This document shows positions 1-64,000 of a stretch of 64,000 nucleotides of DNA, piece after piece (the first letter of the stretch is position 1; every line of letters begins with the position of its first letter). A program made the translations under genes and the position numbers. Source of the DNA: Carallia brachiata (lineage: Eukaryota; Streptophyta; Magnoliopsida; Malpighiales; Rhizophoraceae); the NCBI GenBank assembly GCA_021464245.1, contig JADCRB010000013.1, forward strand, positions 12,001,245-12,065,244. Direction: 5' to 3'. Below the pieces are notes generated by a model. The model did not search any database and was not told the DNA's origin. It was given only the letters and a program-made list of their open reading frames with translations.

Positions 1-471
1 AGCTGAATCTCAGCCATCAAATGATCTAACTCAGCGGAGCAACAGGCGGACCAAAATCACGTCGGATGTTACTCTGCTATCTCATTTTCAGATGAGGATC
101 TCCTGCTGGGGTCCAAACCCCACAATCGGCCGCTGTATGTATCAGGCTATGTGAAAGAACAGAAGGTTCGACGTATTCTGATCGACGATGGCTCAGCAGT
201 CAATATTATCCCAAAATCCACCATAAAGGAGCTCGGCATCGGCATTGATGAATTATCAGACAGCCGCTTGATGATTCATGGCTTTAATCAAGGAGGACAG
301 AAAGCAATTGGGATGATTCGCTTGGAGCTAACTATCGGTAATCTCACTTCTAGCACTCTATTTCACGTGATTGATGCACGTACCACATATAAGATGTTGC
401 TAGGACGACCGTGGATTCATGGAAATGGAGTTGTGCTCTCAAGCCTGCATCAGTGTTTCAAGTACTACAAT
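1..471 (+). pseudogene. Partial duplicate of the gypsy protease region
   Basis: This stretch is almost identical to 2237-2707, with only a few substitutions and one indel near 90. It encodes the retropepsin-like part of the polyprotein (active-site region LIDDGSAVNII and the LLGRPWIHGNG motif) and stops abruptly at the unresolved base at 472. It is either a second element copy truncated here or an assembly join. Confidence 0.85.
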
Positions 472-472
472 N
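472..472. other. Unresolved base (N) at a probable assembly join
   Basis: A single N sits exactly where protease-coding sequence stops and sequence from upstream of gag begins. The order protease, then gag, is not that of one element, so the N probably joins two separate copies. Confidence 0.8.
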
Positions 473-592
473 GGTACGCAGGTCCAGAAACCCGGGGACG
501 GATACAATTTCTTGCCGTCCAAACCCAAAAAATATCGAAATGGAGAGTCCACAGCTCGCACAACAGGATCTCTCCCCTGACGCTCTTGCCGC

Positions 593-836
593 ATGAGGAG
601 TCGATCACCCACCCCGATCGAAGTCGGGGGCAAACACGACGAAGCCTGCTCACAAAATCCGACTCACACAGAAGAATCAGAAGAGTTTTCTCCCCCAGTC
701 TTCCCGAGTCTCATCTGTGCCGTCATGATGACCAACACAACCAGCACAGAAGAAAGAATTTCAGAATTGGAGAACAAAATTTTACAGCTGATCAGAGTCG
801 TGGAGGAAAAAGATCAACAGATCGCAGCTCTCAACG
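593..836 (+). pseudogene. Gag N-terminal segment
   Basis: The plus-strand frame reads through a coiled-coil-like stretch (ISELENKILQLIRVVEEKDQ) typical of the gag N-terminus in plant Tat/gypsy polyproteins. Homology stops near 836, where the next segment continues on the opposite strand. The true start is uncertain; a Met pair near 724-730 is plausible. Confidence 0.7.
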
Positions 837-837
837 G

Positions 838-1405
838 GCTCTCCTTTCCTTTGTTTGGTGCTAGTAAGCTCCATCATACTTATCGTCCTTCGAGTGCTGA
901 AAAATCTGTTGAGAAACTCTCGTTGTAGCTGTTCCCAACTATCGATCGATTCTGGTTCAAGATTTATGAACCAGGTGAAAGCGGTCTCCCTGAGTGAACG
1001 AACCAATTGCTTCACCAAGAGATCTCCATAATCCCTGCGTTGTTGCAGGTTTCAACGAAGTGGGCGATGTGCTGTTGGATCGCCTCGTCCGTCGAATTGT
1101 TGAAATTTGGGCGGCTGGTAGCCCAGGGGCATGTTGAGACTTTCGATCCGTCTGGTGTACGGTTTGACATACATCTGCGATCCTTGAAAGGATGTAGCTT
1201 GTTGCAGTCGGATCGTATTGGCTATCATTTCCTGCAATTGTTGAACAGATAGCGAAGCTACAGAATTTGAGTGTGGCAGCTGTGTAGAACTACCTGGTCG
1301 CTTTTCTGCAGGGAAGACGTCGGCTGGTGTGGCTTCTGGAGTGAAACCGGGTGGATATGGTTGCTCCTCGCGGATTTCGGGATCAACTTGGATCGGGGCT
1401 TTTCG
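838..1405 (-). pseudogene. Inverted middle part of gag
   Basis: Read on the minus strand this is the conserved core of plant retrotransposon gag: PPKFQQFDGRGDP, then a HFVETCNNAG-like stretch, then EPESIDSWEQLQREFLNRF. It ends at the point (KGEP) from which the plus strand resumes with YINRWRALSLDCKD near 1405. Two small frameshifts lie inside it, near 1019-1030 and 1070-1080. The segment was inverted in place or was misassembled. Confidence 0.85.
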
Positions 1406-2084
1406 AATACATCAACAGATGGCGTGCCCTCAGCTTGGACTGCAAAGATCACCTGACGGAGACTTCTGCCGTGGAGATGTGCATCCAGGGAATGCATTGG
1501 GAGCTGTTATATATCCTACAGGGTGTCAAACCCCGAACTTTCGAAGAACTGGCGACCCGCGCACATGATATGGAGATAAGCATCCAGACTTCCGGAGGCA
1601 TGGTTCCCATCCAGTTGGACCAGCAAGGGGGCAGAAGGGAGATTAAGAAACCCAACAACTCCGGAAAAGGAAAAGAAGTGATGACTGTTGAAGCCGCACC
1701 AGTAAAAGTGGGAGCTAAAGCCAAGGTAAATCCTCCGACCCAAATAACTCAGCCAAAACAACAGGAAAGGCGGAAGGTGACATTGCGAGAGTGGAGCAGA
1801 AGCAGTATCCATTCCCCGACTCAGACGTCCCCGACATTCTTGAACAACTCTTGGAGGCGAAGCTGATCGAACTCCCAGAGTGCAAGCGGCCGAATGAAAA
1901 GGATCGAGTCAGCGATCCGAGATTCTGCAAATATCACCGGATAGTAAGTCATCCAACCGAGAAGTGTTTCGTCCTGAAGGAGCTAATCATGAAGCTCAAA
2001 AGCCAGAATAAAATCATTCTGGACCAGGAAGGCATAACCTCGCAAACCAGACCACCATCACTTCAAAACCATCAGAAGAGGTGA
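1405..2084 (+). pseudogene. Gag C-terminal part
   Basis: The frame continues gag from YINRWRALSLDCKD through the conserved MCIQGMHW and RTFEELATRAHDME motifs, then shifts frame near 1790. It goes on to a C/H-rich stretch (FCKYHRIVSHPTEKCF) that resembles the zinc-binding end of Tat gag. Two different frames (ending 1866 and 2084) are needed to cover it, so this copy is broken. Confidence 0.8.
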
Positions 2085-2303
2085 CACACCGTAAGGAGGA
2101 GCCGCTCGACAACAAAAAGTCGACAACGGAGAAGGTATATGAAGCTCTCCAAACCCTTCTCGCTAACCCTCAGCTGTTTATAGCTTTGCAATCAACAGAA
2201 GTGTGGCAAAATCAAGTCAGCAATACTCTCCAGACCTCAGCTGAATCACAGCCATCAAATGATCTAACTCAGCGGAGCAACAGGCGGACCAAAATCACGT
2301 CGG

Positions 2304-2984
2304 ATGTTACTCTGCTATCTCATTTTCGATGAGGATCTCCTGCTGGGGTCCAAACCCCACAATCGGCCGCTGTATGTATCAGGCTATGTGAGAGAACAGA
2401 AGGTCCGACGTATTCTGATCGACGATGGCTCAGCAGTCAATATTATCCCAAAATCCACCATAAAGGAGCTCGGCATCGGCATTGATGAATTATCAGACAG
2501 CCGCTTGATGATTCATGGCTTTAATCAAGGAGGACAGAAAGCAATTGGGATGATTCGCTTGGAGCTAACTATCGGTAATCTCACTTCTAGCACTCTATTT
2601 CACGTGATTGATGCACGTACCACATATAAGATGTTGCTAGGACGACCGTGGATTCATGGAAATGGAGTTGTGCTCTCAAGCCTGCATCAGTGCTTCAAGT
2701 ACTACAATGGTGGCGTTCAAAAGGTCAATGCTGACTTAAAGCCGTTCGATGATGCTGAATCACATTTGGCGGATGCAGTCTTCTACACGACACAGACAAT
2801 CCGGAGATCATTCCATCAAAAGCTACTTGGACTGGGGGCATCCATAAAAAGGGAAAAACTGTCGAAGAACTTGCCAATGCCCAACCCCAGGCTCCAACAA
2901 ATGAAAAGCTGCCACAGCCTGCTGAACTCGTCCGAAGGATGTTGCATCTTCAAGCTCCACTCCAGTCCTACGCTATGTGCCTAA
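2304..2984 (+). pseudogene. Aspartic protease domain of the gypsy polyprotein
   Basis: Retropepsin-like domain that would cleave the polyprotein. Visible motifs are the active-site region RRILIDDGSAVNIIP, a flap-side stretch FNQGGQKAIG, and LLGRPWIHGNGVV followed by HQCFKYYN. The frame leaves the family pattern after about 2760 and ends at 2984, while the following linker is in another frame, so at least one frameshift separates it from the RT part. Bases 2332-2707 are nearly identical to the window's first 471 bases. Confidence 0.8.
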
Positions 2985-3534
2985 GTCACGACGCTCAGAA
3001 GGTCAACCCCCTTTCTCTTATTGTATTGATCTTAAACAGGAGCAAGGTCATAGCCAACCCAAAACAAAGGAGCTGCACAACCTGAAGGAGACTTACACTC
3101 TGCCGATACCAAAGATTGAGCCGGTTTTGTCTTCAAAACCATTAAAAGGCTTCGTCAAACCACACACGGGGGCAGTCGAAGGCGGCTCACTTCCAGAAAG
3201 AAGAACACATGAAGGATTTGATCCTAATGCATACAAGCTTTTGGCAAAGGCGGGCTATGACTTTTCAAACCCGAGCACAATGGGTACGCTGCCGTCCACA
3301 CATGGCGCCGCTTCTCAAACATCACAGTCCCGACCTGGCTTAGGCTATCAGGAGAAGTCACCTGTGCGGATCACGCTAAAGAGCCGAAGCCGAGCAGCTG
3401 ATGCACGTGCCATCACCACCACCACCAAACAGACAGGCTTATCCAGTCAAACAAAGAAGGTGAAGTCAGAGGTTCTGCATTTCATGTCACAATTAGCGAG
3501 GAGGCTGATTCCGACTCATCAGATGGTGAAGTGA
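2977..3534 (+). pseudogene. Protease-RT linker of the gypsy polyprotein
   Basis: Open 185-codon frame with no recognised domain, rich in Lys, Ser, Pro and Thr. It lies between the protease and RT frames and overlaps both at its ends. Linkers of this kind, with text such as EGFDPNAYKLLAKAGYDF, are usual before RT in this lineage. It has no independent Met-initiated gene structure. Confidence 0.6.
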
Positions 3535-4616
3535 AGGAGGCTCCCCCGGAACTTGAAGATGGTGGCCAAGCAACTGTTGATGAACTCAAGGAGGTCAATC
3601 TTGGCTCTCCGGAAGATCCTCGACCTACATTTGTAAGTGCTTTACTTACTGCAGAAGAAGAGCAAGAATATGTTCAGGTATTAAGTCAATACAGGGACGT
3701 GTTCGCATGGAGTTACAAAGAAATGCCTGGACTTGACCCAAAAATTGCGGTGCATCTCGCAGTAAAGAAGGGTGTCCGTTCTGTCAAGCAGCCACAACGA
3801 CGGTTCCGCCCGGAACTCATTCCACAAATCGAGGAGGAGGTGAACAAGCTGATCAATGCCGGCTTCATCCGAGAGGTCACCTACCCAACGTGGATTGCCA
3901 ACATTGTCCCAGTAAGAAAGAAGAATGGACAGTTGAGGGTATGTGTTGATTTTCGAGATCTTAACAAGGCCTGCCCGAAAGATGACTTTCCGTTGCCCAT
4001 AACGGAGATCACAGTCGATGCAACAACGGGTCACGAAGCATTGTCTTTCATGGATGGTTCTTCAGGCTATAACCAAATCAGAATGGCACCAGAAGACGAG
4101 GAGTTGACAGCATTCCGCACCCCAAAAGGTATATACTGCTACAAAGTTATGCCGTTTGGATTGAAAAATGCTGGCGCCACTTATCAACGTGCTATGCAAA
4201 AAATTTTTGATGACATGCTGCACAAGATTGTAGAATGTTATGTTGATGACTTAGTTGTAAAGACTAAGAAGCGCAAAGACCACCTCGAGGATCTCAAGAC
4301 AGTGTTCGAAAGACTTCGGAGGCATCAGCTCAAAATGAACCCTCTCAAGTGCGCATTCGGTGTCACATCAGGAAAGTTTCTTGGGTTCGTGGTGCGCCAT
4401 CGTGGAATCGAAGTTGATCAGTCAAAGGTTGAGGCAATTCAAAAGATGCCTGAACCTAAAAACCTGCACGAGCTGCGAAGTCTACAAGGAAAGCTGGCCT
4501 ACATTCGCCGTTTCATCTCCAATTTAGCTGGGAGATGTCAACCTTTCCATCGGTTGATGAAGAAGGATGTCAACTTCGAGTGGGACGAAGCTTGCAGCAA
4601 AGCCTTTGAAGCATAA
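3531..4616 (+). pseudogene. Reverse transcriptase domain (Ty3/gypsy)
   Basis: All RT core motifs can be read: VCVDFRDLNKACPKDDFPLP, FMDGSSGYNQIRM, TAFRTPKGIYCYKVMPFGLK, the catalytic YVDDLVVK, and the thumb-side KCAFGV and GFVVRHRGIE. The frame stops at TAA 4614-4616, inside what should run on into RNase H. The next frame resumes the homology at once, so a single missing base is the likely cause. Catalytic residues are intact but the polyprotein is not. Confidence 0.9.
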
Positions 4617-4669
4617 AGAAGTACCTTTCCAATCCACCGGTCCTAGGTGCTCCAATTCAAGGAAAGTCG

Positions 4670-5557
4670 TTGATTCTCTACATTGCAGCGCAGGAAAGAT
4701 CTTTGGGAGCCTTGCTTGCACAGGAAAACGAGCAGGGAAAGGAAGTTGCCCTGTACTACTTGAGCAGAACACTAAACGGTCCGGAGCTGAGTTATTCGCC
4801 CATTGAAAAGACATGTCTAGCACTGTTCTTTGCCATTGACAAGCTGAGGCACTACATGCAAGCTCACACGGTACGTCTCATTGCCAGAGCTGATCCTGTC
4901 AAATATATCTTATCCAGACCAATCTTGTCAGGACGACTTGCCAAGTGGGCAGTAATCCTACAAAGCTACGACATTGTCTACGTGCCTCAAAAAGCAGTCA
5001 AAGGACAAGCTCTAGCAGACTTCCTTGCAGATCACCCTATTCCGTCAGATTGGGAGTTCACAGATGATCTTCCAGATGAAGAGGTCTTTTACATTGAGAC
5101 ACTACCACCATGGACGATGTTCTTTGATGGTGCAGCAAGGCGTGATGGTGCTGGTGCCGGCATAGTGTTTGTCACTCCTCAACGACAAATACTACCATAT
5201 GCTATCATTCTCGGTGAGTTATGTTCAAATAATGTTGCTGAATACCAGGCTTTGATCATTGGTCTTCAAATGGCTGTCGATATGAAGATTCCAACTATAG
5301 AAGTCCATGGAGATTCCCAGCTCGTCATCAACCAACTTACAGGATTGTATGACGTGAAGAAAGAGGACCTTGCGCCTTACCATCAACGTGCTCGACAGCT
5401 AATGGATGAATTTGAAAGCATCACCTTGGAGCATGTGCCTCGACGAGAAAACACTCAGGCAGACGCGTTGGCTAACCTGGCCACTTCTCTTGCAAAGTCA
5501 GAAATCCAGGCTACAGTTGTTGCCGTATGCCAGAAATGGATAGTGCCACAAGGATGA
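4670..5557 (+). pseudogene. RNase H plus second (archaeal-type) RNase H
   Basis: The first part (LGALLAQENEQGKEVALYYL to GRLAKWAVILQSYD) is the usual gypsy RNase H. After KGQALADFLADHP a second RNase H follows: FFDGAARRDGAGAG, NVAEYQAL, EVHGDSQLVINQL and ADALANLATS. These supply the four acidic catalytic positions D, E, D and D, all present. This dual arrangement places the element in the Tat lineage. The frame is offset from RT by one base. Confidence 0.9.
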
Positions 5558-5589
5558 TGAAGAAACTACAGCCAACGCTGTATCTGTAC

Positions 5590-6827
5590 GTCTCGCGGAG
5601 GACGAGGATTGGCGCCAACCAATCATTGACTACCTACAGCACGGGAAGCTGCCCGAAGATCGTCGTCATAAGACAGAAATTCAACGACGAGCTCCCCGCT
5701 TCATATATCTCAAGGATGCTCTGTATCGAAGGTCTTTTGATGGAGTTTACTTCGCTGCCTAGCCAATGAAGAGGCAAAACAGGCTCTCACTGAAGCACAT
5801 TCTGGTGTTTGTGGCGGACATCAATCGGGCCTAAGTTGCACTTCCAACTCAGAAGGATGGGATACTACTGGCCAACCATGGTACGTGATTCAATTGAGTT
5901 TGCTAAAACCTGTCAAGCTTGTCAATTTCATGCAATTACATACATCAACCACCGGAGCCACTGCATCCAACTGTCTCATCCTGGCCCTTTGAAGCTTGGG
6001 GTCTCGACTTAGTGGGGCCCTTGCCAAAGTCATCCCTGGGTCACCTGTACATCCTCGCAGCAACCGACTACTTCTCAAAATGGGCTGAAGCCATTCCACT
6101 TAGAGAGGTAAAGAAGGAGCATGTTGCCAATTTCATCCGGACTCAGCTGATCTATCGCTATGGAGTCCCTCGATTCATCATCACTGATAATGGTAAGCAG
6201 TTCTACAACAGCTTAATCGACAAGCTCTGCGAGAAGTTCAAGTTCAAGCAGTACAAGTCATCCATGTACAATGCCCCAGCAAATGGCTTGGCCGAAGCAT
6301 TCAACAAGACCTTATGCAACCTGTTGCGGAAGGTAGTCTCTAAATCCAAAAGAGATTGGCATGACAGAATTCCGGAGGCATTATGGGCGTATCGTACAAC
6401 TTACCGGACTCCAACACAGGCGACGCCATACTCACTTGTCTACGGTGTCGAAGCAATACTGCCGTTGGAAACACAGATTCCATCCCTGCGCATGGCTGTT
6501 CTGGAAGGACTCACACAGGAGGAGAATGCTCGCCTACGTCTGGATGAGTTAGAAGCTCTCGATGAAAGGAGGCTCGAAGCACAACAGCAACTTGAGTGCT
6601 ACCAAGCCCGGCTCACCAACACGTTCAACCGCAGGGTCCGCCCTCGATCTTTTCAAGTTGGAGACCTTGTTCTTGCAGTGCGACGGCCCATCAACATGAA
6701 GCATCGGCCTGGTGACAAGCTTACTTCCAAATGGGACGGGGGCCATACTAGTGCAGGAGGCCTACACTCACAACGCTTACATGCTGTCAGACCAAGAAGG
6801 CGTCCGAATCGGCCTAATCAATGGTAA
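5590..6827 (+). pseudogene. Integrase domain (Ty3/gypsy)
   Basis: The zinc-binding HHCC part can be followed (AHSGVCGGH, then KTCQACQFH), but it is split by frameshifts near 5540-5760 and 5930. The catalytic core is in the long frame from 5919: D in WGLDLVGPLP, D in RFIITDNGKQF, E in NGLAEAFNKTL. The C-terminal FQVGDLVLAVRRP resembles the usual end of gypsy integrases. The frame ends at 6827, immediately before a long A-tract. Confidence 0.85.
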
Positions 6828-6857
6828 ATTTCTGAAACAATATTATGTGTAAATATG

Positions 6858-6881
6858 TTTAAAAAAAAAAAAAAAAAAATC

Positions 6882-6912
<31 letters not shown>

Positions 6913-6928
6913 AAAAAAAAAAAAAAAT

Positions 6929-6969
<41 letters not shown>
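6858..6969 (+). repeat. A-tract broken by TC pairs
   Basis: About 112 bases, nearly all A, with four short TC interruptions. It directly follows the integrase end. It gives spurious Lys-rich and, on the other strand, Phe-rich open frames that are not genes. Confidence 0.9.
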
Positions 6970-6972
<3 letters not shown>

Positions 6973-6989
6973 CAAGTCCCGATCTGAAA

Positions 6990-7200
6990 ACCAAGCGAAA
7001 GTCCAAACCCAAACACTTGAGCCCTCAGACTCAAAACCCAAACACTCAACCCAAATCCAAAAGTCCAAACCCAAACACTCGACCCAAAACCCAAATCCAA
7101 CCCAAACCCAAACACTCAACCCAAATCCAATCCAAAGCCCAAAACCCAAAAAATTCCAAGTTCCAAACACAGTCCAGAAACCAAGTTCAAAATCCAATCC
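6990..7200 (+). repeat. Degenerate CCCAAAC/CCAAATC repeat tract
   Basis: Roughly 200 bases made of imperfect heptamers such as CCCAAAC, CCCAAAT and CCAAAAG, almost lacking G on the plus strand. It lies between the integrase and the homeobox sequence. No protein pattern was recognised. Confidence 0.75.
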
Positions 7201-7243
7201 AACTCCTGGCCCGCATGAGTATAAACTGTGAACGGCCCAAAAA

Positions 7244-7250
7244 TATAAAA
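7244..7250 (+). promoter_or_regulatory. Possible TATA box upstream of the homeobox sequence
   Basis: TATAAAA lies 89 bases upstream of the homeobox ATG at 7339, a normal spacing for a plant promoter with a short 5' leader. It may be a promoter carried along with the captured gene; AT-rich DNA makes chance matches common. Confidence 0.35.
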
Positions 7251-7338
7251 GCAACGGAGGGTTTGAGTCTGAAACTCAGCATCAGTCTCAACCGATCTTC
7301 ACCACACACCAGACCTTTGCTCCTCTGCCACAAGAAAG

Positions 7339-7963
7339 ATGGAACCAGTTGCAGAACCTCAAGACAAGGGAGAAGAAAGGTCACCCCGCACAAGGTGGCA
7401 ACCAACCATGGCAACTGCAAATTCTAGAGGAAGTCTTCCACAACAATGGAGGTATTATGCCTAATGCATCTCAGATTTACCAACTTGTCTCACGATTGCG
7501 CCCACTCGGGGCAATCGAAGGAAAAAATGTGTTTTATTGGTTCCAGAATCGGAGAAGCAGGAAGAAACCAGCACTGAGAGCTGATTTTTCCAAAGAACGT
7601 TTGCCGTTCCGATGGTAGATCCCACTGGTACAACTTCGCCGTCAAATGAAGCAGGTCGAGTTCTCCACTACAATGGTCTCTTCAGGCTATAACAATCAAA
7701 GCCGTAGCCCATGGGAGCATGCATGCTGGTCCTGGTGGTCTTACGGAGTCAGCCAAGGGTTCATCCCTCCTAGGTACTTTAGTCTAGGAGGACATTTTCT
7801 AGCAGAAAGGAGTCATTCCGGCGACACTTTGCCTCTCTTTCCAGAATATTCCGGCAGCATCAACCAGCCGGAAAGCGACGTCGACGTCGACGTCAACGTC
7901 AACATCATCGGCCCACCAGACGAGGTCGAGCTTGACTTGGAGTTGCACCTCGGGCCCCGCTAG
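7339..7963 (+). pseudogene. WUSCHEL-clade homeobox (WOX) sequence inside the retrotransposon, broken
   Basis: From ATG 7339 the frame encodes an acidic leader and RTRWQPT, the start of a WOX homeodomain. Near 7405 the frame shifts, and the homeodomain continues in the frame holding LQILEEVF, the IEGKNVFYWFQN helix-3 core and RRSRKK. That frame has a TAG at 7616-7618, then continues to a WUS-box (TLPLFPEYSG, ~7831-7860) and a leucine-rich EAR-like end (ELDLELHL) at the stop, 7960-7962. WOX proteins are plant transcription factors; WUS-box and EAR motifs mark the WUS clade and recruit TOPLESS-type co-repressors. No intron is obvious, although WUS genes usually have some. It sits between integrase and PPT, as a captured gene would. 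At least two lesions argue against a full product here. Confidence 0.8.
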
Positions 7964-7983
7964 GACGGCCGACAAGATAAGGT

Positions 7984-8083
7984 GCAACGACTTCTGCAAC
8001 GACTTCTGCAGCACGCGGCAATGACTTCCGCAGCACACGGCAACGACTTCTGCCACACATGGTAACGACTTTCGTGACACGCG
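7984..8083 (+). repeat. 22-bp tandem repeat downstream of the homeobox sequence
   Basis: About four 22-bp units plus a half unit, each close to GCAACGACTTCTGCAGCACACG, begin 22 bases after the homeobox stop codon. The units start at about 7996, 8018, 8040 and 8062, with a truncated one at 7984. Confidence 0.8.
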
Positions 8084-8911
8084 TCAGCCGCTGCCTCTTC
8101 TGTCTCTTATGTAGGAAAGGGACGTGGATGGCCCTACCCGATTCTGCATACCTTTTTTGACTTTTCAAAAAAAAAAAAAAAAACTCTTTATTATTTGTAT
8201 ATATATCGTGCATGCCCGAGTTGTAATATTCACCCCTCAGCTCTTCTTTCTCAAAAGAAAATGGCTAGTCTCTGCACTTGTCTCAGGAAGTTCTTCGATC
8301 AAGGAGTTGGAGGCGCACGAGCTAAGAAAAGAAGGAGTAGTCTTCTTCGAGGGATACCTAAAAGCCCTCGAAACTCAGTCTCCAACGCCATCGGTGTCAT
8401 GGAGTTCCAACTACTCTCCTTAGTTCACATCTACCATAGAGGGATGAGAAGCTGCAATTATCCTAATCTTTCTTTGGATGCAGCGACGTACAGGGAAGTT
8501 CCAACTACTCTCCTTACGTCGAAGCAGACTTGGAAATCATCACTACAGTCAGTCTCTCTGTGAGCCGGTCTTGAAGTTCCAAGGTCCTGAGCCTTTCTCT
8601 TGGGGAGGTTGAAGTTCTTTGCCTACCGGATCATCCTCACCAGAGCTCTGGAACTTTAAGAGATATAAAAAATCATTTGCGGGCTATGGAAGCTCGAATG
8701 CACCTGGAGCCAAGGCTTCAATTTCTATATTGGCTGGGGTGCTAACTTTCTCAAGATCGTATCGGATTCCTATTGCGATCTAACAACAGCAGGCATAGTC
8801 AAAGATAGAAGACTCCAAGATTCAATGTTCGTCAAGACGTTTCCAAATTTCAAATTGGACTTCAAGACTCGGTTCGAATCATCTCTGTAAAATTTTTTCT
8901 TACCGACCCTT
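8084..8911 (+). other. 3' internal region of the gypsy element, no gene recognised
   Basis: An A-run at 8167-8184 lies about 200 bases after the homeobox stop and could be the remnant of a poly(A) tail. An open frame at about 8261-8563 starting MASLCTCLRKFF has no family I recognise. The rest up to the polypurine tract shows no clear coding signal. Confidence 0.4.
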
Positions 8912-8923
8912 GAAGTGGGGGCA
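8912..8923 (+). promoter_or_regulatory. Polypurine tract of the gypsy element
   Basis: GAAGTGGGGGCA lies just before the TG that begins the LTR. This purine-rich block is the expected primer site for plus-strand DNA synthesis and looks like that of other Tat elements. Confidence 0.75.
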
Positions 8924-8925
8924 TT

Positions 8926-9700
8926 TGTAAACATCCTTTTCAAATTATAAAAAAAAAAAAAAAAAAAAGAAGAAGATTGGTGGCGTAAGGTCCTCTCTGG
9001 AGGGCCTATAAAAAGGCCCTCCAGCCTCAGTTCAAAGGGACATTCAGCAAATCTGTAAACAGAAAAATTCAGAGAATTTGAGAAAAAAAAATTTTGAAAA
9101 TCTCTCAAGAAAATTTCTCCTTTTCTTACGTGCTTTTATTCTGCAGTATACTCTCCTAACTCCTTTTTGAGAGATATTTCAGGGGTAAGGCCCAAAAAAT
9201 TTGCTGTTTCCATTTCTAAAATTATTTTTAAATTTATATTCTTGGATCGCTCTAGATCTGAATTTATGAGAATATAGATCTAAAAATATCAAATTACTAC
9301 AAATCCAGCTGGGATTAAGCCTCATACGGCCCTTAGCAAAATCCAGGCAGCTCATCCGAGAACAAGTCCCTTCGACCCTCGGTGAAATTAAGTCAGATCG
9401 GCTCAGATCTGGTCTCTACGGTTCTTAACCGTAGTCAAAACGTTCAAATCAGATCCGGTTTTAGTCTACCCAGTTCAAGAAAAAGCAGTGGAAATTATTT
9501 CTGTCAGGATCAAGCTCGTGCAGCCCTTGACGGAGTCAAAAAAGGAACACTAATCGGAGGATCTACGGAGATCGACTCCACGTAAATTTTCTTTTCTTTT
9601 ACAATTTTTATTTGTAATTTATTTTTGTATTTTCGAGTTTAATTGTTTTAGGCTCGAAATTTACGCTTTACACGATCTATATTTTTTTTTGTCATAATGG
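8926..9700 (+). repeat. 3' LTR of the gypsy element
   Basis: The LTR starts TGTAAACATCC directly after the polypurine tract. It contains a TATA box at 9007-9014 and a leader-like region downstream. No second LTR is present for comparison, so the end (about 9,600-9,700) is a guess. Confidence 0.65.
9007..9014 (+). promoter_or_regulatory. LTR TATA box within a short palindrome
   Basis: TATAAAAA is framed by GGAGGGCC on the left (8999-9006) and GGCCCTCC on the right (9015-9022), a perfect 8-bp inverted repeat around the TATA box. It should position transcription of the element about 30 bases downstream. Confidence 0.7.
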
Positions 9701-10330
9701 TAGATCATTTTTAATATGATTAAAAAAAAAAATCCTAACCCCTCCCCCAAAAGAATATTTTTGTTTAACAACACACATTATATATACAGAAAATTTTCAT
9801 AACACAAATATGTTAGTTTTTTATACTTCTTTGTATTTTAAAGCTCATTCCATGACTTAAAGGCTCTAAACTAGACTATATTTAGCTCCCCAATATCCGT
9901 CTTTCTCAATAAATGAAACATTATGATACCAAAAACTTCATCGGTAAATTATACAAATGATGCGACAAAGACCATTCTTGGATGATCAAAATTTATTCAT
10001 TAAACCAAAAAAAAAAAAATCTTCTCTCTCATAAAATTATGTAAGAGTATTTATGTCCTTGCCAGTTTTCTAATATAAACTCACAATAAAATTCGGTTGA
10101 TTTTCCATTTTTAAAAGTGGAATCCATTAGAAGGAAAAAGATTTTGCCTGATATTTTTCTTTTTAAGTATTAAAAAAAAAACAAATCCTTATGAAATAGG
10201 AAACAGTCTCACTCTAAAAAGGCAATTTCAAAATCCGCAATAGAAAAGGAATAGGACAATTTTGTAAATTCCTAAACAGGGTATCTTTTGCTTATAAATA
10301 TACGTTGAAAAAATATTAGTATCTCGAGTA
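9701..10330. other. AT-rich spacer
   Basis: No coding frame, RNA gene or clear repeat was seen; only A and T runs. Confidence 0.6.
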
Positions 10331-10639
10331 TTGTTGTTTCGTACAATATTTTAATTAAAATTAAAATGTTAAAACCGAAAATATGTATTGGTTCTCAGGT
10401 ACGTTTGCCTGTTCCCTCTCCCAAGTCCAACGGCTATATTCCTCTTCCTCCTCTGCAGAGGACGGTCTCAAGAACTCGTAAGGGGGAAGGCGGCGCCAAA
10501 TACGGTTCCGGCGGAGACGCTGAATAGGTTCCGGCGGAGGTTGCAGAGAGGCGAGCGATGAATCATACTGATTTGCTTCAACGGTTCGGTATAAAGTATT
10601 TCTTTTCTCAGTTAATTTTTCTTTGTTATATTCCCCTCC

Positions 10640-10930
10640 GATTTCGGTTAATTTTTTCCCAACAAAAGGATCCAAGCAAGATTCAACGATCTTGAGAGTT
10701 CTGCGAATGTCGGTGGAGTCGGAGGAATCAAGAACCGTTGAGTTCGTTCAGTTTCTTGGTAATTTTCTGTGTTTCTTGATTTTATTTTTTCATGACAAGA
10801 TGTTTTGAATTTGTGATTGTTTAAGAAAAACATCCTTTGGTTATCTTTTCTTGAATTTGAGATCAGGTTTTGATTTTTTTTTTTTAAATTTTTTTCCTCT
10901 TTCTTCTTGTCTTGTCGCATCCATTTCTTT
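10640..10930 (+). repeat. Duplicated block, unit 1
   Basis: This block (GCAAGATTCAACGATCTTGAGA onward, then GAATCAAGAACCGTTGAGTTCG and a T-rich stretch) is related to 15,100-15,260 and 18,050-18,220. It has the look of a 5' untranslated exon followed by a splice donor (TTCTTGGTAATT), upstream of the LRR relic. Confidence 0.65.
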
Positions 10931-12088
10931 TATAGCTATCTTTTTATCAGTTAAGACAGAAATTTTAGTTTTGCTCACATTCTTAGGAGAGTTCTAAAGA
11001 ATCAATCTTTGATACCAATGACAACTGATTGAGAGAGTGGGGCATCTGGGTATGTTATAATTGCTTTTGAATAACTGAAACCATTTTGATTTTAACAGAT
11101 CCGTAATTCAAAAGGGTTTTCATAGGAAATTGTCATGTATAATTGTGTTGAATAAGTTTTTTCTTACTTTATGGTAAGGGGAAAAATATAATATGTTGTT
11201 TCCCTTTTTGTCTTTGGTTAGCTTATTGCTTTCAAACTTAAAAAATGGCTTATGTAATATTTAGCATAGAATAATGTTTTGCATTTGTGAGATTTAACAT
11301 GATAATCTTGTTGTTTTCATTCTCAAGTAATTCATCAAACAATACTGGCAAGAAGATGAGGACCATTTTGACTAAACTGCTGCATCAGTTGAAGAGAATG
11401 TACATGCGATGTTTGACATTTATGAATGCTGGTAATTACCATTTAGATTCTTAATCTGACCGCTTATAAGTCTATGGTCATAGTTCGGTACCAACAAAAT
11501 TTTCTTTCTCTGATTTTATATTTGCCTTTCACCAAGAGACTTTAAGTTTTGCTTGACAAAGGAAAACTGATCTGTAGGCTCCAGGCATACCATTTCTCAA
11601 GGTTATATCATTGCATAAAGAGTTTTTAGTCATTTCGGTTGTGATCCTGTTGCCAAGTTCATTAAGCCTATTAAGCCTGTAATGCTTTGCATGAACGTGT
11701 CTCGTTGTTGCTGGTATTCTTTTTTTGACATCCCAGCGAGCCCAAGGCAATCTAGGAAACATTTTTAAATATATGTACTGGATACATGAACAACATTTCT
11801 TGGTGACATATTCAAATGAAATATGATATTGTTATACTATCTAATTGGGTTGCTGAGTCATAATTGATAGTGTTCCTTTGGTTTTGGAGATTTTCAAATT
11901 TCAACTTAATTTCTAGTTTAGGATTGCGCTGCTTCTTCTTGTCTTTTCTGAAATGAATCTTTTTTAATTTCTGGTCTCTTGAGCTGATGAACAAAAGGGT
12001 GCGAACTTCTTTGAGCTGCTGTTACTTCCCATACATGTTTCTACTGAATGGAAAGTATTATAACTTTTACCTTGCTAGTTTGTGACAG

Positions 12089-13177
12089 GAGCTTGACAGA
12101 GAATTCACTTTGATTCTGTCAGGGGAAAGCCAGCAAATTTTTAATGAATTGGTATTCTCACTTTGTCTTATGGATTCTTCCCTTGAAGCTTTTAGAAATT
12201 GTGTGCACTTTAGGTGATTTATATGACGGATTAATTTTGAATTTGAGACACTTAGAAGGGATTGAGCGTTGCTGTTACCTTTCAGTTTCCTTTGAAGATG
12301 GGACTGTACAATGTTTCCTTTTTTTTTTGGACAGAACATCATTTGGGTGAATCTCCTGGAGTGAGGGATAGTTTGATGGATGTCATCTCTTCTCAAGTTT
12401 CATCTTTACTTTCTGTAGACCTTTCTGATTCTGGGATCACAGAAAATGGACTGTGCTTCCTCAAAGATTTTTCAGATCTTGAAGCTATGAAATTCAATTG
12501 TTGTGACTAGGTTTGTGAACATGGGATGGAGCACATCAGTGTTAGTTCAATATTTTTCCTCTTGACATTGTTCTCTTTGCTTAAACGCTAAAGTTCTGTC
12601 ATTATTTCATTTATTTTTTGGCATCACTCTTTCACTCAGAGAGATTTTTTCAGTAGCATGTTGCTGTCACGTTAATGGGTACGGCTTCTTGGTAGGTTGA
12701 TGCATGTCATCATCAAGTATGTAACTAATATCAATTCTTCCACTGACGAAAATCTTGGCTACGTTTTAAATATCTGACACTTATAAAATAATTTAGAGAC
12801 CATCTTTTGTTTATTTTGAAACGAATAACTGAAACACTATTTAACATGGGGTTCACTTCCTTTGTGTTGTTAGGTTCCGGTCGAAGGACCTGTTACTTAA
12901 GGTGTTTCTGTATGCTGACAAAGTTAAGTATTATCTGATATGTGATGTAAGAACGATGGCCGGTGTAATGCATTGTACTATAGGTCCCAACTGATCAGCA
13001 CCGATAATGAGTGTATGACCACATGATCGTGGTATTTAGATTGAGAGATATGTGTTTCAAGAGGAGCAATGCTGTCACTGTTGAAGGACGTGTGCCTCTC
13101 CCAGCTTAGCTACCTTGGAGAAGTTGGACTTGGAGAGGTGCCCTGAGAATCGCAGTGTACTGGTTCCCCTTGAAGGT
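12089..13177 (+). pseudogene. Leucine-rich-repeat protein gene relic (three exons)
   Basis: Three exons are readable. 12089-12213 gives ESQQIFNELVFSLCLMDSSL; ~12335-12539 gives SSLLSVDLSDSGITENGLCF and EHGMEHIS; ~13030-13177 gives FKRSNAVTVEG and LEKLDLERCPE. This is the pattern of a conserved plant LRR protein of the F-box/GRR1-like repeat type. An in-frame TAG at 12508-12510 interrupts the second exon where a Gln is expected, and the junction of exons one and two is out of frame. Later repeats are not found. N-terminal exons are not recognisable. Function in intact relatives is unknown to me beyond the LRR fold. Confidence 0.7.
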
Positions 13178-14540
13178 TTGTTATGTCATGTTTCTCATTG
13201 TTCTTGGGTTTATAAGTGTATTCTGCATAGTGTGTTGCTCTGTTGCTTTCCATTCTGTGCATTTCCAATGGCGACTGAATCATGACAAATAGCAGTTCCT
13301 AAATGTACAAATTCTTTGGTTATAGGTTACTATAAGTAGGCACGCAATTACTTGGTAGAAAACGATTTTTGGACTTCAAGAGAAGAATACCTTGATGACA
13401 AACCCTTACCCTCCTTTCCATGCCTGGAGGTCTATGTCAAAAGATAATATAGTGGGGCATAAACTCAACTACAGGTAACATGGGTCATGATCATTAGGTA
13501 GGGGAATCCTAGAATAGAAGCATAATGTGCATTTTTATCTTAGTGGCATGAGCTTTGAGATTTGCTTGTTTATATTTTATTCAACAATAGCTTTTAAACA
13601 GTTATATAAACTTCATGAAATCATCTTTTAATGGACGTTGTCTGTTGAAATGATCTGGCCGTCCTTAATGGCTGACTTCTCTTGAGGTTCTTTTTCCGCC
13701 AGGCAGCTTAGCAAACTGCAGTCCTTAATATAAATGCTGCAAATGCATTGCAGGCATGGGAAATGAAGCTCTTTCAGCAGGTTATTGGATTTGAGTACTT
13801 TTTTTCTTGGTGGTAATGTGTGTGCACTTGTATGCATATGCTTAATTTTTTTGCACTTCTTATTTGATACATTTAAGAGGTTAGCTCTTTTTCTCTCTCA
13901 CACACACTCTTCAGTTGTCGTTAGTAAATGACAATACTACTGAAGATTGTAACTGTTTCACATTTGTTTTAATTCAAAATTAATTGACTGAACTGGGGTG
14001 GAATTTGAAAGTTTATAACTTCACAATTAGTCTTTTCTTTTTTTAAAAGAGGGTTCCCTTGGTTTTTTGTTTTTATTTATTTATTTATTAAAAATGTTAG
14101 GTGCACACATATTCATACATATATTTGTACATACATAAATATAATAATTATTTCGTACTACATTAAGAAGAATCTCATATAATATATACACTTTATATGT
14201 TAGAGTAATACTCATTTGAATCTAAATAAAATTTTTATAAAAAAAAGTTAAAATAATAATGACACTTCAACCTGTGCATGAGTTTCGGTGTATCTATTGG
14301 GGTCATTTATTTATTTATTGAATGAATAAAGATTAAGAACTAATACCCTTATCCTAAGGATCCAATGATCGTTATTTCTGATCGAATGACCTTTATTTCT
14401 GTAAGGTGATTTTGATTTTTTTTTTTGTCAAAAAAAAGAAACTAAGATAATAAGGTTGAGGTTATTTATGTCTATTCACAGATGAGAAATTATAATAGAT
14501 ATTAAAAAGTACAGTTGTGTAATTTAACATATCTTTATTG
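13178..14540. other. Non-coding DNA after the LRR relic
   Basis: No further convincing LRR exon and no other gene was recognised. The last part, from about 14,000, is AT-rich intergenic DNA. Confidence 0.5.
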
Positions 14541-14559
14541 GAGTAGGAGACTCTTATTA

Positions 14560-14775
14560 TTATGAGTGTAATTACGTGTCTCGGGACTTTTGTTTCGGAA
14601 TTTTGTACCGAATAAAATTGCAGCTGTTATTTTTGAAATTGCGACTGATATTTTTGAAATGTAAAGACTGATATTTTTGAAATATAAAAATAACAACTGA
14701 TTCAAAAATATCAGTTTTAATTTCAAAAATAACAGTTTCAGTTTCATTCAGCACATAATTCGACACAAAAATTAC
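14560..14775. mobile_element. Fold-back MITE, copy 1 of a three-copy family
   Basis: Arms around CTGTTATTTTTGAAATT and CTGATATTTTTGAA occur near 14,620-14,660 and, inverted, near 14,695-14,740. Related fold-backs lie at about 37,230-37,405 and 43,130-43,274. The termini are degenerate and no target duplication was established. Confidence 0.6.
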
Positions 14776-14869
14776 CTACCCACCAACATTTATTCTATTA
14801 TTATAAGACGTGTAAATTCCCTTCCCCGAAAGGGAAAACACAACGTCTCTCTGTTTCTGTTCTCAATTT

Positions 14870-16130
14870 GAAAAATAACGGCAGGGATTTTCCAGACTGG
14901 AGCGGAAGCGAGAAAACAGCGGAAACCGCCCAATATACGGAGTCTGGACAGAGGCGGCGAGAGGAAGAGTTTCTGGGGCTGCTCTCTTCAGTTCTTCGAG
15001 GACACGGTACAGCGCGAATGATGATTTACAGGTTCTGCATTGTCTTTTTAAACTCAACTTTATTTTTGTTAATGTTTCCGGTTCTTTCTTGGTTTTTTTT
15101 TTTTTCCCCCTTCTTTTGGTTTCCAAGAACCAATCAAGATTCAACAATTTTAGCGATCAAAGTACGATTTCTGGGGGGATCAAGAATCAAGAGCTGGTGA
15201 ATTCGGTTTTACTTTCTTGGTAATGGTTTGTTGATTTGATTTTCTTTTTCACTTATGTTTTTTTTTTTTTTGTTTTCTTGGTTCTGTTTCTTTTATTATA
15301 ACATTTGACTTGTGGGTTAACACTGTGGGGAAAAAGATCCAAATTTTCCGGCTTCGAGGAATCAACAACCCTTGAACTCTGTTTACTTTCTCGGGAATGA
15401 TTTGTGTTTTTGATTTTCCTCTTTAACTTCTCTTGTCCCGTTTCTTTTATTACAACATTTGACTTAGTGTTAATACTGTGACAATCCTACACTTGTTCAA
15501 TCTGTTTCGCAGATTACACATGGTGGCAAATAATGGTGCTGTTCAAGAAAAAGATTTGAGAATTACACATTATCACCAATCAAGTTCAAAGGACGCAATT
15601 AGTTCTCCATCAAGTGTGTTCAAGAACCCCATTAAACTGGAGCAGCCTCAAATTCTCCTGTGGCATTAATCAAATGTTCATCTGGGCACTGTTGGAATCT
15701 TGGGGTCAGTTGGATTGTGGGAACAATTGCGTCATTTAGTTTAGGCACACACACCCTCCAGTGAAATCCTTATTTCTTTTTCATGATTTTGATATTCAGT
15801 CAATTTGGTTGTTTGGTAATTGGGTGCTTTGTGCAGTGTGATTTTCGGGAAAATTAGGATGGTGAGAAATTTGCCTCGCATGACATGCCATTTGTCGTAT
15901 TTCAAAACCAAAGGCAGTAGAAAGAGGGAGAGTCGTAGATCCTTGTATACAATGGCCTCTTTTAACTAAAAGGTAGGTAAGTTTGTTTTAATAGCTTTTT
16001 TTTATTTTTCTTTTGTTTAATTTCTGTTTACGAATCTTTCCCCTCAACACTTGATATCTTGGCTATCAACACTCTTAATTGCTCCCCTTTAAAGAAACTT
16101 GAATTTGAGTGTTTCTGTTTTTTTAACTTG
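14870..16130 (+). repeat. Duplicated block, unit 2
   Basis: 15,100-15,260 matches unit 1 (10,640) and unit 3 (18,050). 15,480-16,130 matches unit 3 at 18,420-19,080, including a block with the text GTGCTGTTCAA and GATTTGAGAATTACACATTA. A 63-codon open frame at 15,478-15,669 lies in the shared block but is not open in unit 3, so it is probably untranslated or relic sequence. No protein family was recognised. Confidence 0.6.
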
Positions 16131-17780
16131 TTTTTTCAGATTAATTTTTCTTCACTGCATACTTGTTTCATATAGCATCCTTGATACCTTTTTTGGACTT
16201 TGTTTTTTTTTTTTCCTTCTTTTTTTTTTTTTTCAAATTCAGGTGACTTGATATTTTTAGTGTCCTGCCCGTTGTCTGTTTTTTAAACCATTTCTTACAG
16301 CACTTTTTTTAATCTTGAAGCAATACCTATGGTTGATTATTGTGCGAGGCATATGTGACTTGTAAACTATGATCAAAATCTTATGAAGGGCGACTTCACA
16401 GCTCCCACAGAGTGAAAGTTAGCTTGCCAGATAGTTTCCCAGCTATAGCCAGAAGCCAATCAAAGATTTAGCCAGCCTCAAATATTGCTTTTACTTTCAT
16501 CTCTTACGGATCTTCTTCATTAAGTAATGATTTTCCAATTTAATTCATGAATATTATTCTAAATTTGAATTTATCAACTACTGTGGGATTATGTTAATAG
16601 CCATTTGATGAAACTTTACATGTGATGCTTGAAATGCTGCAAGCAGCGTTAAGGCGGGTGGGCATGGTTATTTATGTGGCCTGTATCGCTTCCATTTCCT
16701 TGCTTGTTTCCAGTCCTAGCTTTTTTTTTTTCGATTACTCATATCTCTGTGTTCGAATTTAAAATCATAGGTCATGAAGCATCAGCATCATAAGTCCCTA
16801 CCCTCCTGTAGTTCTTAACACCTGAGCATGACATTTTCCTGATCCTTTTATCAGCATAAATGCAGTTGATGTTCTTAAGTTACTTCTCTTCAGCACTTTT
16901 ATGTTTGTGATGAAATGCGTTTTATATTTCATCGGTAATCATATCTTTCCTTTTGTTTCCAGTCACCAGTCCTATATGACTGGACACAATTCAGAATGGA
17001 ATCACGCCGAGTTATTGTCTCATTTTGCCATGTCTGCCAGCTATCTATCTATATATATGTATATATATATATATATAGCCACATATTACTGAATGTTATC
17101 AGAAATATTGTGGTCGGTGACATATTATGTATGATTAATGTAGATTATTTTGCCTGCAATGAATACAAGTCTTTTACATTAGGTTCTTAATACTCCCTTA
17201 TTTGAGTTTAAACTTGAATTATATAAAGACTTACTTATCTTTTGCTCTTCATTTTTTTTCCCAAGAAGCTTTTGTGCTATTCGTCTATTGGTTTCTCAAA
17301 TCTGCCACATATTTGGCAAGTCTAATTTGAATATCTTGTCTTCGAGGTGCTTTAAACCAATTCAAGTTACTTGTTTATGATGCCTTTTGGTTGTAATTCA
17401 TGCCTGAAGGTGGTAGCTGAATCTTTGGAGCTGGTGACTTTGTTATGATGGTAAAACTACTCTTTTGTTATTAATTGCTTTCAATATAAGCAGCATGATT
17501 GTTATATGTATTTACTAATTATAGTCTCAGACCGCATTGTACAGATTGCTCCAAGTAATGTGATGAAAGCAGCGGCTATGATTTTTTGTTTTGATGGTGT
17601 TATCTGAACAATCCTTCAAAGTGATGGTCGGATTGACCTTCAGGTTAATGCTTTTCAATTATAGTATAAAATTTGTAAAATAAATTTATTTCTGCTTTGC
17701 TGCGTCATTGAGTAGAAAGCCTTACAATGTTTGGCTGCTTTTATAGTTACCCGAAGAAAGGAAAAACTTGCTAGGACTGC
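16131..17780. other. Non-coding DNA with TA microsatellite
   Basis: No gene was recognised. A TA-rich microsatellite lies at about 17,045-17,078. The rest is T-rich and looks like intron or intergenic DNA of the duplicated blocks. Confidence 0.5.
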
Positions 17781-17809
17781 TTTTATTTTCTTTTATAGTT
17801 ATTTATTGT

Positions 17810-20800
17810 TTTGTCCTTATTGTTATTTTCTTGGCTATCAACACTCTCTCCAATATACACCAGTCTGGCAGAGGCAGGGAGAGGAAGAATTTCTAGAATG
17901 GTCTCTTCAGTTCTTCGAGGACGCAGTGTGAGAGCAACGATGATTCTGATTGTCATGATGCTGGCTCTTGTAATGCATTTCTTTTTTCCTGATTCAACTT
18001 TCTTCTTTGTTTTTTCATATTTCCGGTTCTTGTTTCTTTGGTTAATTTTTTCTACTTTTGATTTCAAACAATCTATCAAGATTCAACAGTCTGGAGAGTT
18101 TAACGAACAGGGTCCGATTTCTGGGGCGTCGAGGAATCAAGAATCGTTGAATTCGGATTACTTTCTCAGTAATGGTTTGTGTATTTGATTTTCTCTTTCT
18201 TTTTTGTCTATTTCTTTTATAACATTTGACTTGTAGCCTTGTGGGTTAATACTGTGGCAAAAAAGATCCAATTGCTGAGGCGTTGAGAGAATCAAGAATC
18301 TTTGAATTCAGTTTACTTGCCTCCGTAATGGTTTGTGTTGTTGATTTTCTTTCTTTCTTTTTTTTTTTTTTTCTATTTTCTGTTTTTTTTTGTAACATTT
18401 GATTCGTGGGTTATTAGTGTGACTTGCAGAATACATGCGTGGTGGGATTGATGGTGCTGTTCAATGAAGAGACTTGAGGATTACATATTATCATCAAGCA
18501 TGTTCAAAGGATGCATTTACTTCACATCAAATGTGTGTGCCCCATGGTGGTAACTTGTAAGTGAACTCTTTATCCGCCTCCTATTGTGATTCCTTGATTC
18601 GAACCCTGAAAAAACCTTGAATTGTTTCTGACATTGAGACTTCAATACTGGGTCATCAAGCGTTTGTGCAATGGGGTCATTTGGATTATGGACACAATTG
18701 CATCATTTAATTTAGGCTCACCCTCCAGTGAATTGCTTATGTCTTTACGATTTGGATATTGTGTTAATTGGGTGCTTTGTGCTGTGTGATTTTCAGGGAA
18801 ATCTACATGGTGGGAAATTGGCCTTACATGACAGCCCATTTGTGTATTTTAAACCAAAGGGAGTGGAAAGTGGGAGATCCTTAGACACAACGGCTTCTTT
18901 TGACTGAAAGGTTGGTAAGTCTGTTTTAATGGCTTTTTTGTTTCGTTTGTTTGATTTCTGTTTATGAATCTTTTCCCCTCAATATATGATTTCTTGGCAA
19001 TTAACAGTCTCTTAATTGCTCCTGTTTAAGAAATTTGAATATGAGCATTTCTGTTGATTTAATCTGTTTTTTCAAACTAGTTTTTCTCGACTTCATGCTT
19101 GATTCATATAGCATCCTTCGTCAATTTTTCCTGAATTTGGGGAGCGAGCAGAGAGTGCTAATGGTTGTTTTTGTGCAAGAGATTGGTAACTTTGTTTCTT
19201 ACTATCCCTACTCATCTGCTTTTAATTTAATAGTTTCCTTTCGTTTAATTTCTTTTTACGAATAATTTCCTCTCAAGTCTCAACATTGAATGTCTTGGTT
19301 ATCAGGTCTCTTTTAATTGCTCCCTGCTAAGGAAATTTGAGAGTTTTCTTTTTCTTGATTTTAATTTTTATTGATAGGATTTCTCGACTTCGTGCATATT
19401 TTAGAAAGTATCCTTAGTATCTTCTCTTGAATTTTGGATCAGGTTTGGAGTCTGTTTCCTTTTTTCCTTGTTTACTGTTTCTTCTTTTGCTATCTTTTTA
19501 TTGTTTTAAGACTCGAATTTCAGTTTTGTGTCACAATCTTGGGAGCAACTCTCTCGCTGCCTCATTAGAGTTGCAAAGAACCAATCTTTAATGTAACAAG
19601 GATCACTGATCGAAAGAGAAGGACAATGAAAGGGGCTGGCCTTTCTTTCTTGTAATCTGGGCATGTTATAATCGTTTTTCCAAGAAACTAAACATTTTGA
19701 TTTAGAAGTGTTTATAATTGGAAGGAATCCTATATATTTGTGTTAGACAAATTTTTTTCTCAATCAGTGATCCTTGTATTAAAGATTGGTTCTTTAGAAC
19801 TCTAGCAAGGCAGAGAGAGAGAGAGAAAGAGAGAGAGAAGGAATCAATCATATGTTGCATTCTTCTTTTGATGTGGATTCACATTTTTTGCATATTTGTA
19901 TTTGCTTTCTTGATCTTCACAAAATTGCAAATTGCCATGGGTTGAAATAAATCATATGTTTCTAAGGATTTTGAGGCGCACTATCAAAAGTTTTTGTGGA
20001 CAGGGGACTTCATTGGGATTGCATCATATGTCCTTTTCTACTTGGTTGATATCTTCGATCATTCTGCTAATGTATGGTCGTATAATTTCCTTATCCCTGT
20101 ACTGTGTGGATACAGTTTAGACAGCAAAACTAAAAGGTAATAATTACTGCCTCCTGCACTCTTCTCCATTCTGTAACCACCTTTCTCTTCTTCACTTCTC
20201 ATTTTCTTTCTCTATGACATGGGGGATACCCTTTTTCTTCTTTGGTCAGCTGAAGCTACATATTGCTTTGAAACTAATAAAACTAGCTTAATATAATATT
20301 TAGCATAGAAGCATTTTTTGTAATTCTGAGATTCAACATGATTATCTAGTTGCTGCCTTATTTTCATTAATAAGCACTGACTAGAAGGTAGGGACTCTTT
20401 CAACCAACCTGCTGTATCAGTAGAAGATGAGGGATATCTGACATGCTACATTTAAGAATCGTCGCTATTGACCCCTTTAGAATCTTAATCTGACCAATTA
20501 TCTGTTTTGTGGCAGAGCATACTTCTATGGTTTCATAAACTTGCATGGACACTAAAATTAGTTGATATAAGCATATGGTGAAGATTGAAAGGTTTATACA
20601 CTGCCTTCCATATGGACAGGTATTTCTACCTTTTATTTGGATGTATAATTCTATAGCACTGTTACATGAGAGTGCTTATAACTGGCAAAAAAGCCAACTG
20701 TGATTGCATATTAGCACAAGTTGACTAGAAATAAGTTCAGACATCTTCTGGTGCGCCAATCGTGGGTTCCACTAAAACATTTAAGCACACAACAAATTTT

Positions 20801-21000
20801 TTTCTTTCATTTCCATTGGTTTGTGTTACCAGGAGATTGTTCACAGATTTCTTCTAGCTTTTCTGATTGATTCTCTTGGGGAAATTAGCTAGGCTATAGT
20901 GTCATCTGTGACATATGATTGGCCAAAGGCTTGGCTTGCTTTATTGCCTAGTATTCAGTAGATGTCATAGGTGAGGAATCTTTTCCCATCCTCTCTCGTT
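17810..21000 (+). repeat. Duplicated block, unit 3
   Basis: 18,050-18,220 matches units 1 and 2, and 18,420-19,080 matches unit 2. 19,550-19,700 and 20,280-20,500 match unit 1 introns at 10,980-11,110 and 11,260-11,460. A stretch of about 300 bases is repeated within the unit (near 18,960 and 19,255: GAATCTTTTCCCCTCAA / GAATAATTTCCTCTCAA). No intact LRR exon was found, so this unit is a relic of the same locus. Confidence 0.6.
19557..19813. repeat. Inverted repeat with ~50-bp arms
   Basis: Arm 1 (19,557-19,610) holds AAAGAACCAATCTTTAAT and ACAAGGATCACTGAT. Arm 2 (19,763-19,813) is its reverse complement with a few mismatches and small gaps. The loop is about 152 bases. A GA-rich run follows arm 2 and may extend the pairing with the CTCTC before arm 1. 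Transcribed, this would fold into a long hairpin. Confidence 0.8.
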
Positions 21001-24000
21001 CAATGTTATGATTCACAGGTTTGTAAAACACAGATCAGTTGTTGTCTTCATTGTGATTATAGAACTAGCTCAACTCGGGGCTACGATGTTGTGGACCTGA
21101 GAGCTAAGAAGTAGTGATATCCCTCTTCCACTCCGTAATATAATGTATATGGTTCTATTCATCGGTAATATAAGAGAAAATTTTGTTCTTTGCTTTTTGG
21201 CCATGAAAAGACGCATAAATGTATGTTGGATATCCTGAAGCTGGTGTTTTGTTTTTTTCGTTTGTTCTTCTTGATGGCATTCTGTTGCTGGTTTTTAGAT
21301 TTTATTTTGGAAGGGCATGCTTACTTTCCTTAACTTTGAGCCATTATTTCACACGTTGCTGCCAGATTATGATCGGCCAGAACTGTTGATGAGAATGTTA
21401 GATAAGGAAAATGCAAGCATGTGAGGAGGGAAAAAATAGAATAATCATCCCATGAGAGCTTTGATCCATTATTTCACATGCTGCTCATTATTTGTCATGC
21501 GAGTTTGTTCTAGGCTGAAGCTATTGATGAGAATGATACATTAAAATGGCCTGTTCCCCATTCTGCATACCTTTTCTGATCTGGTGCAGCAGTTTCTCAA
21601 TTTCTTGTATCGTGTTAAGTGCAAATGAACTGCTTATCCATCTTGCATTCTCTAGGTTGTCCCGTTGAGTTATCAATCTTCACCCTTTGATTACAACTTC
21701 TCGTTCATTGCTCGTCATATCACCCTGCTTGAGTTTGTTGGACATCCTTTTGGGCTGCTCATACATAAAAACTGTTTCATCACACACTCGTACTAATTGC
21801 TCCCCCCTCTAATTTCTTGCCAGCTTGAAGCTTGCTGCCGCTGCTTAAATCAGTCTTGTCCTGAGAAAACTTGCAGCTTCGATGAAAAATCTTTGAAAAT
21901 TGGAAGTTTTGTCGTCGTCAAGATGGACCCCTACGATATAATCACCTTTCAACGAAGGCTGACTAGAGGAAGCCACCCCCTCATGGAATGAGAAGCTCGT
22001 GAAGTATGATTTGGGTTATTAAGGCAAATTGCTCACCTCTGTGCATAAGATGTTAATCTCACCTACGTTGCCAACACAGGTAATTTGATTTATATTACCT
22101 TTTCTTACGAAGATTTTCTGATGTTTTGTTGTTCATATAATTAAGGTTTTAGATTTTTGTATTAATACATGGATTAAGATTTGTTCGGGTTTGTGATGGT
22201 TAAAGTCTTTTTCTGTGGAAGTTTAGTCAAATATAGATAATAAGGCAGGGATTCTAACAGTGGCATGCAATAATGCAAAGGAGTGTTTTGGCCACTCTTA
22301 CAAGCTTCCTGGACAAAATCTTGGCTTGTATGCACAAAATGGTTCTTGGTTTCTTTCTCTCTTTATTACTTTTTAAATCCGTAATTGTACTTAGTCAGGA
22401 GAATTAAAACAATAATTTGACGATAATGTTGTATTTGATGCACAATGTTTCTTCTATATTCTTAATTATTTTCCATTTAGTTAATTTAGTTCTCTTAAAC
22501 TAAATATAATTTCATACTTAGTTTAGTAAACCAAATTTGAAGTCTATTAATGTGAAAGAGATAATAGTGTAAATTCAAACCAGATGAAAAATCTAATCAA
22601 TAATTAAGCTGATTGTTCACATCCCATAAATATATTACTCAATTTAAGGTTTGATTTTTATGTTTTGACTAATAATTATTTTAATGAAAATGTAATTTTT
22701 TTTTTGTCCACAATAATAACCAAATTGATTGTATACATGGAATTAATCTTTCAGTGTTTCTCACCCATGCTTACAGGTTCTTGAATTTTTTTTTTTCTCT
22801 GAATTTTTTTGATACATCGGAAAGGTTGTTTTTTTTTTTTTTTTTTTTTTGGTCTTTCAAGTTTCAACTACTCTCTAAACAAATTTCAAGAAGCAAAGCA
22901 AAACAAAACGAAAAGAGGAAGAAATCCGCACGTGACAAAACAAAAAGAAGAAGACATCCGCAAAGGTATAAGTCTCAATGACTTGGCAATGAAACAGTAT
23001 TGTTAAATGAAAGATAAATAAATAATATATTTTAAAAAATATTTCAGTAATTAAAATTTTAAATTTTTATTTTACGAGTCTTGAATTTTAATTTTAAAAA
23101 AGAGATGTAAAGTTTATTAAAATAAAAAAAATTATTTTTATTATATAATTTATGACTTAACAAATTTCGTAATAAGTAATAGATAAATAAATAAATAAAT
23201 AAATAGATGATATTACTTTTGTAAGAAAAAAAGCAGGATAATACTAACTAAATTAAAATTATTAACTCTTTATTTATCCATTTGATTTACACTGCTCTTT
23301 AACGTGGCAAAGATTAGAGCTTACTTTTGAAACTTTGGAATGAGACCCACTAGAGGAAGCTCGATTCCTTGATGATCGAACAACATTAAACTTGGAGCAG
23401 TATCAACTATGTAAACAACATACACACTAACATTATGTAGAAGTGCACTTCAAGGAATCAAAACTGAGTAGCAACCACAGCAAATAGAGAACTACTCCAA
23501 GTGGCACTCAAAAATATTTATAACGTTCTCTGCCACATCAAATTAGTGTCACAATTAAGTGGGCATGGGTTCGAACCAAGTCAACCAACGTTTTAGAACG
23601 TACTAAACTGATTCACAAGTCAGCCAAGTTGACACCTGCAATCTCTCCAAGTCCATTAAAAATAGATAAAGATAGAAGAGCTTTCTTCATAAGCAATACA
23701 TAAACAAGTTAAAAAATCACTCCATGTTGCGCCTTGAATTGCCAAATGAATCCGTTTTGGTATTCATCGTGGGCTCAGAAGTGGAAGAACATAAAGCGCA
23801 ACATGGAAACAATTCCAAGCAGTAATTCTAGCAGCCATTTAGTGTACAGTCATGAAGAGGAAGACAGAGACTTGTATATCTCAAACCCAACTTTGTAAAA
23901 AGGCTAGCAATCCTTTGCATTACTTTCCCATTTCCCCTCTTCCCAATTTTATACAACTTTCACCATTTCATAAAAAGTAAATCAACCTCAAGTTCTCTCT

Positions 24001-24059
24001 GCCAGCCTTGGTGTGTTTATGATCCAACTAAACTTCATCTACAACTTGAAAGCCAATTG
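21001..24059. other. Intergenic DNA, no gene recognised
   Basis: No supported coding gene. A 64-codon frame at 21,797-21,991 has no recognisable family. There is a long T-run at about 22,827-22,850, an AAAT microsatellite near 23,180-23,205, and an 85-base stem-loop at 23,722-23,806 downstream of the PP1 gene's 3' end. Confidence 0.5.
23722..23806. repeat. Short perfect stem-loop downstream of PP1
   Basis: CCATGTTGCGC at 23,722-23,732 is the exact reverse complement of 23,796-23,806, with a 63-base loop between. It lies about 250 bases beyond the PP1 stop codon on the minus strand, possibly in its 3' untranslated region. Confidence 0.6.
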
Positions 24060-27794
<3,735 letters not shown>

Positions 27795-28238
27795 TTCTTC
27801 TCTTTTGTGTTCTTGATCGAAAATTTAAAGCCAAGAAAAATAGAAAGTCAACGTCTTTGCTTACTTTTCACTTGTTGTTTCTTTGTTTTTTTTGTCTAAT
27901 GGGTGTGACCAGGAGGGGGAGGAGGAGGAAAGGCTGAAGGTGATGGAAAGGATAGGCGGCGGCGGCGAGGGAGCACCGACGACATTCTTTTTGGAGGCGA
28001 CCCAGAAAGGAGATTGAGAGTTTGAGACGGAGAGATTGAGGTGGAGGTGGAATGGGAAGCAGTGGAGGTCGTCGTTTTGTTAGGAAAGGCGTGTCGTTTT
28101 AGGAGGCTTAGAGGGAATTTGGCGACATTCCTTTGGATTGGATTTTGGTTTTACTCTTTTTCTTTCTTTTTTTTTTAATTTTAAGATGATTGTTGTGTGT
28201 TTAAAATGAGAAAAAGTAGGAGAAAGTTCTTTTGAGGT

Positions 28239-28242
<4 letters not shown>

Positions 28243-28269
<27 letters not shown>
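28243..28269 (+). repeat. GA microsatellite upstream of PP1
   Basis: A run of AG dinucleotides about 450 bases upstream of the PP1 start codon. On the gene's strand this is a CT run, a common element of plant promoters and leaders. Confidence 0.8.
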
Positions 28270-28273
<4 letters not shown>

Positions 28274-28299
28274 TGTGCCAATGGGCTGGACCTACCGCC

Positions 28300-30100
28300 C
28301 TAAAAAGACTTAATTTGTCATTGCAGGCTTTAGCTGAAAAAAATGCATAATCCATGATGAGGATAATAATGTGTAAAAAAAAATAAGGATAAAAAAACAA
28401 TGTGTGAAAAAATGCATAAAGTTTTATTTAATATTTGTGATTTTATTACAATATTTTGACTGCAACTAAATTGACTAAATTGAATATTTTTAGTTTAGAA
28501 AAGTATGCACATTATCAAAATCTTAAACTAAAAAATCCATTAGAAAAAGAATAGAAAATTATCTTTATAGTTGAATAATAAGTTCAAAAGAAATAAAAGA
28601 TTTATTTATATATTTTATTTTGAATGTTTAATGACTAGTTTTTTTTTTTAAAAAAAAGGGATGAAGTAAACTTCAAAATTTTGAGTTTATAAAATTTTTG
28701 TAGATTATATTTTTATCTAATAAAAAAATTTATCCTTAATTTATAAATTTAGTTGGGCCAAAGACCTTTTTTCAATGGGGGAAACAAATTTTTTTATTAA
28801 AATAATTTTAAAAACCAAAGTTTTCCCAAGTTCCAGTGAAGACAAATGCTTCCGCTAGACAACAGGCAGATCTGCCAATGTGTATTACCCTAAGGTTTGG
28901 TTTGGATAACTGATTAATTAGTATTACTATAGAAAATGCAAAAAAGGGCAAAAAAAAAAAAAAAGAAAAAAGAATGGGTGCTTTTCCATGACTGCTCACA
29001 CTCATTCTTGATTCAAGGGCTGCTATTATTATGTAATGTCACTTATCGCTCGTAGAGGACAGACTGCAGGATGCAAGCTCCATCAGGCTCTAGCTATGGG
29101 GCAAGATTTTCCAATAATTTTTCTTACCAAAGCCGGAAAGTGCATGGTTAATAAAGTGTTTGCAATCTCCATCACGGCATCACCACCTCCTTTTTTTTTT
29201 TTTTGATTCCAACATCACCACCTCCTTTAGTCTCAACTCTCAATGGTCCAGAGCATTTCGAGAGTCGTTCTCGGCCACCGACATTTCCATTGGCCTTGGT
29301 TCATTTATTTGTTGTCTCATTCAGCACATCTTCTTCCGCAACAACTCAAGTTTAAATTACACTGTCGTTTATTCTAAATAAATGAGATTATACAGAGGTC
29401 TGTTGTAAGTTTACAATTCATTAATACTGTAGTCAGATTCGATAAAGTTTCGTTAGACTCAATAATACTCATATAGTGGATTTATCTCTTAAGATGGTTG
29501 AAAGATGCATGATAAACGGAAATTATTTTAACCTTAATTTATAAATCTGATAATCAATATACTTGCGATAATAAATTTTTTTTTGTTGTTAAAATAATAG
29601 AAAAAAAAAGTTTCCCGTTTTAACTAAATTAATTAATAAATGAATATTAAGAACTGGCAAAGTTGGTATTTCTACCCACGATGTTTGAATTCCAAGAATC
29701 ATGTTGAAAAAAGGCAGTGCTTTTTAAGTCCTTTACTTTGGTGTGAATGTGTATCTTTTATGGTTCTAAAGGAATGAATTTATTTAATACAAAGTTATTT
29801 TTTTATAATTTTTTAAAGTGAAAAAATAATTATAAGTATATCAGTTATCAAATTTATAGGTCAAAACTTGGGGGTCACGTGTTGGTGGTTTCATTCAATC
29901 TTCTTTTTTTAGAAATGAACTTACTATCCAAACATCGATGAGTCTGCGTTGTAAAATTCTCCTGGCTGGAATTTACTGAGTGTCCTAGCTCTAAAGTGGG
30001 CTTAAAAAATTTGGTGATGGCCGACTATAAGATTAAGATTCGACAATCACTAAATAGATTATTTTATAGTGTAATAGTTTTTTATTCTTATTAATGATAA
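28300..30100. other. AT-rich intergenic DNA
   Basis: No gene was recognised; only AT-rich sequence and short homopolymers. Confidence 0.6.
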
Positions 30101-30110
30101 GATTTCTAAG

Positions 30111-30608
30111 GGGATAAACATTTTTTGGGTCCTAAACTTTTAGGTTTTTTTATATTTGAGTTCTAAACCTTTTTAACATTTCATTTGACTTCTAAACTTT
30201 TCGATTTTTTACTATATCAGTCCTTTAAGTTACAAAAAGTTGTCAATCCATTAATATGTGAGTTTAATTTAATAAAAATCATTTAAAAAAACTTAAATAC
30301 ATGAATTAAATATTTTTTTATTAACAAAATATGCATATTAAATATTTTTTTAATCAACAAATATACGAATTAAATAGGTAACATGCACATTTTTTATAAA
30401 AAAGATATTCAATTCATATATTTAATCTTTTTTAAATAATTTTTTGTAAAGTTAAAATTATTTTTTAATAAATTGATCACTTTTGTTAAACAGATGGACT
30501 GATTTGGTAGAAAATCAAAAGGTTTAGAACTCAAATGAAATGTCAAAAACATTTAGGACTCAAACGTAAAAAAATTTAAAGATTTAGGACTAAAAAAATA
30601 CTTATCCC
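30111..30608. mobile_element. MITE with ~110-bp TIRs and a perfect 10-bp target duplication (Mutator-like)
   Basis: The left end starts GGGATAAACATTTTTTGGG and the right end is its imperfect reverse complement ending TTATCCC. Similarity between the arms runs about 110 bases. It is flanked by GATTTCTAAG at 30101-30110 and 30609-30618, a perfect 10-bp direct repeat. TSDs of 9-11 bp are typical of Mutator-like elements. It has no coding capacity. A second element of the same type lies at 39,212. Confidence 0.85.
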
Positions 30609-30619
30609 GATTTCTAAGA

Positions 30620-31500
30620 AAGTTGAATATTTTAACCATTAAGTTATTCAGAATATCTTATAAAATTTTAAACAAAATATATTTTAAATTTGACTCATAT
30701 TTTTTATATATAAATATAATTTATTTGTAATTTTATACTACATAATAAATATGATTCACTTGAAATAAAAAATAAAAAATAATTTTATATAATATTAAAT
30801 TATGAATAAATTTTATTACAAAAAGTAAAATTAATAAGACTCAAATAAAAATATCTCTACTTAGGTAGTGTAAAAACTAGAAAGAAATTGAGTCGGTGTG
30901 AATTAATCTCTAATTATGTAGTTACATATTGTGCAGTATATATAAAATATATAATTAATTTATTTTTTATTTTTAAAATTAAATAATTTTTTTATAATTT
31001 AATGATTCAAATTTAATATGTGAACTTTACAATTATTTTTAAGAATACTACATAAGTTTTCCCCTCTTATCAAATAGAAGACAAAAGCTACAGAAACAAA
31101 TATTCTTCACCAATCACGACTACATAAATGATAAATGGATGCGGATGAGACTATTCGTGAGATAAAGATGTCTATTACACAAAAATCATAATTATATATA
31201 TTAATATCCTAAACTTTTTAAAAACTTATAAAAATTTATAATGTAAAGTACAAGAAAAATTAATACCTAATAGATTTATTAAAAATATGTAAAAAAAAAA
31301 AAAAAACAAAAGAAAAGGAAAACGCGTTTCTTTCCTCATTATACGAAAGCCCGATTAGGCATATCATCATTTCATGTGATAAAACATTCAACAATTCCTA
31401 CGCGTTGAAACAGCAAAATCATGTTTAGAGAACATGGCGGTGTTTAATTAGTTTTGTGCACTGTAATCCTTTGGGATATACTGAAAGTTTCATATAAAAA
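30620..31500. other. AT-rich spacer upstream of peptide A
   Basis: No gene or clear repeat recognised. Confidence 0.6.
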
Positions 31501-31584
31501 CATATATGCCCATTATTAACTAAATATTTAACAGACAATAGATCAGTAGATCCAAATCCAATCCAAAATTGTTGGGTTGGTACG

Positions 31585-31935
31585 ATGAGAAATATATTAA
31601 GTTTGCTCACAACTGTCTTCTTGATCCATCAGCTGTTATTGTCTTCTCATTTAGGTTGTTACGTTGTGGAGGCTTCCGCAGGTCGGCAGCTGGCTCCTTG
31701 CCGGCCGTTCTTCTTCGCCGGAATTTCTTCTAATAATGAATGTTCTTTCCACAAGTTCAACTCAGACATCAGTAGAAGGGTCTTCCGACGGTCGCCTCCG
31801 CCACCTCCTAAGCTGAACAATCGACCGCAATGGAAAAGGAAACCTCCTAGGCTGCCGCCACCTCCTCCACCTCCGCCACAGCCACCGTCACCGCCACCGC
31901 CACCGCCACCACCACCACCACCGTGTCCATATTGA
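31585..31935 (+). CDS. Small secreted proline-rich peptide precursor, copy A (intact)
   Basis: A 116-aa single-exon frame from ATG 31585. The N-terminus (MRNILSLLTTVFLIHQLLL) is a signal peptide. A conserved middle follows: FFAGISSNNECSFHKFNSDI, then SRRVFRRSPPPPPKLNN. The C-terminus is a polyproline tail ending CPY. It is probably exported to the apoplast and may be processed at the paired arginines; no known peptide family (CLE, CEP, IDA, PIP, RALF) fits clearly. Copies B (34,563) and C (54,605, minus) share the middle segment. The conservation in copies that otherwise differ suggests selection on the GISSNNECS to SRRVF part. The function is unknown. Confidence 0.7.
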   Translation: MRNILSLLTTVFLIHQLLLSSHLGCYVVEASAGRQLAPCRPFFFAGISSNNECSFHKFNSDISRRVFRRSPPPPPKLNNRPQWKRKPPRLPPPPPPPPQPPSPPPPPPPPPPPCPY

Positions 31936-32590
31936 TGGTAAATGCTATGTAGTCAGATGAGTTTGACTGACATCATTACTTAAGATGCTTTTGATTTCCA
32001 GGCTAGTTTGCCTGTTTTAATAGCTACCAATAAATGCAGCCATTCTACTAATTATTGTGATTTAATGTTAAATATTGAATATTGTTAAGTTAAAAATCTT
32101 AAATTTAAAAATTATCAAGACTTTGGTGAGATTAAATATACTTTTCTCATTTGTAATACTTGACTATACTAAGGGTAAAAATAATTCTATTTAGCAAGAT
32201 TCTGAAGCACCACCTCATTTCTTTAACAAAAAAAAAAAAAATAATAAATTGCAGCATGAGCTTCTCTTAATGAATAATCAAACACATCATGTCTTGCACT
32301 CATGTTTTTTTTTTTCTCTATGTAAACTTGACAACTGCAATTTTCTTATTGATTTTTGTCTCACTGTTTTTTTTTTTTATTAGAGCCAACATATATTTTT
32401 TGAACTTGCAATCCCATGTAGCTCGGTGTAAATTACTAGCGTTGATCTATGAACCAAAACATATATCTATCTTTGTGTGTGACGGGTTAATTGATTCGCC
32501 CTGATATGATGAAGATTTTAGCGAAAAAGTCTCACATCTTAAGACGTTTGAGGTGTAAATAGGGTGATTTTTAATGTAATTTCACTTTAA

Positions 32591-32869
32591 GGGTATGTTT
32601 GTTTTACTGTAAAATAACTTACATTTATAAAATATTTATAAAAAAAATATTTGTAGTGAAAATAATAATTTTCCTTTATTACTTACTTATAGTACAGTTT
32701 GTGTTTTCCCTAAAAATAACTTCAGTTTTATAAAAAGAGAAGTTATTTTACTTGAAAATCTAAAAAAATTTTCAAATTTTACTTATGTAAAATATTTTTC
32801 GTAAAACAAACGCCGAAAAATTTATAAAATTTTTTTTTATAAAATATTTTATAGGAAATAAATACACTC
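32591..32869. mobile_element. Tourist-like MITE (TAA target duplication)
   Basis: 279 bases present in the copy A unit and absent at the matching point of the copy B unit (35,370-35,400). The ends are GGGTATGTTTGTTTTA and, inverted, GAGTGTATTTATTTCC, with TAA on both sides (32588-32590 and 32870-32872). A TAA duplication suits PIF/Harbinger-type MITEs. Confidence 0.65.
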
Positions 32870-33689
32870 TAAATATAAGTTTTCTTTTATGTGAATGAGC
32901 TGCAACGGAAAAAAAAAAAAAATCTTTGTATTTAACTTGAAAATTTCATGTAAAAACTAGACATTAATTGCCGACATTAGGAAACAAAATTTCAAGCCAT
33001 GTGCCTTGTATCCTGCTGGCTACAATTTAATGGAAACTGGCTGCTGGAAACTGGCAACAGGGCTCTCTACCAACCAACGTCAAGATTTGGCTGGACAGAA
33101 AAAAGGTAAACGGAAATGTTTAGTATATATATATTCGTACACATATTCATATATATATATATAATAATTATTTTTTATATTACATTAACAAAAAATTTTG
33201 TTTTGAAAATTTCATATAATATATATACTTTATATTTTAAGATAATATTTATTTAAATTTAAATTTAATTTTTTAAAAAATATATATTAAAATATTAATA
33301 ACGCCTCAACTAATGCACCTCTCGCATGAAGTAAATTACCAGGACTCAGAATTCCATCGCATCCAAGACGCGTACAATGACATAAAAGATTAATAAAATT
33401 ATACAAGCAAAATGTGGTGAAAAAATTAATATTTAAATTTCACAAAAGTAACATTTTTAACGGCTAAAAAAAGTTTAGGAGTCCCTACAAATATTTTGAT
33501 TTTTGTTTCGATATGTTTAAAAAGAATAATTAATAATCAATTTTTTATAATTGTCGTAATAAAAAGGAGTAATAAGAAATAAAATGGTAGTTTATATTTT
33601 AATTTTTTGTTAATCTTTTTATCGATAAAATTATAATAATTTGACAGTTAGTTACTCTTTATAAACATATCGGGACAAATTTAAAGACA

Positions 33690-34470
33690 AAGGGTTTGTT
33701 TGGTTTTACTGTTGTAATTATTATTACTATTACTTATTGTTAATTACCGTTACTGACTGCTGATTGTTATTATTGATGAACAAAATAAAATTGAGTGTTT
33801 AGTTAAATCAACATTAGTTAATTATTGTTAAAGTAATATAATGACTATTTCAAATATTCTATTTACGTTTTATTATTATAAATAATCTTTTTACCTATGT
33901 ATAATCTAAATTAGTTTTATAAAAATATATATTATATATTTATAAATAAAAATTTATTAAATATGTGACTTAAAAGCCAACTGCAATTTACATAATAAAA
34001 AATGTTATTTTTATTGTATAGATTTTTGTGTTCTAAAAAATAATAATAATTTTATATATTTGGAATATAAAAATATTGTTTTAGTCCTTTTTCGTAAAAA
34101 TAGAAAAAAATAGTTTTCTATTAAAAAATATTATTTTATTTTTTTGGATGAAACCCAAACCGTAATTTCTTCCAGAAATTAGAAAATCATTAAAAACAAG
34201 TTTTGTCCGTAAGCTTCAATCTTCTAGTAGCCCAGGTCATGCATCTTAACGGTGGAAGGAATTTCCTAGGTTGCGACAAGGTTATTTTTGTAATTAATTC
34301 ATTTATTAATTACTGATTATTTTAAAAAATAATTTTAATTTATTTTTTTTATCAACTGCTATTAGGAATACCTTTTATCCCAACAGCAAGATAAAAACTT
34401 TTACCAAACACTCTAATATTTTACCTTTCGCAAGTGAATAACAACAGTAACTACGAAAGGTAAAACCAAG
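33690..34470. mobile_element. Possible degenerate TIR element between peptide copies A and B
   Basis: The left GGGTTTGTTTGGTTTTAC and right GTAAAACCAAGCACTCTC look like inverted ends of an AT-rich insertion. It lies between the two duplicated peptide units. No clear target duplication was found. Confidence 0.35.
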
Positions 34471-34562
34471 CACTCTCAAAATCTGACGAGGCTTCTAAAC
34501 CAAACCTTTTAACAGACAATAATAGATCAGTAGATCCAATCCAAAATTGTTGGCTTCGTACG

Positions 34563-34905
34563 ATGAGAAATATATTAAGTTTGCTCGCGACTTTCTTCTT
34601 GATCCATCGGCTGTTTTTCTTCTCGTTTAGGTTGTTGCATTGTGGAGGCTTCTGCAGGTCAGCAGCTGGCTCCTCGCCGGTCGTTCTTCTGCGCCGGAAT
34701 TTCTTCTAATAATGAATGTTCTTTCCAAAAGTTCAACACAGACATCAGTAGAAGGGTCCTCCGATCCCCCCCACCACCTCCTAAGCTGAACAGTCAACCG
34801 CATTGGAAAATAAAACCTCCTCTTCCGTCCCCATATCCTCCTCCTCCACCGCCACCACCTCCTTCGCCTCCGCCATCCCCACCACCACCACCGTGTCCAT
34901 ATTGA
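34563..34905 (+). pseudogene. Small secreted proline-rich peptide, copy B (frameshifted)
   Basis: ATG 34563 begins the same signal-peptide text as copy A (MRNILSLLATFFLIH), but two bases are missing near 34,610-34,630. The conserved part (ISSNNECSFQKFNTDI, SRRVLRSPPPPPKLN, polyproline tail, CPY end) is therefore in another frame with no ATG of its own. Unless splicing repairs the frame the copy is dead. The flanks 34,513-36,000 match those of copy A. Confidence 0.7.
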
Positions 34906-37229
34906 TGATAGATGGTGGGCAGATGAGTTTGACTGACATCATTAATTAGAACAGGCTAGTTTGGCTGTTTTAATAGCTACCAATAAATTGCAGCCATGAG
35001 CTTCTCTTAATGAATAATCAAAGACGTCATGTCTTGAACTCATTGTTTTTTTTTTTTTTTCTCTATGTAAATTTGACAACTGCAATTTTCTTATTGATTT
35101 TTGTGTCTCTCTGTGTTTTTTTTTTTTTAGAGCCAACATATATTTTTTGAACTTGCAATCCCATGTAGCTTGGTGTAAATTACTAGCGTTGATCTATGAA
35201 CCAAAGTATATGTCTTTTTTTTTGACATAGAACCAAAGTATATGTCTATCTTTGTGTGTGATGGGTTAACTGATTCGACCTGATATGATATGATATGATC
35301 TGATGAAGATTCTTGTAGAATGTTCTCACGTCTTCAGATGTTTGAGATGTAAATAGGGTGATTTTTAATGTAATTTCACTGTAATTGTAAGTTTACTTTT
35401 ATGTGGATGAGCTCCAACAGAAAAAACAAAAAAACACTTTGTATTTAACTTGAAAATTTCAAGTCAACTTTGTGCCTTGGATCCTGCTGGTTGCAATTTA
35501 ATGGAGACTGGCTGCTGGAAACTGGCAACAGGGCTCTCTACCTACCAATGCCAAGAATTGGCTGGACGGAAAAAGGTAAAAAGAAATGTTTGATATACAC
35601 ATATTTATATATGTATTCGTATATATATAAATATAATAATTATTTTTTTTGTATTATATTAACAAAAAATTTGTGTTTTAAAAATCTTATATAATATCTA
35701 TAATTTATATTCTAAAGGAACATTAATTTAGATTTAAATTTAAATTTAATTTAAATAAAAATTAAAATACTAGTGACACCTTTACAACTTACCTAGCAAA
35801 AGAAAAGGCAAGGACCCATAAATATTGATATGTCTAGCTCACTTCCACCAACAAAAAGAGAAAGCTATTTCTTACTGTCTCGATGGAGCTATTTGGTCCC
35901 AAAAGTAAATTACCAGGACGCGCAATTCCATCGCAGCCCAGACGTGCACAATAGCATGAAGATTAATAAAATTATGTAAGCAGTTTGAGTTTAATGTGGT
36001 GAAAAAAATAATATTTGAATTTCACAAAAATTAAAATCTCAAAAAGATTACATTTTTGAAAACGCAAAACCCTCCGGAAACATCCCATAAAATTGGAATG
36101 ATATTTCGTTTCGCATAAAGAAGGGAACGAAAAAAGTGAGTTGCACAAACTGGTTGATAGTCAGCTCTCATATCCAGCCAATTCATGGTCGGCAAAGTTG
36201 ACTTTGAATCTTCTCCCACATCCCCAAAAAAAAAGTTGACTTCAAAAGTTTTATTGTGTCATTCGAGGGTGTTACAATATATCAAATTAGAAAATTTAAA
36301 AGAGTGGAACTACTTTCTTTGGGTTTGAATAATTAAATTTTTTTTAAAAAAAATTAATTTTGAATTTTGTGAATAAAATAGATAAGTACAGAGAGAATTG
36401 TACTTCTTTATAGACCCACTTAATTCAATATAAATTAATCAAAATTTAATAATTTCAAAACTTTAGATACCGGTAATAAAAACAAAAAATAAAAACAAGA
36501 GCCAACGCTCGTATAGGGAAGTCACCTCACCCTATAATTTGGCCTCCCTAGTAAAGGGGGCCGTCTGAGCAACCTGTCTCTTTTGTAGGACTCGTATCAA
36601 ATTTTTGCAGAAGTGTTTGGGTAACGAGTGGGTCTTCGATTAAAATTTTCGATTATCGTGCACAATTCCTAATGTTGATAGTTATTACTTTGGCAGTTAG
36701 GGTGCAAGAACATTTTATATTAAGAGTTTATATAAATTTATCACTAATTTTTATTTGTTGATGAAGACTTCAGTTTGCTTTACGTTGTAAACAATTTCAA
36801 ACACATCCGAGTTTCCATATGTGTGAGATTTATTGGTACTTTGAATGATTTATAAAAGATGTTGAATCAGCTTACTAATAGGTGACTTTCGATATGAGCC
36901 TACAACTATAGCAAATTTCACAGATAAATACACAAACATCTTCTGGTCTTTTTGACATTTTTCTCTTTTTATTACAACCCTAAACACTATATGAGTAAGA
37001 AGACGATGATTAAGCAATAACATTTCAATATTGACCAAGCAAAAGGTAACAAAATATTATATTTATTCTTTCTCACGACAAAATTCGTGACAATGACTTA
37101 AAATTAAGAGGTCAGACGGTCGTGTCATTAAAACACAGTGTGGCTAATGGCATTAGAATAACTCCATTCAGCTTCACATTATGATACCCTTTCTTATTTG
37201 CATCCTCCACCATTTCAAAAGAAAAAGAA

Positions 37230-37405
37230 GTTCGTATGGTAATGATTTTTGTCTCAGAATTTGTCTTAATTAAAACGACAATTGACATTTTTAAAATGAA
37301 TATTAATATTTTAAAAACACTTTTTATTTTTAGATTATAAAAATATTAGTTGTCGTTTAAAAAATAACAGTTATAATTTCGCTCAAAATATTTTTCAGAG
37401 TAAAA
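37230..37405. mobile_element. Fold-back MITE, copy 2 of the three-copy family
   Basis: Arms AAAACGACAATTGACATTT and, inverted, AAATATTAGTTGTCGTTT resemble the copies at 14,560 and 43,130. Confidence 0.5.
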
Positions 37406-37629
37406 AACCTGAGATATGTACATACGCTTCATCCAAAATAATACAATCAATTGAGAAAAAAAAAAGAGAGAGATGATTGAGAATCGGACCGCAATATCGG
37501 ATATCGGTGGCTCGGATCAACGGCGCGAGCAGTAAAATCGACAGAAAGAGAGGTGCGATCAGCTTGTACGTAATCGACTCCATGGATTCAATTCGGGAAT
37601 TTTTTTTTCCGGAAATCATTAGTGGCCAA

Positions 37630-37800
37630 ACGAATTGATGGCCAAATTATGGCCATATTGCAGCGAGCAATATTTTTTGTGTAATTAAAATATTAAAATA
37701 TGTAATAAAAAAATAAAATTATTTTTTTTATTACATATTTTTTGATTATTATACAAAAAATACCGTTGATTACAATATGATCATAATTTGGCTACTAAAT
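37630..37800. mobile_element. Palindromic MITE
   Basis: The left half GGCCAAATTATGGCCATATT and the following AT-rich text are mirrored by CAATATGATCATAATTTGGC on the right. The arms are about 75 bases each, so nearly the whole 160-base element folds back on itself. Confidence 0.65.
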
Positions 37801-37999
37801 TCTTTGACAACGTAACAATGCCCTTTTTTTTTGGTCTAAATAATAATTATTAAGTTTTTTTTAATAAGGGGATAATGCTGTAGAAAAAAAATATCCACTG
37901 ATAAACATAGAAGAAAGTCGTTCAAAAAGAAAAAGCATGAGAAGAAGGGAAGACTTATTCTATTAATCGTTTAAACGAGTAATGACTTACTTTCCTGCT

Positions 38000-38930
38000 G
38001 GTTCCTTTGTTTTTTATAGTATAGGTTAATATAATATAATATAGATTAGATTATTAGTTTATATTTTATTTAGATATCAATAAATAGTATAGAATAGTTA
38101 TTTTATTTAATATTTGGATGATATAAGATATAATAGTATAGTATATTAAAATTATTTTTTTATTCTTATAAATAATTGATTTATATTTACTATTAATTTT
38201 AATATTTTTATTAAAAATAATTAAAATTAAGTAATGAGATTAATATTTATTTTATATATTATTATACATTATATTGTTTATAATTTTTAAATTTTTTATA
38301 AAAAATATTTTTTAAAATTAAGTATTAATTTTATTTATACAAATAAATTTTAAAATATACAAAAGAGACTAATATTTTTTTTTAATTTTTTGAGGAAAAA
38401 TTAAATAAATTTCAAAAGATAAATTTTATAATTTATATGAAAAAACGAAAAAATGAGCACGAGAGAGGGAGAGAGAGAGAAAGTGAGGAGAGAGAAAGGA
38501 AGGGAGGAAAGGGAAGGGAGGAAAGAGGAGGGAATAGACAGATGAGGAGTGAGAGAAAGGAGGGAGCAGAGAGAAAGGAAAGAGAGAGAAGAGGAGTGAG
38601 AGAGAGAGGGAAGAGAGAGAAGATGAGACAGAAATGAATTTTTAAAATTTTATATTAATTTTTTAAAAAATATTTAAAATTTATTTTAATTAAAAGGATA
38701 TTTTAAAAAATATATAATTTATTAATACTACCTCATGATATGAGATAGACTATCCTATAAGAATTAGAAGGATAGTACTATCTCATATTCATGAGAGAGT
38801 AAACCCACGCTAATCTATCATATACTTATTTTATTAATCAATTAAATATAAATTAAGGTAAAATAATTAGTTACTAACCTATCCTATCTTATCTTATCCT
38901 ATGAAATAAAAACACCCAAAGAGAGTTAAG
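38000..38930. mobile_element. Possible TIR element with GA-rich interior
   Basis: The outer ends (TTTTTTATAGTATAGGTTA and, inverted, CCTATCC/TTATTTCATAGG) look like loose inverted repeats. A purine-rich block (38,458-38,636) lies inside and makes a spurious charged open frame. The boundaries are not firm. Confidence 0.35.
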
Positions 38931-38964
38931 TTTAATAGTACTAATAGATTCTAATATCAAGATT

Positions 38965-39040
38965 GTGCCTGGTGATAATCAAACCCAAAATCTTTGGTCT
39001 GAACTCTAAGTGCCTCTAACCAGTTAGGCCATACTGGTTT
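38965..39040 (-). repeat. tRNA-related (SINE-like) fragment
   Basis: The minus strand reads TATGGCCTAACTGGTTAGAG, close to a pol III A box, and about 35 bases on GGGTTTGATTATC, a weak B box. It is too degenerate to be a working tRNA gene. Confidence 0.35.
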
Positions 39041-39199
39041 TAGTCCTCTTCTTTTCAATTAACGATAAGGCAAGGTCCAACTCATTATATTTGCAGTTTT
39101 GCTTGATGGAGTCTTGGCACTCACAAGCCCCAGAACCTGCCATGGCAGGGAAATTGCAGTGAATCTGAACAACGAGATGAAGCATATAATTTTATCCTT

Positions 39200-40008
39200 A
39201 ATATTGTGTTTGGGATAATCAACTTTTTAGATTTAAATTTTTGTGATTTTTTTTTATTTGAAATCCAAATTTTTTAAGTTTTTTATTTGAGGCCTAAATT
39301 TTTTATTTTTTGTTCTATTCAAATCCTTTTACAATAAAATCGTTAATTTTTTCATTAATTTTAATCCTATTTCCCCTATTTTCGTTAGATCTAACGAAAA
39401 AATTAACGGTAAATCATACAAAAAGGCCTGAATATAAAAAAAAAAATAAAAGTTTAGACCTTAAATAGAAAACTTAAAAAATTTAGACCTCAAATAAAAA
39501 AAATTATAAAAATTTAGACCTAAAAAGTTGGTTATCCCTATTGTGTTTGGGAGAGGGACAAAAGAGAGCAGAAAGAGAAAAGTGAAAAAATTGAAGTAAA
39601 TTGTTATATTTGAAAAATATTTGAAAAGTGGGGGAGAGAAAAATTTTAAATTCTCATAATTAAAATTAATCCTCCTAAAAATAAGAAAAAAATTATTAAT
39701 TCTCTTATTAAATTTATTAAATGATTTAATTAGGTATTGCATAGTTTAAAAGTTATAATTTTAAACTAAATAAAATATTTAAATAAAATTTATTATGAAA
39801 GATAAAATTATTATTTTAATACATTTTATATTCATCTTTGCCACTTTTTACTATTTTTTAAATAAAAAAATTTATAATTTTTCTTCTTTTCATCATCTCT
39901 TCTCAAATACAAAAAAAAAATAAAAAATATTTCTTTCTTATAATAATACTCTCTCCTCTACTTTCCTTTTCTTTACTTTTCTTTCTCCCAAAAATTTTAT
40001 CTAAATAC
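39200..40008. mobile_element. TIR element inserted in the peptide relic, itself carrying a nested MITE
   Basis: The left end (TTAATATTGTGTTTGG, continuing after the nested MITE as GAGAGGGACAAAAGAG) and the right end (inverted TTATGTTGTATTTAG, then GGGAGAAAGAAAAG) are related. Without the nested 327-base element it is about 480 bases. The exact ends and target duplication are unresolved. Confidence 0.6.
39212..39538. mobile_element. MITE with ~90-bp TIRs and a perfect 10-bp target duplication (Mutator-like)
   Basis: It starts GGGATAATCAACTTTTTAG and ends with the reverse complement CTAAAAAGTTGGTTATCCC (one mismatch). The flanks are TATTGTGTTT at 39202-39211 and 39539-39548. Same end type and same 10-bp duplication length as the element at 30,111, so both belong to one family. 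It is nested in an older insertion. Confidence 0.85.
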
Positions 40009-40349
40009 AACATAAAGGTCTTCTTCCAACATGACGATTTTAGAAAGCCATATCCCATAAATGAAGCACCTCCGGCGCCGGCTGCTAACATGACGGACCA
40101 CCAAGAAGCATCACCACATTCACCAGGTTCCACTAATTGACCAAATCCTTCATGGATTTGCATGTGTGTGTTTATATATATATATATATATATCCCTCTG
40201 ATCATTTTGATTTCGTTCCCTTATATTTCCTTCGTTTGTGCTCTTCATAGTTATAGATTCAAAATGCCATAATTGAAGTTAGAGATTCTTCCCATTCTTG
40301 TGGAATTGAATCTGTTATTAGGCACAAACCAGTTAGTCCATTAAAAAAA

Positions 40350-42200
40350 GAGAAATACTAAGGAGGTGGCAATGTTTATCGAACCACAAAGTAACAAAAA
40401 TAGCATATGCCATGAACAAACAAGATACAAACAACAGTAGAAAGACAAAAACCATCACAATAGCTTCTATGAAGGGTTGAAGTTTACTTATCGAGTTGTT
40501 TGCTCAATGGAGATGTCATTGACGACTGATTCATGATTATATGGTTTTGTCTTGTCTGTTTATGAAAGCCGAATATGAGGTGAACAGAAGTAGTGCTCAG
40601 GCCTCCGGTGCTCGTCAAGGACAAAGAATTGAGCCTCAAATGCAGTTAATTTCACAGTCTGCTTGATTACGTGATACGTAAGAATAAATATACTATAGAA
40701 ATACAATTTATTTAATAATATTTAATTATATAAAAATTTTAATTTTATTTTTTAAATAAATATAATTGATTCATAATTTTATAGTATGTAATAAGTAAAA
40801 TTTATTTGAATAAAAAATAAAAAATAATATTAAATAATAAATTAATTTTATTTGTTAAAAAAATAAAATTAATAAGCAGTAATGCATCTGTTGGGGCTAC
40901 AGGAGTATCGTCACTCAAGTGCGCGACAGCTATCACCCGCCCCACCAATCATTGATTTAAAATTTTTAGTTAACAACTAGGTACATTAAAAAGATCGGTG
41001 GATAGGATTTGGTTGACATAAGATAGATGAATTTTTTATTTTTTATTTTTTGTATAATTAGATAATTTATTTATATAATAAGACATTAAATTATTATAAT
41101 AAATTTAAAGTATTTTTTTATTTATTTTTTATTGTAGAAATTAAGTACTTAGTAATACAAATAAATTACTTAATTACAAAAAAAAAATTTTAATCTATTT
41201 TTGTCTACTAAATCTCGTATACCTAACTGGACTTATGGTAAATTTTAATAAAGTTTTTCGTTGGCCCACGACCAAAAAAACGACCAAAATTTGTTACTAA
41301 TCAAGGGTTGTTAATCGACGACCTTCGTCGTGAATAGGATGACGGAAGATAGAAAGGGACGACGAATCAACGCAATTTTTATTTCGTTGTGGATAGGAGT
41401 CAACGCGATTTTACTTTAATTTATTTTAATTTATGAAATTTTTAATTGGAATCATCTTTGTTTTTTATAAAGAGAAACTCACTCTTAATTTTATATTACA
41501 CATACGTAAGATTTATATAAAATTAAAAAAAATAAAATAAATTTTTATAATATAAAATTACCAGTAAATTATATTTGTAAAAAATTAAATAAAATAACAA
41601 GAACTTTAACTTAATACACATAAATGCTAGATATCAATATGAATATGACTTCTTTTTTTTTTACAACCAATATGAATAGGAATCTTAGTACCATTAATAT
41701 TAGATTAGATCAATGATTGGCCTTAAGCATAATTATCATGAATTATGTGTGGTGCATTTATAAAATTATGTGTGGCAAAAGATCTTGACAATCAAGAATT
41801 GAGTCTCGGATGCCAGTTTTTTTTTTCTTTTTCTTAACCATCATTATCATTAATATTAGATTAGATCAATGATTGGCCTCCATCAATATTTATTATCTTA
41901 CTTCATATAAATTTATTTTATTTTTTTTTGTTTCAAGTAAACTTACTTATGTGTAGTATAAGATTATGAGTGAGTTGTATTAAAAAAAAATAAATTAGAA
42001 ATCTTTTGAGTATTAAATTAAAACAGATCACAAATAAAATACAATTAAAATAAAAATAAAAATCCTGTTGATTCCCCGTCCATTTCTGTTTTCCGACATC
42101 CTATTTTTTACGACCTTTATTAGTTAACAAACTTTGATTCCTCGTCGACTAACAACATTTATTAGTTAAATCTCAGTTGTTGGCCAACGAGAAAATTTAT
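40350..42200. other. AT-rich intergenic DNA with a possible TIR element
   Basis: No gene recognised. 41,245-42,195 may be an element with related ends (TTTTTCGTTGGCCCACGACC and, inverted, TTTTCTCGTTGGCCAACAAC). A 33-base direct repeat (ATATTAGATTAGATCAATG core) occurs at about 41,692 and 41,846. Confidence 0.4.
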
Positions 42201-42235
42201 CAGTTGTTAAAAAATAAAAAAATTTAAATCAATGG

Positions 42236-42720
42236 TTGGTGGAACGGGTGATACATCCCGTCACGCACTTGAATGACAATGCTGATGGCGTTCACAAGGA
42301 GGTTACAGACAGGTGTGAATGTAACTTTAGTTTAAATGTTGTTGGATTGATTATGTATTTTTTTTACGTATTATTTCTATCAAATTACAATAAAAAAAAA
42401 AAAAAGCAAATAAAGGTCTTTGATGGATCGAAAGCCGGAGTAAAGGGCTTGTTGATGCTGGGATGGCGCGTATACTGGAACTTTTGTCAGTCGGGCCAAG
42501 ATTCACCCGTCATGCCACGCTTGCACTGCCTCTTGTTAAGCCATGGAATAACTTGGAATGTGAAACGAGTCTCACTCGGCAGCAACTTGTCTATGGGAAA
42601 TGGGGACAGCACAACTTAAATCTGAAAAAATAAACAATGGCGCTTCTGCTGGAACTTTAGAAGTCTTGCTATTAAGTATAAGGTGAATTCTAAATTCAGC
42701 TGTGTCCGTCTCTGACATGA
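42236..42720 (+). pseudogene. Dioxygenase exon 1 relic and flank, unit 1
   Basis: 42,413-42,475 encodes VFDGSKAGVKGLL, matching the AFDESKAGVKGLV segment of the downstream dioxygenases, and then loses the match. The following 150 bases are shared with 47,380-47,472 and 48,358-48,490, apart from the hAT insertion there. So the duplicated unit contained a third, now truncated, dioxygenase start. Confidence 0.6.
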
Positions 42721-43129
42721 TTTTCTAAAAACCAAAAACTATTTATTTATTGTTGATTGATATCACAAATGACATCAAGAACAATATGCAAGTTGTGCGC
42801 ATTTTGAAGTCAAACATAGTATGTAAGCTTTGTTTACTCCATAATACAACAATGGAAGGAGAAGATGCCAGGCTGAGATATTGATAACGTATGCATTATT
42901 GTTTTGGTCTTTGAACATAATCATAACTTATACACATGTGGGCGAGAAAAATTAGTAAGAGGTAGAGTTTAAATTTCAATTTTTTACTTGAACGTAATAT
43001 TCGTGCAGTAAATTAGTTACACTATACATGCTGGTTTGAGTGCATTATTGTCCTAACATAGAAAGTCACTTTCCTTTTGCATGAAAGAGTCATGCAAAAA
43101 TAGAAAGAGTACAGTTATATATTCCGAGT

Positions 43130-43274
43130 GAATTTGTCTTAAATTTTGTTTCGGTTGAAACGGTGACTAATATTTTTGAAACTAATACTAATATTTTTGA
43201 AATGTAAAAATAATAAGTGTTTAAAAAATATCAGTCGCAATTTTAATCGGGACAAAACTCGTGACAAATTTACC
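43130..43274. mobile_element. Fold-back MITE, copy 3 of the three-copy family
   Basis: The left AATTTGTCTTAAATTTTG and the inverted right AATTTGTCACGAGTTTTG are matching ends, with TGACTAATATTTTTGAAAC mirrored by TGACTGATATTTTTTAAAC further in. About 145 bases. Confidence 0.65.
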
Positions 43275-43782
43275 CAGGACACAAACTTTTTTTCAAATGG
43301 AAAACCCTTGGCTGAAACTACATTCGGGAAAAGATTAGATCAAACTACGAAAAGAATTATAATAAAAGATGCATAAAAAAAACTATAACGCACATTTTGT
43401 AGGTCTGTTGTACATCAAATTTAACTGAATTGTATATCATATGATTTCAAATTAAACAAAGCAATATATACGGGACACACACTGTTCCTCTCACTTCTCC
43501 CTCCCTATTTCTCTCCCCTCCAGTCACCCCCCGTCCTATGAATGTCTAACGTTTCCATTATGGATATATAGTATCGAAAATTTGCTAAGCCCATGCGGAT
43601 ATGCACTTCCCTTTACGAAAATATTACTTAAGGCAGTTGGCTTGGATGCAGATAGTTCTACTTGCACATTTCTAGTTTTTTTTGATGAAATAGTAACAAT
43701 TAAATATAGAGACCATAGAGGGACCGCAATGCACATACGCCATGATAGTAAAATGTAACCTAATGTACCAGATTCTGGGCTA

Positions 43783-43885
43783 ACTGTCCGCATTTTGAAG
43801 TCATTCAGTATCTAAGCTTTGTTTACTCGATAATACCGCAATGGAAGGAGAAGATGCTTTGCTGAGATATTGATGACGTATCTAT
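43783..43885 (+). promoter_or_regulatory. Repeated ~100-bp upstream block (one of four copies)
   Basis: A block running from CCGCATTTTGAAGTCA through CTTTGTTTACTC and GGAAGGAGAAGATGC to TGATGACGTATC occurs at about 42,792-42,890, 43,783-43,885, 48,562-48,646 and 50,311-50,412, so two lie upstream of each dioxygenase. Three of the four end in TGACGT, the core bound by TGA-type bZIP factors. A regulatory role is inference. Confidence 0.45.
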
Positions 43886-44211
43886 TTTATTGTTGAATAA
43901 TAATAATATATTAGAAAGAATAATTATATGTATCACTTAATTTATATCATAAAACATTATTATTATAGAAAAAGTTAATTGACTTGTTCAATACCGTTAA
44001 ACTTTAAAAAAAAAAGTCATTTATTTATCAATTGAGATATTTCATAATAATTTTCAAAATATTTATGATTATTTAGAAAACATACAATTGTGACAAGAAT
44101 TTGTCATGAAAGTCCACGCTTCTTCGTGCATATAATAAGATCATCTTGAGTACACTATTTTGCTACATAGCAAGGTACGTAATTCCTTTAGCACAAAATA
44201 GCCACATAGGA

Positions 44212-45873
44212 ATGGAGAGCCCTCAGCCGCAACTACATTCAGGAAAAGATGTATCTAACTATGATAGACAAAAGGACCTGAAGGCTTTTGATGAATCAAA
44301 AGCAGGGGTTAAAGGGCTTGTAGATTCTGGAATTGTGAAAGTCCCTTCCATCTTTGTCCGGCCTCCCAGTGAATTGATCTATCGTGAATCCAGGAAATCA
44401 GAGTCGACCAATCTGCAAATTCCTGTCGTAGACCTGAAAGGTTTGCATGAACATGGCATTGTCCGTAACACAATTGTGGAAGAAATTCGGCAGGCTTCAG
44501 AGTCATGGGGGTTCTTCCAAGTTGTCAATCATGGAATATCAATCAATGTTATGAACGAAATGATTGAAGGGGTCCGCAAATTCCATGAGCTACCCAGGGA
44601 GGAAAAACTGAAGTACTATTCCTGCGATCTCAACCAGAAGGTGAGGTATAATAGCAACTTCAATCTTTATGATTCAAAAGCTGCAGATTGGAGGGATTCT
44701 TGTTATTTTGTCATGGAATCAGAACCCCCAAGTCCTGAAGAATTTCCCGAAGTCTGCAGGTGATCATTCTTTTTTCCCGTCTATCCTGGTCCTAAGTGCA
44801 TTTTTTCCATAGCCACCGAAAAAGTAAGACCCGGAGCCGATACATCGCTTTTTTCTGCAAAAAAACAATTAAGAGTATTTTTTTTTGTTGCAGAAAAAGT
44901 GTTGGGTTGCAAATAAAAACACATGTCGATGACAATACATCAAATCCGCGTCTCACTTTTACGTAACTATGTAACTGGACTTTTTCCAATTTTTGCCCCC
45001 ATGTAACCATGGTTATCCGTATTACAGGGACATTACAATCAGTTACTCAGACCAAGTGAAGGGTTTGGGGCTAACCCTCTTTGAATTACTAGCAGAGGCC
45101 CTTGGCCTGAAGCCTAATCATCTAATAGACGTTGACTGCGCTGAAGTGCACCATATTGCGTGCCATTACTATCCACTATGTCCTGAGCCCCAGCTAACCA
45201 TGGGAGGCACCCCCCATAAGGATGCAGCTTTTATCACCATCCTTCTCCAGGATCATATTGGCGGCCTCCAAGTTTCCCACCAGAATGAGTGGATCGATAT
45301 CGATCCAGTACCAGGTGCTTTCATTGTCAACATTGGTGATTTCCTGCAGGTAAACATCACAATCCAGGGTTAGCTAATTCTATTAAATACTGGGAATTTT
45401 CTAGCCTATAAATCTAAATAGAATTTTCTTTGAGATACTTATAATAATTTTGAGATACTCTTATTTTCAATTTAAGTTTTTAGTAGAATTTGAAACTTAT
45501 GATTATTATTTGACATCGTATTTAGAGATTGGTTTATTTATCTTATTTAGACTCACTAATTTTGCCCATTTCTATGAATTTAGTGTATTTCAGTTTAATT
45601 TTCTTATATCACGTACTAATCGGACCTAGTGAAAAGGCATGTTAAAGTGCATTATTTTTAGTATCCAAACTCACTGGCCCAAGAATATCAGTAGCATTCA
45701 TTTTCACAGGACAAATGTCCTCCTCAAACAGGCTTTACGGTCCAATAAAAGAGCTGTTATTAGACAACAATCCTCCAATATACCGGGAAATTCCGTTGAT
45801 AGACTATTTTAATCAGTTTCTGGTGACTAAGCATGATGCTAATGTCTCAGTCCTTGATCATTTTAAGCTATGA
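44212..45873 (+). pseudogene. 2-oxoglutarate/Fe(II) dioxygenase (ACC-oxidase-homolog type), copy 1, exon 3 damaged
   Basis: Exon 1 (44212-44759, starting MESPQPQLHSGKD) and exon 2 (45028-45349) are open and about as long as in copy 2. Exon 2 keeps the first two iron ligands in [10 protein letters not shown]. The start of exon 3, which in copy 2 reads [14 protein letters not shown] and supplies the third ligand His, is missing. Homology resumes at 45661 with the [12 protein letters not shown] region and runs to the stop at 45871-45873. The AG just before 45661 would also put the rest out of frame. The enzyme fold would lack an iron ligand, so this copy is probably inactive. The frame is open upstream of ATG 44212 without another ATG; the ATG aligned with copy 2 was chosen. 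Confidence 0.85.
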
Positions 45874-47320
45874 AACAACACAGGGGGCATGGCATCTGCA
45901 TCACCATCAACAAGCTGTGTTAGTGTTTGAAAATGTAATGTCTACGTAATAAGCTTGTTTCTGTTTGTGTTCACATGGTTAAATTTGAAACTTTTTTTTT
46001 AATAAGAGATATACTTGTTTAATCAAGTAATCATCTCAAGTGTGTAATCTTATGAAATGTCTAAATTTGAATCATGAATTTGTATTTGCATTATCTTTGT
46101 ACAAACTTGTCATATATTGAGGAGAGCTAAACTAACAAGATGCTAAGCCATTTAATAGCATTTCTTGCTGACTTTGATCTATTACCGCACGATGCTAGTA
46201 TAAGCACAAAAAAAAAGTTTTTATGTAATACACTCAAAATTAGTAATTTTATGGTTTGAAAATTACTGGACATAAGATAATATATATTTTTTTGACCAAC
46301 GTAAGATAATAATTATACACCACACAAATTGAAAATTAATTCACATCCCATAGTAGTGACAAAAAAAAAAATTAAGTTCAAAAAAAAAACCGAAAAAGTG
46401 TATATGTATTGTGAAAGAACAATTAAATAAAATTAAAAAAAAAACTTTTCACGATCAGTATCATCAAATTACAAAATTTATCCAAAAAAGAATTTTTCCT
46501 ATTTGGTATTGGTACTACTGTGTAGCTGCAACTGTCGCAAGTACCCAAGCAAGAAAAAAATAAATACTTTTTTCAGTCAAGCCAGTTCTTGAGATTGTTA
46601 AGTGCCCCTCTCGCCAGGTCACTGGTGCAAATAAGTCAAATACGTATTTTGAAAGTTTAATAGTTCGATCCGATAAAAGTTTGCTCGAGCTCATTTATAT
46701 AAACAATCAACACTTGAATTTTATTTCAAAACTTATCCACTAAACAAGCCAAACCTAAGCAGCTGCAATCTTATCTCAATTAGACTCGTGATCAACTGAT
46801 TTAAAAATTCTTCAACATACTAATTAAGAACTCATTATATCTCAAAAATAATTACATTAAGTATATTCAAAATTATATGTCACTTATATTTACATTTATA
46901 CATGAAAATTAAATATTTATTTTTAATTTGTTAGTTTTATTTGAATAAGCATTTGGCGTCCTTTTAATTTTATGTGTAACAATTTTTTTTTTATAATTTT
47001 GATTGTTTTGTTAATATTATAAAATTAAATAGCATATTCAAAAGCATGGTTAGATTAACAAAAGGCTCAGTTCGATTTCGCCCCTTTCTGCCTTCCGACA
47101 TCCCATGCGCGACGAAGTTAAATTTAAATCAGTGGTTGGTGGAACGAGTGACACAGCCCATCACCCATTTGAATGACAATACTCTTATGTCCCCCACAAG
47201 GACGCCACAAACACATGTGAATATGTAATTATTATAATTAAATATCGTTGAACAGATTATTTTACATAAATTTCGCGTATTTTTTCTATTAAAATACAAT
47301 GGAAAAAAAATAAAAGGGAA
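45874..47320. other. Spacer between dioxygenase units
   Basis: 46,130-46,720 matches the region downstream of copy 2 (53,505-54,450, with insertions there). 47,080-47,230 matches 42,090-42,330 at the start of unit 1. No gene recognised. Confidence 0.5.
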
Positions 47321-47324
47321 CTAA

Positions 47325-47472
47325 AGGCCTTTGCTTTGATGCATCCTGTTGATTCTGGGATGGCCGCAAGATTCACACTTCATGCCACACTTGCACTGCG
47401 TCTTGTAAAGCCATGGAATAACTTGGAACGTGAAAGGAAGCTCACTCAACAGCAACATGTCTATGTGCAGGG
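47325..47472 (+). pseudogene. Dioxygenase exon 1 relic and flank, unit 2
   Basis: A short trace (LKAF, later VDSGM) of the dioxygenase N-terminus is followed by the block shared with 42,480-42,600. The two blocks share one open frame of about 30 codons (ATLAL then LVKPWNNLE), which I cannot assign to a family. The block is cut by the insertion at 47,468. Confidence 0.5.
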
Positions 47473-48353
47473 ACGAAGGCAGGTGGGTGGCACTCGCCCC
47501 ACCTGAGTTAATTATTATTAAAACTTTTTGACCAAGTCACAGCGAAAACACCGCTTAGCTTAGCGGTGGGGGTGGTTTTTTTTCCTCCTCGTTCTCGAGT
47601 TCAAGCCCTACTAGCGTGCATGAGGCTGTTTTCTTTTTTTCTTTTTTTTTGTTTGTTTGAGGATAAATAAATTCTTTGATTGCTTCAGGTGGCGCAGGCC
47701 AAATTCTTTTTTTTTTTTTAATAACTTCCTTTCTTCTGTTTTTTTTTTTTTTAAGAATTGTTTTTTGTTTTCTTTTACATGCTTTTTTTTTTAATTTCAT
47801 AGTTTACTATTTTATTTTTTAAAATTAAATTTTATTAAATGTGAGAATCTCATATATTGAGTTATCTTTTTAAATCATTTTATTTACTCTCAAAAGTGTT
47901 TTAAAAAATTTTCTTATTTTTATAAAGTCTTTTGAGAAATATTGAATCTTTTAATGAAGTAAATTATTAATAATGACACTAAAAAAATCTAGAAACACAT
48001 TGTATATTTGAATATGTATTTATTTATAAAATTGACTTTAATTTCATCAGTTATAATGATTATGCGAAAAAAAAATTTCTTCAATAAACATCATAAAGAA
48101 TATATTGTGTACTCACATGAAAGATAAATGACCAAATAATTCAATTATTATTTATATAGAAAAATATATTTAATTAAATATAAAAATAAAAAATAATTTT
48201 AAAATATTAAAAATCACAAGATATAATTATAATATTTATTACTCAAAATAATTAATATAATTTTTTATTTTTTATCATATAAATTAATTTTATTATTGTA
48301 AATACACATATAAAATTTTTCTCCTCTAAAATTTCTTTTTCGCTTTGTCCCCG
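47468..48353. mobile_element. Non-autonomous hAT-like element (886 bp) with 8-bp target duplication
   Basis: The ends are CAGGGACGAAG and, inverted, CGGGGACAAAG. The flanks are TCTATGTG (47460-47467) and TCGATATG (48354-48361), an old 8-bp duplication with two mismatches. The sister unit at about 42,590 has the uninterrupted site. Eight-base duplications and CAGGG ends suit hAT elements. A pol III-like A box (TAGCTTAGCGG, near 47,557) and B box (GAGTTCAAGCCC, near 47,596) lie inside, perhaps a nested SINE. Confidence 0.75.
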
Positions 48354-48699
48354 TCGATATGAAATAGGGGACAGCATAACTTAAATCGAATAAAAAATAG
48401 ACAATGGCGCTTCTCCTGGAACTTCAGAAGTCTTGCTATTAAGTATAGCATAAGGTGAAATCTAAATTCAGCTGTGTCCGTCTGTGACATAATTTTTTTT
48501 TAAAAAAAAACTATTTATTTATTGTTGATTCTGATCACAAATGACATCAAGAACGCTATGCAAATTGTCCGCATTTTGAAGTCAATCAGTATAATACCAC
48601 AATTGAAGAAGAAGATGCCGACCTGAGATATTGATGACGTATCCAAAAATGGAAAACAGATGATCTAGAGTGCATTATTGTTTCGGTCTTTGAAGAAAA

Positions 48700-48735
48700 T
48701 GGTAGTCTATATATATATATATAATATATATATAT
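48700..48735. repeat. TA microsatellite
   Basis: An imperfect run of TA dinucleotides. Confidence 0.8.
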
Positions 48736-50940
48736 AACGGCACCATGTAATGGTCAGATATGGCCAAATTTCATCTAAATACTATCAAGTTTGTGCAATT
48801 GTAAGTTTCTTTTGTGCAATCGTAAAAAAAAATATGAATAAAAAAAAATAATAATATTTTTTATCACTTTTTAATTATTATAATTATACAAAATATATCC
48901 ATTATTACACAAAATGTAAATCTTGAACTTATTAAGCCACTAAGATGTATGATTATACAACTTTTCCCTATATATAAAAGGGGATACGGATTGATAGGAA
49001 TTGATAAAAGGTCGAATTAAAATTTTAAATTTTTTAAATATAATATTCGATAATTAATTAGGTTGTACGTATTGATTTGGGTGCATTATTGTGCTGACAT
49101 AGAAAGTCGCTTCCTTTTACACGAAGACCCCAAAAAAAAAAAAAAAATTTTTTCATACATATTTCATAAGTGAGTTTACGGCAGTTTTAATTGATTTTGC
49201 CTATCATATCATTTCAAATAAAAAAACAAAATACACAGGACCCACACTATTACTCTGTCTTTCTCTCCCCTGCGGTCGCTCCCTTCCATGTATATCTAAC
49301 GTTTCCATTATGGATACAGTATCGACAATTTGCTAAGCCCATGCGCAGATGCTCTTCATTTCACGAAAAGTGAAAAAAGCAGGCATCTGAAAATTTTTGT
49401 CCAACTCTAGAAATAAAGTACCATGAATCTTTAAATTTTTTTAATTATATTAATAAAATATAAAAAAAATTAATTTTATCACTTCATTTTATTATTATAT
49501 AAAGTATTAATATGATTACAAAAAAATTAAAAATTAATTACATTTTGATACTTCACTCAAACAAAAAATTACGTAAAAATTTCTGAACGTATACCCACGT
49601 CCTTACGAAAATGTTGCTTTGAGGTAGTTAGCCTGTACGTCAGATAGTTATACTTGCAAATTTTTAATTTTTTGAGGAACAATAACAATTAAATATATAT
49701 ATACTATTTTTCAATAAAAAGACTCGTAAATATGGTGATTATATTATTTATAGATGAAGCTTTTTACTATTTCATCCTCATTTAACTTATTTTTATAGGT
49801 TAAATTCTTTATCTAAATACTGTAAAATCTGAGCAAGTTTCTTTCACATTCACTTCGATATTAACGAATCTGAAATTTAAAATTACGCACTCGACATAAT
49901 CCCCATTTTTATTGGCGGCGACTGTCAATAAAGGGATTTGAAATCGGGTTAATATGAGAAGAGACACGTCGAATCACCAACACATTGTTATATCAGATTA
50001 TATATATATATATGTATTCCAAAAAGGGAAAAACAAGAGTAATTACTTTACAATTTTATTTGAGAGAACATATTACAGAATATGTTAGACTAGTACATCA
50101 AATTCATAAAAAAAGTAAATTACACAATACTCAATAAAAATTACTGGTGTCACTCTCACAACTGCGTGGAGTCAGAGTCAGACATCTGTCAAAACAATAA
50201 GAACCACAAAGACCGCAAATACGGGGATGATATATATATATGAAATACGTAGGGGGACAGCAAATACTTCATGACAGTCAAATGAAACCAAATATGCGAG
50301 ATGCTGGGCTCACTGTCCGCATTTTGAATTCAATACATAAGCTTTGTTTACTCCATAATACCGTAATGGAAGGAGAAATGCCGGGCTCATATATTGATGA
50401 CGTATCTACTTTCTTGTGAATCCCACTAAAGCAATATAAAAAATAATTATAAGAATAAATTTAATTTTTAATAAATAATTAAAAATTTATTTTTAATTTT
50501 TAAAACTAAACATTAAACTTACTTAATTTAGTGTTATTTTAAATACACTTGATATTATTTTAAGTTTTAATTTCAAATTTTTTGTTCAAAAAGAATTTTT
50601 TAACTAAAAAAATTTTCAACTATCTATAACTACTCTATAACTATTTTTTATATTTTCTTAAATTTTTCCTTTTATTATTGAGTAATATATTAAAAAAAAT
50701 AATAAAATGTATCGCTAAATTTGTATAATAAAATATTACAATTATTGTTACTTTAAAAAAATAATTAAGTTGTTTATTACCGTCAAACTAAGAAAAAAAT
50801 AAATTATATACTTATCAGCCGAGATGTTTGATTTGTCAAAAATGGCAACGCGATTCTTCACAATGTAATAAGATTATCTGGACCACACTATTTTTCTTCA
50901 TAGGAAGGTACTTCCTTTTGCACAAAATAGCCACATAGAA

Positions 50941-52492
50941 ATGGAGAGCCCTCCGCTGCAACTACATTCAGGAAAAGATGTATCTAACTATGATAGACAA
51001 AAGGACCTGAAGGCTTTTGATGAATCAAAAACAGGGGTTAAAGGGCTTGTAGATTCTGGAATTGTGAAAGTCCCTTCCATCTTTGTCAGGCAGCCCAATG
51101 ATTTGATCTATTGTGACTCCAAGAAATCAGATTCAACCAACCTGCAAATTCCTGTTATAGACCTGAAAGGTTTGCGTGAACATGGCCATGTCCACAACAA
51201 AATTGTGGAAGAAATTCGGCAGGCTTCAGAGTCATGGGGGTTCTTTCAAGTTGTCAATCATGGAATCTCAATAGATGTTCTGAATGAAATGATTGAAGGG
51301 GTCCGCAAATTCCATGAGCTACCCAAGGAGGAAAAAGTGAAGTACTATTCCTCCGATCTCAACAAGAAGGTCAGGTACAATAGCAACTTTAATCTTTATG
51401 ATTCAAAAGCTGCAGATTGGAGGGATTCTTGTCATTTTATCATGGAATCAGAACCCCCAAGTCCTGAAGAATTACCTGAAGCCTGCAGGTAATCATTCTT
51501 TTTTCCCATCTATCTTGTTCCCAATTGCAGTTTTTCCATAGCCACTAAAAAAGTAAGACGCGAAATTGATACGTTATATGTCAATAGTTTTTTTTTTTGC
51601 AACAAACAATTAGAGTATTTTTTTTTCATTTTTTTTTATTGTAGAAAAACAAGCATTGGGTTGGAAAAAAAAAAAAAAGTCGATTACAATATATCGAGTC
51701 TACATCTCACTTCTATGTAACTATTTAACTGGACTCTTTCCAATTTTTACCCTCATGTAACCATTGTTATCTGTATTACAGAGACATTACAATCAGTTTC
51801 TCAGACCAAGTGATGGGTTTGGGGCTGACCCTCTTTGAACTACTAGCAGAGGCCCTTGGCCTGAAGCCTAATCATCTAATAGACATTGACTGCGCCGAAG
51901 GGCACCATATTGCGTGCCATTACTATCCACCATGTCCTGAGCCCCACCTAACCATGGGAGGCACCCCCCATAAGGATGCATCTTTTATCACCATCCTTCT
52001 CCAGGATCATATTGGCGGCCTCCAAGTTTCCCACCAGAATGAGTGGATCGATATCGATCCAGTTCCAGGTGCTTTCATTGTCAACATTGGTGACTTCCTG
52101 CAGGTAGACATCACACTCAATGGTTAGCCAAATTCTGGGAGTTCTCTGGCCTGTAAATCTGAATAGAATTTTCTTTGGGACATCCCTGTTTTCATTACTT
52201 GAAATTTTACTTATATATATATATTTTTATGAAACAGCTTTTGTCAAATGCCAAGTTCAAGAGTGCTGAGCATAGAGTAGTATCCAAACTCACTGGCCCG
52301 AGAATATCAGTAGCACTCTTTTTCACAGCACATATGTCCTCATCAAACACGCTTTATGGTCCAATAAAAGAGCTGGTATCAGATAACAATCCTCCATTAT
52401 ACCGGGAAATTCGGTTGATAGACTATTTTAATCAGTTCGTGGTGGCCAAGCATGATGCTAATGTCTCAGTCCTTGATCATTTTAAGCTATGA
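50941..52492 (+). CDS. 2-oxoglutarate/Fe(II)-dependent dioxygenase (ACC-oxidase-homolog type), copy 2, intact
   Basis: Three exons, 50941-51488, 51782-52103 and 52238-52492, with GT/AG introns, total 1125 bases for 374 aa. The N-terminus ([20 protein letters not shown]) is typical of the 1-aminocyclopropane-1-carboxylate oxidase homolog group. The DIOX_N region includes [13 protein letters not shown]. The catalytic domain has the YYPPCPEP motif, iron ligands H and D in [10 protein letters not shown], the third His in KSAEHRVV, and the 2-oxoglutarate-binding R and S in [10 protein letters not shown]. The end is DHFKL. Such soluble cytosolic enzymes oxidise small specialised metabolites using Fe(II), 2-oxoglutarate and O2; despite the name they are not shown to make ethylene. 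The substrate cannot be told from the sequence. Copy 1 lies 6.7 kb upstream in the same orientation and is a damaged tandem duplicate. Confidence 0.93.
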
Positions 52493-52744
52493 AACAACAC
52501 GGGGCATCTGCATCACCATCAACAAGCTATATCTGTGTTTGAAAGAGTAATGTCTATATATAATAAGCTTGTTTTTGTTTGTATTCACATGGTTAAATTT
52601 GAAACTTTTGAAGAGATATACTTGTTTAATCAAGTAATCATCTTAAGTTTGTAAGCATATGAAATGTTTAAACTTGAATCATGAATTTGTACTTGAAATT
52701 TGTATTTGCAGTATCTTTGTACAAACTTCTCGCACTAATTACTT

Positions 52745-53500
52745 AAAATAGTAGTTTAGTAGTAAATTGATGTGCCTTTCTCACGAATGGCTCCGGTTCA
52801 AGTCATAATAGTAGTGTTTGGAATTTTGACTTCTAATTTTTACTGTTTAACCCAAGATTATTAGAAACAGATCGGTCATTAAACCTGAAATATTAGTGGG
52901 TAAGATTCAACTGGTTGAACCGGTATTTAATAATATATATATTTATGAAAAGTAATTGAAAAAATAATATTTATAGGTAATGATTAAATATTAATTTTTT
53001 CAATTTTAAGGATTAAATTGAAAGTTTTAATTACATTTAAAACAAAATTAAAATTTTTAGTTAAAATTAGAACTTAAATTGTAATTTTAAATAATATTTT
53101 GGTTCAAATTATAATTTAAAATTTTTTGATTTGACTTGAACCGGTCCAACTAATCCGATTTTTTACTGATTTTTACTGGTTTTAACCGGTCTGATCACTC
53201 CCTCATTTTTAGGCTCAGACCGGACCAATCACCGATCCAACTGGTTGAACTGGCCAATTCAGTCCGATTTTGTTACACTGGTTTAATCATGAGCTGTGCT
53301 CCACTGATTTTAGACTTAGCAATTATTGAAATGATTTAGAGGAGTTACGTTCGGATTTAACAGTATTCGGGTAGTAGGTTACTTCTTATGAATTAAATTA
53401 GATGGGACTTTCAAAGGGGATATTTTAGCTCCAACTTATAGATCTAATGACTAGTATACTACGATGAATATTTTTTAGTGATTCAAAAAAAAAAAAAAAA
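52745..53500. mobile_element. Insertion in the 3' flank of dioxygenase copy 2
   Basis: The copy 1 flank passes straight from TTTGTACAAACTTGTC to the ACTAACAAGATGCTAAGCC region (near 46,130). In copy 2 about 750 bases lie between, including repeated GGTTGAACCGGT and AACCGGTCTGATC text common in plant non-autonomous transposons. The ends and class are unresolved. Confidence 0.5.
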
Positions 53501-53939
53501 CAGTTAAACTAATGAGAAGGTAAGCCAGTTAATAGCATTTCTTGTTAACTAGATTTATTACCGCACAAAGAGCATATGAACACAAATAAAAAAGTTTTCA
53601 TACAAAATACTAAAAATGAGTAATTTTATGATTAGAAAATAACCGAACGTAAAGTAATATTTATGCATCATATACATTTGAAAATTAATTCACATCCTTA
53701 CAGTAGTGACTAAAAAAAGGTTGAAAAAAAACTGAAAAAATGTATATATTGTGAAAGATCAATTAAATAAATTATAAAAATTACTTTTCAATAATTGAAT
53801 TATCAAATTACAAATTTTATCCGAAATTTTCTTTTTCATGTCTGGGATTGGAACTAAGTGTGGCAACTACCCAAAAAAGAAAATTTATATACTTTTTTTA
53901 GTCATGCCAATTCTTGAGAATGTTAACTAAAATAGTAAA

Positions 53940-54390
53940 TGTTTATGTCCAAATAAAAATTTTTTAGACAGTGTTTAAATTATAATAATAAGTATATTTT
54001 ATATAATTACAATAATAAAAAATAAAATAAAAAAACAGATATCAATATTTTTGTTAATTTATATTCTTTTATTACAATTATACAAAATATATTTATTATT
54101 ACAGTCTAAATATTATCTTAATATTTTTTTAGTTAGCTAACTTAATAGTTGAGGGTGTCTCGTTAAAAACCAAAGGGTCCCGCCTTACTAATTGAAGAAG
54201 TATATTCCAACTACTCGGATAGAACCCGAGACACTCTTAATATTTTTTTTAACTTGAACATGTAAAGAAGCTTCAAGTAAAAAGACTTTCTGTGTTGGAC
54301 TTGCTCCGACGAGATAGTCCAGGTGTCCCATGGCGTTGGGGGATGAAATTGTAAGGACGTAATGTCGTAGAATAAAAAAAAAAAAAGGCT
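53940..54390. mobile_element. AT-rich insertion in the 3' flank of dioxygenase copy 2, includes a fold-back
   Basis: Absent from the matching part of copy 1 (near 46,605). 53,965-54,130 folds back on itself: AATAATAAGTATATTTTATA is mirrored by the reverse complement of AAATATATTTATTATTACAG. Confidence 0.5.
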
Positions 54391-54604
54391 TTCTTGTCAG
54401 GTCCCGTCTGCAAATAAGTCGATTCATCTCTTAAAAGTTCAACTCGAGGAAACCTGCTGGGGATAGAAATCCCACATCGGTGGGACGTGAAAGAATTGAA
54501 TGAAATATAAGTTTAGGGATGAGTTAATTAATTTTAATTTAAATTATTTTAATAAGACAATAAATTTATTATCCGAATAAAATAAATTTAATACATACAA
54601 TGAT

Positions 54605-54775
54605 ACAACTGTTGAGCTTAGGAGGTAGTGGGGGTGACCGTCGGAAGACCTTTCTACTAATTTCTGCCTTGAACTTGTGGAGAGAACATTCATTATTAGA
54701 AGAAATTCCGGCAAAGAAAGACGACCAGCAACGAAGCAACAACCTAAAATAGAATACAATTATAACAACCGAATT
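54605..54775 (-). pseudogene. Small secreted peptide relic, copy C (inverted)
   Basis: On the minus strand the frame gives FFAGISSNNECSLHKFKAEI and SRKVFRRSPPLPPKLNS, the conserved core of copies A and B. The N-terminus is not a good match to their signal peptide and the polyproline tail is lost. The flank at 54,780-55,740 matches the 3' flanks of A and B but in the plus orientation, so the coding part alone is inverted. Confidence 0.7.
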
Positions 54776-55198
54776 CATCAAGGCATCATGTCTTGAACTG
54801 TTTTTTTTTTTTGCTCTATGTAAACTTGGGAACTGCAATCTTCTTATTTGATTTTCTTTTCTTTTTTTTTCAAAAGCCAACATATATGTTTTGAAACTTG
54901 GAAGCCCATATAGCTCGTTGTAAATTACTTGCGTCGATGTATAAACCAAAGTCTATGTCTGTCTTCGTGACCGGTTAATTGATTCGACCTGGTCCGATGA
55001 ATATAGAACAAAGAAGTGAAACATTGCAAAAGTTTCAAAACTCTCCCACAAGATCTCTCTTCTCTAGAACTTAACAACTAGTAAAGAAAGAAAAAAAAAA
55101 AAGGTCTCTTGTAGAAATTCTCACATCTTAAGATTTTTTATGTATAAATGCTATTACTATAATTTTTAATGTAATTTTACTCTAAATAGTTAAGTTTT

Positions 55199-55396
55199 CT
55201 TTTTTTTTTGTTTGATACCGTACAGTATCTATCTCAATGGACTGACTAATATGGATCGACTTAGGTAGGATCCCGAAATACGGTAAAAGTCTCACAGTGA
55301 TTATTTAACGCGACTACATACCTAAAGACTCGAACTCAAGACCTCTAATTAAGCGGCAACGGACCACCCCAACTATTCACGCCAACGCTTGCTGAT
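55199..55396 (-). mobile_element. SINE with 14-bp target duplication
   Basis: Absent from the same place in copies A and B. Read on the minus strand it has a tRNA-like head with a B box (GAGTTCGAGTC, at about 55,327-55,337) and ends in an A-run (seen as T-run 55,200-55,210). It is flanked by AATAGTTAAGTTTT (55185-55198) and AATAGTTAAATTTT (55397-55410), a 14-base duplication with one mismatch, typical of LINE-mobilised SINEs. Confidence 0.75.
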
Positions 55397-55410
55397 AATA
55401 GTTAAATTTT

Positions 55411-56900
55411 TGATTATGTGGATGACTGCCAACAGAAAGTATTTGTATTTGACTTCAAAATTTCATATGAAAATTAGAAATTAATTTCCAACATGAAAAA
55501 AAAAGTTACAAACTATGAGCATTCGATCCTTCTGGTTACAATTTAACGGCAACCGGCCACTGTGACTGGCTACAGGAACTCTTTACTTAGGCTACAGGAA
55601 CTCTTTACTTAGGCCTTATTTAGTGTATCTAAAACGGAGCAAGTCCACTTAGTATAATTATCGTTTTTTATTTTTCGAGTTAAAAGCGCGGCTAGACTTA
55701 ACAATATCAAGAATTGGCTTGGCTGAAGGTGCCTGCGGCGGCTAGAAGTGTGAAATTTTGACTTAAGTTAATTCAGATCTAATTATAAAATTTGACTCAA
55801 ATTGGACCATAATAACTTGACTTAAAAATAATTTGAATCAAAATGATTTAATTTTTTTTAATTTAAGAGACCAAAAAAAATAAAAATTTATAATATTTGA
55901 TTCATATATTTTATATTATAAAAAATATAGATATTATTTTTTTCACTATAAATATTAACCATAAATTCTTGTTAAAATATTTCGAGATTTTTAAAAATTT
56001 TTATATTTTATTTTGAGTATTTAATTTTTTTAAAAAAAATTGAATTATTTTTTGATTATATAATTTTTTATTTTTAAGAATTTCTTACAAAATTTTGAAA
56101 ATTTTTTAAAATTATAATTTATTTTATAAAAAATATCACATTATTATTTTTTTAATAATATTTTTAATTTATAGATTCATAAAATTGAAATGACCTAATT
56201 TAAAAAGATTTAAAGATAATTTAACTTAATAGCAATCCACCTTAAAATAATTCAGAATTCAAAAGAGGCTGACTTGAGCTCGATTTGACACTTTATTCTA
56301 ACGCCTCAGACACTTGCTATTACATAGCTGCCTAGTGGGCAGTACCAAATATTTCATTCCGTAAGAAGAAGCGAACAATGAAAGGTGTTAGACAAACTGT
56401 TTGACATTCAGCTTTCAAATCCAGCCAATTCATGGCTGGCAAAGTTGACTTCTGAATCTTTCCCATATCCCAAAAAGAAAGTTGACTTATAAAATTCTAA
56501 ATATGAGGCTGGAAAGATTTATCAAATTCTTGTAGAAGTAGGTGCGTGGGTGGCAATGGGTCTTCCATTAAAATTTCCTAGCACATTCCAAATTCAATCA
56601 TTTATTTATATATTTATTTATGTTGGTGCTTAGAGAGCAAGAACATTAAATATTAATAATTCAAATAAATTTATCACTAATTCTTATTTCGTTGTAAACA
56701 CTCCAATTTGCTTTTCCTTGTAAAACATTTCAAACATACCCGAGATTCTATGTGCGAGATTTTTTACTACTTATACTTTAGATGATTTATATAAGAAATT
56801 GAATCAGAGCACTAACAGTTTACTTCCAACATGAGCCGACAATCAAAGGAGCTTACTTTCCTGTTTGTCCATTTCTTTCTGATTTTTAAAGTGAAAAAAA
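55411..56900. other. Intergenic DNA matching the peptide A/B flank
   Basis: 55,490-55,740 matches 33,000-33,115 and 35,460-35,580. 56,380-56,480 matches 36,120-36,240, and 56,530-56,850 matches 36,590-36,910. No gene recognised. Confidence 0.6.
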
Positions 56901-57056
56901 AAAATCCATGACATTACTTTATCTTTATATATATATATATATATATATATCTCGACTCAATTATCACAATCTAACAGTCCACATTAGTGCGTACACCTCA
57001 CGTGTTTTTGATACATATAAGTACATCATTCACTCCTCTTCTCTTCAACTCACAGT

Positions 57057-57323
57057 ATGGCAAGGAATGAGGTCCGTGCCATTATATTCGCAGTTTTGCT
57101 CATTGGAGTCTTGGCACTCATCGGCCCAAAAACTTGCCATGGCAGGGAAACTGCAATGAATCTCGACAACGAGACGAAGCATCTAGTTTTGCCCAGAAGG
57201 GTCTTCCAGCGTTATGATTTTAGAAGGCGATATCCCATTAACGAAGCACCTCCAGCGCCAGCGGTTAACAGGATGCGCCACCAAGGAGCACCGCCACATT
57301 CACCGCCTGGATCCATAAATTGA
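57057..57323 (+). CDS. Small secreted peptide precursor, copy D (intact)
   Basis: An 88-aa frame from ATG 57057. Residues 1-28 (VRAIIFAVLLIGVLALIG) form a signal peptide with a likely cut near TCHG. The mature part has LPRRVFQRYDFRRRYPIN and a Pro-rich end with APPHSPPGSIN. The RRVF text recalls SRRVFRR in peptide A, so the two peptide types may be distantly related. No named peptide-hormone family fits clearly. The decayed paralogue at 39,062-40,137 shows it belongs to the segmental duplication. A TA run at 56,928-56,951 lies upstream. Confidence 0.65.
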   Translation: MARNEVRAIIFAVLLIGVLALIGPKTCHGRETAMNLDNETKHLVLPRRVFQRYDFRRRYPINEAPPAPAVNRMRHQGAPPHSPPGSIN

Positions 57324-57329
57324 ACGGAT

Positions 57330-58296
57330 CCTTCATGCATATGCATTATCCGGATGTACCTATATTGTCTACATATATATATAGTCTTTCCCTCCAGTCA
57401 TTTTGATTTCGTTCCGTTAAATTTTCTTTGTTTGTGCTCTTCATAGTTGTGGATTCAAAATGTCATAATTAAAGTTAGAGATTCTTCCCATTCTTGTGAT
57501 TTGAATTCTTTTAGTAGGCACTAACCAGTTAGTCCAGCTAAAAAAAAAAAAAAAACAATTTGCCCTTTTGAACAAGTAAGATTTAAGGTTCCTGAAGCCT
57601 AGTGGTAGTGGATTTTCCTGTATTTGAGGTCTTTTTTTTTCTCCCAAAAGAATTACAGCGCAACAGTCGGAGAGGAAGTAAACCTCGACCTTGCGGTTCC
57701 AACCAATTGGACAAAGCCTAACACTCTCCGAGAAAAACTGTATCAATCCTCACAAGAATTACCTAGTAATTAAATTAATAAGTTTCAGTAATATCTGAGA
57801 ACTAAATACTAAAGGTAAAAACCGATGAGTTATGGCTTAATTGTTACTAAAATTCTTCGGTTACAAAACTGAAGGACTTGGGTTGCATTTTCAGTCAAAG
57901 TTAATTAACGAAAAAAAAAAGCATAAAAAATTCTTCCCAGGAGAGGAATTATATTTTGATTTCAACAGGAGAGCAAAATAGAGACAGACTCTGTTAAAAA
58001 AATTTTCAGCACAAAAGATTGAAAGACTGTTTTTCAGGGGCACCTTCGAAAATCAGAACAACTTAGAATAGCTGGGGTGGCCTGTGCTGCGGTATCCAGA
58101 AATTGCCGTCAAATATCCCCAGGACCTTGGACAAGAATTGCCATGATCACACAAACCTGCAGAATTTTCTGCATTTGTTTCTGATTTTCCCTCCATGGCA
58201 ATTTCTTTCAGTTTCAGGCCAATCTTGCCATGCACAGTTGATAAGTCTAATATTTTTATAAGTATTAGGTGTAATTTTATATTTAATTTGATATTT
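57330..58296. other. Intergenic DNA upstream of the copia element
   Basis: 57,330-57,540 matches 40,140-40,350 (peptide D 3' flank). The rest has no recognised gene. Confidence 0.55.
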
Positions 58297-58301
58297 ATTA
58301 A

Positions 58302-58519
58302 TGTTAGGAAATAAGACTGATTTTCAGGCCTTAGAATCAATCAATTACATCAGTTAGGGATCCCTTCAATTATGGGAAATCCCTAATTGATGGGATTGAC
58401 TGAATTTTAGGAAATCTCTAATTAAAGAGTTTCCTTTTGTAGATGAGTTGATACTTGTATATATTAGTGTGTAAAGAAGGAATAAAGTGTGTCAGTTTTT
58501 TCCTTCTCAAATTGTGATA
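58302..58519 (+). repeat. 5' LTR of the copia element
   Basis: Begins TGTTAGGAAATAAGAC and ends AAATTGTGATA, directly followed by the primer site. The 3' end is TA rather than the usual CA. Confidence 0.95.
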
Positions 58520-58531
58520 TGGTATCAGAGC
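58520..58531 (+). promoter_or_regulatory. Primer binding site (initiator tRNA-Met)
   Basis: TGGTATCAGAGC abuts the 5' LTR and is the usual plant copia primer site complementary to the 3' end of initiator methionine tRNA. Confidence 0.95.
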
Positions 58532-58682
58532 CCTAGGAACCCTACCTGTGGGCAATTTTCTTATTGGCCTTCATTGCCGTTTCTTCTTGGCCTTCATTGC
58601 CTACAACCAAACCAACCCTCTCATTCTATTGGCCTTCATTGCCGTGGTCATTCCCTTGGCCTCTATAGTCACTACCATTAGG

Positions 58683-59066
58683 ATGTCAACTGATTCCACC
58701 TCTACTGAGATTGTCCCTGGTATCACTAAAAACACAGCAGCAAACCCGACAACTGGAGAACTGCAACAGATTAGTGCAACCTATAGACTCAACGGAAAAA
58801 ATTATTTGAAATGGTCACAATTAATCAAGACCATTTTAAAGGGAAAAGGTAAACTCGATCACATCCTCGGAACCGGGCCTAAGGAAGAAGATCCGAAGTT
58901 CACCACATGGGATGAGGAAGACTCCATGATTATGGCATGGCTCTGGAGCTCTATGTCACCTGAAATCAGTGACACATGCATGTTTTTACCAACTGCAAAA
59001 GAGGTTTGGGAATCAATTCGACAAACCTATTCCAAGGTAAAAGATGCGGCTCAAATTTATGAGTGA
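58683..59066 (+). pseudogene. Copia gag, first part
   Basis: From ATG 58683 (MSTDSTSTEIV) the frame shows the copia gag N-terminus (YRLNGKNYLKWSQLIK) and UBN2-type text VWESIRQTYSKVKDAAQIYE. It ends at TGA 59064-59066. The next frame carries on the same domain at once (KTMSTKQGNKSV), so one base is missing here. The frame is open further upstream, but the ATG at 58683 fits copia gag starts best. Confidence 0.85.
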
Positions 59067-61153
59067 GGGTCAAAACGATGTCAACCAAACAGGGAAATAA
59101 ATCAGTCACTGAATATGTTAATCTGCTGAAGGGGCTGTGGCAGGAGATTGATCAATATCGAGTGATTTCCATGAGAAACAGTGAGGATGCATCTGTACTA
59201 AAAGAATTTATTGCAAAGGATCGAACCTACGATTTCTTGGCAGGACTAAATCCAGAATTTGATCCCGTGAGAATCCAAATCTTGGGGAAAGATGATCTGC
59301 CATCACTCAATGAGGTGGTGTCAATCATATTGGCTGAGGAAAGCAGACGAGGAGTGATGTTGGAGCCAAAACCAATGGAAGCTTCGGCTATGCTAACAAA
59401 CACTACAAACCATGGTCCTAAAGAGAACTCTTACAAAGACAACAAGAGGAATGAATCTAAGTCTACAAATGAAGAGGATAAGGATTCACTGTGGTGCACT
59501 TATTGCAACAAGCCGAGACATACACGGGAAAAGTGCTGGAAATTACATGGGAAACCACCAAGTAAAGAGTGGGGGAACAAAAGTAGCCAGTATAAGCAGC
59601 AAAGGGGGCAAGTACACCTGACAGTTGCGCGAGAGGAAGAGGAACCAAAGAACTTCAACAAAGCAGAAGTTGAGAAATTGAGAAATTTTTTGGCAACTCT
59701 TGACAAACCCTCAGGTACCTGTTCATTGGCACATTCAGGTAAGTTTCCAATCTCCCATGGTTTAAATGCCTCCGAAAAAGCTTTTAGAACATCATGGATA
59801 ATTGATTCAGGAGCTACAGATCACATGACCTATACCTTTGCAAAATTCAGCACATATACTCCCTGTCCTAGTAACAGAAAAATTTCCACTGCAGATGGTT
59901 CACAAATTACAGTAGCAGGAATAGGAGACATAAAAATCAGTCCATTACTTACCCTTAAGAATGTCCTTCATGTTCCGAAACTCTCTACCAATTTGGTATC
60001 CATCACCAAAGTTACTTTTGATTCAAATTGTAAAGTTATTTTTCTCCCAACCTATTGTTTATTTCAGGACCAGGATTCAGGAATGATGATTGGACGTGCT
60101 AAGGAGAAGGATGGGTTGTACTATCTTGAGGTGCCTGAGAGCCTAGATAATAGCAAGCAGAATCATCCCTTAACCCTAGTGTCTGCAAAGCATCATACCA
60201 CCAACAAAGATATGATTTGGCTCCACCACTATAGACTTGGTCATCCATCATTTAAAACTCTTGAAATCATGTTTCCTTTTTTGTTTAAAGGATTAGAAAA
60301 TAAACCCTTTGTTTGTGATGTTTGTGAAATTGCAAAGCACAAGCGTACATTTTTTCCCATGAGCAATAAAAGGAGTTTGGTTCCCTTTGAATTGATTCAT
60401 AGTGACATATGGGGTCCATCCACAGTTTCTAATATTTCTGGGGCACGATGGTTTGTGTCATTCATTGATGATTGCACTAGGGTTACTTGGATGTTTTTGC
60501 TCAAGTCTAAAAGTGAAGTGAGTGATATAGTTCCAAATTTTCTTTCCATGATCAAAAATCAGTTTGGTGTCCATGTTAAGAGGTTTAGATCGGACAATGC
60601 TAGAGATTACTTTAATCAAAATATGTCTACTCTTTTTCAAAGGGAAGGAATCATTCATGAGTCATCTTGTGTCTATACCCCCCAACAAAATGGAGTGGCA
60701 GAGAGGAAAAATGGTCACCTCCTTTCCGTAACCCGTGCATTGTTATTCCAAAGAAATGTTCCAAAAAATTATTGGGGAGAAGCAGTCCTCACAGCTACTT
60801 ATATTATCAATCGACTCCCTACCCAAGTATTGAGTTTAAAGAGTCCCATGGAAGTTCTATCTCAATTTTACCCAACTATTCGCACAACAAGTCATCTTGC
60901 CCCTAGAATATTCGGCTGTGTCTCATTTGTTCATGTTCCAAATCAAAACCGAGGGAAATTAGATCCAAGAGCTCTCAAAACTGTTTTTGTAGGATACTCT
61001 TCAACAAAAAAAGGGTACAAATGCTACCATCCACCAACCAAAAATTTTTTGTCTCTGCTGATGTTACATTTGCAGAGGAAATACCATACTTCAATGAGCC
61101 TTATCTTCAGAGGGAGACAGCATTTGAGGAAGATAAGGATTTTTTCCTTCTAG
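59063..61153 (+). pseudogene. Copia gag (rest), protease and integrase
   Basis: In order: gag C-terminus, a CCHC zinc knuckle (WCTYCNKPRHTREKCWKLHG), the protease active site WIIDSGATDHMT, the integrase zinc-binding HHCC (HHYRLGHPS, CDVCEIAKHKR) and the catalytic triad D in HSDIWGP, D in FRSDNARDYF, E in NGVAERKNGH. The frame is lost near 61,040-61,050, at an A-run followed by a T-run. The next frame continues the chain. Confidence 0.9.
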
Positions 61154-63186
61154 AGCCAAGCATAACTAATCAACATCAGTTGCAATCTGCCTATGGACCT
61201 TCTAAACCTGAACCTAGACCTACAACTCAATCCGAACCTGAACCTCCCCAAGAGCAACCCGTACCTGAACTTCCTTTGTCCTTAAATCAACCTGAACCTC
61301 ATCTTGCTGCTGAACCTTCTGAGTTGGCTGAACACAATACATCAAAAATAGATGGGGGCAATGGTGATGCTACTAATCAAAGGTTTTCTCAAGTCTACTC
61401 AAGAAGGAAAACTCTATGTCCTGAACCAAAGCTAGTTCAAGCATCAGACTCGAACCATGGGAATGAGGTAATATCATCCAATTCCTCTCAATCTACAACT
61501 GACATTGATTGGCCTATTGCTCTTAGGAAGGGAACTAGAGAGTGTACAAAAAGGCCACAATACCCAATTTCAAATTTTGTGTCATTTGAAAGGTGCTCAC
61601 CACTGCATAGATGTTTTCTAATCAATTTAAACACTGTGACAATTCCCACAACTCTTTCGGAGGCTTTATCATGTGAAAATTGGAAGAATGCTATGAATGT
61701 TGAAATGCAGGCCTTGGAGAAGAACAATACATGGGAGATTGTAGAGCTACCAAAAGGGAAGAAACCAGTACGATGTAAGTGGGTGTACACTGTAAAATAC
61801 AAGGCAGATGGGACATTAGAAAGGTACAAAGCAAGGCTGGTAGCTAGAGATTATACACAGACGTATGGAATCGATTACCAAGAAACTTTTGCTCCGGTAG
61901 CAAAAATGAATACAGTGAGAATTCTCTTGTCTTTAGCTGTAAATTTTGATTGGCCCCTCCACCAATTTGATGTAAAGAATGCCTTCTTACATGGAGACCT
62001 CGAGGAGGAAATATATATGGAGATCCCACCTGGTTATGCTACAAAAGTGGCTCCCAACGAGGTATGTAAGCTCAAGAAAGCACTCTATGGTTTAAAACAA
62101 TCACCGAGGGCCTGGTTTGGAAGATTTACCAAAGTAATGGTTAGCATGGGGTATAAACAAAGTCAAGGAGATCACACTTTATTTATCAAACACTCAGGTC
62201 CAAAGGAAGTCACTGCTCTCATTGTATATGTGGATGACATCATAGTGACAGGGAATAATCAGCAAGAAAGGGAAAGTTTGGTACAACACCTAAGGAAGGA
62301 ATTTGAAATTAAGGAGCTTGGACAACTCAAATACTTCCTAGGAATTGAAGTGGCACGGTCCAAGACAGGGATTTTCATATCTCAGCAAAAGTACATCACT
62401 GATCTTCTAAAAGATACAGGAAAGTTAGCATGCAAACCAGCCAGCACACCTATTGATCCCAATCACAAGCTTGGGGAAGCTGGAAGTGATGTGGCGGCAG
62501 TAAATAGAGAGATGTATCAAAGATTGGTTGGTCGGTTGATCTACTTATCTCACACACGTCCAGACATAGCATATGCAGTAAGTATTGTGAGTCAATTCAT
62601 GCATAACCCAAAGGAAACACATCTGCAGGCAGTCTATAGAATATTGCAATACTTAAAGGGAACTCCAGGAAGAGGAATACTGTTCAAGAAACATGACAAG
62701 ATTGCACCTGAAGCCTATACTGATGCTGACTATGCAAGTTCAGTAATAGATAGAAGGTCTACATCTGGGTATTGCACTTTCATTGGAGGAAACCTAGTAA
62801 CTTGGAGGAGCAAAAAGCAAAATGTGGTTGCAAGGTCAAGTGCAGAATCTGAATTTCGGGCTATGGCACAGGGGGTATGTGAATTACTATGGTTGAAGAT
62901 TATCCTGGAAGACTTGAAGATTAAGTGGGATGGACCTATGAAACTCTATTGTGATAATAAGTCAGCCATCAGCATAGCACACAATCCAGTACAACATGAC
63001 AGAACAAAGCATATTGAAGTGGACAGACACTTTATCAAGGAAAAATTAGATGATGGTCTCATTTGTACTCCTTATGTGTCTTCACATTCCCAACTAGCTG
63101 ATGTGTTCACAAAGGGAATTGGCAATCCTCAATTTCAGATGTTAACTTCCAAGCTGGGAATGGACAATGTCTATTCACCAGCTTGA
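61021..63186 (+). pseudogene. Copia reverse transcriptase and RNase H
   Basis: After a Pro/Glu-rich linker come RT motifs CKWVYTVKYKADGTLERYKA, FDVKNAFLHGDL, LYGLKQSPRAW and the catalytic YVDDIIVTGN. RNase H follows with YTDADYASS, SSAESEFRAM and YCDNKSAI. The stop after NVYSPA lies next to the polypurine tract. The frame is open throughout, so only the upstream shifts block a full polyprotein. Confidence 0.92.
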
Positions 63187-63193
63187 GAGGGAG
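63185..63193 (+). promoter_or_regulatory. Polypurine tract of the copia element
   Basis: GAGAGGGAG directly precedes the 3' LTR. Confidence 0.85.
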
Positions 63194-63411
63194 TGTTAGG
63201 AAATAAGACTGATTTTCAGGCCTTAGAATCAATCAATTACATCAGTTAGGGATCCCTTCAATTATGGGAAATCCCTAATTGATGGGATTGACTGAATTTT
63301 AGGAAATCTCTAATTAAAGAGTTTCCTTTTGTAGATGAGTTGATACTTGTATATATTAGTGTGTAAAGAAGGAATAAAGTGTGTCAGTTTTTTCCTTCTC
63401 AAATTGTGATA
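63194..63411 (+). repeat. 3' LTR of the copia element
   Basis: Matches the 5' LTR base for base by eye, 218 bases. Confidence 0.95.
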
Positions 63412-63556
63412 ATTAATATAAATATTATATTTATTGGCAAATTATACTTTTATTTGCGATTTTATATTTTATAAGCAAAACAGATGCAAAAGAAGTAATT
63501 GGAATGAATTTAGTTTTACTCAGACATATTTTACAGCCCACGTACTGTTCAGTTTT

Positions 63557-63729
63557 TCAACGAACAATCTGCAACTTGCACTCAAAATCCGCAAGACCCT
63601 TCAAAGATTCGTCCAGAAAGTCTTCGTGGAGCGTTGACCCCAACATCTCAAGCAACTTAAAGATTGAATCTTTCCTCTTCTTCTTCTTCTTCTTTGCAAG
63701 ATTCTGATTCTTGATCTCCTTTTTTTTTC
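63557..63729 (-). other. Possible C-terminal coding exon, unknown protein
   Basis: The minus strand is open here and reads like protein: a Lys-rich stretch, then DSIFKLLEMLGSTLHEDF and LKGLADFECKLQIVR, then a stop at 63557-63559. The frame is closed by a TGA just upstream and no good splice acceptor is evident. The rest of the gene, if any, would lie to the right, partly outside the window. No family recognised. Confidence 0.25.
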
Positions 63730-64000
63730 ACAGATTTTTTCTCCTTTTGCTTGGCCCAAAGCAGGTCAGGCACACAGAAATGTCACGCAATGTTGCAACT
63801 CGTGAACCTTTTTCTCCATTGTCTTCGTCCTCTTACAGTAGCTAACTTTTTCAGGTTTTTGGTCTTTCAAGTTCTTCATTCTTTGCCGGCTGTGAGATCT
63901 TCTTCTGATTAATTTTCGTAGGAAGCCTTTGGACTGTGTGTTTTAATAATTATATAGTGCATAAGAGGAAGGAACTTTTTCTTCTTTTCTGCTTACCCTG

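Follow-up and report, generated by a model that had tools for sequence, protein, structure and literature searches.

We consider it probable that a Tat-type family of Ty3/gypsy retrotransposons in the genome of Carallia brachiata captured a processed WUSCHEL-type gene long ago and has kept it as an accessory gene in sense orientation, the product of which would act as a repressor in trans, most likely on host promoters. The window analysed here, a stretch of 64,000 nucleotides (C25:12001245-12065244), begins with one such element in its first 9.7 kb, and the genome in which relatives were sought comprises 337.5 Mb in 164 contigs.

The 5' part of the window copy (1-1411) is scrambled. Positions 1-471 repeat 2239-2708 (98.9%), a single N stands at position 472, and the N-terminal half of gag is inverted (782-1411, minus strand, with Retrotrans_gag PF03732 at 782-1051), whereas in L032 and L073 these gag pieces have plus-strand orientation. 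The remaining gag (1345-2084, plus strand, as are all features that follow) is homologous and collinear in five other copies (L031, L034, L035, L036 and L042), and was also identified by tblastn. It is followed by an aspartic protease region (2268-2984; PF13650/PF13975, E 6e-4 and 7e-4, below the curated cut-offs), the reverse transcriptase (3402-4616; PF00078, E 1e-34), an RNase H and then a second RNase H-like domain (4610-5557; PF17917, E 1.9e-23, at residues 19-120, and PF13456, E 4.2e-25, at residues 172-291), and the integrase (5907-6827; PF00665, E 6.5e-11). The 2.1-kb segment from the integrase to the polypurine tract (GAAGTGGGGGCA, 8912-8923) contains the WUSCHEL-type gene in sense (7339-7963). 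The same polypurine letters stand 5' of the 3' LTR in a copy on C99, and the 3' LTR of the window element (TGTAAACATC...TTTACA, 8926-9672), whose ends were set against complete copies, matches the LTRs of other copies.

A sequence-only reading of the window had described three hallmarks of a WUS-clade transcription factor between the integrase and the polypurine tract, and all three are found there in the order it gave, with the integrase upstream and the tract and 3' LTR downstream. They are the homeodomain (7393-7579; PF00046, E 1e-9; of WUS-type length in open copies), the WUS-box TLPLFPEYSG (7826-7855) and the EAR-like C-terminus ELDLELHL (7928-7951). The last two were identified by reading the sequence, and the C-terminus matched Pfam EAR (PF07897) at E 0.18, under the cut-off. 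The frame is broken in the window copy, in which comparison with two open copies shows four small losses that shift it, with one stop between; open copies usually encode 207 aa.

The order of the pol domains (reverse transcriptase, RNase H, integrase) is that of Tat-clade Ty3/gypsy elements. A dual RNase H is described as a feature of the Tat family (PMC9289625), and because the window element has one it is, by its domain content, a Tat-type Ty3/gypsy element, the clade assignment resting on this feature. We would not file it under the Retand lineage, since no TRP28 domain was found in the antisense ORFs of the integrase-LTR segment (all 10 of at least 60 aa) or of the intact copy L007 (6 of at least 80 aa). 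One antisense ORF had a sub-threshold match, to DUF1816 (E 0.007). Two clusters of the Retand survey are likewise described as being without a TRP28 ORF (PMC11963269).

It had also been proposed from the window alone that the gene spread with the element, the check being a search for many copies, each between an integrase and a 3' LTR; the spread was borne out, and such copies were found. A first look gave 1223 candidates for the homeobox-bearing 2.1-kb segment, and the 40 of these that were scored show at least 95% identity, with the query covered in full or to within two bases. A homeobox word of 42 nt (up to 3 mismatches) was counted 638 times in the 337.5-Mb genome, the corresponding word of a second subfamily, which differs from it at six positions, 143 times, and a 42-nt integrase word 733 times; the reversed controls for both homeobox words, and the control for the integrase word, gave 0. 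Integrase, homeobox segment, downstream segment and LTR follow one another in this order on one strand in 28 of the 30 best copies (a number that includes the window copy and L027, which has an integrase piece of 151 bp only), the exceptions being L005 and L008. For 64 of the 100 integrase words listed in C1-C40, a listed homeobox word lies 1378-2183 bases downstream on the same strand, a pairing that drew on 89 homeobox places from incomplete lists. With a partial place list 21 of the 40 best integrase matches were paired with a homeobox, and 26 once 16 places had been added. Three unpaired integrase copies were read, those on C3 and C7 (2 of the 36 left unpaired in C1-C40) and one on C40 from another integrase list. 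All three carry the WUS-type gene, each with its frame broken, and no integrase copy that was read proved to lack the gene.

An assembly artefact or a single event is ruled out by the spread of the copies over many contigs, and a nested insertion of the gene into one element by its identical position in 28 of the 30 copies. A clean target-site duplication was not established in the LTR comparison of copies.

The gene is also found in relatives in which pol was not detected. One locus (L005/L032, on C110) combines a piece of LTR with gag and the WUS-type gene, and shows no match to protease, reverse transcriptase, RNase H or integrase in the stretch read, and another (L008/L033, on C49) has LTR pieces and the gene with neither gag nor pol matches. 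At the third (L091/L101, on C77) C-terminal gag remains upstream, and no integrase or other pol match occurs in the 801 bases read upstream; there is an A-rich stretch just upstream, and the very end of pol was recognised by eye. Judged on these remains L091 is itself an element gene. As these three loci show the gene with no pol detected nearby, the WUS-type gene occurs without pol.

Copies with an open frame, which the sequence-only reading had advised looking for, are numerous. We read 64 copies (L001-L030, L043-L072 and L039-L042; L069 and L002 are one locus, counted twice), and in 29 of them the ATG, the WUS-box and the LDLEL of the EAR-like end are all in the frame of the homeobox. Open ORFs made up 18 of the 30 best matches, 7 of 30 copies taken in contig order with the exact homeobox word, and 4 of 4 others. 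The ORF is 207 aa long in 25 of the 29 open copies; it is identical in 12 copies, there being 16 distinct sequences in all, and open frames occur in two subfamilies. When a distant homeodomain was used, 143 of the 150 places scored had no stop in the matched stretch, a count that favours intact copies because these places were the best 150 of 1669 candidates. Some insertions are recent. The paired LTRs differ, gaps apart, at 11 of 688 aligned positions in the C88 copy, at 11 of 534 and 8 of 467 in the C99 copy and at 3 of 510 and 1 of 369 in the C105 copy (overlapping pieces in the latter two), a divergence of about 0.5-2%. At a substitution rate of 1.3e-8 per site and year these three insertions would be about 0.2 to 0.8 million years old.

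The other 35 of the 64 copies, the window copy among them, lack a full open frame, as might be expected if the gene were a captured piece that rides in a high-copy element and has no function of its own. Captured fragments are described as common in LTR elements (PMC13317346, PMC7264820). The occurrence of open frames in two subfamilies and of the gene in relatives without detected pol argues against such a passenger, as do the pattern of selection and the conserved leader.

Selection was estimated pairwise from Nei-Gojobori counts with our own script, over few lineages. In comparisons of the homeodomain between L091 and three other copies omega was 0.13 (L007; Fisher P 2.6e-9), 0.11 (L093; P 2.0e-10) and 0.14 (L096; P 5.1e-9), with dS of 1.2-1.8; between L007 and L091, 29.5 of 45 synonymous sites differ. 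L007 gave 0.13 with L100 (P 0.001) and 0.14 with L096 (P 0.006); all five pairs share branches and so are not independent. Constraint was weaker between subfamilies A and B (omega 0.32-0.54; P 0.004 for L007/L093), and close pairs with 2-5 synonymous changes gave 0.39-0.68 (L089, L090 and L092 mutually, and L098/L096). The rest of the protein is loosely constrained, with omega of 0.37-0.64 in 13 of 15 pairs, and among the distinct intact ORFs, the only ones taken into this comparison (16 of 29), pN/pS was 0.15 in the homeodomain vs 0.60 in the C-terminal part. By these ratios, purifying selection has acted on the homeodomain in the divergence of element lineages. The contrast in dS between L007 and L093, 0.44 in the homeodomain and 0.13 in the C-terminal part, suggests that element lineages may have recombined.

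Upstream of the gene, a block of about 127 bases 5' of the ATG (7212-7338 in the window; TATAAA at -119, TATAAAA at -95) is shared by the window copy and the 10 copies aligned with it. The alignment comprised these and L091; L050, whose start words differ, was left out. The leader is retained in L005 and L008 despite differing sequence further upstream, and in L091 it is identical to that of the window at 101 of 124 aligned positions, with 13 gap columns, though about two thirds of the synonymous homeodomain sites differ between L091 and L007. The second TATA-like box of L091 reads GATAAAA, and tandem repeats of about 44 bases with GAGTATAAAA stand just upstream of its leader and gene. From its letters the block looks like a putative core promoter with a short leader. 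Passenger debris is disfavoured by the homeodomain omega of 0.11-0.14 at such high dS, and with the leader conserved as well we regard a functionless passenger as very unlikely. We take the gene instead to be a gene of the element, because many copies keep its frame open and selection acts on it.

The relationship of this gene to WUSCHEL is indicated by several comparisons. The window homeodomain has WUSCHEL as its best solved relative (6ry3, E 2.4e-14), to which it aligns without gaps, vs a gapped alignment to STENOFOLIA, and the best database relatives of the intact L007 ORF are WUSCHEL proteins (E 3e-18). The element homeodomain has the length of WUS, forming 63-letter rows with WUS vs 62 for the other host WUS-clade loci. 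The EGKNVFYWFQN of WOX-type homeodomains is present, with variation at that stretch in subfamily B and L091, and T, L, L, F and P of TLPLFP are nearly invariant in an alignment with 24 WUS/WOX proteins, some copies having the variants TLSLFP and ILPLFP. Pfam EAR was not listed at E 0.1 for the open L007 ORF. This ORF had relatives in 419 proteins at E 0.01 or below among 513 candidates, with none above 53% identity in the best 120 of the 419, and no annotated protein exceeded 54% among 20 of 20 matches and the best 120 of 419 listed. This does not imply that the gene is absent elsewhere, because annotated sets often omit element genes. No relatives were found in plasmids, nor, by homeobox or integrase, in viral contigs, a collection from which records near this genome may be left out.

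At least nine separate host WUS-clade homeobox loci score above the element copies, and two of them group with Erythroxylum WUS; by E-value, the nearest relatives of host WUS are two Erythroxylum novogranatense proteins (64 and 66%). The host WUS on C90 has two introns between the homeodomain and the WUS-box, whereas the element gene is intronless, and it was therefore probably a processed WUS-type copy that was taken up. On this sequence evidence the element gene is derived from a processed (intronless) WUSCHEL-type copy, and the capture by a Tat-type element that had been proposed is upheld by its lack of introns and by the position of the gene inside the element. In a tree of 63 columns the element homeodomains group as one clade (98/100) whose long branch measures 1.1 changes per site, with no clear position inside the WUS clade. 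They share 27-33 of 66 residues with the homeodomain of host WUS, synonymous sites being saturated. The long branch and the saturation indicate that the capture would have taken place long ago.

A further suggestion of the sequence-only reading was that element copies could give rise to small RNAs that silence the host gene. There are hundreds of element copies that might serve as a source. However, seven element copies compared with nine host WUS-clade homeobox pieces and the remainder of one WUS gene have no exact DNA match above 14 nt; such an effect on host WUS appears extremely improbable, and the suggestion found no support.

If the gene acts through its protein, the following course of events can be proposed. 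A Tat-type family would have picked up a processed WUSCHEL-type gene and retained it in sense between pol and the 3' LTR. The protein, made either from the TATA-bearing leader or from the element transcript, may enter the nucleus and bind DNA through its WUS-like homeodomain. WUS represses through TOPLESS-type corepressors, and recruitment of these by the WUS-box and EAR-like tail could lead to repression in trans. A model of the ORF predicts a three-helix homeodomain, with pLDDT of at least 90 at 50 residues and the remainder unreliable (mean 62), and the best solved match to the modelled homeodomain is that of WUS on TGAA DNA (6ryd). As only 27-33 of the 66 residues are common to host WUS, the DNA specificity of the element homeodomain may differ.

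The known WUS target words TGAATGA, TTAATGG, TCACGTGA and TTAAT(G/C)(G/C) were not enriched in three LTRs or the leader, which favours, without proving, host promoters as the targets, most likely in dividing or meristematic cells. It also weighs against a protein that binds its own LTR or the repeats before the gene and so times or limits transcription, in the manner of retroviral regulatory proteins, although the element protein may prefer other words. The tandem repeats with GAGTATAAAA directly upstream of the gene in L091 would fit such autoregulation, and a regulatory role has been proposed for the accessory proteins of Retand elements (PMC11963269); we regard it as possible but doubtful. 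The protein might alternatively compete with host WUS for sites or corepressors, for example so that foreign elements are less effectively excluded from stem cells. Such exclusion has been reported for WUS, and a WUS-type homeodomain length, the WUS-box and the EAR-like tail are retained in the element protein. However, at least half of the residues of its homeodomain are not those of host WUS, and this kind of interference seems unlikely.

A repressor acting on host promoters remains the reading we prefer, and action in meristem cells could conceivably favour new insertions that reach the germ line. In its boldest form this would mean that the element uses a WUSCHEL of its own to keep cells in, or drive them into, a stem-cell-like state, or to remove the defences of stem cells, so that insertions enter the cells from which the next generation is made; we offer this tentatively and think it rather improbable. 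If it were true, the family would be a plant counterpart of an acutely transforming retrovirus. LONELY GUY has a role in the shoot meristem, and the LONELY GUY domain of Citrus elements would then suggest, together with the present case, that plant retroelements have again and again equipped themselves with regulators of the shoot meristem. With this family it can be tested whether retrotransposons of plants gain access to the germ line by altering the identity of cells, and its WUS-type homeodomains form a set diversified by nature. Copies of the element may also swell the number of WOX genes counted in related genomes.

Capture of host genes by LTR elements has been described before, and what would be new is a stem-cell master regulator under purifying selection in several hundred copies, of which we found no description. 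In the literature searched, most subscription papers lying outside it, we found no account of an LTR element with a WUS or homeobox ORF. No words beginning with WUS or homeo occur in the main text of four papers on such elements (PMC9289625, PMC11963269, PMC7264820, PMC13317346), and the available part of a WUS review does not mention an element-borne WUS (PMC13116129).

With WUSCHEL, of the WUS clade of WOX proteins, the element gene has in common a homeodomain of WUS length, a WUS-box and an EAR-like end. It differs in being intronless, mobile and multicopy, in its length of about 207 aa and in a homeodomain identical to that of host WUS at 27-33 of 66 residues. Acute transforming retroviruses carry captured growth regulators, and the likeness lies in an LTR element with a processed host growth regulator; those viruses transform cells, whereas the present case is a plant element known from its sequence.

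Among plant elements, the accessory ORFs of Retand and Grande occupy the same slot between pol and the 3' LTR, but are described as mostly antisense and as encoding a TRP28 domain, with a proposed nuclear regulatory role (PMC11963269, PMC7264820). The accessory gene of Grande is reportedly transcribed from its own promoter, with a nuclear product. The slot holds here a sense ORF with a WUS homeodomain, and according to the Retand survey no sense ORF in the pol-LTR region encodes a known domain (PMC11963269). Among the nearest parallels are the Gypsy elements of Phalaenopsis with an ORF for an AlkB m6A demethylase, which are nested in the Tat family (PMC9289625). These too have a dual RNase H and gained a host-type gene as an extra ORF that was kept through replication; theirs is an RNA-acting enzyme and not a developmental transcription factor. 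Other extra domains of plant Gypsy elements include YgdH/LONELY GUY (Citrus, poplar), B3 (Aegilops tauschii), PMD, G-patch, AIR1 and ArgoL2 (PMC9289625). They resemble the present case as host-type regulatory domains, LONELY GUY acting in cytokinin control, but no homeobox or WUS is named among them in the main text, rarer domains being charted in the supplement (PMC9289625). Maize Bs1 is likewise an LTR element with transduced host gene segments, described as partial segments of three other host genes (PMC13317346), whereas the Carallia family appears to carry a whole regulator, under purifying selection and in hundreds of copies.

The WUS-type gene looks to be mosaic between element lineages: when copy L093 is compared with L007, a copy with an intact open reading frame, dS is 0.44 in the homeodomain and 0.13 in the C-terminal part. 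The gene is also present in two short relatives (L032 on contig C110 and L033 on C49) in which pol was not detected, and gag is likewise missing from one of the two. At these same loci, a leader alignment found single units (L005 and L008) that resemble the tandem repeats of L102 (G000:C77:2045061-2045399), which have a unit of about 44 bases and contain GAGTATAAAA. A diverged element-borne WUS-type gene lies immediately 3' of the L102 repeats.

In the integrase-bearing copy L103 (C40:2695150-2695750) the frame breaks resemble, by eye, single missing bases within homopolymer runs. Assembly errors may lie behind some of the broken gene copies, and the share of open copies may therefore be a lower bound. 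In the window element itself, the N-terminal gag is inverted in 1-1411 compared with other element copies, a single N stands at position 472, and 1-471 is repeated at 2239-2708 with 98.9% identity. The arrangement of 1-1411 reflects either rearrangement of the DNA at this spot or a join made during assembly.

Elsewhere in the window, a Ty1/copia element (58302-63411), with integrase preceding an RVT_2 reverse transcriptase (E 3e-74, domain search), is very young, as its terminal repeats (58302-58519 and 63194-63411) are 100% identical across 218 bases. A 2-oxoglutarate-dependent dioxygenase gene is tandemly duplicated (44099-46601, with DIOX_N at E 1e-23, and 50831-53926; 86-88% identity in the best-matching pieces), and further direct duplications occupy 14930-19118, 31527-36029 and 42220-50481.

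Among database relatives, the proteins P0012-P0014 are WUSCHEL-like and short. Two of them, P0013 and P0014, have names that refer to Ipomoea, and P0012 carries no name; the homeodomains of all three are of WUS length and sit on a long branch of the homeodomain tree.
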